Source of the DNA: Colwellia sp.
GTDB lineage: Bacteria > Pseudomonadota > Gammaproteobacteria > Enterobacterales > Alteromonadaceae
Reading direction: 5' to 3'
Length of the DNA stretch: 47,251 nucleotides
Assembly (NCBI GenBank): GCA_026196955.1
Contig: JAPHTO010000069.1
Span: 1 to 47,251 of the forward strand
Shown one piece after another: positions 1 through 47,251 of this stretch. A program made the translations under genes and the position numbers. Position 1 is the first letter of the stretch; every line of letters starts with the position of its first letter. Under the pieces are notes generated by a model, which was given only the letters and a program-made list of their open reading frames with translations, did no database searches and was not told where the DNA came from.

Positions 1-1872
1 ACTCTGGCAGGTAAGTTTACAACACAGCTGCAATGGCATGAAAAAACATTAACCGCCAATAGCCAACTAAGTCATTTCTCAATAGATAGCGCTAAAGGCG
101 TAGAGCAAAGTGGCCCATTCAATATCAATGGCATGCTTTCATGGCAAACAAGCCTAACCGCCAATAAAGCCTTATTTACTATTGATGAGCAAAGCTTGAT
201 AAATACCCATTTTAGTGATGAAAAGTTACTGGAATTTTTAACAACAAAAAATACTGCTGCTGATCTTATCTCACTCATTAAAGATAACCCAACCAACGGA
301 GTGCTAATAACCCCCAAAGCTAGCATAGAAATTGACTTTGCCAAGCAACAGGCATTTATTTCACGCCTTAAATTAGCGTCAAAAAATGCCGATAAACCAC
401 TACAACTCACCTTAACAGACGCTGCTTTTGGCTATCAAACAGAAGGCGCTTTACTCCCAAGCCTTACCTACGCTAACTATGCGCTAAATGCACGCTTAGC
501 AGTTAGTAAATTAAATAGCCTAACAAAAAGTCACGCTAAACTAGCCGCTGTAGGCACGATTAAACAAAATAATACCGGCTGGATAATTGCCTTTTCCCCA
601 ACGACATCACTTGAGTTATCAGTACTAAAATTCTCTCCAAAAAGCCAAAATTCAGCTAAAACAAATAGCACAGCGCATACCATCAATAAAAAAATAGTTA
701 GCATAGAAAAATTTATCACACACTGGCAAGGCAGTATTGATGTCGATCAGCATGGTTTGGCAGAAATATCATTGCAACTTGATAGCCAAGCTTCGATGCT
801 TCAAGCCGCGAATATAGCTTTAATAGAGCAGCTAGAGGTGAAAGCTGACATTACAGGCGAGTTGCAAAATATCATCATTACCGCCAGTACAATAGCCGAT
901 AAACAATTACTCGCTAACATAAGACTAACGGGTGCTATCACCCAGCCTCAGTTCGATATTTTTACTGATGATTTAGCCCTAACCGAGCTGTTAACGTTAA
1001 AGCTCAACTTACCTGTCGATATTTCACTCATTGATGGCAGCGCTAGCTATCGCTTATTGGGTCAATTAACGGATACTAACAATTGGCTAAACAATACCGC
1101 AACGCTGAATGCCTCAATACAGGATGTCAGCGGTGAAATTGATGGTACCTGGATACAAGAGCTCAACTGGCAGCAAGCATTTGTCCTATCCAACGGTGAT
1201 CTAAAAACCGTTAACGCCGATGATAAACCTAAAAAGAACCTGACGATTGCCAAAATAGAAACCGCCCCACCATTAACCGAGTTTTCAGCACAAACTGATA
1301 TGAGCTTTAAAAATAAAGAATTGACTGTCAAATTAACGGGGATTGAGACTAAACTATTAGGTGGCAGCATTAATATTGCCAATGCTCAATGGCCGCTTTT
1401 AGCCAGTCGTTCAGTTGATGTTCAGCTAACTAGTATAGACTTGGAAAACTTACTGGCATTAGACCCAAAACAAGGCATTATAGTGACAGGAAAAATTTCG
1501 GGTAACTTACCTGTATCAACAGATGGTAAACAATTTACCATCTTAGCTGGTGAGCTACATAATATCACTGACGGCATCATTAAAGTGGCTAATAACCCAG
1601 CGGTTGAGGAGTTAAAAAAGAGCGATCCGCAATTAAAACTGGCATTTGATGCCATGCAAAATATACATTATCACCAATTATCTTCTGATGTTTCTATGGC
1701 TAATGATGGCTATATGTTATTTGATACTATGATCAAAGGAAGAAATCCCGATCTTGATAATGATGTTAACTTAAATCTAAATCTTAGTTATGATTTATTG
1801 GGCTTATTAGAGTCACTAAATATAACCAAGGATTTAGAACAAACACTTATCGACAAGTTACAAAAAAACTAA
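1..1872 (+). CDS. ydbH: YdbH-like AsmA-family intermembrane lipid transport protein, 3' part
   Basis: The frame is open from base 1, so the gene starts outside the window; 623 codons are visible. The protein is a long run of short beta-strand segments with few cysteines, as in AsmA/TamB/YdbH bridge proteins. It ends in a segment with LSYDLLGLLESLNITKDLEQTLIDKLQK, of the kind seen at YdbH C-termini (that stretch lies within the last 30 residues). In E. coli YdbH is an inner-membrane-anchored protein that helps move phospholipid to the outer membrane, redundantly with TamB and YhdP. The identification rests mainly on context: the next two genes are the YnbE-type lipoprotein and YdbL in the same order as in enterobacteria. 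The stop overlaps the ribosome binding site of ynbE, so the genes are probably cotranscribed and translationally linked. Confidence 0.8.
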   Translation, partial: TLAGKFTTQLQWHEKTLTANSQLSHFSIDSAKGVEQSGPFNINGMLSWQTSLTANKALFTIDEQSLINTHFSDEKLLEFLTTKNTAADLISLIKDNPTNGVLITPKASIEIDFAKQQAFISRLKLASKNADKPLQLTLTDAAFGYQTEGALLPSLTYANYALNARLAVSKLNSLTKSHAKLAAVGTIKQNNTGWIIAFSPTTSLELSVLKFSPKSQNSAKTNSTAHTINKKIVSIEKFITHWQGSIDVDQHGLAEISLQLDSQASMLQAANIALIEQLEVKADITGELQNIIITASTIADKQLLANIRLTGAITQPQFDIFTDDLALTELLTLKLNLPVDISLIDGSASYRLLGQLTDTNNWLNNTATLNASIQDVSGEIDGTWIQELNWQQAFVLSNGDLKTVNADDKPKKNLTIAKIETAPPLTEFSAQTDMSFKNKELTVKLTGIETKLLGGSINIANAQWPLLASRSVDVQLTSIDLENLLALDPKQGIIVTGKISGNLPVSTDGKQFTILAGELHNITDGIIKVANNPAVEELKKSDPQLKLAFDAMQNIHYHQLSSDVSMANDGYMLFDTMIKGRNPDLDNDVNLNLNLSYDLLGLLESLNITKDLEQTLIDKLQKN

Positions 1873-1881
1873 GGAGCATTT

Positions 1882-2064
1882 ATGGATAAAGTACTCGCAG
1901 TAGCATTTGTTGCTATGCTAGTTTCTGGTTGCACACACAAAGTAGAAGTTAGTGCTAAAGAGCCTATTACCATTAATTTAAATTTAAAAATTGATCATGA
2001 AATACGCGTGAAAGTTGATAAAGAGCTTGATAGTATTTTCAGTGAAAATAGTGACATATTTTAA
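1882..2064 (+). CDS. ynbE: YnbE-family outer-membrane lipoprotein
   Basis: A 60-residue lipoprotein. The N-terminal signal is short and ends in a lipobox (VSGC, Cys17), followed by about 43 residues with a TINLNLKIDHEI strand typical of YnbE. The length matches the E. coli protein (about 61 residues). YnbE is known to interact with YdbH at the outer membrane and to help complete the lipid bridge; YdbL modulates this. An AAGGAG site overlaps the ydbH stop codon and lies 5 bases from the ATG, and the next gene follows 9 bases after the stop. The Asp at position +2 after Cys that would retain it in the inner membrane is absent (it is Thr), which fits an outer-membrane location. Confidence 0.85.
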   Translation: MDKVLAVAFVAMLVSGCTHKVEVSAKEPITINLNLKIDHEIRVKVDKELDSIFSENSDIF

Positions 2065-2073
2065 GGAGCAACT

Positions 2074-2403
2074 ATGTATAAATTCATAAAAAAATTCAGC
2101 TTGGCAATGGCTGCCTTAAGCATAACTTTTTCTGCATGGGCTATATCACTAGACCAAGCCAAACAACAAGGATTAGTAGGTGAAATGGCCAATGGATATT
2201 TAGGCGTAGTGGTCACCAGCCCTGAAGTCACTAGCTTAGTCGCGAGTGTCAACGCAAAACGTAAAAGCCTCTACCTTGATATTGCTCGTAAAAATAAACT
2301 AACAATGAAGCAAGTAACCGCTTTAGCTGGCGAAAAAGCTATCGCTAAAACGAGCTCAGGTCACTACATTAAAATGCCATCAGGCGGTTGGATAAAAAAA
2401 TAA
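2074..2403 (+). CDS. ydbL: YdbL-family periplasmic protein (DUF1318)
   Basis: A 109-residue secreted protein with a cleavable signal peptide (basic start, hydrophobic core, probable cleavage after SAWA near residue 23). The mature part begins with SLDQAKQQGLVGEMANGYLG, the characteristic YdbL/DUF1318 opening, in which a peptidoglycan-turnover-like dipeptide pattern is followed by a short basic C-terminus. The length agrees with E. coli YdbL (about 108). It is the last gene of ydbH-ynbE-ydbL and has its own AAGGAG site. In E. coli YdbL works as a chaperone or regulator of YnbE multimer formation around YdbH. A strong stem-loop lies 43 bases downstream. Confidence 0.85.
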   Translation: MYKFIKKFSLAMAALSITFSAWAISLDQAKQQGLVGEMANGYLGVVVTSPEVTSLVASVNAKRKSLYLDIARKNKLTMKQVTALAGEKAIAKTSSGHYIKMPSGGWIKK

Positions 2404-2445
2404 CGTTGCCTACCACAGCATCTTTGTCATACGCTCATCAATACA

Positions 2446-2483
2446 AATTGGCTGCTAGTTCGGGCGTACAATAGCAGCCAATT
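2446..2483. other. Stem-loop downstream of ydbL
   Basis: Perfect 12-bp inverted repeat: AATTGGCTGCTA at 2446-2457 and TAGCAGCCAATT at 2472-2483 with a 14-base loop. There is no U-tract on the + strand, so it is not a classic terminator; it may protect the ydbHEL transcript 3' end. It is the left part of the longer repeat copy listed at 2449-2526. A second, weaker stem (ACACATTC, 2575-2582, with GAATGTGT, 2590-2597) lies in the same 262-base gap. Confidence 0.6.
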
Positions 2484-2526
2484 AAGAGCAAAGAACTGGG
2501 CATTGTTATAACAATCCTTGAGTTAA
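2449..2526. repeat. Imperfect direct repeat, copy A (left flank of the ATPase module)
   Basis: About 78 bases that align with 7200-7286. By eye, 13 of the first 17 positions agree (TGGCTGCtAGTtCG), then 26 of 32 with one gap across TACA...AGCCAATTAA...CAAAG.ACTG, then TAACA and CTTGARTTAA near the right end. The two copies are in the same orientation and bound the genes at 2666-7169. It may be a dispersed intergenic repeat or the footprint of a mobile module. Confidence 0.6.
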
Positions 2527-2665
2527 GAAAAGCAATTAAGTTAGATAAGAATGACCGTTTATTGATATAAATCGACACATTCCCTTCACGAATGTGTTCA
2601 ACTTCCTCATACCAATTTAATCAATTACCTTGCCTTTCAACTGTGGCAACTAAATGTAAAACCTT

Positions 2666-3121
2666 ATGAATAAAACAGCAAAAATCTTGTTATTAGCATT
2701 GGCCGCTTTCTTTTTATTTATCGGTATTAAGAGTGCCCAACACTCAACAGCCTACACTGAATTAACCGATATTCAAACCACCAAAGGCACTATATTAACA
2801 TTACATTGCCCGCCCAAAGGCGCCGCAGCATTAAGCCTAACCGGCTCTGATGCTACGTATAATTTGTCAATCAAATTTAGAGCAGATTATTGTGATGACG
2901 ATAACTCAAACGTACTTTTAGGTAGAGAAGTCACCATGGAATATGTGCAAGTTAATGACAACTTTTATCAAGTGTATCAACTCACAGAAAATGACCGTAA
3001 CATTCTCAGCCCAGAGGAAGTCGAAGCTGATCAATCTAGCGCCACCTTTGGTTTGTTTCTCTTAGCCTTTTTATTGGTTGCTTTAGTTATTTATAAAAGC
3101 CGCTCTGCCGCTAAGAAGTAA
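2666..3121 (+). CDS. Two-helix membrane protein of unknown function
   Basis: I do not recognise a family. The 151-residue protein has a hydrophobic segment at about residues 6-23 and another at about 128-145 followed by a basic tail (KSRSAAKK). The loop between them (about 100 residues) is rich in short beta-type stretches and contains Cys48 and Cys75, which could pair if the loop is outside the membrane. The topology is like that of DUF3592-type proteins but this is only a resemblance. No good Shine-Dalgarno site precedes the ATG at 2666, so the start is uncertain, although the N-terminal helix supports it. It lies inside the repeat-bounded segment but is separated by 159 bases from the ATPase genes, which appear to have their own promoter. 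Confidence 0.65.
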   Translation: MNKTAKILLLALAAFFLFIGIKSAQHSTAYTELTDIQTTKGTILTLHCPPKGAAALSLTGSDATYNLSIKFRADYCDDDNSNVLLGREVTMEYVQVNDNFYQVYQLTENDRNILSPEEVEADQSSATFGLFLLAFLLVALVIYKSRSAAKK

Positions 3122-3193
3122 TCAACTAAAATAGTTGTTGATTTTGAGTATAGAAGAGCCTAAAAACCTATTATTTTACTTAGCAAACACAAC

Positions 3194-3270
3194 TTAACAA
3201 CAAATCCATTGCCAAAAAACTTGACAATAAATTTATTGCTAATACACTTTAACAATAGATTTATAGCTAA
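3194..3270 (+). repeat. Three imperfect tandem repeats, period 27-28 bases
   Basis: Units start at 3194, 3221 and 3249. The common core is TTRACAATARATTTATTGCTAA; units 2 and 3 agree at about 19 of 22 core positions, and unit 1 is more diverged. The third unit runs into the ribosome binding site of the ATPase gene at 3281. Such spaced repeats next to a start codon look like operator or iteron sites. Confidence 0.6.
3221..3248 (+). promoter_or_regulatory. Possible sigma70 promoter of the ATPase pair
   Basis: A perfect -35 box TTGACA at 3221-3226, a 16-base spacer and a -10-like TACACT at 3243-3248. The -35 box is also the start of the second tandem repeat, so a protein binding the repeats would compete with RNA polymerase. 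This is pattern matching only. Confidence 0.4.
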
Positions 3271-3280
3271 AGGAGGTTTT

Positions 3281-4456
3281 ATGACTGGTCAGGTAGCCTA
3301 TGGTAAAAATTATTTCCCTAGAGAAAAAGATGAAAAACGAATATGGCGTAGGTTAAATCATGGATCTCATTTATTATTACTAGCCCCACGCAGAGTTGGT
3401 AAAACATCGCTTCTTCGTAACTTAGAATTAGCTCCAAACGATGACTATGTTTTTTTATATAACATTGTTCAGTCCTGCTCTACAGTACACGAGTACTATG
3501 AACGTATAATTGAAAACTTATTTAAATCTGAGTTCACTGACAGACTTAACAAATTCACAAATTGGGGAAAAGATGCCTTAACGGATTTTAGAAATAGTAT
3601 AAAAGGCCTCAACTTTAGTGAAGCTGGCATTGAATTTGACAGTCAAGAAAGGACGCTTACTCATAAAGATCTCAAGACACTACTTGATAAAATCAAAATA
3701 AGGGAAAAGCTAATCATAGTTATTGATGAGTTTCCTGACGTTTTAGAGAAAATACATAAAGATCAAGGTCATGGTGCAGCAGAAATATTTTTATCTGGTT
3801 GCCGAGAGCTTTGGCAAGATCCTGCACTAGATCAAAAAATTCAATTTATCTTTACAGGTTCAATTGGGCTTGATTCATTAGTTCATAAGTTAAATTTATC
3901 TGATTTAATCAACGTCCTTATTAATGTAACTGTTGATCCTCTTAACGAAGAAAAAGCGTTTGAGTTTATCGAGTTTATCTCAAGGAAAAGCCAAGAAGAA
4001 ATAACGTTTTCTGATGAAATTAAAACCTATATTCTGAATAAAGTCAGTTGGTATATGCCTTATTATATCGAAATTCTTTTACTTAGTATTGAGGATTACT
4101 GCTGTGAAAACGATATTATAGAACCAAATCCTAACGATATAGATAAAGCATACGAACAACTATTTAGCCAAAATTATTTAGCCAACTTTAATCACTGGGC
4201 TGAAAGGTTAGAGCGACTGGAGAAAACAGAAATTAGTTTTGCACATGAAGTTCTCAATTATATCGCAATTAATGAAACGATCTCCCCACAAAAAATACAT
4301 AATATTAAAGAAGCACCACAAGTAACTTCTGTTAACTCAAACTATGTGGTCGAGTGCTTAATTCATGACGGGTATATTTTTGAAACAGCCAACAGGGAGT
4401 TTCAATTCACCTCTCCTATGTTAAAAGAATGGTGGGGACGTTATGCAAATAAGTAA
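3281..4456 (+). CDS. P-loop ATPase (archaeal-ATPase/AAA-like), first gene of a pair
   Basis: A 391-residue ATPase. Walker A is APRRVGKT at residues 35-42, and Walker B is LIIVIDE at 144-150. A Thr-Gly-Ser motif (FTGSIG) near 207 sits where AAA-type sensor residues occur. The C-terminal 90 residues look like a winged helix ending in FTSPMLKEWWGRY, as in archaeal-type (COG1672-like) ATPases. The ATG at 3281 is chosen because AGGAGG lies 4 bases upstream; an upstream TTG at 3209 would translate the tandem repeats and has no site. The 3' end overlaps the next gene by 14 bases, so the two are translationally coupled. Function is unknown; pairs like this occur in defence and stress islands, but no effector domain is visible here. 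Base composition is visibly more AT-rich than the dmp genes. Confidence 0.85.
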   Translation: MTGQVAYGKNYFPREKDEKRIWRRLNHGSHLLLLAPRRVGKTSLLRNLELAPNDDYVFLYNIVQSCSTVHEYYERIIENLFKSEFTDRLNKFTNWGKDALTDFRNSIKGLNFSEAGIEFDSQERTLTHKDLKTLLDKIKIREKLIIVIDEFPDVLEKIHKDQGHGAAEIFLSGCRELWQDPALDQKIQFIFTGSIGLDSLVHKLNLSDLINVLINVTVDPLNEEKAFEFIEFISRKSQEEITFSDEIKTYILNKVSWYMPYYIEILLLSIEDYCCENDIIEPNPNDIDKAYEQLFSQNYLANFNHWAERLERLEKTEISFAHEVLNYIAINETISPQKIHNIKEAPQVTSVNSNYVVECLIHDGYIFETANREFQFTSPMLKEWWGRYANK

Positions 4457-7169
4457 CTATAAAGAAGGCGTTAAACTATATAACTCACAGAACACATCTT
4501 CAGAGATGGTCAAAAATAGTTTTGTTATTCGCATACGTGAATATAACAAGCTTTGGAAAGCAATCATTAACTCTGACATGGAGCACCCTGAACAACACTA
4601 TATTGTTCAGGGTGTTAGAGGCGCAGGAAAAACAACAATGCTTCGCCGATTAGCTATTGCAGTAGAGGAAAGTGAAGAGCTTACCTCATGGTTAATCCCT
4701 ATCACATTCAAAGAAGAAGAATATGGCATTAGCTCTTTATTTACTTTCTGGGAGCGAATTGCAGAAGAACTAGCTGAATATGATCATACACTCTTTGATT
4801 CACTATTCGATACAATAGATCAATTAAAAGAAAGTGAGATAAAGCAGCTTATTTCACTTATCAACCAAGCATTAATTCATAGCCAAAAAAAAATCATATT
4901 GTTTATAGATAATATCGCTGAGTTATTTGAACAATTTGACCAAGTTGAAAGTGACATGCTAAGAGAGATATTAACGACAAATAATAATATAAGAATTATT
5001 GGTGGTTCAGCAATTCGCTTAGAAGCCTTTTTTGACAACAAAGCACCTTTTTATCAATTTTTTGATATTCACACTCTTCAGGGGCTAAAAGAAAAGGAAA
5101 CAACTGCATTACTTAAAAAATTAAGTGAACATGCTGGAGAAAAAGAACAAAAAAACCTCAATAATTTATTAGAAAAAGAACCTCAAAAGATCGAGTCAAT
5201 AAGGCGACTAACGGGAGGTATCCCTAGAACCATTTCAATATTGTTCAACATACTTGTAGAAGGTCCAAAAGGTAATACTTTTACTTTACTTGAAGAGACT
5301 ATTGATAAAACCACCCCGCTCTATAAACATCGCATGGACGATTTAACCGCACAACAAAAGCCAATAGTGAATGCTATTGCCCTAAACTGGGATGGAATAT
5401 CTGTAAAAGAAATCGCTGAAAAAATAAGATTACCAAGCAAGCAGGTGTCAGCTCAATTAAGGCAGTTAGAAAAACAGTGGATTATTGAAAAAACTACTAC
5501 CAACACTAAAAACCACTTATATGCCCTAAAAGAACGTTTTTTCAATATATGGTATTTAATGCGTTATGGCCGCAGAAAAGACAGAAGAAAAGTATTATGG
5601 CTCACCCAATTCATGGAAATTTGGTGCACTGGCGATGAGCTAAAACAGCGCTCTAAACTATTCACTGAACATTTAAAGGGTAATTGTCATCCCCTGGCTT
5701 CTATTACCTTAGCCAATGCTTTTATCTGTAGTGACAAACTAACTCATGAGGATAAAAATAAAATTTTATCTGCTACTTCTGATTATTTACAAGAATCTGG
5801 AAATGGCAAGTTACATAAAGAGTTACTGTCTCTTTCTGATGAAGACACTAACTCTGAAGTTAACAAATTATGGCAAGAGTTATTAGAATTTGAAGAAAAT
5901 CTAGCTCAAGAGAAGTTAGATAAATTAAAAAGCTTTCTCCAAAAAACAAAGCATAATTATGGACTAGGATTGTTTTACATTAAGATTAAAGAGTTTACTA
6001 AAGCAGAAAAGTGCCTATTAAACGTCAAAACTGCTGATGGAGTGACTTTATTAGCCTTTGTATATAAAGCTCAAGACAAACTCAATTTAGCTATTACGAC
6101 AGCAAAAATAGCTATTACAAAAGAAAGCTACATTGCCTATAAACTATTAGCTGAAATCTACTTACAGCAAGAGAACTTTACTAAAGCAACAGAGTATTAT
6201 TTATTAGCAATAAAGCATGATATTCCTGATTGTTATATTGAGCTGAGTGATATTTATTTAGAAACAAGTCAATTAGCACTTGCTGAAAAGTATGCACTAC
6301 TCGCTATAGAGCATAGAGAAGGTAATGCTCATGTTAAATTAGGTGAAATCTATATCCACCTTGATAAATTCGATAAAGCAAAAGAAATACTTGAAAAAGA
6401 ATTACAAAAAAAATCCTTTGATGGAGTTGCTTATGGATTTTTAGCATGGATTCACCTTCATCAAAATAACATGACTGAAGCTAAAAAGTATTTACAATTG
6501 GGGTTAAAGCAAAACTCCTCAGGAATAAGTGTAGTAGCAGCATATTTCTATTATTGTGAGAAGGATTACAGATCGGCAAAACCATATTTATTGCAAAGTA
6601 TCAAGGAAGGGGCTACTTCCATGCTTTCAATACTTGCATCTATATATCAGATTGAAGGAAATTTACCACTTGCAGAAGAATATTATCTCAAAGCACTTAG
6701 TTCAGGAAACGAGAGCGCAGAAATGAATTTAGCTGATTTTTATTTTTATAATATGCAAACTGAAAATAAAGTGAAAGCTTTAGTGCTAGCTAAAAAGTCA
6801 ATAAAAGCAAATACGACTTTTGAAGCTAAAAACTCATATATATCAATTTTATTGTGGAATAATAACTTTGAATTAGCCACCCAAATAATGGAGTCTTTGC
6901 TAAAAAATATTACTTTTGAAGATCAAGAGCAAGAAAGTCAACTTATCCAATTATTCACTTTATTTTTAGCCAAAGAGCAAACTAATCTAGTCGATAGATG
7001 GTTCAAAAAATATGATATTAAAGAGCGTTTTAAACCATTGTATTACGCCTTAATGTCATTAATGAAAGAACAATACCCTAATGAGATATTACGCATGGGC
7101 TCAGAATTGACTGAAACCGTAAATGAAATATTAGAGGAGATCGAAGGTTTAGCTTTAATATATAAATAA
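4443..7169 (+). CDS. STAND-like ATPase with winged helix and TPR repeats
   Basis: A 908-residue protein. Walker A is GVRGAGKT at residues 57-64; Walker B is IILFIDN at 151-157, with Asn where a catalytic Glu is often found. An LTGGIPRT motif near 260 resembles the GxPR sensor of STAND/MNS ATPases. A winged helix follows at about 300-355 (ISVKEIAEKIRLPSKQVSAQ). From about 500 to 800 there are tandem tetratricopeptide-type helices (for example TKATEYYLLAIKHD and LPLAEEYYLKALSSG). Order ATPase-wHTH-TPR is that of STAND sensors, in which the repeats recognise a signal and the ATPase oligomerises. It begins inside the previous gene, behind GGGGA at 4436-4440. No toxin, nuclease or protease domain is seen in either partner. 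What it senses and does is unknown. Confidence 0.85.
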   Translation: MQISNYKEGVKLYNSQNTSSEMVKNSFVIRIREYNKLWKAIINSDMEHPEQHYIVQGVRGAGKTTMLRRLAIAVEESEELTSWLIPITFKEEEYGISSLFTFWERIAEELAEYDHTLFDSLFDTIDQLKESEIKQLISLINQALIHSQKKIILFIDNIAELFEQFDQVESDMLREILTTNNNIRIIGGSAIRLEAFFDNKAPFYQFFDIHTLQGLKEKETTALLKKLSEHAGEKEQKNLNNLLEKEPQKIESIRRLTGGIPRTISILFNILVEGPKGNTFTLLEETIDKTTPLYKHRMDDLTAQQKPIVNAIALNWDGISVKEIAEKIRLPSKQVSAQLRQLEKQWIIEKTTTNTKNHLYALKERFFNIWYLMRYGRRKDRRKVLWLTQFMEIWCTGDELKQRSKLFTEHLKGNCHPLASITLANAFICSDKLTHEDKNKILSATSDYLQESGNGKLHKELLSLSDEDTNSEVNKLWQELLEFEENLAQEKLDKLKSFLQKTKHNYGLGLFYIKIKEFTKAEKCLLNVKTADGVTLLAFVYKAQDKLNLAITTAKIAITKESYIAYKLLAEIYLQQENFTKATEYYLLAIKHDIPDCYIELSDIYLETSQLALAEKYALLAIEHREGNAHVKLGEIYIHLDKFDKAKEILEKELQKKSFDGVAYGFLAWIHLHQNNMTEAKKYLQLGLKQNSSGISVVAAYFYYCEKDYRSAKPYLLQSIKEGATSMLSILASIYQIEGNLPLAEEYYLKALSSGNESAEMNLADFYFYNMQTENKVKALVLAKKSIKANTTFEAKNSYISILLWNNNFELATQIMESLLKNITFEDQEQESQLIQLFTLFLAKEQTNLVDRWFKKYDIKERFKPLYYALMSLMKEQYPNEILRMGSELTETVNEILEEIEGLALIYK

Positions 7170-7199
7170 GCAATAGAATATAAGCTGAAAAGCGTTCAC

Positions 7200-7286
7200 T
7201 GGCTGCCAGTACGAGAAAGAGCTTTACAGATAATAGCCAATTAACCTCAAAGGACTGATACCATTTAGTAACACTTCTTGAATTAA
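7200..7286. repeat. Imperfect direct repeat, copy B (right flank of the ATPase module)
   Basis: Direct partner of 2449-2526. It starts with TGGCTGCCAGTACG, includes AGCCAATTAA at 7235-7244 and ends with CTTGAATTAA. The copy sits 30 bases after the TPR-ATPase stop, between convergent genes, so it may also serve as their shared 3' region. Confidence 0.6.
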
Positions 7287-7304
7287 AATAGAGAGAGAAA
7301 ATAA

Positions 7305-8204
7305 CTAAAACAGTTGGTTTTCCAACGTTTTACCGTTTATTAATTGTCGATATGGCCATTTTTGTTGATGACACACTTGTAAAATTTGGATATCTATAGG
7401 CGTTTGCTCTACGTTTGGCACAACGCTGATCAGGTATTCTCTGTCTTGAGAATTAACGACATCAACCACTTGCTTAATTGATTTTAATCGGTCAATTAAA
7501 GCTGGTTCTTGCTTCTCCATACGCAAGGTAAAATAGCGATGATCAATATCGTTTGCTAGGGTTTTATGGCGCTTTAATATGCCTTTATCCAAATAAAGTA
7601 CTTGCTGACATAAACGTTCTAGTTCATTTAAATCATGTGAACTTAAGATAAAAGTTACCTCGCTAGATAAAGAGGCAACGACCTGTCTTATTTCTCTTGC
7701 ATGAAGTGGATCAAGCCCTGCAGTCGCTTCATCAAGCATGACAATATCAGGTGTGCCCATCAACGCTTGCGCTATGGTTACCCGCTTTCTCATGCCATGT
7801 GATAACGCATCAGGCTTCTCATGTAAAATGTCAGATAGGCCCACTAATTCAAGCGTTCGTTCAACTTCAAATTTACTTTTCTTCTTATTAAATCCTTGTA
7901 ATTGGCCGTAAAAGCTTAATTGATGAACAATCGAAAAACGAGGATCTAGTTGCGCATCTTGTGGTAATGCGGCTAATCGACCAAACGTGGCATGAGTACC
8001 TGGCCGCGCACCAAGTACTTCGACATTCCCAGAGCTTGGCTGAATATAACCACATAAAATACTAAATAGCGTTGTTTTACCAGCACCATTAGGACCAACT
8101 AAGGCAAAAGGTGCCCCTTTTTCAATGGCAAAATCGACATTATTAAGGGCATGCGTGTCGCCGAAAAATTTATTAAGCCCTGTTACCTGAATCAAAGCAC
8201 TCAT
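7305..8204 (-). CDS. ABC-2 type transporter, ATP-binding subunit
   Basis: A 299-residue ABC ATPase: Walker A GPNGAGKT near residue 37, signature LSHGM near 138, Walker B IVMLDEATAGLDP near 157 and switch His in SSHD near 190. The signature has His-Gly-Met where LSGGQ or LSGGM is usual; LSxGM is common in this subfamily. About 80 residues after the core form a variable domain. The ATG at 8204 is chosen for its AAGGAG site and because it overlaps the permease stop as ATGA. It would supply energy to the permease encoded immediately upstream. The class contains antibiotic, lipid and copper (NosF-like) exporters, and the substrate cannot be told from sequence. Confidence 0.88.
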   Translation of the reverse strand: MSALIQVTGLNKFFGDTHALNNVDFAIEKGAPFALVGPNGAGKTTLFSILCGYIQPSSGNVEVLGARPGTHATFGRLAALPQDAQLDPRFSIVHQLSFYGQLQGFNKKKSKFEVERTLELVGLSDILHEKPDALSHGMRKRVTIAQALMGTPDIVMLDEATAGLDPLHAREIRQVVASLSSEVTFILSSHDLNELERLCQQVLYLDKGILKRHKTLANDIDHRYFTLRMEKQEPALIDRLKSIKQVVDVVNSQDREYLISVVPNVEQTPIDIQILQVCHQQKWPYRQLINGKTLENQLF

Positions 8205-9022
8205 AATGAACTCCTTTTCATAATGATATTTCCTACTAGTAAATAGCCACAAGTTTGAGCTAAAGGAATAAAGTAACCACTCAGAAGCGCGTTCTTTTGA
8301 TTAATGACATCACTGAGTTGCACGCCAGGAATAAGGTAATTTAAGTAAGTATTGAGCCCCAACTTATATTCTATAAAAGAAATAACAAGGGGAGTTAAGC
8401 CAAAAAATAAAAAGCTGACAATAATGGCTAAACGCGAAGAACGGATAAAACTATTAAAAAAGGACATCAATGCGATAAATGGCATTACTGCAATAAGAAT
8501 ATTTTGAAATAAACTCAAAGACTTCATCAAGCCAACAAAAAATAAGCTTGCCTCTCTATAGCTTGCCATTAGTAGCGTGGCAAAAAGTGTAGAGGCGATT
8601 AACACCATTAAAATTAAGACCTGCCCCGAAAAACGACCAATTAAAATTTCAGTCCTTGTTGCCCGTAAAGCAATAAACCTTAACGTCCCCCTCGTGCGAT
8701 CTGCACATGTTTGATCGCTTGATGCAATTAAAGAGAAAAGCGGGAAAGAATAAATCGCCATCACCCAAAACATCGATAGCTCTGGCACTGGCCAACTAAG
8801 TAGTGCTTGTATACCCGCACTACTTACAACTTGATGGGCGATAGTGACAAAAAGATCAGAAGAGACCAGTTCATCTGCACGACTAACGGCGTAATAAAGG
8901 ATAAAAAACCACGCCATTGCAAAGGCAGCTATGGCTATAGCTCCCCTTTTAGTTAAGAACATTCGAACTAATTCAAACTTTGCTAAACACCAAATCCGAT
9001 GAAAACTATGCAGCTCTAGCAT
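8201..9022 (-). CDS. ABC-2 type transporter permease
   Basis: A 273-residue membrane protein with about six hydrophobic helices (near residues 30-48, 87-105, 132-152, 165-190, 195-217 and 245-265). The segment CADRTRGTLRFIALRATRTEILIGRF is the usual cytosolic coupling region of ABC-2 permeases (SGERERGTLR type). The ATG at 9022 has AAGG 4 bases upstream. It is the first gene of a two-gene operon with the ATPase at 7305, with a 4-base overlap. Substrate unknown; no peptide precursor or immunity gene was found beside it. Confidence 0.85.
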   Translation of the reverse strand: MLELHSFHRIWCLAKFELVRMFLTKRGAIAIAAFAMAWFFILYYAVSRADELVSSDLFVTIAHQVVSSAGIQALLSWPVPELSMFWVMAIYSFPLFSLIASSDQTCADRTRGTLRFIALRATRTEILIGRFSGQVLILMVLIASTLFATLLMASYREASLFFVGLMKSLSLFQNILIAVMPFIALMSFFNSFIRSSRLAIIVSFLFFGLTPLVISFIEYKLGLNTYLNYLIPGVQLSDVINQKNALLSGYFIPLAQTCGYLLVGNIIMKRSSL

Positions 9023-9056
9023 TTACCTTCCTATTCTTTCAATTTATTATTTTTCT

Positions 9057-9093
9057 CAATGCATACTAATGTATCTACGCTAAGTATGCATTG
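9057..9093. other. 11-bp perfect inverted repeat upstream of the ABC operon
   Basis: CAATGCATACT at 9057-9067 pairs with AGTATGCATTG at 9083-9093 around a 15-base loop. It lies 35 bases upstream of the permease start on the minus strand, where an operator or leader hairpin could sit. There is no U-tract. Confidence 0.45.
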
Positions 9094-9144
9094 TTGAATT
9101 TAGGCAATTTGTAAAGATATAAGACAAACTCAACGAAACAGAGC

Positions 9145-9171
9145 GTCATTGAGTACTTCTCCCTCAATGAC
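9145..9171. other. 9-bp perfect inverted repeat
   Basis: GTCATTGAG at 9145-9153 and CTCAATGAC at 9163-9171 with a 9-base loop. It lies between the broken LuxR-type gene and the ABC operon. It may be an incomplete terminator, since no T-run follows on either strand. Confidence 0.4.
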
Positions 9172-9250
9172 TTGAGTCGATTTAAATAGGTCAATGGAAG
9201 GGATTAAACAGCCAAAATAATAAGTTTACTCACAATAACTTTCCAAAAAT

Positions 9251-9496
9251 CTAGCCATTACACAAAAAAGCTTCTGGTGAATTATCATCTTCATCCAATG
9301 TCGTCCAAATGGGAATACCCGACTTATCGCTAATGCTGTGATCATAATCAATCATCAGATAGGTTTTACCATACCCAGCAGGAGCTTTGATAAAGACCAT
9401 TTTAGCGTTATCTTCTAGCGCGCTATTTATTTTCTCTATCAAGTACTCTCTTTTAAGAGGGCGCTTAGGCTTGTTTGGCACAAAATATTTTTGCAA
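9251..9496 (-). pseudogene. N-terminal fragment of a MalT/LuxR-type (LAL) regulator
   Basis: Only 81 codons. The start resembles MalT- and AlkS-like regulators: a basic N-terminus with RPLKREYLIEKI, then a P-loop KAPAGYGKT at about residues 38-46, then WTTLDEDDNSPEAF, matching the usual W-x-LD-xxDNxPxxF segment. Complete members are about 800-900 residues with a C-terminal LuxR helix-turn-helix, so more than 90 percent is missing. A stop follows directly and no continuation was found in the next 200 bases. It lies just behind the phenol regulator. It is most simply a decayed regulator gene; a functional 81-residue ATP-binding peptide is unlikely. Confidence 0.65.
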
Positions 9497-9612
9497 ACAA
9501 CTGAGAGCGTTAGGTTGTGATTTTAAGATTCGACTAGGCCAGCTATCTATTTACAGATGCTATAATTTTAGAGCGCTAGTATGTATTGATGACATAACTA
9601 GGCTGGCCAGTA

Positions 9613-11316
9613 TCATTTATTTTCTTGTATTTTCTTTAAGCGATAAGCTAGAGCTGGGCGGGTAAGACCTAATTTTCGAGCGGCTTTGGATATATTATTG
9701 TTGGTTTGATTCATTGCTTTGTTGATTAATTGTTTTTCTAATGCCTCAAGGCTGAAGTTCTCGTTAAGCATTTCCTCTACATCAGGCATTTCTCTTCGTT
9801 CACAAAGTGGTGCTTTTTCACAAAGGTGCCCTAGACTATTAATAACGTTCAGAGGATGGCTAGGCTCAGAGAGAGATGGAAAAATATTTGCCAGATCAAT
9901 CAAATGATTATTATCGGTCAGAATAACGCCCCGCTCTATCATATTTTCAAGCTCTCTGATATTTCCAGGCCATTTATATTGTGTCAATGCTTGCATTGCT
10001 CTATCAGAAACTCCCGGAGTCTTTTTATTATATTGAGCACAGTATTTCTTTAAAAAATGCGTGATAAGTAAGGGGATATCTTCGCTACGCTCCCTTAAAG
10101 ACGGAATAATAATAGGATAAACATTTAACCGATAAAATAAGTCAGCACGGAAGCGGCCTTCTTGGACTGCTTTCTCTAAATCTTCATTAGTTGCTGCAAT
10201 AACACGCACATCAATTTTTCTAGTGCGAGTATCACCCACTCGTTCTAATTCACTTTCTTGTAATACTCTTAATAGTGATGCTTGAGCCCGTGGCGATAGT
10301 TCGATAACCTCATCAAGAAAAATAGTACCTTGGTTAGCTCGTTCAAACTTCCCTGCTCTTGTCTGAGTTGCCCCCGTGAAGGCACCTTTTTCCACACCGA
10401 ACAGTTCAGCTTCAATCAAGTCTGGTGGTATACAAGCACAGTTAACCGCAATAAAAGGCTCTTTCACTCTGTCGCTATTAGTATGAAGCCCTTTGGCAAC
10501 GGCCTCTTTACCAACACCTGTTTCTCCTTGTAGCAGTACAGTAACTTTACTTGTAGCGGCCTTTTTAATGAGATGACAAGTATTTTTAAATGCTTGAGAA
10601 TCACCAACACTATTAAGTAACACATCATTTTCAGATTCAGTATTTAAAAATTGGTTTTTAAGTTCACTAACCTCGTGCTGCAATGCGAGTAACTCTTCAA
10701 TAATGGGATCTGGTAGCAGATACTTTTCGGTATCATCATCATCTCCCCACTCTTCTGTTGTTTTACCTACAATATGGCAATTCTCAGCACCGGTACCCGC
10801 GCACTGAGTTTCTTTAAACAGTACTTGTCGTTTCATATAAAAGGTAGTAAAACCACTGGCATAACCACATAACGCCCAGCAGATTGGCTCTGATGATAGG
10901 CCATAATTAGCGATATGATTATCTACTTCGTGAGAATGTTCCCAGTCAAATTCCGCATAAAAGTCACCTTTTTCAACATCAAAGTCCAGTGCTGTGGGGG
11001 TTACTTTTACTAAGCCTTCTATACTATGTAACTGTGGACCTACCATAAAAGCCTCAGAGGTAGTCATATCAGGACGAAGCTTTTGCGCAAATTCAGCATC
11101 TCGTATACCACTGTGGTAGCCAAAACGCATTAAGAGTCCTTTGGCACGCTCAACACCCAATGTATCTATCAACTCTTTTCGTAATAACCCCATCACTGCA
11201 GAATGAATAAGTATCATGCGTTGTTCACCAAGCCATATCTTGCCTTCTTTACTATCAAAGTGAATCTTGTCGATTAGATCTTGAGAATCAGGCAATGTTA
11301 GTGATTTTTGTACCAT
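9613..11316 (-). CDS. dmpR: DmpR/MopR-type sigma54 activator, phenol sensor
   Basis: A 567-residue enhancer-binding protein. Residues 1-200 are the XylR_N/V4R sensor; about 235-470 is the AAA+ domain with GETGVGKE at 264-271, GAFTGA at 311-316 and Walker B IFLDEV; a Fis-type helix-turn-helix ends the protein (SKAARKLGLTRPALAYRLKK). By alignment to MopR from memory, the zinc ligands are Cys146, Glu169, Cys172 and Cys180, and the two residues that hold the phenol hydroxyl are His97 and Trp125, all present. Phe90 and Phe123 of the pocket also agree, while Phe167 replaces a Tyr. It is divergent from dmpK and should activate the sigma54 promoters at 11580 and 16637, and perhaps 28497. The ribosome binding site is weak. 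Confidence 0.92.
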   Translation of the reverse strand: MVQKSLTLPDSQDLIDKIHFDSKEGKIWLGEQRMILIHSAVMGLLRKELIDTLGVERAKGLLMRFGYHSGIRDAEFAQKLRPDMTTSEAFMVGPQLHSIEGLVKVTPTALDFDVEKGDFYAEFDWEHSHEVDNHIANYGLSSEPICWALCGYASGFTTFYMKRQVLFKETQCAGTGAENCHIVGKTTEEWGDDDDTEKYLLPDPIIEELLALQHEVSELKNQFLNTESENDVLLNSVGDSQAFKNTCHLIKKAATSKVTVLLQGETGVGKEAVAKGLHTNSDRVKEPFIAVNCACIPPDLIEAELFGVEKGAFTGATQTRAGKFERANQGTIFLDEVIELSPRAQASLLRVLQESELERVGDTRTRKIDVRVIAATNEDLEKAVQEGRFRADLFYRLNVYPIIIPSLRERSEDIPLLITHFLKKYCAQYNKKTPGVSDRAMQALTQYKWPGNIRELENMIERGVILTDNNHLIDLANIFPSLSEPSHPLNVINSLGHLCEKAPLCERREMPDVEEMLNENFSLEALEKQLINKAMNQTNNNISKAARKLGLTRPALAYRLKKIQENK

Positions 11317-11420
11317 GATATTTTTCTTCTGCTGTTGTTATTTTATACCTATTGTGCGGTGCCTTTTTTTGAAAAACAACGTAAAAGGTTTATTTTTTTT
11401 TATTAAATAACGCTTTTAAG

Positions 11421-11437
11421 TTGAATCATAAGATCAA
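11421..11437. promoter_or_regulatory. Candidate upstream activating site of the dmpK promoter
   Basis: TTGAATCATAAGATCAA, a TTGA...TCAA dyad resembling the DmpR/XylR enhancer (TTGAYCAATTGATCAA) but one base longer. It is centred about 177 bp upstream of the predicted start, the usual distance for this family. The rest of the 318-base dmpR-dmpK gap is AT-rich and would suit IHF bending, but no clear IHF site was assigned. Confidence 0.5.
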
Positions 11438-11579
11438 TTTCATTTTTATAAATTCATTATTTCATCACCTCTTGTAAATAGATAATTCACATTAAATTTC
11501 ACTCTATTTTGTTTCAAATAAAAATAAACCCCTTTGTTAACAATAATATAAAAACAGTTTCTTCTTGTTTTTTATTTAC

Positions 11580-11595
11580 TGGCATACCCGTTGCT
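11580..11595 (+). promoter_or_regulatory. Sigma54 promoter of dmpKLMNOP
   Basis: TGGCATACCCGTTGCT has GG and GC exactly 10 bases apart, as in the -24/-12 consensus TGGCACG-N4-TTGCW. The predicted start is near 11606, about 29 bases before dmpK. It faces away from the divergent sigma54 activator gene. Confidence 0.88.
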
Positions 11596-11634
11596 ACATC
11601 ATGAATGTTCAAATATAAATCACAGGAGATCATG

Positions 11635-11961
11635 ATGGGGAATAGTCAACAACATACCCACTGTTTAAAAGATGAAAAACCAACTTTTCAACAAATGGCC
11701 AAATATGTTCGGGTACGTAGTGCTGAAAATTCACGGTTTGTTGAGTTTGATTTTGCCATTAGTGATCCGAGCCTATTCGTTGAATTGGTTTTACCAAAAA
11801 AGGCCTTTGAACAATTTTGTCAGGCTAACGATGTGGTGTTTATGTCACAAGAGCAGCAGGATGCTAACGATACTGAGATGGAAAAATGGCGCTACGGTGA
11901 AGATACGCTGATGGCAAAAAATCGCAATGAGCAGCATTCTCAAGTAAAAAATGCTGATTAA
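11635..11961 (+). CDS. dmpK: Phenol hydroxylase assembly/auxiliary subunit (P0)
   Basis: 108 residues. The core VRVRSAENSRFVEFDFAISD and the following FVELVLPKKAFEQFC are the recognisable DmpK/PhK signature. The protein is not needed for catalysis itself; in the Pseudomonas system it helps assemble active, iron-loaded hydroxylase. It is somewhat longer than the usual 90 or so residues because of N- and C-terminal extensions. AGGAG at 11624-11628 is followed by ATGATG; the second ATG (11635) has the better spacing of 6, and 11632 is the alternative. First gene of the sigma54-driven hydroxylase operon, 35 bases ahead of dmpL. Confidence 0.9.
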   Translation: MGNSQQHTHCLKDEKPTFQQMAKYVRVRSAENSRFVEFDFAISDPSLFVELVLPKKAFEQFCQANDVVFMSQEQQDANDTEMEKWRYGEDTLMAKNRNEQHSQVKNAD

Positions 11962-11996
11962 ATAAAAATAAATACGCTGAGAGTAGGGGTAAGAAT

Positions 11997-12983
11997 ATGT
12001 CCGTTGAAATAAAAACAGCAATATTAGAACCAGTTAGAAACACGTTTGCTCATATAGAACGTCGTTTTGGTGATAAGCCTGCAACACGTTATCAAGAAGC
12101 GACTTATGATGTTGCTTCAGAAGTTAATTTTCACTATCGCCCGTTATGGCAACCTGAGTTCGAACTCAATGATCCTGGCCGTACAGCAGTAGTGATGAAA
12201 GATTGGTATGCATTTAAGGATCCTCGTCAGTTTTATTACGGTACTTATGTTCAAGCCAGAGCTAAACAACAAGAAGTTGCCGAGAGTAATTTTGCCTTTT
12301 TTGAAAAGCGTGATTTAACACGATTTCTTTCCGAAGACGTTAAAGAAAAACTGGTTCGCTTAGTAATACCATTTCGTCATGTCGAACAAGCCGCCAATTT
12401 GAACAATGTATACGGTAGTTCATTCGGCTACGGTACTGCCATTACACAAGCATTATTATACAACGGCATGGATCGTTTAGGTAATGCCCAATACCTTTCT
12501 CGCATTGGTCTTATTTTAGATGGTAACAGCGGAGAAACTTTAACAAAAGCAAAGCATCATTGGATGGAAGACGCTGCTTGGCAAGGAGTTCGAGCTTATT
12601 GTGAAGCAAATATTTGTGTTGAAGATTGGTTTGAATCCTTTGTTGCCCAAGATGTGGTGTTAGATACCCTAGTATCAGATCTTGTTTACAATCAATTTGA
12701 TGCCTGGTTACAAGAAAATAATGCCCAAGATGTTGGCATGCTAACCGAATTTATTCGCAACTGGCATAAAGACACAAACCGTTGGGTTGATAGTGTCGTG
12801 AAAGTAGCCGCGGCAGAGTCTGCAGAAAATAAGGCTAAATTAGAAGAATGGATTCACGTATGGAAAAACAAAGCGACCATAGCTTTAGCGCCACTGGCAG
12901 CTGAAATGGTTGGTGAAGGTGCACTAGAGTTAGCGGTTGCAACATTAACTAAACGTTTAAATAAAGCAGGCCTTTTCAAATAG
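11997..12983 (+). CDS. dmpL: Phenol hydroxylase oxygenase beta subunit (P1)
   Basis: 328 residues, the normal length for the DmpL/TouE/TomA1 beta chain of bacterial multicomponent monooxygenases. It shares the ferritin-like helical fold of the catalytic chain but lacks the paired ExxH metal motifs, as expected. Family-like stretches include WYAFKDPRQFYYGTYV near 67 and NLNNVYGSSFGYGTAITQA near 135. It forms the (alpha beta gamma)2 hydroxylase with DmpN and DmpO. A GGGG-containing site precedes the ATG by about 7 bases. The gene lies between dmpK and dmpM in the standard order. Confidence 0.93.
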   Translation: MSVEIKTAILEPVRNTFAHIERRFGDKPATRYQEATYDVASEVNFHYRPLWQPEFELNDPGRTAVVMKDWYAFKDPRQFYYGTYVQARAKQQEVAESNFAFFEKRDLTRFLSEDVKEKLVRLVIPFRHVEQAANLNNVYGSSFGYGTAITQALLYNGMDRLGNAQYLSRIGLILDGNSGETLTKAKHHWMEDAAWQGVRAYCEANICVEDWFESFVAQDVVLDTLVSDLVYNQFDAWLQENNAQDVGMLTEFIRNWHKDTNRWVDSVVKVAAAESAENKAKLEEWIHVWKNKATIALAPLAAEMVGEGALELAVATLTKRLNKAGLFK

Positions 12984-13007
12984 TCGATTTATTAGAGGAT
13001 TAAAATA

Positions 13008-13277
13008 ATGTCAAAAGTTTATATCGCATTACAAGACAATGATGAGTCTCGCTATATTGTCGAGGCAATCGAAGAAGTGAATGAAGATTGCACAATTATC
13101 CATCAACCCGCAATGATTCGTATTGAAAGAGAACATAAGCTTGTTGTTGTGCGTGAAGTAGTGGAAGAGAAAATGGGCCGTGATTGGGATATTCAAGAAA
13201 TGCATCTCAATTTAATCACCCTGGGTGGTAACGTCGATGAAGATGATGATTTTTTCACGCTAGAGTGGAAACAATAG
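13008..13277 (+). CDS. dmpM: Phenol hydroxylase coupling/regulatory protein (P2)
   Basis: 89 residues, the size of cofactor-free MmoB/DmpM coupling proteins. It begins SKVYIALQDNDESRYIVEAI and continues with an acidic C-terminus, both characteristic. The protein binds the hydroxylase and allows substrate oxidation and electron transfer to be coupled; it has no cysteine pair or metal site. It is followed 11 bases later by dmpN, with an AGGAG in between. Confidence 0.92.
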   Translation: MSKVYIALQDNDESRYIVEAIEEVNEDCTIIHQPAMIRIEREHKLVVVREVVEEKMGRDWDIQEMHLNLITLGGNVDEDDDFFTLEWKQ

Positions 13278-13288
13278 GAGAAAATAAC

Positions 13289-14791
13289 ATGGCTGCTAAA
13301 AAATTAAATATTAAAGACAAGTATCGTCTACTTACCCGAGATTTAGACTGGGACTTCTCTTATGAAGATAGGAAAGACGCATTCCCTTACGAAGAATTTG
13401 AAGGGCTCAAAATTACTGACTGGGATAAATGGGAAGACCCGTTCCGTTTAACCATGGATACGTACTGGAAATATCAGGCTGAAAAAGAGAAAAAGTTATA
13501 TGCTATTTTTGATGCCTTCTCTCAAAATGATGGCCATTTAAATGTTTCTGACCCGCGTTATGTTAATGCCATCAAGCTCTTTTTAACGGGTGTATCTCCT
13601 TTAGAATACCAAGCTTATCAAGGTTTTGCCCATGTAGGACGTCAATGTGGTGGTGTTGGTGCTCGTGTTGCGTGTCAAATGCAAGCACTTGATGAATTAC
13701 GTCATGTACAAACACAAATACATGCGATGAGTCACTACAATAAATTTTTCGATGGTTTGCAAGAGTTCAGTCATCAGCACGATCGCGTTTGGTACTTATC
13801 TGTACCTAAGTCCTTTTTCCTTGATGCGCGTTCTGCAGGTCCATTTGAATTTATGGTCGCCATCGGTTTCTCATTTGAATATGTATTAACTAACTTGTTG
13901 TTCGTTCCTTTTATGTCTGGAGCGGCACATAACGGTGATATGGCCACAGTGACCTTTGGTTTCTCCGCGCAGTCAGATGAAGCCCGTCATATGACGCTTG
14001 GTTTAGAAGTTATCAAATTCTTTTTGGAACAACATGAAGACAACCTGCCTATTGTACAAAAATGGATAGATAAATGGTTCTGGCGTGGTACTCGTCTGTT
14101 AAGTATCGTCGCGATGATGATGGATTACATGCTGCCTAATAAAGTAATGTCTTGGAAAGAAGCTTGGGAAGTATACTTTGAAGATGCCGGTGGTTCGTTA
14201 TTTAAAGACTTAGCCCGTTACGGTATTCGTATGCCTAAATACTCTGAAGTCATCGAGAAAGAAAAAGAGCATGTATCACACCAAGCCTGGTGGACATTCT
14301 ACACGCACGGACATGCAACTGGCTTTCATACATTTATCCCTTCAGATGAAGAGCTTGACTGGTTATCAGAAAAATACCCAGATACTTTTGATAAATACTA
14401 TCGCCCATTGTGGGAAATGGCCAAAGAGAAAGAAGCTAAAGGTGAGCGTTTTTACACCACAGGTCTGCCACAATTATGTCAAACATGCCAAATTCCGATG
14501 TTGTTTACCGAAATGGACAATCCAAACCAGAATTCAATGCGCGATACGGTTTATAAAGGTGAACGTTACCATTTCTGCTCTGATGGTTGTTGTGACATTT
14601 TCGAAGAAGAGCCTGAAAAATATGTTCAATCTTGGTTGCCTGTACATCAGATCTTCCAAGGTAACTGTGGTGGTCCAGAAATGACTGATATTCTGAGTGA
14701 ATATTACAAAATTAATGTTGGCGCAGACAATATGGATATGAAAGGGTCACCAGACGAAGAACGCTGGAATAAATGGAAAGGTACAGCCTAA
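13289..14791 (+). CDS. dmpN: Phenol hydroxylase oxygenase alpha subunit (P3), diiron
   Basis: 500 residues; catalytic chain of the phenol hydroxylase that converts phenol to catechol with O2 and NADH. The six diiron ligands are visible: Glu106, Glu136 and His139 (DELRH), Glu197, and Glu231 and His234 (DEARH). Near residues 396-440 is a YHS-type zinc segment (CQTCQIPM, then YHFCSDGCC), usual in this family. The ATG at 13289 is preceded by AGGAG; an upstream frame start inside dmpM lacks support and would add eight residues. It is the third oxygenase-operon gene of standard order, between dmpM and dmpO. Confidence 0.95.
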   Translation: MAAKKLNIKDKYRLLTRDLDWDFSYEDRKDAFPYEEFEGLKITDWDKWEDPFRLTMDTYWKYQAEKEKKLYAIFDAFSQNDGHLNVSDPRYVNAIKLFLTGVSPLEYQAYQGFAHVGRQCGGVGARVACQMQALDELRHVQTQIHAMSHYNKFFDGLQEFSHQHDRVWYLSVPKSFFLDARSAGPFEFMVAIGFSFEYVLTNLLFVPFMSGAAHNGDMATVTFGFSAQSDEARHMTLGLEVIKFFLEQHEDNLPIVQKWIDKWFWRGTRLLSIVAMMMDYMLPNKVMSWKEAWEVYFEDAGGSLFKDLARYGIRMPKYSEVIEKEKEHVSHQAWWTFYTHGHATGFHTFIPSDEELDWLSEKYPDTFDKYYRPLWEMAKEKEAKGERFYTTGLPQLCQTCQIPMLFTEMDNPNQNSMRDTVYKGERYHFCSDGCCDIFEEEPEKYVQSWLPVHQIFQGNCGGPEMTDILSEYYKINVGADNMDMKGSPDEERWNKWKGTA

Positions 14792-14875
14792 TCCTTAATT
14801 CAAAACGTAAGTCAAAAACTCAATTTAACTAATAACCTGGGCTACCTGTGGTGGCCCATAATATGGAGAATAATT

Positions 14876-15238
14876 ATGCCAGTTTATGCTTTGAAACCGA
14901 ATTATAAAGGTGAGCGCATGGATCGTGTTGAAAACTTTGGTGGTAACTTGATTGTTTATTTTGGTTGGGATGAACACCGTATGTTTTGTGCTGCAAAAGC
15001 ATTTCCTTTACCGCCCTCAACCCCCTTTGCTGCGGTGATGGAAAATGTGTTACCAGAAGCTTTTGGCCAACACCCAGAATTTTCCCAGATAAATTGGGAT
15101 ACTGCTGAATGGCTGTTAAATAACGAACCATTCAAACCACAAATGAATGCCACGCTTGAGTCACAAGGTATTGACCACAAGTCTCTTATTCGTTTTAAAA
15201 CTCCAGAGTTAAAAGGCTATGCTAGCGCAGGTGTTTAA
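14876..15238 (+). CDS. dmpO: Phenol hydroxylase oxygenase gamma subunit (P4)
   Basis: 120 residues beginning with PVYALKPNYKGERMDRVENF, typical of DmpO/PhO, and including FGWDEHRMFCAAKAFPLPP. It is the small gamma chain of the hydroxylase. GGAGAA stands 8 bases before the ATG. The 84-base gap after dmpN contains a small stem (GGGCTACC with GGTGGCCC, 14839-14857) but no terminator. Length is normal for the family. Confidence 0.93.
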   Translation: MPVYALKPNYKGERMDRVENFGGNLIVYFGWDEHRMFCAAKAFPLPPSTPFAAVMENVLPEAFGQHPEFSQINWDTAEWLLNNEPFKPQMNATLESQGIDHKSLIRFKTPELKGYASAGV

Positions 15239-15258
15239 TAAGTAAAAGGTAGAATATC

Positions 15259-16320
15259 ATGAGTTACGAAGTTACAGTTGAACCAACCGGCGACATAATT
15301 GAAGTCGAAGAAGGACAAACAATTCTTGATGCCGCTTTACGCCAAGGTGTATGGATTCCGTTTGCTTGCGGTCATGGCACTTGTGCTACTTGTAAGGTAC
15401 AAGTCCTAGAAGGTGAAGGTGATTTAGGTAATGCATCCCCTTTTGCGCTAATGGATGTAGAACGTGAAGAAGGTAAGGTGTTAGCCTGTTGCTGTACACC
15501 TGAATCAGACATGGTTATTGAAGCTGATATAGACGTTGATGATGATTTTATTGGCTATCCAATACAGGATTTCATTGGCACGGTTACCGAAATAAAAGAC
15601 TTATCACCGACAATAAAAGGTATTCTATTTACCCTAGATAAGGGCATTGAATTCCAAGCGGGTCAGTATATAAACCTGAATATTCCGGGTGTAGAAGGCA
15701 GTCGCGCTTTTTCAATTGCCAATAAACCCTCTGACTCTCAAATACTTGAATTACATGTACGCCAAGTGCCTAATGGTGCCGGTACAACCTATCTACACGA
15801 ACAGTTACAGGTAGGAGATACATTAGATATTAGTGGTCCATACGGTCAGTTTTTTGTCCGTAAATCCGATGAACAAGGAGCAATATTTATTGCTGGTGGA
15901 TCCGGTCTTTCTAGTCCGCAATCAATGATACTAGACATGCTTGAAGAACAAGACGGTCGACCAATAACGCTTTTTCAGGGCGCTCGTAATGTTTCTGAGC
16001 TTTACAATAAAGATATTTTTGAAAAACTAGCGCAAGAGTTTGACAATTTTACTTATATCCCAGCGTTAAATGCACCCGAAGAAAGTGATGATTGGCAGGG
16101 GTTTACCGGTTTTGTTCATGAAGCTGCAATAGAGCATTTTGATGGTCGTTTCGAAGGTAATAAAGCTTACCTTTGTGGTCCTCCACTGATGATTGATGCT
16201 GCTATCACCGCGTTAATGCAAGGACGTCTATTCGAACGAGATATACACATGGAGCGTTTTGTAACCGCTGCTGATGGCGAAAAAGAGCAAAATAAATCAG
16301 CTCTATTTAAGCGAATTTAA
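15259..16320 (+). CDS. dmpP: Phenol hydroxylase reductase (P5), 2Fe-2S and FAD
   Basis: 353 residues in three domains. Residues 1-90 form a plant-type 2Fe-2S domain with Cys37, Cys42, Cys45 and a further ligand in the CCC at 77-79. RAFS at 149-152 is the FAD site of ferredoxin-reductase-like proteins. GGSGLSSP at 213-220 and CGPPLMIDAA near 305 form the NADH side. It passes electrons from NADH to the DmpN diiron centre. Last gene of the hydroxylase operon: a terminator follows 30 bases later, which is unlike the classical dmp operon in which transcription simply continues into dmpQ. Confidence 0.94.
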   Translation: MSYEVTVEPTGDIIEVEEGQTILDAALRQGVWIPFACGHGTCATCKVQVLEGEGDLGNASPFALMDVEREEGKVLACCCTPESDMVIEADIDVDDDFIGYPIQDFIGTVTEIKDLSPTIKGILFTLDKGIEFQAGQYINLNIPGVEGSRAFSIANKPSDSQILELHVRQVPNGAGTTYLHEQLQVGDTLDISGPYGQFFVRKSDEQGAIFIAGGSGLSSPQSMILDMLEEQDGRPITLFQGARNVSELYNKDIFEKLAQEFDNFTYIPALNAPEESDDWQGFTGFVHEAAIEHFDGRFEGNKAYLCGPPLMIDAAITALMQGRLFERDIHMERFVTAADGEKEQNKSALFKRI

Positions 16321-16346
16321 TGTAATTATCTAAACTCCCATTCAGA

Positions 16347-16383
16347 TAAAAAACCCACAATTATAATGATTGTGGTTTTTTTA
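16347..16383 (+). terminator. Rho-independent terminator after dmpP
   Basis: CCACAAT at 16355-16361 pairs with ATTGTGG at 16369-16375 around a 7-base loop, followed by eight T. The A-run on the left side makes it usable in the reverse direction as well. It divides the phenol hydroxylase operon from the meta-cleavage operon. Confidence 0.75.
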
Positions 16384-16467
16384 TCTTGAAAACTCGTAAA
16401 ACAAGACATTCCCCTTCTATATTAAAAACAATGTCTGTCAACGCTATTTTTAAACTGTATTCCCCAT

Positions 16468-16483
16468 CTAATCAAATCATCAA
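16468..16483 (-). promoter_or_regulatory. Candidate upstream activating site of the dmpQ promoter
   Basis: Read on the minus strand it is TTGATGATTTGATTAG, 12 of 16 positions identical to the DmpR/XylR enhancer consensus. It is about 187 bp upstream of the predicted sigma54 start. A separate short dyad, GTGAAA-T-TTTCAC at 16512-16524, lies nearer the promoter. Confidence 0.4.
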
Positions 16484-16636
16484 ATCGACACTTTAACTAA
16501 TTAATTATTTGGTGAAATTTTCACTTTCACAAGCGCATTAAAAGAGTAACACCATCTCATAAAACAACTTAGAAAAAGTTATTTTATCCATAAAAATCAA
16601 CAAACTAAAGATTGACTACATTCGTTTTTTGGATAC

Positions 16637-16652
16637 TGGCACAGCGGTTGCT
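16637..16652 (+). promoter_or_regulatory. Sigma54 promoter of the meta-cleavage operon
   Basis: TGGCACAGCGGTTGCT, an almost perfect -24/-12 element with the required 10-base spacing between GG and GC. Predicted start near 16663, about 37 bases before dmpQ. It would let the lower pathway be induced independently of read-through from dmpP. Confidence 0.9.
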
Positions 16653-16699
16653 TTAGTCACTGTAGCAATAACACTAAATAAACCCAAATGGAGCACCCT

Positions 16700-16993
16700 A
16701 TGACAGTAAAACAGCTTTACCGAATTGAAGTTGTGAATCGGAAGCTTAATTTTTACTGCTCTGAAGATCAGGTGTTATTAGTTGGCATGGAACGCCGAAA
16801 TAAAAGTTTTATTCGTGTTGGTTGTAGAGGTGGTGGTTGCGGTGTCTGCAAGGTGCGCATTATCGACGGAGATTATGAAAGAAAACGTATGAGTCGTGCG
16901 CATATATCAGAAGCAGAAGAAAAGCAGGGCTATGCGCTAGCTTGCCGAGTTCTTCCCCGCTCAGATTTGCTGATTGAATCTGAGCAGTTATAG
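16700..16993 (+). CDS. dmpQ: Chloroplast-type 2Fe-2S ferredoxin of the meta pathway
   Basis: 97 residues with Cys42, Cys47, Cys50 and Cys82 as 2Fe-2S ligands (GCRGGGCGVCKV, then ALACRV). XylT/DmpQ ferredoxins re-reduce the active-site iron of catechol 2,3-dioxygenase after it is oxidised by substituted catechols. The ATG at 16700 has GGAG at 6 bases; an in-frame ATG at 16688 contains that site and is unlikely. First gene after the second sigma54 promoter, 75 bases before dmpB. Confidence 0.92.
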   Translation: MTVKQLYRIEVVNRKLNFYCSEDQVLLVGMERRNKSFIRVGCRGGGCGVCKVRIIDGDYERKRMSRAHISEAEEKQGYALACRVLPRSDLLIESEQL

Positions 16994-17068
16994 CAATGAA
17001 GCCATAGCCTGTTAAAAGACGGCTATTGATAAAACTAAAAAGTTGAAAAATCACTTGAGGATAAAAAG

Positions 17069-17992
17069 ATGAAAAAAGGTGTCATGCGTCCAGGACATAT
17101 CCAAATTCGTGTATTAGATATGAAAGAAGCACTGGAACATTATCGTGATTTACTGGGCTTGATTGAAGTTGAAACTGACAATCAGGGACGTGTATACCTG
17201 AAAGGGTGGACTGAAGTTGACAAATTTTCTGTGGTGCTGCGTCTAGCAGATGAACCGGGAATGGACTTTGTCGGTTACAAAGTACTCAACAATGAGACTT
17301 TAGAGCAATTACATCAAGAGCTCATTGACTTTGGTTGTAGCGTTGAAGAAATTCCTGCAGGTGAACTCAATGGCTGTGGTCGTCGTATTCGTTTTGACTC
17401 ACCAACGGGCCATATGTTTGAAATTTATGCCGAGAAAGAGCAGACGGGCAAATGGGGTATCGCTGAGGTTAATCCTGAAGCCTGGCCACGTAACCTTACC
17501 GGTATGAAGGCAACCCGTTTTGATCATTGTCTACTGTATGGGCCAAACATCGCTGGTACGCTAGATTTGTTCCAAAAAGTATTGGGCTTTGATCTGGCGG
17601 AAGAAACGATTGATGAGAATGGCTTCCGTATTGCTCAGTTCTTAACCGTTGGCATGAAAGCACATGATGTTGCTTTCATCGAACACCCTGAGCCGGGTAA
17701 ATTCCACCACTCCTCCTTTTTCCTCGAAACATGGGAAGACGTGCTACGAGCAGCAGATCTTATTGCCATGGAAGATGTCTCAATCGATATCGGACCCACA
17801 CGTCATGGTTTAACTCACGGTAAAACTATCTACTTTTTTGATAAGTCTGGTAATCGTACCGAAGTATTTTGTGGTGGCGATTATCACTACCCTGATCACC
17901 CGCCAGTAACCTGGACAGCTGATCAATTAGGCAAAGCCATTTTCTATCACGATCGCGTGTTAAATGAACGATTCCTAACCGTGTTGACCTAA
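17069..17992 (+). CDS. dmpB: Catechol 2,3-dioxygenase (extradiol, class I.2.A)
   Basis: 307 residues with two glyoxalase/VOC domains. The Fe(II) ligands His153, His214 and Glu265 fall at exactly the positions known from metapyrocatechase (XylE). The start [18 protein letters not shown] matches the family N-terminus. It opens catechol to 2-hydroxymuconic semialdehyde. Only the C-terminal VOC repeat carries the metal site, as usual. A strong stem-loop follows the stop codon, so expression relative to dmpC may be set there. Confidence 0.96.
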
Positions 17993-18005
17993 TTTTAGGT
18001 CATTA

Positions 18006-18041
18006 AAATCGCGTTAGCATAAACTAACGCGATTTCATTTT
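18006..18041 (+). terminator. Strong stem-loop with T-run between dmpB and dmpC
   Basis: Perfect 12-bp stem: AAATCGCGTTAG at 18006-18017 and CTAACGCGATTT at 18024-18035, 6-base loop, then CATTTTTT. It has the form of an intrinsic terminator but lies inside a pathway operon, 14 bases after dmpB. It may attenuate downstream expression or stabilise the dmpQB transcript; no promoter was recognised between it and dmpC. Confidence 0.65.
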
Positions 18042-18085
18042 TTATCGATCTGAACAGATCTAGTAATGCAAGTAGAGTGCGAGAA

Positions 18086-19546
18086 ATGAAAGAATTTAAA
18101 AACTTTATTAATGGTGAGTATGTAAGCTCAGCAAGCGGCAAGACCTTTGAAAACCGTAATCCTGTTAATAATAGCCTGATAGGCATGGTTCACGAAGCGG
18201 GTGAACCAGAAGTCGTCGCGGCCGTTGCTGCTGCCAAATCAGCAATGGAAGGTCCTTGGGGAAAAATGACCCAATCTGAGCGGATTAAACTACTCGACAG
18301 AGTAGCTGAACGCATAAACGAGCGCTTTGACGAGTTTCTTATTGCAGAATGTAAAGATACTGGTAAACCGCATAAAATCGCTTCACACATCGATATACCG
18401 CGTGGTGCTGCCAATTTTAAAGCATTTTCAGATACCTTGGCAAACCACCCTACAGAAGCATTTAAGCTAGACACCCCTGATGGTAAGTCTGCCGTTAATT
18501 ATGGTCATCGAACACCAAAAGGCGTGATTGCAGTGATTAGCCCTTGGAACCTGCCGTTATTGTTAATGACTTGGAAGGTTGGGCCTGCTCTGGCCTGTGG
18601 TAACACTGTTGTCGTTAAACCATCAGAAGAAACGCCAGCGACTGCAACCTTGTTGGGTGAAGTAATGAATGAATGTGGTGTGCCTAAAGGTGTTTATAAC
18701 GTGGTACATGGCTTTGGCCCTAACTCAGCAGGCGCTTTACTAACCGCTAACCCAGATGTGAGAGCAATCACTTTTACAGGCGAAACACGTACCGGTGAAA
18801 CCATTATGCGTGCCGCCTCAGTAGGCCTTAGAAATATTTCCCTTGAATGCGGTGGTAAAAACCCAGGCCTAGTCTTTGCCGACTGCGATATGGACAAAGC
18901 GATTGAAGGCACCATGCGTTCAGCTTTTGTCAATTGCGGTCAAGTTTGCTTAGGTACCGAGCGCATTTATGTAGAACGCTCTATTTTTGAAGAATTCGTC
19001 AGTCGATTAAAAGCAGGCGTGGCAAAACTAAAACTAGGTCAACCTGAAGATCCAAACGTTGATTTTGGCCCACTGGTTAGCCAAAAACATAAAGAAAAAG
19101 TGCTTTCCTATTACCGTTTAGCCGTGGAAGAAGGTGCAACCGTAGTGATCGGTGGTGGTGTTCCGGAGATGGGTGCTGAATTGAATGCTGGAGCATGGGT
19201 AGAGCCAACAATTTGGACGGGTTTAGCCGACGATGCTCGCGTGATTAATGAGGAAATATTCGGCCCCTGCTGTCATATTCGCCCCTTCGATACCGAGGAA
19301 GAGGTTATTGCTTTGGCAAATGATACCAAATACGGCCTGTCCGCAACCATTTGGACTGAAAACTTATCCCGCGCATCACGCGTAGCCGAAAAGATGGAAG
19401 TGGGTATTGCTTGGGTCAATAGCTGGTTCTTGCGCGATTTACGTACCGCTTTTGGCGGTGCTAAAGAATCTGGCATTGGCCGTGAAGGCGGCACACATGG
19501 GCTAGAGTTTTATACCGAACTTAAAAATATCTGTATCAAGTTGTAA
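18086..19546 (+). CDS. dmpC: 2-Hydroxymuconic semialdehyde dehydrogenase
   Basis: 486 residues, the same length as XylG/DmpC. The start MKEFKNFINGEYVSSASGKTF fits the family (that segment is the first 21 residues); a GTG nine bases upstream is rejected. Aldehyde dehydrogenase motifs are ISPWNLPLLLMTWKVGPALA near 150, ECGGKN near 252 with the general-base Glu, and NCGQVCLG near 285 with the nucleophile Cys. It oxidises the ring-cleavage product with NAD+ to 2-hydroxymuconate, entering the 4-oxalocrotonate branch. With dmpD missing, this is the only route visible here. Confidence 0.95.
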   Translation: MKEFKNFINGEYVSSASGKTFENRNPVNNSLIGMVHEAGEPEVVAAVAAAKSAMEGPWGKMTQSERIKLLDRVAERINERFDEFLIAECKDTGKPHKIASHIDIPRGAANFKAFSDTLANHPTEAFKLDTPDGKSAVNYGHRTPKGVIAVISPWNLPLLLMTWKVGPALACGNTVVVKPSEETPATATLLGEVMNECGVPKGVYNVVHGFGPNSAGALLTANPDVRAITFTGETRTGETIMRAASVGLRNISLECGGKNPGLVFADCDMDKAIEGTMRSAFVNCGQVCLGTERIYVERSIFEEFVSRLKAGVAKLKLGQPEDPNVDFGPLVSQKHKEKVLSYYRLAVEEGATVVIGGGVPEMGAELNAGAWVEPTIWTGLADDARVINEEIFGPCCHIRPFDTEEEVIALANDTKYGLSATIWTENLSRASRVAEKMEVGIAWVNSWFLRDLRTAFGGAKESGIGREGGTHGLEFYTELKNICIKL

Positions 19547-19668
19547 TGATTTATAGCTATTCAATTTGATATGAATTGGCGCTGTTGTGGCATGTGTTGC
19601 CCCCTGCAGCTGCCGAACATTAATTTTAATAAATCGTTTAATCGAGACAACGAGTCGAGAACATAATT

Positions 19669-20454
19669 ATGAAACAAGAACAGATTATCCAATGCGGTGA
19701 TGAGCTTTATGATGCGATGAGGCTGCGTCAGCCCATACGCCCTTTTACCGAGCGCTTTGATGACTTTACCATTGATGATGCCTATCACGTATCTTTGCGT
19801 ATGGTCGAGCGTCGTGTGCAATCAGGCGAACGTATCATTGGCAAGAAAATTGGCGTCACCTCTAAAGCGGTACAGAATATGTTGAATGTGTACCAGCCTG
19901 ATTTTGGTTATTTGACCGATAGCATGGCATACAGTGAAGGTGAGGAAATGCCAATCAGCAAGCTATTAATGCAACCTAAAGCGGAAGGTGAAATTGCTTT
20001 TATCTTGAAAAAAGATCTTATGGGACCCGGTGTAACTAATGCCGATGTACTCGCCGCGACTGATTGTGTCATTCCTTGCTTTGAAGTGGTTGATTCACGC
20101 ATCGAAAACTGGCAAATCAAAATTCAAGACACGGTTGCTGATAATGCCTCTTGTGGCTTATTTATCTTAGGTGATAAAGCGATCAGCCCACGCAAAATCG
20201 ATCTAACGACCTGTGGCATGGTGGTTGAGAAAAATGGCTCGATCATTTCAACGGGTGCGGGTGCTGCGGCACTAGGAAGCCCAATCAATTGCGTAACATG
20301 GCTGGCTAATACCTTAGGTAAATTTGGTATTCCTTTAAAAGCTGGTGAAGTCATCTTATCGGGTTCGCTTGTACCATTAGAGCCAGTTAAAGCTGGCGAT
20401 CATATGAGTGTCAGTATTGGCGGAATGGGTTCTGCATCGGTGCGTTTTGTTTAA
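19669..20454 (+). CDS. dmpE: 2-Oxopent-4-enoate hydratase
   Basis: 261 residues of the fumarylacetoacetate-hydrolase-like hydratase/decarboxylase family (MhpD, XylJ, DmpE). Family stretches are [12 protein letters not shown] near 62, [11 protein letters not shown] near 103 with metal-binding Glu residues, and [23 protein letters not shown] near 142. It hydrates 2-oxopent-4-enoate to 4-hydroxy-2-oxovalerate and probably forms a complex with DmpH, to which it is related. The 122-base gap before it, where dmpD normally lies, holds no gene and no coding remnant I could recognise. Confidence 0.93.
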
Positions 20455-20479
20455 TCGCGATCAGTTAGAGGAAATAAAA

Positions 20480-21391
20480 ATGAGTAAAAAACTTAAAGCG
20501 GTAATTATTGGTCCAGGTAATATCGGCACCGACTTACTGATAAAAATGTTCCGTTCACAGTGGATTGAACCCGTGTGGATGGTTGGGATAGATCCTGAAT
20601 CTGATGGCCTAAAACGCGCTCGCGAAATGGGAATAAAAACAACCTCTGATGGTGTTGACGGTATGTTATCTCATGTTGTTGAAGATGATATTCGTATTGC
20701 CTTTGATGCAACTTCTGCCTATGTTCATGCAGAAAATAGCCGTAAGTTGAATGAACTGGGCGTTATTATGATCGATCTTACGCCGGCGGCAATAGGTCCT
20801 TTTTGTGTACCACCAGTGAATTTAAAAGATCAAACCAAAAACTTAGAAATGAACGTAAACATGGTGACATGTGGCGGCCAGGCAACTATTCCTATGGTCG
20901 CAGCGGTTTCTCAAGTACAAGATGTTGAGTATGGCGAAATTATCGCCACGGTATCTTCCCGCTCTGCTGGCCCAGGTACCCGTAAAAATATCGATGAATT
21001 TACCCGAACTACCGCAAGCGCAATCGAAAAAGTAGGCGGCGCTGATAAAGGTAAAGCCATTATTATTATCAACCCTGCTGAGCCACCATTAATTATGCGC
21101 GATACCGTGCATTGCCTGACAAAAGAAACGCCTAACCAAGCAGCAATCACTGAATCTATTCATGCCATGATCAAAGAGGTTCAAAAGTATGTACCCGGAT
21201 ACCGATTAGTCAATGGCCCTGTATTTGATGGCAATCGTGTTTCGGTATTTTTGGAAGTAGAAGGCTTAGGTGATTACCTACCTAAATACTCGGGCAATTT
21301 GGATATCATGACTGCCGCAGGCTTGCGTACCGCAGAGATGTTTGCAGAAGAAGCCTACAATGACAACATCAGATTACCAGAGCGTGCTTAA
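20480..21391 (+). CDS. dmpF: Acylating acetaldehyde dehydrogenase
   Basis: 303 residues. NAD-binding motif GPGNIG at 11-16 and catalytic Cys131 in VTCGGQA, matching Cys132 of DmpF. It converts acetaldehyde, NAD+ and CoA to acetyl-CoA and works in a channelling complex with the aldolase DmpG. The ATG at 20480 follows AGAGGAA; an in-frame start within dmpE would add 24 unrelated residues. It is 15 bases ahead of dmpG. Confidence 0.95.
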
Positions 21392-21406
21392 GAGGAGTAC
21401 TAAATA

Positions 21407-22435
21407 ATGAACTTAAAAGATAAACAAGTAACACTCCATGACATGAGTTTACGTGATGGTATGCATGCTAAACGTCACCAGATTTCACTCGATCAGATGG
21501 TGGATATCGCCACAGGGTTAGATGACGCTGGTATGCCGCTAATTGAGGTAACTCACGGTGATGGCCTTGGCGGCACGTCGGTGAATTATGGTTTTCCTGC
21601 CCACTCTGATGAAGAGTATTTAACTGCCGTAATACCTAAAATGAAGAATGCTAAAGTTTCAGCGTTATTATTGCCCGGAATTGCTACGGTTGATCATTTA
21701 CGTATGGCAAAAGATTTAGGCGTTAGCACTATTAGAGTTGCAACCCACTGTACTGAAGCTGACGTTGCTGAACAGCATATTGGACTTGCCGCCAAGTTAG
21801 GTATGGACACTGTTGGCTTTCTAATGATGGCACACATGGCAAGCCCTGAAAAGATTTTAGAACAAGCCAAGTTAATGGAATCATACGGTGCTAACTGTAT
21901 TTATTGCACCGACTCTGCTGGTTATATGCTACCTGACGAAGTTAGCCAAAAAATCGGTTTATTACGTGCTGAACTAAACCCTAGTACTGAAATTGGTTTT
22001 CATGGTCACCATAATATGGGTATGGCGATAGCCAACTCTCTGTCAGCAGTTGAAGCGGGCGCTATTCGTATTGATGGCTCTGTCGCTGGTTTAGGTGCAG
22101 GTGCCGGTAATACTCCGTTGGAAGTATTCGTTGCCGTATTGGATCGCATGGGTGCCAAGCACGGTATCGACTTGTACAAAATCATGGATGTTGCCGAAGA
22201 TTTAGTTGTGCCAATTATGGATCAACCTATTCGAGTTGACCGTGACGCATTAACGCTTGGCTATGCTGGTGTTTATAGTTCGTTTTTACTCTTCGCACAA
22301 CGAGCGAGCGCTAAATACGGAGTTACAGCGCGTGACATTTTAGTAGAGTTGGGCCGCCGCGGAACCGTTGGTGGACAAGAAGATATGATTGAAGACCTGG
22401 CATTGACCATGGCAAAAGAGAAAGGGTTACTATAA
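21407..22435 (+). CDS. dmpG: 4-Hydroxy-2-oxovalerate aldolase
   Basis: 342 residues, HMGL-like TIM barrel with a C-terminal communication domain. The N-terminal [13 protein letters not shown] gives the catalytic Arg16, metal ligand Asp17 and His20; HGHHN near 200 gives the two metal-binding His residues. It splits 4-hydroxy-2-oxovalerate into pyruvate and acetaldehyde, the latter tunnelling to DmpF. AGAGGAG precedes the ATG. The stop overlaps the dmpH start by one base (TAATG). Confidence 0.95.
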
Positions 22436-23226
22436 TGGGTACACTTACAAAAATTCAAATTGATGAATTAGCAGAGCACGTTGAAAATGCTGAGCTAAAA
22501 GCCTATGAAATCACAAAAATCACTGATGATTATCCAGAAATGACGTACGAAGATGCCTTCGATATTCAGTGGGAAATTCGTCGTCGTAAAGAAGCGCGCG
22601 GCAATAAAATCGTTGGGATGAAAATGGGCTTAACGTCATGGGCTAAAATGTCACAAATGGGTGTTGAACATCCATGTTACGGCTTCTTGGCTGATTATTT
22701 CTCTGTGCCTGATGGTGGTGAAATAAAACATGATGAGTTGATCCATCCAAAAATTGAAGCAGAATTAGCCTTTGTCACCAAAGCGCCATTAAAAGGCCCT
22801 GGGGTTCATATTGGTGATGTATTACGGGCAACTGATTTTGTGGTACCTGCTGTTGAAGTTATCGATTCTCGCTATAAAGATTTTAAATTTGATCTTAAAA
22901 GTGTCATTGCTGATAACTCATCATCTACACGTTTTATCACCGGTGGTCGTATGGCCGATGTCGCTGATTTAGATCTTAAAAACCTCGGGGTAGTGATGGA
23001 AGTTAACGGTGAAGTAGTTGAAGTCGGCGCCGGTGCTGCGGTACTTGGTCACCCTGCCTCTTCAGTTGCTATGCTTGCCAATATGCTAGGCGAGCGTGGT
23101 GAAGAGTTACCTGCTGGGTCTTTTGTCATGATTGGTGCTATCACAGCAGCCGTTCAGGTTAACAAAGGCGACTCTTTCTGTGTTCGTTACCAAGATTTAG
23201 GCACTATCAGTGGTAAGTTCGTCTAA
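22435..23226 (+). CDS. dmpH: 4-Oxalocrotonate (2-oxo-3-hexenedioate) decarboxylase
   Basis: 263 residues, homologous to dmpE along its length (IVGMKMGLTSWAKM, PKIEAELAFV, EVIDSRYKDFKFDLKSVIADN). It decarboxylates 2-oxo-3-hexenedioate to 2-oxopent-4-enoate and needs Mg2+ or Mn2+. Translation is coupled to dmpG by a TAATG overlap. The next reading frame, an ABM-domain protein, begins 23 bases later; in classical dmp operons dmpI would follow directly. Confidence 0.93.
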   Translation: MGTLTKIQIDELAEHVENAELKAYEITKITDDYPEMTYEDAFDIQWEIRRRKEARGNKIVGMKMGLTSWAKMSQMGVEHPCYGFLADYFSVPDGGEIKHDELIHPKIEAELAFVTKAPLKGPGVHIGDVLRATDFVVPAVEVIDSRYKDFKFDLKSVIADNSSSTRFITGGRMADVADLDLKNLGVVMEVNGEVVEVGAGAAVLGHPASSVAMLANMLGERGEELPAGSFVMIGAITAAVQVNKGDSFCVRYQDLGTISGKFV

Positions 23227-23249
23227 GTAAGGTAAGCAAGGAATGACTA

Positions 23250-23831
23250 ATGAAACAGTCTCTATGTGAACAACTGTTAACTAAGCCTGGCGATGAAGGG
23301 GCCATAACGGTCAGTATTTCTCGTCATGTCAAGCCGGGGTATGAAGCTCAATACGAGCTTTGGATTTCTGGTGTTATTGAGGCTGCTTCTACTTATCCAG
23401 GGCATTTGGGTACCAATGTACTTCGCCCTGGACCAACAACCAACCACGAATATGTATTGATTTATCGCTTCGACAGTTACAGTAATTGCCAAACATGGGA
23501 AAAATCATCATTACGTCAAGCATGGTTGGAAAAGTTGGGTGACATGGTGGAGGGTGACTCGGTTATGCGTCGAGGAACTGGCTTGGAGTTTTGGTTTGAC
23601 TTACCTGAGCTACCAGTACAGAAACACCCGTCCCCTCATAAAATGGCACTGGTACTGATCACTGTAGTCTATAGCTTGGTTTTGATGTTTAACATCATGC
23701 TGGAACCTTTACTTGAAGGAATGCCATTATGGCAGCATGTACTTGTCATTGTTGTGTTACAGGTTTTACTGATGACATATCTAGTCATGCCACGGGTAAC
23801 TCGGTTACTGAAACATTGGTTATATAAATGA
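23250..23831 (+). CDS. Membrane-anchored ABM-domain protein in the meta operon
   Basis: 193 residues. Positions about 18-110 form a dimeric alpha/beta-barrel ABM fold (VSISRHVKPGYEAQYELWISG, then YVLIYRFDSYSNCQTWEKS), related to antibiotic-biosynthesis monooxygenases and COG3224. Two hydrophobic helices follow (about 131-151 and 162-182) with a proline-rich linker before them and a basic tail. The topology suggests an ABM domain tethered to the inner face of the membrane. It lies between dmpH and dmpI, 23 bases after dmpH and 16 bases before the dmpI ATG, so it is transcribed with the pathway. It is not part of the classical dmp set. A role in removing reactive quinone-like or semialdehyde by-products is possible but unproven. 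Confidence 0.85.
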   Translation: MKQSLCEQLLTKPGDEGAITVSISRHVKPGYEAQYELWISGVIEAASTYPGHLGTNVLRPGPTTNHEYVLIYRFDSYSNCQTWEKSSLRQAWLEKLGDMVEGDSVMRRGTGLEFWFDLPELPVQKHPSPHKMALVLITVVYSLVLMFNIMLEPLLEGMPLWQHVLVIVVLQVLLMTYLVMPRVTRLLKHWLYK

Positions 23832-23847
23832 TTTGGAGTACAAAATA

Positions 23848-24039
23848 ATGCCAATTGCACATATTAATATCATGGAAGGGCGCACTGATGAGCAAAAAGA
23901 AAAACTGGTGGCCGAAGTAACTTCCGCTATTAGCCGCTCTTTAGACGCACCTGAACAAAATGTTCGAGTACTTATTCATGAAGTACCAAAACAAAATTGG
24001 GGTATAGGTGGTTCTTCAGCAAAGAAACTGGGGCGATAA
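23848..24039 (+). CDS. dmpI: 4-Oxalocrotonate tautomerase
   Basis: 63 codons; after Met removal the catalytic Pro1 is exposed (PIAHINIMEGRTDEQKEKL). Arg11 and Arg39 of 4-OT are both at their standard positions. The usual Phe50 of the active site is Trp here (KQNWGIGG), a conservative but uncommon change. It converts 2-hydroxymuconate to 2-oxo-3-hexenedioate for DmpH. GGAG at 23835-23838 serves the ATG at 23848; a TTG at 23833 is inconsistent with an N-terminal proline enzyme. Last gene of the operon; no clear terminator was seen behind it. Confidence 0.94.
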   Translation: MPIAHINIMEGRTDEQKEKLVAEVTSAISRSLDAPEQNVRVLIHEVPKQNWGIGGSSAKKLGR

Positions 24040-24734
24040 TAGGTTTGTCCTTGTTAAAGCCCTAATGAGATATGGCTGGTTGTTCGATTATTCCTTTGCT
24101 TTTTTTGCGTTGCTAATTTTTCATCATTAGCTCAAGAAAAGGAGAAGTAAACGTTGCTAAAAAGGCCATTAAGCAAGTTAACAAAATTATCAGTTTTAGA
24201 CAAAGGTTGACTAGTGTTTTATCACTTTTAACAGTAACAACTCGAGTTGCAAACATTGCGGCAGCCATAACCAAAGCGTTAACGCCGTAATATAAGCAAT
24301 GTTAGCCTCATAAAAAAAACCGATCAAACTCAGTGCATAAATTACCGCTCTGTTACCATTCAATAAATATAGACGCTTTTTCATAACCATCACCTTATTA
24401 TCACTCGTACAATTAAATACCGATTAATATCTTGCAGGCATTTATTACGCCACTTCGTTTGATTAGAGAAAAAATTCATAGTGATAGCAATATCACGATA
24501 AAACTAAATAGATGATATAACTGGATTAAATGATATTTTATGAGCGGTTTTACCAATACAATCAAAGCCCAATATTGCTGTAAGTTCTCGTTTAAAGGTT
24601 TCATCCTACTTTGCTATTTTAAGAAATAGTTAATGTTATGGTAAATAAAAAAGAGTTAAAAATGAAAAATTAGATACTCTACTAAAGAAAGTATCCGATA
24701 TTTTAAAACGCACGGTTTCCTTTTATGCCTAATT
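24040..24734. other. Mostly non-coding gap after dmpI
   Basis: About 700 AT-rich bases between dmpI and the glutathione-enzyme genes. Apart from the weak small membrane frame at 24211-24384 on the minus strand, I see no gene, no RNA gene and no clean terminator. An AAAAGGAGAAG at 24135-24145 is followed only by an 18-codon frame starting TTG. Confidence 0.5.
24211..24384 (-). CDS. Possible small membrane protein, 57 residues
   Basis: The frame starts at ATG 24384 with AAGG 8 bases upstream. It encodes a basic start (MKKRLYLLNGNR) and one or two hydrophobic stretches from about residue 13 to 52, with a Trp-Leu-Trp in the middle. The beginning vaguely resembles DUF2892/YgaP-type small membrane proteins, but the conserved end of that family is absent. 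It may be a real small gene or a chance frame in an AT-rich gap. Confidence 0.3.
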   Translation of the reverse strand: MKKRLYLLNGNRAVIYALSLIGFFYEANIAYITALTLWLWLPQCLQLELLLLKVIKH

Positions 24735-25355
24735 TTATTGACTTTTAAGGCAGATTTGTGGTGCTGTCTTTTGATAACTGGGTCGAGATTTCATCCTTGA
24801 AAACCAATTAATTAGATTAGCAAAACGAGTTGGAATTGCCACACCATAAGCTTGTGCTAATCCAAAGCGTGCTGTTAATGCACATTCCGATAAAGAGTAA
24901 GTGCTACCAAAGAGCTTATTATCCTCTAACTGTTCGGATAGAAATTCTAACGCTTGCTCAAACTTTTCAACGCCAGCGTTAATACGTTCTATATCCCACT
25001 CTGTTTCGGATTTTCCACGTTTTTCGAAAATCACATCACGTAGACCAGCACCTATTACGTCATCACTGTATTTGTTAATCAGACGCGGAATGACACGTTC
25101 CTTAGGTTTTTGAGGTAGTAGATTGCCACTGAAATCATTTAGGTATTCCAAAATGACATTAGATTCATAGATAACAAGGTCAGCGTGAACAAGTATAGGG
25201 ACTGTTTTTCGTGGTGTGAGCGCGTGCCATTCATCAATATGCTCAGGAGATTGAGAGTCAATGATATCTACTTCGATATCGAGCTCTGAAAGAGCTAAAC
25301 GTACTTTCCAACAAAATGGGCACTCAGGTTTATCATACAGTTTCATTGCAGCCAT
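24735..25355 (-). CDS. Glutathione S-transferase-like protein with CPFC motif
   Basis: 206 residues: thioredoxin-like N-domain (1-80) with a glutaredoxin-type CPFC at residues 12-15 and the cis-proline region TVPIL near 52, then an all-helical C-domain. The di-Cys motif suggests thiol transfer or glutathione lyase activity more than classic conjugation. AAGGAA lies 6 bases ahead of ATG 25355. It is the second gene of a pair with the DsbA-type isomerase at 25365, separated by 9 bases. Substrate unknown; the setting next to an aromatic catabolic operon hints at metabolism or detoxification of aromatic-derived electrophiles. Confidence 0.8.
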   Translation of the reverse strand: MAAMKLYDKPECPFCWKVRLALSELDIEVDIIDSQSPEHIDEWHALTPRKTVPILVHADLVIYESNVILEYLNDFSGNLLPQKPKERVIPRLINKYSDDVIGAGLRDVIFEKRGKSETEWDIERINAGVEKFEQALEFLSEQLEDNKLFGSTYSLSECALTARFGLAQAYGVAIPTRFANLINWFSRMKSRPSYQKTAPQICLKSQ

Positions 25356-25364
25356 TATTTTTCC

Positions 25365-25952
25365 TTATTTTGCTTGTAAGTCACGTAACTCATCAAGCAC
25401 AAAATCAATACGATCTTGTCCCCAAAAAATTTGCTCGCCAATGACAAAAGTAGGCACACCAATCACGCCTATTTGTGCGGCTTCTTCAGCATTGTTATGT
25501 AACTTTTTGAGCTTATTTTCATTCACAATGGCCTCAGCAATTTCATTGCGATTCAGACCAATTTTTTCTCCTGCGGCAAACAATACCTCAGGATCGCCTA
25601 TATCTAGACCTTCAGCCCACTCTTTGTGCATGACTTCGATAATAAAGGGACGTAACAGCCCTTTCTCTTCGGCGAGTATACTTGCAGCACCCGCTATAGT
25701 TGGATCCGTTGTTGGCGGCGGCGGGGTGAGAGGAATATTTAAACGTTTCGCAAAACGGGCAATATCCTGTCGAGCCAATGGCATTTTATTTTTAGCACGA
25801 TCAGGTGATGAGCGCAGATCCCAGCCAGCAACAGGTCGCCAGATTAACTTGGTATTAAAATCATCAACAATTGGCCAAAGGGTTTTACTGGCCAAATAGC
25901 AATATGGACTGCGGAAGTTAAAAAATAGCTTAACGTCAATAGGTTTATTCAT
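25365..25952 (-). CDS. DsbA-family 2-hydroxychromene-2-carboxylate isomerase-like protein
   Basis: 195 residues, kappa-class GST/DsbA-like fold with a helical insert. The active-site region FNFRSPYCYLA carries Ser in place of the first Cys of DsbA, the glutathione-activating serine of HCCA isomerases such as NahD. A cis-proline GVPTFVIG near 163 and GQDRIDFV near the end are also family features. HCCA isomerases use glutathione in naphthalene-type degradation; here no naphthalene dioxygenase is present, so the substrate may be another aromatic enol. The ATG at 25952 has a GGAG at 6 bases; ten upstream codons are discarded. It starts a two-gene operon. Confidence 0.85.
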   Translation of the reverse strand: MNKPIDVKLFFNFRSPYCYLASKTLWPIVDDFNTKLIWRPVAGWDLRSSPDRAKNKMPLARQDIARFAKRLNIPLTPPPPTTDPTIAGAASILAEEKGLLRPFIIEVMHKEWAEGLDIGDPEVLFAAGEKIGLNRNEIAEAIVNENKLKKLHNNAEEAAQIGVIGVPTFVIGEQIFWGQDRIDFVLDELRDLQAK

Positions 25953-26123
25953 GTTGTACTCCGTTAATATATAGTTAAACACTCGCGTCTTAGTTAGGTT
26001 GATAAAAACTTGAAGCTCTAGTATTAACCATAGTCAGATTAAAGTTTCAGACAAATATTGATTATAAATTAACGAGGTGCATAATTAATTTTTAGCCATG
26101 CCTCGTTAACTCGTTGGTATTTG

Positions 26124-26918
26124 TTACGCCATATTTTCAAGGTGCACTTCGATTTTCTCCCACGCTGGCTTGCCTTTTTCTAATAAGTCAGCTTGAACTT
26201 CTGGTGGGAAATCACTGGCAACTGAAGATTGATAAGACTCACGTTCTTGACAGCGCTTAAACCAGTCTGCGACTCTTGGGCAACCGTCAAATATTTTAGT
26301 CCAGCCAAATTGATGTACTGTTTGGAAATACGGGGCAAGGCATATATCAGCAAGACTAAAGCTATCGCTAACTATCCACTTATGCTCAGCTAATGCTTTT
26401 TCCATTGCTAATATGGTTTTACGGTAAGTGATTACAGCGTCAACAACATCGGGCGCGTCTAATCCGAATTTAACTAAACGTTTTTGACGTTCTCTGCGAG
26501 GTTTTTCTGGAACTTGCTCAAGTAACGCTTGACGTTCTGCTGCTGTTTTTTCCATAAGGCCTGGTCGCATGACTATAGGCCATTGCAACGCACCACAGGA
26601 AGGATGAAGTTTTACATCGACATGCTTCATCCAAAAACGCATTTTTGAGACTTCATAACTATCAGCAGGTTTTAAACTACTTTCAGGATAAATATCGTCA
26701 AGGTATTCACAAATAATGCTTGATTCGATAACAGGTTTACCGTCATGTACTAATGTTGGCACGACGCCAAGGGGATTTAGTTTTAGGTATTCAGGTTTAA
26801 GGTTTTCTTTTTGAGCCAAATTAACATGGTGTTTAGTCCAATCTAAACCTTTTTCAGCTAATACTATTCTTACTTTCTGCGCACAAGGTGACATAGGGTT
26901 GGTATAAAGTTCGAGCAT
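26124..26918 (-). CDS. Glutathione S-transferase, LigF-like architecture
   Basis: 264 residues: thioredoxin-like N-domain with NPLGVVPTLVHDGKPVIESS (residues 48-67) and ICEYLDDIYPES, then a helical domain with an extended basic segment (PEKPRRERQKRLVKFG). The long middle region and the MRFWMKHVD stretch resemble the GST subclass that includes the lignin beta-etherases LigF/LigP, an impression from memory only. GGAG lies 7 bases ahead of the ATG. It is divergent from the LysR gene at 27108 and 171 bases upstream of the DsbA-type gene, so it may have its own promoter and be the LysR target. Confidence 0.8.
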   Translation of the reverse strand: MLELYTNPMSPCAQKVRIVLAEKGLDWTKHHVNLAQKENLKPEYLKLNPLGVVPTLVHDGKPVIESSIICEYLDDIYPESSLKPADSYEVSKMRFWMKHVDVKLHPSCGALQWPIVMRPGLMEKTAAERQALLEQVPEKPRRERQKRLVKFGLDAPDVVDAVITYRKTILAMEKALAEHKWIVSDSFSLADICLAPYFQTVHQFGWTKIFDGCPRVADWFKRCQERESYQSSVASDFPPEVQADLLEKGKPAWEKIEVHLENMA

Positions 26919-27046
26919 AACAGTACTCCATTTTGGGTTTATTAAGTAAATACGCGCTCAGCACATTTAACCTGATCGGTTTAAAATAGTGACAATGACT
27001 ATATCAGTTGTGCTATTTTGTAATAAATATCAAAATGGTCACATGA

Positions 27047-27069
27047 TATATGAATTAAATTCACATATA
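27047..27069. promoter_or_regulatory. Possible LysR operator in the GST/LysR divergent gap
   Basis: A near-palindrome, TATATGAATT with a partner ATTCACATATA, lies 39 bases before the LysR start in the 189-base gap between divergent genes. It is AT-rich and contains the T-N11-A pattern typical of LysR sites, which is weakly specific. Confidence 0.3.
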
Positions 27070-27107
27070 GTATTGTTAATCCACATTTGTTAATTGAGGA
27101 GCCAAGA

Positions 27108-28007
27108 TTGGATAAATGGACAGAAATGCAAGTATTTGTCGAAGCGGTGAAACGGGGTGGGTTTTCTGCGGCTGGTCGTCAACTTAATTTATCTCCTTCT
27201 GCTGTGAGTAAGCTTGTGTCTCGGCTGGAAAGTCGTTTGGAGGTACGTTTATTTAATCGTACCACCCGTACTTTGAATTTAACCGAAGGCGGGCAAGCTT
27301 TTTTCAAGCGCTGTATTGAAATACTTGAAGATGTAGAAGATGCAGAAACATCTATTACTGGCTTTGGTCATGTGCCCAAAGGGGTATTGCGTATAAACAG
27401 CACCCCAGGGTTTGTGAAACATCAACTTTTACCCATCATGGCTGAATTTCAACAGTTGTATCCACAACTAGTGGTGGAATTTCAATTAACTGGCCAGTCA
27501 ATTGATTTAATTGGTGAGGGGGTAGATCTTGCTATCAGGTTAGGCGTACTAAAAGATACCAGCCTAGTTGCTCGAAAACTGGGGGAAAGTCATCGTGTCG
27601 TTTGCGCTAGCCCACTCTATTTAAAAGCTCATGGCATACCGTCAACTCCCGTAGAGTTACTACAACATAACTGTTTACGTTTATCGACCAGTGAGATTTT
27701 TAATCATTGGGAGTTTTATAGTAATGAGCAGGAAGAGGCGATTGAAGTTAACGGCCATTTCGTTACCGACAATGTTGATGCTCTCTATGAATATGCCTTG
27801 CTTGGCGGCGGCATTGTGCGTTTGTCAGGCTTTATGGTTGGCGAAGATATTAAAGCAGGAAGATTGGTGCCATTGTTGCAAGATTACAGTATAAAAAAAC
27901 AGCAAATACATGCGGTCTTTCCGCATCGTAAATACTTACCAGCTAAGGTCAGGGTGCTAATTGACTTCCTCCTAGAAAAGTTTACGCCAAACGCGCCGTG
28001 GGATTAA
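27108..28007 (+). CDS. LysR-family regulator (AaeR/DmlR-like group)
   Basis: Begins at TTG 27108, giving MDKWTEMQVFVEAVKRGGF, the normal N-terminus; GAGGAG lies 7 bases upstream and an earlier TTG at 27087 would precede that site. 299 residues. The winged helix-turn-helix covers 1-65 (FSAAGRQLNLSPSAVSKLVSRLE), and the rest is a periplasmic-binding-like effector domain. It is divergent from the GST gene at 26918, the usual arrangement for a LysR protein and its target. The effector is unknown. Confidence 0.87.
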   Translation: MDKWTEMQVFVEAVKRGGFSAAGRQLNLSPSAVSKLVSRLESRLEVRLFNRTTRTLNLTEGGQAFFKRCIEILEDVEDAETSITGFGHVPKGVLRINSTPGFVKHQLLPIMAEFQQLYPQLVVEFQLTGQSIDLIGEGVDLAIRLGVLKDTSLVARKLGESHRVVCASPLYLKAHGIPSTPVELLQHNCLRLSTSEIFNHWEFYSNEQEEAIEVNGHFVTDNVDALYEYALLGGGIVRLSGFMVGEDIKAGRLVPLLQDYSIKKQQIHAVFPHRKYLPAKVRVLIDFLLEKFTPNAPWD

Positions 28008-28350
28008 TCGTTATTCAGTTTTAACTTCCGACCAAAAATATCAGCAGTTTTTTGTGATATAAATCCTAAAGTCATACATTTTTCTCATGATAAAAAGATA
28101 TTGCTAACCTGTCTAGTTCTCATGACTTTTGGCTAATTTGAAATAGTCATTGCCCATGGAGTTGGCGGTGATAGTAATCGCATAACGCTTATTTATACCG
28201 ACTTCTTGTTACTTCCCCTCCTATAACGCAGCACTAGTAATACATTAACCCCATTTTCTAACTTAAATACTTGTACTCATCTGATCGTGATTTAGCCAAT
28301 CATTATTCAATACAACAATTCACTATTTGATTAAGCATATGGTTAATGGA

Positions 28351-28366
28351 TTGATTATTTAATCAA
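28351..28366. promoter_or_regulatory. Upstream activating site, DmpR/XylR type
   Basis: TTGATTATTTAATCAA is a perfect 7-2-7 palindrome with the spacing of the DmpR/XylR enhancer (TTGA-N8-TCAA). It is centred about 165 bp before the predicted start of the sigma54 promoter at 28497. It is the best of the three such dyads in the window. Confidence 0.65.
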
Positions 28367-28496
28367 AAGCTGACTTTTTTATTTTTTATAAAATAAGCTT
28401 TTTTCATGCTAATTCTTGTTAACAAAAGTAATTACATCCATTTATCCACATGTTATTTAAGGCCTTTTTTTATTAGTTTGACATATGTCACTAAAA

Positions 28497-28512
28497 TGGC
28501 ATGGCCGTTGCT
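28497..28512 (+). promoter_or_regulatory. Sigma54 promoter of the envelope transport operon
   Basis: TGGCATGGCCGTTGCT with GG and GC 10 bases apart; predicted start near 28523, about 49 bases before the first gene. It is nearly the same as the dmpK promoter (TGGCATACCCGTTGCT). Confidence 0.85.
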
Positions 28513-28571
28513 CTTACCTTATCTAGTGATATTTTATTCCTGTTGAAAAACTTATGGGGGGAACGTAAAAA

Positions 28572-29585
28572 ATGAGATCAATAATTACAAAAATACTCAT
28601 CCAAACGAGTCAATATAGCGGTAAACCAATTCGCCGAACTTTTAGGGAGCAGAAAAGAAAAAGTTTACTCACTGTTATGGCATTGATTATTGCACTAACG
28701 GGTTGTGAAGCCTCTCTTAATTTAGAAGGTATTAAGAAAGAATCAGCTAAACCTGTTCAACGTACCGATCAATTTCAGGCTGTTGCTATTAGTCAGGAAG
28801 TTATTGCCGTCGTTGGCTTTGATGGCTTAATTCTGACCAGTCCACAACATGACTTAAATTGGCAGCGCCAAGTGCTCGAAGAGCGTCCAAACTTTGTAGA
28901 TATAGACACTTGTCCGGATAATTCGTTTATCGCCCTTAGCATGGAGCATCAAGTTTGGCGCAGTACAGATCAGGGAAAAAACTGGATAAAAAACGATATT
29001 CCTACCCAAGAAAACTTAATTTCATTAACCTGTGGACCCGATAACAGCTACTGGGCAACGGGCAGTTTTAGTACTTTGATGAGTAGTAAAGATCAAGGCC
29101 AGCACTGGCAGGAAACAACACTTAACGAAGATGCTTTTATTACCCAAATACAGTTTTTAAATGACAATACGTTACTTGTTACTGGTGAGTTTGGTTTCTT
29201 AGCGCGCTCTAACGATACTGGTCAAACTTGGACTGTTCAAGATCCCCTACCCAATGAATTTTTCTCTCAAGGCAGTTACTTTAAAGACTTAAATACTGGC
29301 TGGGTAGCGGGTTTAGGCGGCGTTATATTGAATACCACTGACGGCGGTATAACATGGAATATTCAATCAACACCCACAGAATCCCCCTTGTTTGGTTTCT
29401 ATACAAATAACGATCGGTTATTTGCCTTTGGGGACCATGGCACTGTACTTGAACTCAATGGCACAACGTGGCAGCGAGTAAAAACCAAAAAAATTCCTGT
29501 TTATCTACGTGATGGTATGCAAATCAGTGACAGCCAGTTAATTGTGGCTGGTGGCTGGGGCGCTCTGTTTCCCATAAATATCTAA
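28572..29585 (+). CDS. Ycf48/BNR-repeat lipoprotein
   Basis: 337 residues. After a long basic start there is a hydrophobic stretch and a lipobox LTGC (Cys45), so the mature protein is probably a lipoprotein. The rest is a beta-propeller of Ycf48/BNR type with repeated S-x-D-x-G-x-x-W motifs (STDQGKNW, SKDQGQHW, SNDTGQTW, TTDGGITW). Such proteins regularly stand next to RND/DUF1302/DUF1329 genes. GGGGGGAA precedes the ATG by 8 bases; a start at 28677 would give a shorter signal peptide. First gene of a four-gene operon under the sigma54 promoter at 28497. Its job may be assembly or a bridge in the transport complex; unproven. Confidence 0.85.
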   Translation: MRSIITKILIQTSQYSGKPIRRTFREQKRKSLLTVMALIIALTGCEASLNLEGIKKESAKPVQRTDQFQAVAISQEVIAVVGFDGLILTSPQHDLNWQRQVLEERPNFVDIDTCPDNSFIALSMEHQVWRSTDQGKNWIKNDIPTQENLISLTCGPDNSYWATGSFSTLMSSKDQGQHWQETTLNEDAFITQIQFLNDNTLLVTGEFGFLARSNDTGQTWTVQDPLPNEFFSQGSYFKDLNTGWVAGLGGVILNTTDGGITWNIQSTPTESPLFGFYTNNDRLFAFGDHGTVLELNGTTWQRVKTKKIPVYLRDGMQISDSQLIVAGGWGALFPINI

Positions 29586-29610
29586 TAATAATTATCAGTG
29601 GAGCTTGTGT

Positions 29611-32004
29611 ATGTCTGATCAATCATTAAATGAACCTCATGCAATTACCCATATGTTGCATAACTTCGACGAACGAGTATTTCGTCACCCTAAGCTTGTA
29701 CTAGGGCTTATTTTAGCGGTTACCTTGTTTTTTGCTTCGCAAATTCCAGGGGTAAAAATGTATTCTGATTTTGCCGATTTATTACCGCAAAGCCATGAAT
29801 ATATTCAATTGCATAATGAGATTAAAGAATCTTTTGGTGGCGCTAATGTTGTCATTGTCGGTGTTGAAGTTGAAGAGGGTGACATCTTCACCAGTGATGC
29901 ATTAGCACGTATTCACCGAGTCACTCAAGCCGTTGATAGCCTACCCGGCATTAATCATAACTTAGTCGCTAGTGTTACTCATCGTAATGCTCGTAAGGTA
30001 TGGATGACCCCTGAGGGTAATGTTAATTCTGAACCTTATTATGATCCCCAAGGCAGTGAATTGACCGCGGCTGATTTGGATAGATTACGCTCAGATATTG
30101 TCGCTAACCCTCAAGTCTATGGTCCTTTAGTTAGTCCAGATAAGAAAATGGCACTCATTAAAGCACAGCTTAATGAAGGCCAGCTCGATTATGAAAAAAC
30201 CTTTGAAGCTATCCAAAAAATGCGTGCAGATGAAACTGCTGATGGCTTTAAAATTCATGTCACGGGTCAGCCAATGCTTGTTGGTTGGGCCTATCAATAT
30301 CTAGGTCAGATCATTGAAATTTTCATGTTCACTGCCCTCATCATGTTAATGCTACTTATCTTTTATTTCCGTAAAGCATACGGGGTATTGATCCCTTTAG
30401 CTGCTGTCATTGTGTCTACCATTTGGGGGATCGGGATAATTTCACTGTTTGGCTATAACCTTGACCCTCTTGGTCTCGTTATACCTTTTCTTATTTCAGC
30501 TCGAGCCATGTCTCACGGTATTCAAATTGTTGAACGTTACTATCTGGAATTGAATGAGAATGCCGATCATAAAAAAGCGGCGCAGTTAACTTTTGAAAAC
30601 CTGTTTCGTCCCGGAAGCCTTGGTGTGGTCTCTGATTCTATTGGCTTGTTATTAATTGCCATAGGGTCTATTCCACTAAACACTAAATTGGCTCACTACG
30701 CATCACTTTGGGCTTTATCACTGATCATCACTGTATTACTTGCAGTGCCTATGCTGTTGTCTATTTTGCCAAAGCCTAAAAACTATCAGATGAAACATAA
30801 CCTGTTTCGAAGTGTCGGTTATGTCTGTGCTGATGTGGTGAGTTCGGAAAAGGCTGCTAAAAATGCCCTACTATTTGGTGCCGTTTTACTGATTAGTGGT
30901 TTGTACTTTTCTTCTAAAGTTGTTATTGGCGAATCTGAGCCGGGCTCACCGATTCTTTATCAACATCATGATTATAACGTGTCTTCAGGAGCGATTAACG
31001 ATAGTTTCCCTGGCTCAGAGGAACTTTATATTATTGCTGAAACCGATGAAATTGGTGGTATTAAACGCCCAGAAGTACTTAAAGCACTGGCCGATCTAGA
31101 GCGTCATATGCTACTCGATCCTGAAGTGGGTGGGGCGAAAGGTGTTCCTGATCTCATTAAACAAGTGAACCGCTTATTACACAACGATGATCCTCGTTGG
31201 ATGCAAATCCCGGCAGATAAGCAGTATGTCGGTGGTTTGATGTTTACCTATATGATGTCTAGCCCAATTCCCGGCGCATTAAATGAGTTTGTTGATACCG
31301 ACGAGCGTATTGCTAATTTAGTGTTTTTCTATAAAGACCATCAGGGCGAAACCATACGCCGGGCAATATATACCGCTAAACAATGGATCAACGCTAATGA
31401 AGGCAAGGTTGAAGGTCTGAAGATCCGCCTAGCCGGAGGCACCATAGGTGTCACTGCCGCAATGAATGAAGCCGCTTATGAAACTAACCTGATGGTCTTG
31501 CCATTGGTGTTCTTACTGATTTTTGCCATGGTGATGTTTTTCTACACCTCTGTGCAGGCCGGCATGATGATGCTTATGGTGATGGTATTTGCCACCACAC
31601 TAACCTATGCGTACATGGGCGTGACCCAGATGGGCATCAATATCAACACAGTGCCAATCATTGCTGTCGGTGTCGGTGTTGGTATTGATTACTCAATTTA
31701 CATGATGGATAGGATCCGCTCTGAAATGGTGAAATGCCGAGACTTAAGTGTCGCAGTGCGCACGGCAATTCGTACTACTGGCCTTGCCATTAGCTTCACC
31801 GCAATCACTTTAATCGCAGGGATTGTTATGTGGGTAATCCTCTCTGATCTACGTTTTCAGGCGGATGCCGCACTATTGCTAAGCGTAATGGTCATTCTTA
31901 ATGGCGCTGCTGCCATGTTACTAGTTCCAGCTTGGGTTCTGCACTTTAAACCTAAGTTTGTCTGTGAGGCTTACGAAGACGATGATGGCGTGATCCACGG
32001 CTAA
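29611..32004 (+). CDS. RND/MMPL-family transporter
   Basis: 797 residues with about twelve membrane helices in two halves, each with a large periplasmic loop (about 50-225 and 440-625). Stretches such as IEIFMFTALIMLMLLIFYF and GVGVGIDYSIYMMDRIR in the second half, with Asp in the fourth helix of that half, are typical of the MMPL/HAE3-type RND group that moves hydrophobic molecules. The ATG at 29611 is served by GTGGAG; a TTG two codons earlier is rejected. It lies 25 bases behind the Ycf48-like gene and ahead of DUF1302. Direction of transport is not known for this type of cluster. Confidence 0.9.
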   Translation: MSDQSLNEPHAITHMLHNFDERVFRHPKLVLGLILAVTLFFASQIPGVKMYSDFADLLPQSHEYIQLHNEIKESFGGANVVIVGVEVEEGDIFTSDALARIHRVTQAVDSLPGINHNLVASVTHRNARKVWMTPEGNVNSEPYYDPQGSELTAADLDRLRSDIVANPQVYGPLVSPDKKMALIKAQLNEGQLDYEKTFEAIQKMRADETADGFKIHVTGQPMLVGWAYQYLGQIIEIFMFTALIMLMLLIFYFRKAYGVLIPLAAVIVSTIWGIGIISLFGYNLDPLGLVIPFLISARAMSHGIQIVERYYLELNENADHKKAAQLTFENLFRPGSLGVVSDSIGLLLIAIGSIPLNTKLAHYASLWALSLIITVLLAVPMLLSILPKPKNYQMKHNLFRSVGYVCADVVSSEKAAKNALLFGAVLLISGLYFSSKVVIGESEPGSPILYQHHDYNVSSGAINDSFPGSEELYIIAETDEIGGIKRPEVLKALADLERHMLLDPEVGGAKGVPDLIKQVNRLLHNDDPRWMQIPADKQYVGGLMFTYMMSSPIPGALNEFVDTDERIANLVFFYKDHQGETIRRAIYTAKQWINANEGKVEGLKIRLAGGTIGVTAAMNEAAYETNLMVLPLVFLLIFAMVMFFYTSVQAGMMMLMVMVFATTLTYAYMGVTQMGININTVPIIAVGVGVGIDYSIYMMDRIRSEMVKCRDLSVAVRTAIRTTGLAISFTAITLIAGIVMWVILSDLRFQADAALLLSVMVILNGAAAMLLVPAWVLHFKPKFVCEAYEDDDGVIHG

Positions 32005-32062
32005 TTTGTTCTAGTTTGCATAATTGTTCAATCAAAAAAAGAAAGCACAAAAGGGGTTAACA

Positions 32063-33730
32063 ATGTCAAAAAAAATGAAGTGTTCAATAAATAAACTGGC
32101 TGTGGGAATAGCCATTGGAATGATAGGGCTATCAGGAGCATATAGTGCACCAACAATGGCGAGTGAAACAGAGTTTTCAGGCTTTGTTGAGAATGCAAGC
32201 TACTATCGTGACGAAGTTGGACTATCTAAATTTCGTAATACCGCACAAGTAGAGTTTAGAAAAATATTGCAATCTGACAGTTGGAGTAATGTCACCATTA
32301 ACGGTATTTTACGTGGTACTTATGATGGTGTTTATGATCTCAATGATGATGAGTTTGGTAAGGACGCCTCAGAGGCCTACTTAGGAGAAAGCTGGCATGA
32401 TAACTCGACGCTATCTTCACAAGCCTTGCTGACACCGGGGGTATATTTTCCTTGTGATAATAATGCCACCTATTGTAATAATCTCGATGGTTATATGGAT
32501 CATGATGAGAATGACGCCAAATTTCCAGAGTTTAATGATGAATTAGACTTTATACGTGAACTCTATATTTCTGGAGATAAAATTCTTGATGATGGTACCA
32601 CGCTGAACTTAACTTTTGGTAAGCAGCAAGTGGTTTGGGGTAAAACTGATTTATTCAGAGTACTCGATGTAATCAATCCAGTGGATTACTCCCGCCATAA
32701 TATCTACGATGAACTAGAAGATATTCGTATCCCTCAGTGGATGTTAACCGCAGAATGGCGCATGGGGCCTAACGATATTTTTGATGACTCTAACCTATCA
32801 TTAATTTGGAATATTGATAAATTCCGCCCAAGTAATTTAGGTACTTGTGGTCAGTCATATCGCATTCTTGATGCGGGTTGTTTCTTCGCTTCTAGCGTTG
32901 GCCCTGTTCCTGTTATTCATGATGTTCAAGAATACGATTGGGATTTATCTAACACTCAGTTTGGTATTAAATGGGAAGGTGTTTATGGTGATATGACCTT
33001 CTCTTTAAATGCATTGCATTATCGTCAACAGTTACCTTCGATACATTTTCGAGGTAACCCAGATTTTAACCCAGCAACCTTTAACCCAGCAGACATTGCA
33101 AGCTTCCCATTTCAAGCAGATGGAATTTTTGATATTTATTTCCCACGTGTCAACCTGTTAGGGGGTTCTTTCGATTATTACTCAGAAGGAATAGATGCGG
33201 TATGGCGACTTGAGACTTCATATACCCAAGGTGAAGAATTGCCACGCGATACTGATGGTCATAAAGAAACCGACATGTTCCGCTATGTTATAGGTTTTGA
33301 TAAAAACCTTGTTATTCCGGCATTAGCTAGTAGTGCTTTCTTAATTTCAGCGCAAGTTTTTGGTGAACACATTCTTGATCATGAAATAGATATGCCTAAT
33401 GAAGAAGATAATTGGATAGGTACCTTGTTAATTAAAGGTTGGTATATCAATAACCGCTTGAGCCCTCAAATTATCATTGCCCATGATGTCGGCGCAAAAG
33501 CGACAGTAATAGCACCCAGTATTGAATATCTAGTCACTGATACTTGGAAAGTGAATCTTGGATTGAATATCAAAACGGGTGGCGATGAAAAATTCCCATG
33601 GAGTGCAACAGGACTCTTTGGTCAACCTGGCGTATCTCAGTATGAGCCTTTAGCTCGATTCACTAATGGTCCTATAGGTGTTGCGAACAATGAAGATGAG
33701 CTTCAATTGACGGTTCGTTACAGCTTCTAA
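32063..33730 (+). CDS. DUF1302 outer-membrane beta-barrel protein
   Basis: 555 residues. Signal peptide of about 37 residues (MSKKMKCSINKLAVGIAIGM, then a small-residue site before ETEFSG). The mature part has alternating aromatic strands, LTFGKQQVVWGKTDLFRVLD near 190 and the barrel end ELQLTVRYSF with C-terminal Phe, features of DUF1302 porin-like proteins. The ATG at 32063 has AGGGG at 6 bases; the frame extends further upstream without a site. It lies between the RND transporter and DUF1329, its constant partner in other bacteria, in which the pair is linked to uptake or export of hydrophobic or sterol-like compounds. Confidence 0.88.
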   Translation: MSKKMKCSINKLAVGIAIGMIGLSGAYSAPTMASETEFSGFVENASYYRDEVGLSKFRNTAQVEFRKILQSDSWSNVTINGILRGTYDGVYDLNDDEFGKDASEAYLGESWHDNSTLSSQALLTPGVYFPCDNNATYCNNLDGYMDHDENDAKFPEFNDELDFIRELYISGDKILDDGTTLNLTFGKQQVVWGKTDLFRVLDVINPVDYSRHNIYDELEDIRIPQWMLTAEWRMGPNDIFDDSNLSLIWNIDKFRPSNLGTCGQSYRILDAGCFFASSVGPVPVIHDVQEYDWDLSNTQFGIKWEGVYGDMTFSLNALHYRQQLPSIHFRGNPDFNPATFNPADIASFPFQADGIFDIYFPRVNLLGGSFDYYSEGIDAVWRLETSYTQGEELPRDTDGHKETDMFRYVIGFDKNLVIPALASSAFLISAQVFGEHILDHEIDMPNEEDNWIGTLLIKGWYINNRLSPQIIIAHDVGAKATVIAPSIEYLVTDTWKVNLGLNIKTGGDEKFPWSATGLFGQPGVSQYEPLARFTNGPIGVANNEDELQLTVRYSF

Positions 33731-33842
33731 ACCGTTTTTAAATAATAGAATCTACGAATTTAACTAGATAAAACCAGTTTGTAAGGGACACAAGGATGTG
33801 TTGGTAGATTCAAAATGATGACAATAACAAAGGTATTAAATT

Positions 33843-35153
33843 ATGTTGAAAAAATTATTATTACTGGTAGCGGTAACTACCACCATTTCATTAAGCGCAG
33901 TAGCGGCATCTTTACAAGATGTCGAAAACTCCTTCTATCCGTATAAAAACAGCACACCAACTTTTGATGGCTTAACTGTAGGAATGATCATTAATAAAGA
34001 TAATGTCGAACAGTTTAAAGCAATTCTTGATCCAGCCATGTATCAGTTTATTAAAACGGGGGATACTGAAATCAAAGTCGGTGAAACCACCTCATTTGAT
34101 TTACATTCAAGCTATGTTGAAGCAACAAAAGCAAACTTAGCCAACGTTAAGTTAGGCGATAAACCAGGTGAAATCAGTGGTTCAATTGCCGGACGTCCTT
34201 TTCCCGAAGAGCCATCTCTAGATGACTCTCGTGCAGGGGAAAAATTGGCGTGGAACTACAAGTATGGTTATAACTGGGGTGATTCAGCTGCGATTCAACC
34301 GTTCTACTGGAAATTTAGAAATATGAAAAATGGCAAATTAGAGCGTACGCTAAAATTCAATTTTCACTTTCTAAACTTCACTCATCGTACTCAGCAAGCA
34401 CCTGTTCCAGCAATAACTCCGAACCCGTCTAACTTATTCCGTGGTATCTACGTGCAAGTGTTAGAGCCATTTGATGTGAAGAACACTCAGTTGTTGATTC
34501 AACGTTTTGAGGACGATCTAAAACGAGATAATGCCTATTTGTATTTAGGTTTCCAACGTCGCGTGCGCCGTTTATCATCAGGCCAAGTAACCGACTCCTT
34601 TTTAGGATCTGACGTTATGATTGAAGATTTTGAAGGTTATAATGGCCGGATTTCTGACATGACATGGACTTTTAAAGGTACTAAAAACATGCTGGTACCT
34701 ATGTATAACCACAATGAAATGATATTAGATAGCGAAACCCATAAAGATGACGAAGGTTATCAAGTAGTTTCGTTTGGTGGTAAAGGTAGCTGTTTCCCTA
34801 ATGTGACTTATCAATTACGTAAGGTATATGAAGTAGAGTCAGCCTCTGTCGATCCTAACCACCCCATTAGCAAACGCTCACATTTTATTGATGCGCAAAC
34901 GTTTACCATCCCTCGTAATATCACTTATGATCGTAAAGGTGATATGTGGAAAAGTTGGTCAATTGGTCAAGCACATCCTGATCATCACTTGCCGAAAAAT
35001 AAAGGCACTGGTGTAGCAATAGATGATGCCTTTACCATGATTGATATTCAAGCACAGCATTGTACTACGGGCCAGTTCAAAGGTATTGTTGACCCGACTT
35101 TAACACCAGCAAGCAAGATGACAGTACAAAACTTAAGATCTTCTGGTAGATAG
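33843..35153 (+). CDS. DUF1329 periplasmic/outer-membrane lipoprotein-like carrier
   Basis: 436 residues with a signal peptide (MLKKLLLLVAVTTTISLSAV, cleavage near AVAA at 20-23). The large beta-rich domain resembles DUF1329 (LolB/LolA-like fold by family knowledge), with conserved stretches GRPFPEEP, ERTLKFNFHFLNFTHRT and YLYLGFQRRVRRLSSGQVTDSF (the last is 22 residues within 220-245). It is the last gene of the operon, 112 bases after DUF1302 and followed by a strong terminator. It may ferry the transported hydrophobic compound between the RND pump and the DUF1302 barrel; this is inference from co-occurrence. Confidence 0.88.
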   Translation: MLKKLLLLVAVTTTISLSAVAASLQDVENSFYPYKNSTPTFDGLTVGMIINKDNVEQFKAILDPAMYQFIKTGDTEIKVGETTSFDLHSSYVEATKANLANVKLGDKPGEISGSIAGRPFPEEPSLDDSRAGEKLAWNYKYGYNWGDSAAIQPFYWKFRNMKNGKLERTLKFNFHFLNFTHRTQQAPVPAITPNPSNLFRGIYVQVLEPFDVKNTQLLIQRFEDDLKRDNAYLYLGFQRRVRRLSSGQVTDSFLGSDVMIEDFEGYNGRISDMTWTFKGTKNMLVPMYNHNEMILDSETHKDDEGYQVVSFGGKGSCFPNVTYQLRKVYEVESASVDPNHPISKRSHFIDAQTFTIPRNITYDRKGDMWKSWSIGQAHPDHHLPKNKGTGVAIDDAFTMIDIQAQHCTTGQFKGIVDPTLTPASKMTVQNLRSSGR

Positions 35154-35191
35154 AATATTCCAATTTGCATAGCTCATAAGGATGTGATTTT

Positions 35192-35216
35192 ACCCAGGCT
35201 TTGCCTGGGTTTTTTA
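35192..35216 (+). terminator. Rho-independent terminator of the transport operon
   Basis: ACCCAGGC (35192-35199), loop TTT, GCCTGGGT (35203-35210), then TTTTTA. 39 bases after the DUF1329 stop. Confidence 0.9.
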
Positions 35217-35289
35217 TTTGCTAAAAACGATAGTTACCTATGCTTTAGGATATTCTAATTAAAAAGTAGCGTAAGGAGGCGAGTGAAAA

Positions 35290-35480
35290 ATGATGGGGTT
35301 TGAGACAGAAGTCTGAATAGTTGCTAGTATCAGTTTCCTCATTGCTGGCATTTCTAAGTCTGGTTTTGTCGAAGGTCTTGGTGTAATTACTGTTAGCCTT
35401 GCTGGTTAGTCCAATCAAAACAATTGCAATTATGTTTCCGTTATTAATTTAATGGTGATGCTAATGTAGGTTAAAAGCAA
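35290..35480 (+). pseudogene. Remnant of a TauE/SafE (TSUP) permease gene
   Basis: An AAGGAGG at 35273-35279 precedes ATG 35290. The frame reads eight codons to a TGA at 35314, then continues with IVASISFLIAGISKSGF and GLGVITVSLAG, the standard N-terminal signature of sulphite-exporter/TSUP permeases (compare GISKGGFGGGLG). A TAG follows at 35407, and the neighbouring +1 frame then gives VSPIKTIAIMFPLLI, which is the next TSUP helix. A nonsense codon, a frameshift and loss of the rest show that the gene is dead. Not detectable as an open frame. Confidence 0.55.
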
Positions 35481-35522
35481 AAATTCAGTAACCCCTACTT
35501 TGTTAGAGTCAATTCAATTTGT

Positions 35523-37085
35523 TCAATTGTTTGCAATAATGATCTCTACCATATTGTTTTGTTGCTGAGCCATGCGTGTTGTATTATTACTGAGTTCAAG
35601 CGTTTTCTGGGCTTGATCAGAGGCATCAGTTGCGGCATTGCTGATGGCGTGAATTTGTTCGTTTACCTCTCGTGTTGCAGTATTTTGCTGCTCGTTGGCT
35701 GTTGTAATTGTTGAGCTCATATTATTGATTGCATTGATAGCCTCGATAATAGAAAGTAGATTTACACTGGTTTCTTCTATACGTTCCACGGTAGAGCCAG
35801 CCAAGACCTGAGCACCTTTCATTTCGTTTGATGTATTAGCTGTTGCTGTGTGCAGTTCTTCAATGATAGCGCTTATTTCAGTGGTGGATATACGGGTTTG
35901 CTGTGCAAGGGTACGTACTTCATCAGCAACCACGGCAAAGCCTCGACCATCTTCCCCTGCACGAGCTGCTTCAATAGCTGCATTTAATGCTAACAGGTTA
36001 GTTTTATCCGCAATCTCGTGAATAACATCAACAACTTTATCAATTTGACTACTGTGCTCTTGCAACGTTTCGAGCGTTTGTCCAATTTTATCAATAGCTA
36101 CATTTAATGATTTAATGGCATTGATTGCGTTATCTACGGCCTTTGTACCAAGCTCTGCATCTTGTTGCGCTTGTTGTACTTGCACAAGGCTGCTACGGGT
36201 AATGTTTGTTACTTCATCTGTGGTCACCGTCATTTCTTCAACGGCAGCGGCAATGTGCTCTAGCGCAACTTGTTGTGAGTTAATACTAGAGACCGTTGAC
36301 GCCGTCATTTGAGATGAACTATAAGAACTTTGTTCAACTTCACTAGAAGCATTTTGTACTCGACGTAAAATTGCATCTAGTTGAGACAGTAACATGCATT
36401 GCACAAGCTCTAGCTGGCCAATATCATCAGCAGTACCTGTATACAATAATTGTTTCACTGGGTGACTGACAATTTGTCTACTGCGATCAACTAGTTTTTT
36501 AAATCTTCTGGTGATTCTTTTATTACCAATAACTGCTAAAGCCAGAGTTAAGCTTGCAGCAGTTAAGGAGGAATATGTTGGCATCTGCCATAGCATCCAT
36601 CCCAACGAAGGTATTAATGAAAGCAGTAGCGAAAGGTTAAGGCGATCGCCTAATTCAAACTGTTTTCGTATAAGGGCTTTAGGCATTTTGCCTAAACGGC
36701 GTTGCTCATAAACATCTTGAGCACGTTGAACCGTTGCAACTGAAGGCTCTCTATAAATGCACTGGTATTCCGTAATCTTACCATTTTCTATGCTTGGGAT
36801 AATATAGGTGTCCAGCCACATTTCTTTACCTGCTCGGGTACTATTGAGAATAATACCCATCCAAGGTTGGCCTTGCAGTATGGTCTCCCACAATTGCTTG
36901 AAGGGGCCTTTCGGCATTTTTGGATGACCAATAAAACTAATATTTCTCCCATACAGCTCCTCACGTGAATAGCCAAATAACTGGCAAAAATCTTCACTTG
37001 CATAGCTAATATTGGCGGATGGATCTGTAATAATGACAAGTACACCATGGTGCTTTATTTGATTGTTTTTATTATTATCACTCAT
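35523..37085 (-). CDS. Aer-type methyl-accepting chemotaxis protein with PAS domain
   Basis: 520 residues from ATG 37085. A PAS domain at about 10-110 ([22 protein letters not shown]) is followed by a linker, two close membrane helices (about 150-185), a short HAMP-like part, and a cytoplasmic signalling domain with the MCP hairpin [26 protein letters not shown] (26 residues; key EAARAGE). No periplasmic sensor is present, so it probably senses redox or an internal ligand, as Aer does. Start is ambiguous: ATG 37094 has AAGG too close and 37154 extends into an unlikely hydrophobic start. Its place beside phenol genes suggests energy or aromatic taxis. Confidence 0.88.
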
Positions 37086-37449
37086 TATTTTCATTACCTT
37101 GAAAGCAGTTTTAATTGAAAGCCCTACCATTGAAAACAGCACAAACCAGGCCAAATCGAAAATATTTGTTTGAATTTTTATCTAGACTCATTGGCGACCA
37201 GTTATAACAATAGTTAGCGCTTAACTAGCGACTATTTTTAAGCAAAAATAGTCATAAGAAAGAAGAATCAATTTGGGGTAATTTTATGATTTAATACATT
37301 CATCATAGTGAAATGATTAGATAGTGATGATTTCATTAATTGATTGAAAAAATGAAAATGATGAAATTGAAGCTTAAAATAAAAATAACTATCCGTTATT
37401 AAATACCCTTAGAGCGGATTAAATAGTTATTTTTATTGGGCGGAAATAG
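37086..37449. other. Gap between the chemoreceptor and the flavin monooxygenase
   Basis: 364 AT-rich bases upstream of the minus-strand chemoreceptor and downstream of the minus-strand monooxygenase. It contains the weak sigma54-like site at 37138-37153 and repeated GAAATGAT/GATGAAAT-type motifs (37311-37370). No gene seen. Confidence 0.5.
37138..37153 (-). promoter_or_regulatory. Weak sigma54-like promoter of the chemoreceptor gene
   Basis: On the minus strand TGGCCTGGTTTGTGCT keeps GG-N10-GC and TGGC, but differs from consensus at four informative positions. The predicted start would be near 37127, 42 bases before the ATG at 37085. No enhancer-like dyad was found at the usual distance. Confidence 0.3.
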
Positions 37450-38469
37450 TTATTTTGAAAATTCAGCCATCAATTTGCTATAGCTGGCACAGCGATCGGC
37501 GAAATCATAGATCACATTGACCAGCATTACTTCATCTACATCATAATCCATTGCCAGCTCTTCTATGTCAGATCGACATTCAGCCGCTGTTCCTGAAATG
37601 ACCGTGTTGAGTGTTTCCTGATAATAGGCTTGATCTGAAAGGGAGAGTTTCTTATAACGATCCAGAGCATCTTTTGGTGAGCGAATGGCTTCGCGAATTC
37701 CATGCCTAAAAGCCATGACTTTCCAGTACATATTGGGCGCGGCAATATAAGCGGCTTCTTCTTTACTGTCTGCACAAATACAGGCAACGGATAAAATGGC
37801 CTGTGCCTTTTTGAAGCCTTTGCCGTTGGGTTTAAATCGTTGTTTATAATGACGAATGATATCAGTTGAGCGTTCGTGGGTACCAATAAACAGTGCTAGC
37901 ACAAAACCTAACCCTAATTGTGCCGCTAATTCAATACTGCCGGTGCTGGTTCCCAGTGTCCATAGTTGCGGAGCTTGAGCGCCAATAGGTGTTGCATTCG
38001 TTCCATAATAAGGGTGTTTAGATTCAAAGCTATCTAGTAAAAAATCATTTAGGTCGCTAAGCGTGTGGGGATATAAGCTGACATCGTTAGGATTATTTGG
38101 AAAGGCTAGCGCTAGACTCGTGCTATCTGTGCCACCGGGTGCTCGACCAACGCCTAAGTCAATTCGTCCAGGGTTAAGGGCTTCTAAAGTACGAAATGTT
38201 TCAGCTACCTTCAAAGGGCTATAGTGAGATAGCATTACGCCACCACTGCCAATACGAATATTTTTTGTATGTTGAGCAATATGTGAAATGAGTATTTCAG
38301 GGCAAGAGCTGGAATAGCTTGCAGTATCATGGTGTTCGGCAAGCCAAAAGCGATGATAGCCAAGTTCATCACATAATTTGGCCAATGTTGTTGAGGAATG
38401 TAGAGCGTCTGCTTGAGATTGTCCATTGTGAACAGGAGCCTGATCTACAACACTGAGTTTTAGCTTCAT
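37450..38469 (-). CDS. Luciferase-like (LLM) flavin-dependent monooxygenase
   Basis: 339 residues of the bacterial luciferase-like TIM-barrel family (YhbW-type). Family features are LAKLCDELGYHRFWLAEHHD near 30-48, IGSGGVMLSHYSPLKVAE near 74 and RIDLGVGRAPGG near 102. Such enzymes use reduced FMN or F420; with Gammaproteobacteria FMN is expected, supplied by a reductase not seen nearby. Its start overlaps the end of the GlcG/HbpS gene as ATGA, so translation is coupled. It is the last gene of the regulator-GlcG-LLM operon. Substrate unknown; an aromatic or ring-cleavage intermediate is a guess from context. Confidence 0.88.
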   Translation of the reverse strand: MKLKLSVVDQAPVHNGQSQADALHSSTTLAKLCDELGYHRFWLAEHHDTASYSSSCPEILISHIAQHTKNIRIGSGGVMLSHYSPLKVAETFRTLEALNPGRIDLGVGRAPGGTDSTSLALAFPNNPNDVSLYPHTLSDLNDFLLDSFESKHPYYGTNATPIGAQAPQLWTLGTSTGSIELAAQLGLGFVLALFIGTHERSTDIIRHYKQRFKPNGKGFKKAQAILSVACICADSKEEAAYIAAPNMYWKVMAFRHGIREAIRSPKDALDRYKKLSLSDQAYYQETLNTVISGTAAECRSDIEELAMDYDVDEVMLVNVIYDFADRCASYSKLMAEFSK

Positions 38470-38882
38470 GATGTTTCCTTAACGGTATTCGTTATTTGTA
38501 GCTGGGAAATGGCATAGAGCGCAATCTCTTTATCTTGTGCTGCACTGCCCCCTGATATACCTATCCCTCCAATTACGGTACCATCTAGGTTTATAGGCTC
38601 ACCGCCAGCAAAAAGAATCAGACCATTATTGGTTTGCTCAATACTCTCTAATTGGTGCTCTCTAACCAGTTGCCCCAATGTTTCTGTAGGCACTTGAAAC
38701 AGTACTGCACTACGCGCTTTTTTAAGAGCTACATCAGTTGATCCCAGTAAAGCACCATCCATTTTCTGAAATGCTATAAGGTTTGCTCCAACATCATAAA
38801 TTGCAATATTCACCTTGATATTTAAAGAGTTGGCGCACTTAATGGCTGCACTGACTAAACATTGACTGCTGATCTGATTCAT
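38466..38882 (-). CDS. GlcG/HbpS-family protein
   Basis: 138 residues of the GlcG/HbpS (DUF336) family: VNIAIYDVGANLIAFQKMDGA near 24, then STDVALKKARSAV near 47 and GGIGISGGSAAQDKEIA near 106. Members bind haem or flavin, or act as small accessory subunits beside oxidoreductases. It has no signal peptide, so it is cytoplasmic. It begins 3 bases after the sigma54 regulator gene and overlaps the LLM gene by four bases. As it is fixed between a regulator and a flavin monooxygenase, it may bind a cofactor or product for that enzyme. Confidence 0.87.
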   Translation of the reverse strand: MNQISSQCLVSAAIKCANSLNIKVNIAIYDVGANLIAFQKMDGALLGSTDVALKKARSAVLFQVPTETLGQLVREHQLESIEQTNNGLILFAGGEPINLDGTVIGGIGISGGSAAQDKEIALYAISQLQITNTVKETS

Positions 38883-38885
38883 TAG

Positions 38886-40601
38886 TTATACTTCTATATT
38901 GAGTTTTTTAAGGCGGTAGGAAAAAGTTGGTCGGCTCATTCCTAGCATTCTTGCGGCTTCTGAAACATTAGATTCAGCTTTTTCTATCGCATATTTGAGG
39001 ATGGATTCTTCAATTTTTTCCATAGAGCCAACTTGGGTAATGGCTTCATTGAGCCAACTTTCCTTTAAATTGTGATTCTCTACATCGTTTGTGGGGGCTT
39101 GATCATTGTTCAATGAGCCTAAAGAAGAGATAACTTGGCTGTTTTTATCTAACTTAAAACTTGGGAAAAGATGTTGAGCATCAATTGTCACACCATTCTC
39201 AGCAAGAATTAACCCTCTCTCTATAATATTTTCAAGTTCTCTGACATTACCAGGCCACGTATAGTTTAATACCGTTTTCATGGCGAGCTCAGATAGGCCT
39301 AGCGTTTTTATATTGTAGAAAGATTCATATTTTTTTAAGAAATGTGACACTAATAATGGGATGTCTTCTCTACGCTCTCTTAAGGGGGGGATATTAATTG
39401 GATAAACATTTAATCGATAGTATAAATCGGCGCGAAAACGCCCTTCATCTACGGCTTTTAACAAAGATTCATTTGTTGCTGCAATCACTCGTACATCTAC
39501 TTTACGGGTTCGGCTATCGCCAACTCGCTCTAATTCTTCCTCTTGGAGTACCCGTAAAAGAGTCGCCTGCGCTCTAGGGGTTAACTCGATCACTTCATCG
39601 AGAAATATCGTACCCTTGCTAGCCCGTTCAAATCGCCCTGCCCGAGATTGAGTTGCACCAGTGTAGGCACCTTTCTCCACACCAAAGAGCTCAGACTCGA
39701 TTAGCTCTGGTGGAATGGCGGCACAGTTGACGGCGACAAAGGGTTTATCATTACGCTGACTATTCTCATGAATACCTTTAGCTACCAGTTCTTTACCAAC
39801 GCCAGTTTCGCCTAAAAGCAGTACTGATACTTTGCCTGAAGAGGCTTTTTTAGCAAGATTACAAACAGTTTTAAATCCTTCAGACTGCCCCAAAAAATTT
39901 CCTAACGTGTCAGATTCAGTAATTTTATCGCGCAAAACAGATAACTGATCTTGCAATTCGTACAACTCTTCGATAATCGGTGTGCTATTGAAGTATTTAC
40001 GGTAGCTGGCATAGTCCTCCCATTCTTTGGCTGGGCGGCCTTCAAATAAACAAGCACTATGGTTACAACCTCGGCACTCTTTTTCTTTAAAGATGATTTC
40101 TTGACCCAACAACGCAGAGGCAAGACTACTAATATGACCCATTAATGCCCAGCAGCATGGGCCTGTTTTAAGCCCAAGCTCTGAAATTTGCATTTCAGCC
40201 TCATAAGAATCATGCATTTCAAGTTGGGCAAAAAAATGACTTTTCTCAATATTAGTTTCAAGTAATATTTCTTCTACCCTTACGGAGCCCTTCAATGTTT
40301 GAAGCTCCAAGCCTGCTCTGAAAAGTTCTTCTGGAGAAGCATCAATAAATTGGTTTCGTACTAATTCAGCATCTCTCTGCCCTAGATTATAACCAAGGCG
40401 CATAAAAAACCCTTTAGCCCTTTCTAGACCTAATGTGAGGATCTGTTCTTTACGGAAATTTGCCAAAGATGATAGTTGTAATAGCAACATACGTTGCTCA
40501 CCAAACCAAATGTTAGGCTCATCTTTTTGGCAGCGAGCTTGGTGCATTATTTGTTGAGTATCTATCGAGTCAAACCTTTGTGGCTCAGTAAAATGATTCA
40601 T
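38886..40601 (-). CDS. Second DmpR-like sigma54 activator with altered ligand pocket
   Basis: 571 residues from ATG 40601 (a start 13 codons upstream is also possible; neither has a good ribosome binding site). XylR_N/V4R sensor, AAA+ domain with GETGVGKE and GAYTGA (Tyr where GAFTGA is usual), and a Fis-type helix-turn-helix (SEAARMLGMSRPTFSYRLKK). Zinc ligands matching MopR are kept (Cys150, Glu173, Cys176, Cys184). The phenol-contacting residues are not: the His is Gln101 and the Trp is Met129. It should therefore bind a different, perhaps less polar, aromatic. It is the first gene of an operon with GlcG/HbpS and LLM proteins and is divergent from a LysR gene. No sigma54 promoter was found beside it. 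Confidence 0.88.
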   Translation of the reverse strand: MNHFTEPQRFDSIDTQQIMHQARCQKDEPNIWFGEQRMLLLQLSSLANFRKEQILTLGLERAKGFFMRLGYNLGQRDAELVRNQFIDASPEELFRAGLELQTLKGSVRVEEILLETNIEKSHFFAQLEMHDSYEAEMQISELGLKTGPCCWALMGHISSLASALLGQEIIFKEKECRGCNHSACLFEGRPAKEWEDYASYRKYFNSTPIIEELYELQDQLSVLRDKITESDTLGNFLGQSEGFKTVCNLAKKASSGKVSVLLLGETGVGKELVAKGIHENSQRNDKPFVAVNCAAIPPELIESELFGVEKGAYTGATQSRAGRFERASKGTIFLDEVIELTPRAQATLLRVLQEEELERVGDSRTRKVDVRVIAATNESLLKAVDEGRFRADLYYRLNVYPINIPPLRERREDIPLLVSHFLKKYESFYNIKTLGLSELAMKTVLNYTWPGNVRELENIIERGLILAENGVTIDAQHLFPSFKLDKNSQVISSLGSLNNDQAPTNDVENHNLKESWLNEAITQVGSMEKIEESILKYAIEKAESNVSEAARMLGMSRPTFSYRLKKLNIEV

Positions 40602-40682
40602 GGTTTTGTACTCATTTCGTTGTTTCGAGTACTCCATCATAGTAAATTGCGTATATAAATTTTAGAGGCTAAAGTGTAAAGT

Positions 40683-40704
40683 ATAATCCCATATATGGGA
40701 TTAT
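40683..40704. promoter_or_regulatory. Perfect 22-bp palindrome in the regulator/LysR divergent gap
   Basis: Left arm ATAATCCCATA (40683-40693) is followed directly by its exact reverse complement. It lies 33 bases before the LysR ATG and 82 bases before the sigma54-regulator start. Perfect symmetry without a loop argues for a dimeric repressor or LysR operator rather than an RNA hairpin. Confidence 0.6.
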
Positions 40705-40736
40705 CTTAACGAAGCTAATTGAAGAGGCGATATTTT

Positions 40737-41612
40737 ATGAATTATCAAGAGCTTTTTGTCTTTCTTAAAGTTATAGAGCAAGGCAGTTTTATTGGTGCTG
40801 CCAAGATGCTTAATATGCCCACTTCAACCGTTAGTCGTAAAGTGATGCAGCTTGAAAAAGATGTTGGCTATAAACTAATGCATCGCAATGCTAGAACGAT
40901 GGTGCTGACAGAAGCCGGAGAAAAATTTCATAGCCGCTGCCAGCCTTTATATAATGAACTAGAGCATGTTGCCATAGAATTAAATGATGAATTAGCAGAT
41001 CCTTCTGGCTTACTGAAAGTAACAGCGCCTATTAGTTTAACTAATGATTTATTGGCAGAATGTATTTTTCAATTTATGGAGCACTTCCCTCGAATTCAAT
41101 TGGAACTAATGTTAGTAAATCGTAATTTAGATTTAGTTGGTGAAGGTGTGGATGTTGCTTTTCGCATAGGTGATATTAATTTACACAACTGGGTTTCTAA
41201 ACCGTTAATTGAATCTACCTTTAGCCTGTGTGCCAGTGAAGATTACCTTCAGCGACGAGGAGAACCACTGCACCCACACGATCTATATCAACATACCTTG
41301 ATAGTACCAAGAAATACCTCTGTCTGGCATTTTGAAGAAGAAAATGGTGAAAAAGCGCATATTGATTGTGTAGCTCGCCTTAAAATTGATGAGCTAAAAT
41401 TAGCCTCTAGAGCAGCAGAGTTCGGTTTAGGTATTGTTAACATCCCTGATTATGTCGTGCTTAAATCCATTGAAAATGGACGCCTGAAACGATTAATGCC
41501 AAATTGGAAATCTCATTCTCGAAAGGTACATATGCTTTATCAGAAACGTCAATATACGCCTGTAAAAGTACAGTTGTTTATTGATTTTGTTATGGCGCGC
41601 CTTAAGCGTTAA
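40737..41612 (+). CDS. LysR-family regulator
   Basis: 291 residues from ATG 40737 with GAGG about 9 bases upstream. The N-terminal winged helix is typical (GSFIGAAKMLNMPTSTVSRKVMQLE), followed by an effector domain with DLVGEGVDVAFRIGD near 122. This resembles the group that includes DmlR and AaeR. It is divergent from the sigma54 regulator/GlcG/LLM operon, and the perfect palindrome at 40683 lies between, so it may control that operon as well as itself. Ends convergent with the truncated TonB receptor. Confidence 0.87.
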   Translation: MNYQELFVFLKVIEQGSFIGAAKMLNMPTSTVSRKVMQLEKDVGYKLMHRNARTMVLTEAGEKFHSRCQPLYNELEHVAIELNDELADPSGLLKVTAPISLTNDLLAECIFQFMEHFPRIQLELMLVNRNLDLVGEGVDVAFRIGDINLHNWVSKPLIESTFSLCASEDYLQRRGEPLHPHDLYQHTLIVPRNTSVWHFEEENGEKAHIDCVARLKIDELKLASRAAEFGLGIVNIPDYVVLKSIENGRLKRLMPNWKSHSRKVHMLYQKRQYTPVKVQLFIDFVMARLKR

Positions 41613-41677
41613 CAAAAAGTGACCACTCCAAAACTAAGTCACTGTATAGAGTTTCCTACTAAAAATAACATGTAAGT

Positions 41678-42610
41678 TTATTTTTTGTATCCGTACATAT
41701 GCTCAAACCCAGGAATACGAGTTTCCCAAACAGGAATTTTATCACCAATAATTCCCTTCAATGTTTCCAGAAAAAGTTTGGTTTTTATTGTGTAACGGTC
41801 ATCAATAATTTTAAATACTCGTGGTGTTAAAGCCGCCCCTTCGATTTCAAATGTTGAATGGGATAGTTTAAGATTGGCACTTAACGAGGCTGTAGGTTCC
41901 CAGACAAAAGTGGCACGAACCAGTTTGTCGTCTAAAGCTGAATTCACGCCATCCATTTGATTTACGATGAAGCCATCACTACTCGATACTTTCCCTGCAA
42001 CACGTACGGCTAATTCATCGCTAAGAGGGATTGTTGCCGCACCAGAGATATCACTGGTACCATATTTGGGTTCATAGCGAAGATTAATAAAACCATTAAG
42101 GTCTTCGTCTACGTCAGGGCTTTTGGTAACAATATTGATTGCACCAGCAATAGTGTTTTTGCCAAATAATAATCCCTGTGGTCCGCGCAATATTTCCACA
42201 CGTTCAATATCTAGAAATGGCGCTCTAAACTGTCGTGCACGTCCCATATAGATATCATCAATATACATGCCCACTGATTGTTCAAATGAGCGATTAAAGC
42301 CTGAGCCGATACCGCGGATATTTACCGAGGTATTGGTAGGGCCTTTGCTAATGTGCACCCCAGGAACAAACTCAACTAAATCAGTCAAATCTGAAATTTG
42401 ACCATTTTCAATATCTGCTCCAGAAACGGCTGAAACAGAAATTGGTACTTCCTTAAGTGACTGAGAGCGCTTTTGGGCGGTAACTTGAATAACTTCAAGT
42501 TTTAAATCATTTTCTTTTGTAGCTTGTTCCTCAGCTATTGCGTATTGACTGCTTAACAGGGCAAAAGTAATTGCACTCGCTAAACATGATTTCTGGCTAT
42601 AAGTTTTCAT
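41678..42610 (-). pseudogene. TonB-dependent receptor, truncated after the plug domain
   Basis: 310 residues. Signal peptide (MKTYSQKSCLASAITFALLS, cleavage near AIAEE), then LEVIQVTAQKRSQSLKEVPISVSA as TonB-box/plug start (in two parts of fewer than 20) and plug landmarks VNIRGIG and RVEILRGPQGLLFGKNTIAG. Only about 100 residues of barrel follow. Normal receptors have 700-850 residues and end in an aromatic; this ends GFEHMYGYKK, which is not a barrel end. About 450 residues are missing and no continuation was found before the LysR gene. It may have been lost by deletion; a functional plug-only product is unlikely. Confidence 0.75.
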
Positions 42611-42837
42611 CTGCTGACACCTATTATTTGTGTTTTAGTTATATAACCTCATCTTTAAGGATGAGTGATTTATAACCACAATAGATGTTTTACAGGTATT
42701 TCGGCAATGTTACATAAGGACACTAAATTGTTTTTTACGGCCATCAACCTATTCATTAGCACATAAATTCGATGTAAACATGTATATATAGGCCGTTATA
42801 GGTTTCAGGCATTCAGTTGTTCGTTACCGCTGTTTTA

Positions 42838-44052
42838 TTAACTAACTGTGGCATCCGAAAATAATTTATTTATATGTTCGGTGCTGTAATTGAGTTTTTT
42901 GGATAATACTTGATAGCTATGCTGTCCTAAGTCAGGTGATGCGCTACGATATTGCAATGGCGTTGCCGAAAGATTAATCGGAGATGCTACTGTGTCAATC
43001 ATCTCTCCATGTTGATTAGCTAGTTGTTTAACCATTTGGCGATGCTTAATTTGCGGGTGACTGAAAACCTGCTCAAGGGTATTAACGGCTCCACAAGGTA
43101 CAGCAGCCCCTTCAAGTTGTTCAATCCACCATTGACTGGTATGTTCAGCAAGTTTACAGGCAAGAATAGGCACTAACTTATCTCGATTTAGCACCCGTTG
43201 CTCATTTGTTGAAAACCAAGGATCTTCAGCGATTTTAGGGCATTGAGCAATTTGACAAAATTTTGCAAATTGGTTGTCATTACCTATCGCTAAAATAATA
43301 CAGCCATCTTGAGTGGCAAAAGTTTGATAAGGGACAATGTTAGGGTGCCCGTTACCTAGTCTTTGTGGATTATCGCCTGTGGCTAAATAGTTCATCCCTT
43401 GATTAGCTAATGCCGCCACTTGCACATCAAGTAAAGAAATATCGATATGCTGACCTTGATGCGTATGATGTCGTGCCATCAGTGACGCGAGTATCGCATT
43501 ACAGCTATATAAACCTGTCATCACATCAACAAGGGCAACGCCAACTTTCATTGGCATACCCTCTGGCTCTCCCGTGATGCTCATCATGCCGCCTTCACCT
43601 TGGATCATGCCATCATAGCCAGCTTTTTGCGCACACGGACCATTTTGACCAAATCCGGTAATAGAGCAATAAACCAACGCAGGATTGATCTCTTTTACGC
43701 TTTGATAATCAAGACCATACTTAGCAAGCCCCCCTACTTTGTAGTTCTCAATGAGTACGTCAGCCTGAGCAATTAAATCTTTGATCACGTGCTGACCTTC
43801 TGTTTGAGTAATATCAATAGCAATGGACTGCTTATTACGGTTCACGCAATGAAAATATGCCGCTTGTGGTGGTTGGCTTTCACTCGCTGGTTTTATAAAA
43901 GGAGGCCCCCAAAAGCGAGTGTCATCACCCTTTTTGGGACGCTCAACCTTAATGACCTCAGCGCCCATGTCAGCTAGCATTTGCGACGCCCAAGGCCCGG
44001 CAAGAATTCGGCTTAAGTCGACAACAGTGATATTCTCTAATGCGCTAGTCAT
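42838..44052 (-). CDS. CaiB/BaiF-family CoA-transferase
   Basis: 404 residues. Family features: the start ENITVVDLSRILAGPWASQM, GAEVIKVERP near 31, NRNKQSIAID near 71 and the catalytic Asp176 in GVALVDVMTG. Type III CoA-transferases use an aspartyl-CoA intermediate. Its ATG at 44052 overlaps the stop of the glutaryl-CoA dehydrogenase gene as TAATG, so the two are coupled. With that neighbour the natural role is activation of glutarate to glutaryl-CoA, as in SUGCT-type enzymes; this is inference. Confidence 0.9.
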   Translation of the reverse strand: MTSALENITVVDLSRILAGPWASQMLADMGAEVIKVERPKKGDDTRFWGPPFIKPASESQPPQAAYFHCVNRNKQSIAIDITQTEGQHVIKDLIAQADVLIENYKVGGLAKYGLDYQSVKEINPALVYCSITGFGQNGPCAQKAGYDGMIQGEGGMMSITGEPEGMPMKVGVALVDVMTGLYSCNAILASLMARHHTHQGQHIDISLLDVQVAALANQGMNYLATGDNPQRLGNGHPNIVPYQTFATQDGCIILAIGNDNQFAKFCQIAQCPKIAEDPWFSTNEQRVLNRDKLVPILACKLAEHTSQWWIEQLEGAAVPCGAVNTLEQVFSHPQIKHRQMVKQLANQHGEMIDTVASPINLSATPLQYRSASPDLGQHSYQVLSKKLNYSTEHINKLFSDATVS

Positions 44053-45233
44053 TAGCAAAATGCCTGATACCCAGTGATCGCTCGGCCTAAAATAAGGGCA
44101 TGAACATCATGAGTACCTTCGTAAGTGTTTACAGCTTCAAGATTCATGACATGGCGGATCACGCCAAATTCATCACTGATGCCATTACCACCATGCATAT
44201 CACGAGAAGCGCGGGCAATATCTAGTGACTTTCCACAGTTATTGCGTTTCAATAAAGAGATCAGCTCAACTGGACATTGATCCGCATCCATTAAACGACC
44301 CATTTGCAAACAGCCTTGCAAACCAAGACTTATTTCAGTTTGCATATCAGCGAGTTTCTTTTGGATTAACTGATTAGAAGCCAAAGGGCGACCAAATTGC
44401 TGTCTATCAATAGAATATTGCCTTGCCGCGCTAAAGCAAAACTCTGCGGCGCCTAATGCTCCCCAAGCAATGCCATAACGCGCTTTATTGAGACAGCCAA
44501 AAGGCCCTGCTAATCCTTTAATGTCAGGAAACATGTTTTCATCAGGTACAAAAACATTATCCATAACAATTTCGCCCGTTATTGAAGCGCGTAAAGAAAA
44601 CTTACCTTCAATTTTGGGTGCCGATAACCCTTCCATGCCTTTTTCAAGAATAAAACCTCGAATTTTACAATTCAGTTTCGCCCAAACCACAAAGACATCG
44701 GCTATTGGTGAGTTTGTGATCCACATTTTATTACCGGTTAAACGATATCCGCCTTCAACTTTAGTTGCATAGGTAAGCATAGAAGCTGGATCGCTACCAG
44801 AGTTAGGCTCGGTTAAACCAAAACAACCAACCCATTCACCAGAGGCAAGCTTTGGCAAATATTTCACTCGTTGCTCTTCAGTTCCGTATTCATAAATAGG
44901 ATGCATCACCAGTGACGACTGCACACTCATGGCGCTGCGATAACCGCTATCAACACGCTCAACTTCACGCGCAACTAAACCATAACTCACATAATTTACT
45001 TCACTGCCGCCGTATTTCGCAGGCAAGGTCGCGCCCAATAAACCTAACTGACCTAATTCACGCATTATTTCACGATCAAAATGCTCGTTTCGATTCGCTT
45101 CAAGTACTCGTGGTAAAAGCTTTTCTTGGCAATAATCAAACGCGGTATCACGGATCATGCGCTCTTCTTCGGTTAGTTGGTTATCCAGAAACATAGCATC
45201 TTGCCAGTTGTAAGGGGTTAGTTGTGGGCTCAT
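44052..45233 (-). CDS. gcdH: Glutaryl-CoA dehydrogenase
   Basis: 393 residues, acyl-CoA dehydrogenase fold. The order [19 protein letters not shown] at the start, [12 protein letters not shown] near 132, [21 protein letters not shown] near 282 and catalytic Glu372 in NTYEGTHD is that of GCDH (human Glu370). It oxidises and decarboxylates glutaryl-CoA to crotonyl-CoA, passing electrons to ETF; this joins lysine or aromatic degradation. The ATG at 45233 is chosen for GGAG at 6 bases, discarding ten upstream codons. Operon with the CoA-transferase; divergent LysR gene upstream. Confidence 0.93.
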
Positions 45234-45363
45234 GCCTTGCTCCGTTAGATTGTGTAAATGCAATAATGTTTTTAATTTGTTATCACACTCTATCTACAAA
45301 CAAGAAATAAATATAATATATTATCTTTATAGTTTTGATATATTATTTTAATAGTTGTGACGT

Positions 45364-46260
45364 ATGAACCTAAAGCGCCTTGAACATTTTTGTCAGTTAG
45401 CCCAGATTGGTAACTTTACACGAGCAGCGAATAAAGTTGGTATTGCTCAACCAGCACTCACCATTTCAATACAGAAGCTAGAGCAAGAAACAGGCTTGAA
45501 ACTTATTAATCGCGCTGAGAAAAATACCTTATTAACAGCCGAAGGTGAGGTGCTGTTTAAACTAGCAAGTCAATTATTAAACCAAGCGCAACAAGTAAAA
45601 TTAGAGTTGGAAGAGCTAAAAGAGCTTGAGCGGGGCACTATTAGTTTTGGTGTTTCCGCTATGATGGGATCTTATTATTTTCCAAAAGTGTTAACTGCAT
45701 TCAAGCAAAAATACCCTAAAATCAAAATTCACTTGGTAGACCAAGGTACTGCAGCACTTGAGAAAATGTTGTTAAATGGTGATCTTGATATAGCCCTAGT
45801 ACGTGGAGATATAGAAAACCCACAACTGCGTTACACCAAACTAATTCATGAAGAGGTAATCGCCGGTATTGCAACAACAAACCCACTAGCTAATCAGCAA
45901 ACTGTATCACTGGCACAATTTTGTCAGCAGCCACTAGTGTTGTTTCATGAAGGATATTTTTTACGTGAAGTGGTTAGTCAATACTCAACAAAAAATCATC
46001 TTCCGCTAGATATCCGCATGGAAACTAACCTTATTGAGCTACAAAAATCTTTAGTTCGTAACGAAGTGGGCATTACTACTTGTTTGTCAAGAATTTTAAA
46101 AGATGAAGCTGAGATGGTATCAGTTCCCTTTGAGCCCAAAATTGAATTTATATTAAGCCTAGCTTGGAAAAAAAATCATTACCTTTCCAAAGCAAGTAAA
46201 GCCTTTATAAGCTATTTAACTACTACTCTGGATGAGATGCATATTAACAGCTCTAATTAG
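45364..46260 (+). CDS. LysR-family regulator (GcdR-like position)
   Basis: 298 residues with a classic N-terminus (MNLKRLEHFCQLAQIGNFTR) and winged helix to about residue 60. The effector domain is of the CysB/CbbR type. It is divergent from gcdH across a 130-base AT-rich gap containing repeated ATATTAT motifs that could be operator sites. In other bacteria a LysR regulator next to gcdH is induced by glutarate (GcdR/GcsR-like); assigning that role here rests on position. No clear ribosome binding site precedes the ATG. Confidence 0.87.
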   Translation: MNLKRLEHFCQLAQIGNFTRAANKVGIAQPALTISIQKLEQETGLKLINRAEKNTLLTAEGEVLFKLASQLLNQAQQVKLELEELKELERGTISFGVSAMMGSYYFPKVLTAFKQKYPKIKIHLVDQGTAALEKMLLNGDLDIALVRGDIENPQLRYTKLIHEEVIAGIATTNPLANQQTVSLAQFCQQPLVLFHEGYFLREVVSQYSTKNHLPLDIRMETNLIELQKSLVRNEVGITTCLSRILKDEAEMVSVPFEPKIEFILSLAWKKNHYLSKASKAFISYLTTTLDEMHINSSN

Positions 46261-46328
46261 GTGGCCAAATAACTATGCCACTACAATGAGTTAAGCTTAG
46301 AGTTCGATTAAATCAAGGTCTATAAGGA

Positions 46329-47180
46329 TTAATCAACTATACGCTTTATCTCTTCAACACAAGCTGTAGGTAAATCTTTATAATTAAAGAGGATTTCCTT
46401 CAATTCAGGTAATAACTCATAAGATTCGTTGTACAACCTATTTTTAAATAGTCTAGATATTTCTAAAGCCGTGATTCGTGAAAGACCCAACGAAACTAAA
46501 TCTAATTGTATAGGCTTACTAACACCAACTTCCAGGAACAATGGTAAATAAACAGGTATTAGCTCAATCAAGTCTTGTTCATTTCTTTGTGAACAAGCTT
46601 CTAAACATAAATTATTATAACAATTTATATATTTGACCAACTTAAAGCGAACATTGCTCTCAATATCATCAAATAAGTTTCTAATTTCTGTATTAATTTG
46701 CTTAGGTGTTAAGTTGTTATTTTTGTATCTCCTTTTTCTTTTATAAATAAGATATTCACTTATCATTTTATTTATAGGAGTACCCTTCATCCAACTCAAT
46801 GCTGGTATTGTATATATCCAACTGTACTTACTTAATAGTTCATCATCCATATTGGGCGAATCAACTAATTTTAAAATCTTTGTTATAATACGATGAAACC
46901 CATCTGAGTCTTGCAAATTTCTCGGTAATATCCAGTCATGCAGTTTTTCTTGATTAATTAGGAAATTAAAAAGTTCTTGCTGCCTTACAGGTGAAATACC
47001 TACATTGGCTCTAATAACATCCTCAGGTATAGATATTTTATCTTTTACTTCACTAACGACTGTGATTAATTTGTCAATAATACTACTATCTAAATCAGGG
47101 ATTTTGTTTAGCTCTTGCCTAATCCCTTTATCTAAATTTGAAAGATCGTAAACTGATCTGCAATAATCAAACAGGACACT
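46329..47180 (-). pseudogene. 3' part of a probable DEAD/DEAH-box helicase gene, cut by an IS
   Basis: The minus-strand frame is open from 47180 to the stop at 46329 (283 codons) without ATG or GTG; the first usable codon is TTG at 46916, well inside protein-like sequence. The part after IGVSPVRQQELFNFL and the C-terminus (YLPLFLEVGVSKPIQLDLVS, then LGLSRITALEISRLF) resemble the C-terminal region of large superfamily-2 helicases; this is a weak impression. No helicase motifs lie in the window, as they would be further 5'. The 5' end meets an IS3-like element, so the gene seems to be truncated by insertion. Neighbouring composition is AT-rich. Confidence 0.5.
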
Positions 47181-47251
47181 TTAATAATGGAATATAATCC
47201 AATTATTGAGGTGTTAAATGACAAAACGAACAAACAGAAACTACACGACTG
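47154..47251 (+). mobile_element. Left end of an IS3-family-like insertion sequence
   Basis: The window ends inside an element whose first gene starts at 47218. The left end is not certain: TGATCTGC at 47154 fits the TG start usual in this family, and the interrupted reading frame ends at 47180. The other end and the target duplication lie beyond the window. Confidence 0.55.
47218..47251 (+). CDS. IS3-type transposase OrfA, first 11 codons
   Basis: ATG 47218 with GAGG 6 bases upstream gives MTKRTNRNYTT, close to the MTKRTRRNHTPAFK-type start of IS3-family OrfA proteins. Only the start is visible, so the assignment relies on this short similarity together with the disruption of the neighbouring frame. 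Confidence 0.55.
   Translation, partial: MTKRTNRNYTT

Follow-up and report, generated by a model that had tools for sequence, protein, structure and literature searches.

Two overlapping ATPase genes in a stretch of 47,251 nucleotides from Colwellia sp. (GenBank assembly GCA_026196955.1, contig JAPHTO010000069.1; the whole stretch is called the window here) form a conserved pair that may constitute a self-contained, autoregulated STAND-type immune receptor made up of two proteins, probably directed against phages. Judged from sequence, the chances of this reading, with its inferred defence role, are about even. The genes, named P1 and P2, and their associated features are presented in Table 1.

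Table 1. Features of the P1-P2 pair and its upstream region
Feature	Position	Strand	Remarks
P1 gene	3281..4456	+	391 aa, ATPase_2 protein, predicted C-terminal winged helix
P2 gene	4443..7169	+	908 aa, STAND-type ATPase, winged helix, TPR sensor
P2 conserved core (NTPase + winged helix)	4443..5657, aa 1-405	+	compared with C. marinimaniae
P2 hypervariable sensor, mostly TPR	5658..6812, aa 406-790	+	compared in C. marinimaniae, Moraxella and P. rubra
P2 conserved C-terminal cap, last 70 aa	6957..7166	+	identity to C. marinimaniae
Putative operator site 1, degenerate, TAACAACAAATCCATTGCCA	3195..3214	.	three-copy direct repeat
Putative operator site 2, TGACAATAAATTTATTGCTA	3222..3241	.	overlaps -35-like hexamer
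Putative operator site 3, TAACAATAGATTTATAGCTA	3250..3269	.	just before ribosome-binding site
Promoter-like site TTGACA-16-TACACT, inside array	3221..3248	+	10/12 matches

Gene Layout and Distribution

Both genes are intact (391 and 908 codons) and share the 14 bases described in an earlier, sequence-only reading of this DNA (4443-4456); AAAGGAGG stands before the ATG of P1. Searches with Pfam, NCBIfam and PADLOC profiles placed neither protein in a named family or system and recognised no effector domain in either, and a literature search at the level of titles and abstract starts gave no paper on the pair among the matches listed, which is weak evidence. The earlier view of the pair as a candidate for an undescribed system, with no effector domain recognised, is supported by these searches. 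An Rfam search of the window gave no match.

Among 369 sampled genomes of the class, a strong P1 occurs in 11 and a P2 core in 11, and the two sets are identical. P1 adjoins P2 at 15 of 16 class and phylum loci, the exception being a P1 fragment, so adjacency is the rule and not the rarity that the sequence-only reading had named as telling against it. Across Pseudomonadota the two genes keep their order and stay adjacent, and P1 distances correlate with P2-core distances (r=0.93, 24 pairs). Within the genus, presence is patchy, with orthologues of the pair in 2 of 39 genomes, its own included. Some copies are carried on plasmids, and some have decayed (L031, L037, L040, L042 and L072). No match to the pair was found in 50,697 phage records or in pattern scans of viral contigs, nor was there a DNA-level match in E. 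coli. The upstream neighbour gene is present in 15 of the 39 genus genomes; in the 14 other genomes with this neighbour, the remaining flanking genes of the window are absent within the stretch examined (about 1.5 kb on each side). The pair's own genome also holds a second, diverged pair, an observation that, together with the promoter array, the loss of the catalytic Glu in P2 and the mosaic sensor, goes beyond the earlier reading.

Domain Architecture of P1 and P2

P1 passes the gathering cut-off of Pfam ATPase_2 (PF01637; 34.3 bits, cut-off 33.2), in agreement with its earlier description as a 391-residue archaeal-type ATPase. Its Walker B motif has the canonical catalytic Asp-Glu (D149, E150), a feature kept by P1 in 24 of 24 pairs. 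In a structure search, its predicted model (pLDDT 65.7, pTM 0.57, from an alignment of 6 sequences) matches archaeal ATPases and ORC/Cdc6, and residues 218-391 match RuvB, with large rmsd. The C-terminal winged helix that had been proposed is predicted in this model, which is itself of middling confidence.

Turning to P2, the protein passes the cut-offs of AAA_16 (34.0 bits, cut-off 32.6), with a match that begins at residue 27, and of TPR_8 (51.3 bits, cut-off 25.7), the latter corresponding to the helical repeat sensor of STAND NTPases. Its winged helix falls under the MarR_2 cut-off of 27 with 21.3, which relatives L002 (37.1) and L030 (34.9) exceed; likewise, NACHT scores 19.4 under a cut-off of 26.7 that relatives L028, L029 and L038 pass. 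Taking AAA_16 in P2 with MarR_2 and NACHT in its relatives, P2 appears to have the P-loop NTPase domain and following winged helix of STAND proteins. The ATPase-wHTH-TPR order given earlier stands for the ATPase and TPR parts in P2 itself and, for the winged helix, by way of the relatives; the three parts together support the STAND-like assignment. Profile searches (Pfam, NCBIfam, PADLOC) found no effector domain at either end of P2, which is read as a split system, and P2 is accordingly filed as STAND-like and not as a complete STAND. In its predicted model (pLDDT 67.4, pTM 0.36, alignment of 6 sequences), most positions from residue 490 onward have a pLDDT above 75, and values are lower across the NTPase part; a Foldseek search returned PDB chain 6mfv_A at rank 15 with low TM-scores. 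The Walker B motif of P2 reads Asp-Asn (D156, N157). Glu is missing from this motif in 24 of 24 pairs (Asn in 23, Ser in 1); a P2-like protein of Segatella retains Asp-Glu.

A Hypervariable Sensor on a Conserved Core

The TPR/repeat sensor of P2 is hypervariable in three lineages (Moraxella, the P. rubra group and Colwellia) when gauged against P2's own core, and the core is conserved. Compared with C. marinimaniae, amino acid identity is 89% in the core (86% and 94% in its two parts, dN/dS 0.085 and 0.020), 54% in the sensor (49% and 57%, dN/dS 0.26 and 0.28) and 87% in the cap. A Moraxella plasmid pair has a core with 97% identity and dS of 0.16 beside a sensor with 57% identity and dS of 3.5, and six comparisons within the P. 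rubra group give 96-99% for the core and 68-77% for the sensor. In P. rubra, sensor dS (0.42-0.73) does not exceed the values seen in many flanking genes (0.03-2.4), and the unusual feature is the high likeness of the core, so the mosaic can also stem from spreading of the core. Sensor dN/dS is 0.17-0.32 and does not exceed 1.

A Repeat Array at the Promoter

Upstream of P1, a three-copy direct repeat with spacings of 27 and 28 forms a tandem array (3195-3269; period 27, p=0.008). Promoter-like sites in 3000-7500 number 17, compared with 17.7 in shuffles, and three of them, the array's included, score 10/12; since the total is no higher than in shuffles, position within the array alone favours TTGACA-16-TACACT. 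Across 30 loci, a set that leaves out the near-duplicates L005, L007, L039 and L040 and the broken or fused L031, L034, L036 and L072, upstream periodicity reaches p<=0.01 at 19 and is not significant at 11; among controls the figure is 3 of 132, two of which cover the array itself. The best period falls within 4 of 24 periods at 24 of the 30 loci (P=4e-14) and, after thinning, at 19 of 24 (P=3e-11), the period set for the 24/30 count having been picked after the data were seen. It lies elsewhere at L069, L075, L076, L077 and L081 (none significant at 0.01) and at L074 (22 bp, significant).

The sequence of the array varies by lineage, and its period tracks the P1 tree, with 27/28 bp in a single clade of 9 (support 1.0) and 16 bp in 13 of the 19 other loci, counting six periods that miss significance at 0.01 (L004, L006, L066, L002, L042 and L070). 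Five P1 relatives without P2 also have periodic upstream repeats (5/5 at p<=0.01, period 14-16 bp), which suggests P1 as the reader of the array. A helical-phase rule, with 16 and 27 one turn apart, was rejected, as the solo relatives at 14-15 bp do not fit it. Scanning for triplets of good palindromes gave 13 of 36 loci, among them four P. rubra-group and three Moraxella near-duplicates, at which 0 of 200 shuffles were as good; degenerate sites kept the arrays of the window and of C. marinimaniae from being called. The repeats are probably operators. With up to 3 mismatches, the clade consensus occurs at one place in the pair's own genome, site 2 of the pair itself. This pattern, searched in 12 genomes, reaches neither site 1 nor site 3 of the window's array, nor the pairs' own sites in G209, G218 and G676. 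G271 has six places against 0 in the reversed control, two of the six being the pair's own, and G010, taken as lacking the pair, has six against three.

Genomic Neighbourhood

On three of three Moraxella plasmids the pair adjoins defence genes, and in one genome (G904) the gene order is P1-P2-Ppl. At L034 PtuA carries a fused P1-like domain, and PtuB follows downstream; no second P1-PtuA fusion was found in 59 relatives of that genome. Three alphaproteobacterial plasmids have P2-like genes next to cyclase or Pycsar genes. At most of 25 other loci, the pair sits among ordinary genes and not in defence islands. The PADLOC scan of neighbours covered 112 proteins at 25 loci (107 of 204 listed neighbour ORFs and five from the window; E<=1e-20), and the matches listed, from 25 of 47 matching families, contain as possibly defensive neighbours one Ppl, two PDC-S01 ATPases and a HEAT/caspase-like protein in L078. 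Behind the mad3 and mad8 matches stand a protein that resembles UvrA and, in the window, an ABC ATPase. By eye, the GajB and RTasHel matches are presumably a UvrD-type helicase, those to BrxHI presumably DEAD-box helicases, and that to RtcR presumably the window's DmpR-type regulator. For the anti-phage role once suggested as possible, the hypervariable sensors and the plasmid copies by defence genes speak in favour, and the many loci outside defence islands speak against; the role is one that we still infer.

Proposed Function and Alternatives

As an immune receptor, the pair might work as follows. The repeat domain would keep P2 closed until a foreign, probably phage, protein is met. ATP-bound P2, poor at hydrolysis, would then stay open and assemble with P1, which would bring ATPase activity to the assembly. 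One winged helix, most likely that of P1, would bind the array cooperatively and hold the operon low at rest, and release or assembly would relieve this repression. P1 itself, or another protein that the complex recruits, may carry out the last, toxic or blocking, step. A more specific version, tentative and rather unlikely, is a DNA-anchored innate immune receptor in which the two proteins assemble, ORC-like, on the array in their own promoter. The geometry of the array would be inherited with the protein clade (16 bp ancestral, then a single change to 27, longer by about one helical turn), and the hypervariable TPR sensor of hydrolysis-poor P2 would recognise the invader and remodel the assembly, making the complex sensor, autoregulator and trigger without an effector domain of a known kind.

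Host regulation offers an alternative, in itself unlikely: a MalT-like pair of transcription regulators with a host metabolite or stress as its input and genes beyond its own as targets. The NOD-winged helix-TPR order of P2 is that of MalT and PH0952 as described in PMC6468293, the array suggests DNA binding, and ordinary genes surround most loci. That the consensus recurs nowhere else in the pair's own genome argues against such a regulon, albeit with a weak search whose pattern misses two of the three window sites; so do the patchy presence in the genus and a sensor variability far above expectation for a fixed metabolite. It is quite improbable that the pair is a selfish, self-repressing module akin to toxin-antitoxin or addiction systems. 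The gene overlap, the promoter array, frequent decay and plasmid copies would suit it, but P1 and P2 are both large conserved ATPases, no toxin-like small protein is present, and simple addiction gives a hypervariable sensor no role.

A remnant of an ORC-like initiator or partition system, with an AAA+ winged-helix protein on iteron-like repeats, would account for the ORC/Cdc6 and RuvB folds matched by the P1 model and for the regular 16 or 27 bp repeats. The repeats, however, stand right in front of the start codon, over a promoter-like site, and P2 with its variable sensor is left unexplained; this reading is very improbable. Two unrelated host ATPases that are neighbours by coincidence have a negligible chance, for which no supporting point was found; conserved adjacency, co-occurrence in the same 11 genomes and the correlated distances refute it. 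If the immune receptor reading is true, a sparse yet wide-ranging two-ATPase receptor joins bacterial immunity, the variation of its sensor is open to study in existing genomes, and the promoter array allows its resting state to be probed directly by footprinting.

Comparison with Known Systems

P2 resembles STAND ATPases whose sensor is built of TPRs (MalT, PH0952/6MFV and AfsR) in having a nucleotide-binding domain, winged helix and TPR superhelix; it differs in having no recognised terminal effector or DNA-binding domain, in its second-ATPase partner and in the lost Walker B Glu. P1 differs from archaeal Walker-type ATPases (PF01637; 2qen, 2fna) in being co-encoded with P2. A literature search on solo PF01637 ATPases found no paper, and the pair would give a handle on them through the five unpaired relatives with periodic upstream repeats.

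Among defence systems, the anti-phage Avs and bNACHT STANDs share with P2 a STAND core and repeat sensor, including NACHT in the relatives that pass its cut-off. Their N-terminal effector fused to the STAND core has no counterpart in P2, where the NTPase match leaves 26 residues before it, and the pair further differs in its two genes and promoter array; no Avs model is among the P1 or P2 matches at E<=1. MADS was considered through mad8 (P1 at E 1e-4, P2 at 6.6e-6) and rejected for want of a specific match, the model being unspecific because a protein that is UvrA-like by eye (L068:12428-15301) matches it at 1e-38. The likeness to Septu (PtuA-PtuB) lies in the fusion at L034; the window pair is without PtuA and PtuB, the best PtuA match of P2 is at E 0.012, and neighbouring ORFs are of other kinds by eye. 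Finally, the DGR-diversified STAND antigen sensors, as described in PMC10907252, likewise combine a STAND core with a sensor that is diversified; unlike DGR diversification, the sensor diversity of the pair looks like divergence and recombination.

A paired gene unit

The sequence-only reading described genes for 391- and 908-residue ATPases overlapping by 14 bases, and this overlap is borne out, with both reading frames intact (see table): P1, the first ATPase, is followed by P2, a STAND-type ATPase with a TPR sensor. The G+C content of the pair is 31-34%, versus 37-40% in the 3 kb on each side. Structure models of P1 and P2, of middling confidence, inform on folds rather than interfaces. Family libraries and paper searches gave no match to the pair, and its apparent novelty rests on these searches rather than on proof.

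The same gene order is found in Colwellia marinimaniae, a member of the window's genus group (identities of 89% and 73%), and in four genomes of Pseudoalteromonas. The window's own genome carries another, diverged pair, which is 25% and 24% identical where the sequences align. The P1 profile matches 10 of 295 genomes in a family sample at 1e-10, 16 of 369 in a class sample at 1e-15 (11 strong, better than 1e-40, and five weak and partial) and 6 of 398 in a phylum sample; the samples overlap, and each includes the window's own genome. The proposal that the two genes belong together stood up to a survey of adjacency: P1 adjoins P2 at 15 of 16 class and phylum loci, counting L067, L073 and L077, where P2 runs off the contig, and the remaining one, L072, holds a fragment of P1. 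Among 13 family stretches the genes lie side by side in nine, of which L031 has a stop in P1 and two, L025 and L026, repeat the L004 and L003 loci; the others are remnants (L037), a P1-PtuA fusion (L034), a locus truncated at a contig end (L035) and a fragment (L036). A reverse search with the P2 core (residues 1-405, NTPase and winged helix) at 1e-15, scoring up to five candidates per genome, matched 11 of 369 class genomes, the same 11 that carry a strong P1, and none of the five with a weak one. Distances for P1 and the P2 core correlate at r=0.93 over 24 pairs, as co-inheritance would give. Judged from sequence, the pair is one unit.

The two proteins may divide the work between them. Across 24 pairs, which include close relatives, the P1 Walker B motif always keeps Asp-Glu; at the Glu position P2 has Asn in 23 and Ser in one. 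From these residues, P1 is predicted to hydrolyse ATP and P2 to be a poor hydrolase. Asp-Glu is retained in one protein not counted among the 24 pairs, a short P2-like product of a Segatella plasmid.

Features of the window and of compared loci (L-handles)
Feature	Coordinates	Strand	Description
Array	3195-3269		Putative operators: three tandem near-palindromes just upstream of P1, spacing 27 and 28; middle one covers a TTGACA hexamer
P1	3281-4456	+	391 aa; passes Pfam ATPase_2
P2	4443-7169	+	908 aa; passes AAA_16 and TPR models
ATPase-start ORF	9251-9496	-	81 aa; by eye like a remnant of a MalT/LuxR-type regulator; no Pfam match
Aromatic degradation	9613-23831 and 38886-40640		Presumably a phenol-type cluster with two similar sigma54-type regulators
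TonB-dependent receptor-like ORF	41678-42610	-	By eye a probable truncation, with only 310 aa
Decayed pair	L037:7574-9155		Deletions in both genes
P1-PtuA fusion	L034:396-3283		P1-like ATPase domain fused to Septu PtuA-type ATPase; PtuB next, reading frames overlapping
ERCC4/HhH nuclease gene	L005:7276-7914		Directly upstream of P1; also in L006 and L007 (three P. rubra strains)
P2-like, no P1	L109:8938-12174		Beside two cyclase genes and a ThiF gene
P2-like, no P1	L111:8938-12174		Beside two cyclase genes and a ThiF gene
P2-like, no P1	L110:1043-4144		Beside a cyclase gene and a Pycsar effector

A repeat array upstream of P1

Layouts similar to the window's array, in other letters, precede P1 in Pseudoalteromonas, Moraxella and others. 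A strict scan called 13 of 36 loci, the window itself not among them, and other lineages have a GTAC-centred array of period 16, with p<=0.0043 at 6 of the 9 loci tested. When periodicity alone was tested over the 130 bases upstream, independently of sequence, 19 of 30 loci passed at p<=0.01 (ten with period 16, seven with 27/28 and one each with 32 and 22), as did 3 of 132 control regions, including those of C. marinimaniae P1 and of a divergent gene that shares its array. Taking the best period at all 30 loci, significant or not, 16/32 occurs at 14 and 27/28 at 10; in the P1 tree, 27/28 is the period throughout a nine-member clade (support 1.0), and 16 that of 13 of 19 other loci. The decayed pair retains its array (period 28, p=0.004). 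Five unpaired P1 relatives (L054-L058, solo PF01637 genes in genomes with no P2 match) all have upstream repeats of 14-16 bp at p<=0.01; among three P2-like loci lacking P1, two near-identical ones gave p 0.002-0.004 and one p 0.2. The window's genome holds one match to the array clade consensus, at the window pair; since this pattern misses two of the three window sites, weaker sites may lie elsewhere in that genome. From these sequence comparisons we regard the array as the system's third conserved component, with P1 as its likeliest reader, although binding is inferred.

A variable sensor in P2

P2 ranges from 552 to 1295 residues. Between the window and C. marinimaniae its core is 89% identical and its sensor (residues 406-790) 54%; dS is equal (1.10 and 1.14) and dN is 0.065 versus 0.34, so the sensor has undergone fast protein change. 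Comparison of two Moraxella plasmids gives 97% identity for the core, at a dS of 0.16, and 57% for the sensor, whose dS is 3.5 (interval from 1.4 up to the ceiling), a contrast that fits exchange inside the P2 gene. The P. rubra group (six comparisons) has core identities of 96-99% and sensor identities of 68-77%, with dS of 0.08-0.21 versus 0.42-0.73; since flanking genes there span dS 0.03 to 2.4, these values are explained equally well by a recent spread of the core and by sensor exchange. The final 70 codons are closer than the sensor by amino acids in all three lineages, but not always by dS.

Neighbourhood and proposed function

On each of three Moraxella osloensis plasmids the pair has defence-type genes as neighbours. 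Upstream at L038 are an annotated QatD with QueC-like and P-loop NTPase genes (an IS between) and a PD-T4-6-like kinase, and downstream are dUTPase, PRTase-CE, ORC-CDC6-like, CARF and N6-methylase genes; L040 has the same downstream set, with transport and metabolic genes upstream, and at L039 P2 overlaps a PD-Lambda-4/Avs4-like gene. Counting against this defence context, the 112 neighbours at 25 other loci include few possibly defensive genes among the matches listed; these loci include genome G904, where a Ppl-like gene directly follows the pair. The P2-like genes without P1 lie on three alphaproteobacterial plasmids beside cyclase or Pycsar genes.

The ERCC4/HhH nuclease gene differs among the three P. 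rubra strains by a dS of only 0.03-0.05, is absent among the ORFs at the L004 pair and has no PADLOC match; it is possibly a passenger or an effector.

Collectively, we favour, at about an even chance, the reading that the pair is an autoregulated two-protein receptor, probably anti-phage. Its operation would involve binding by the sensor, assembly of P1 with P2, repression and an output step, and among known systems it would be of the STAND type.
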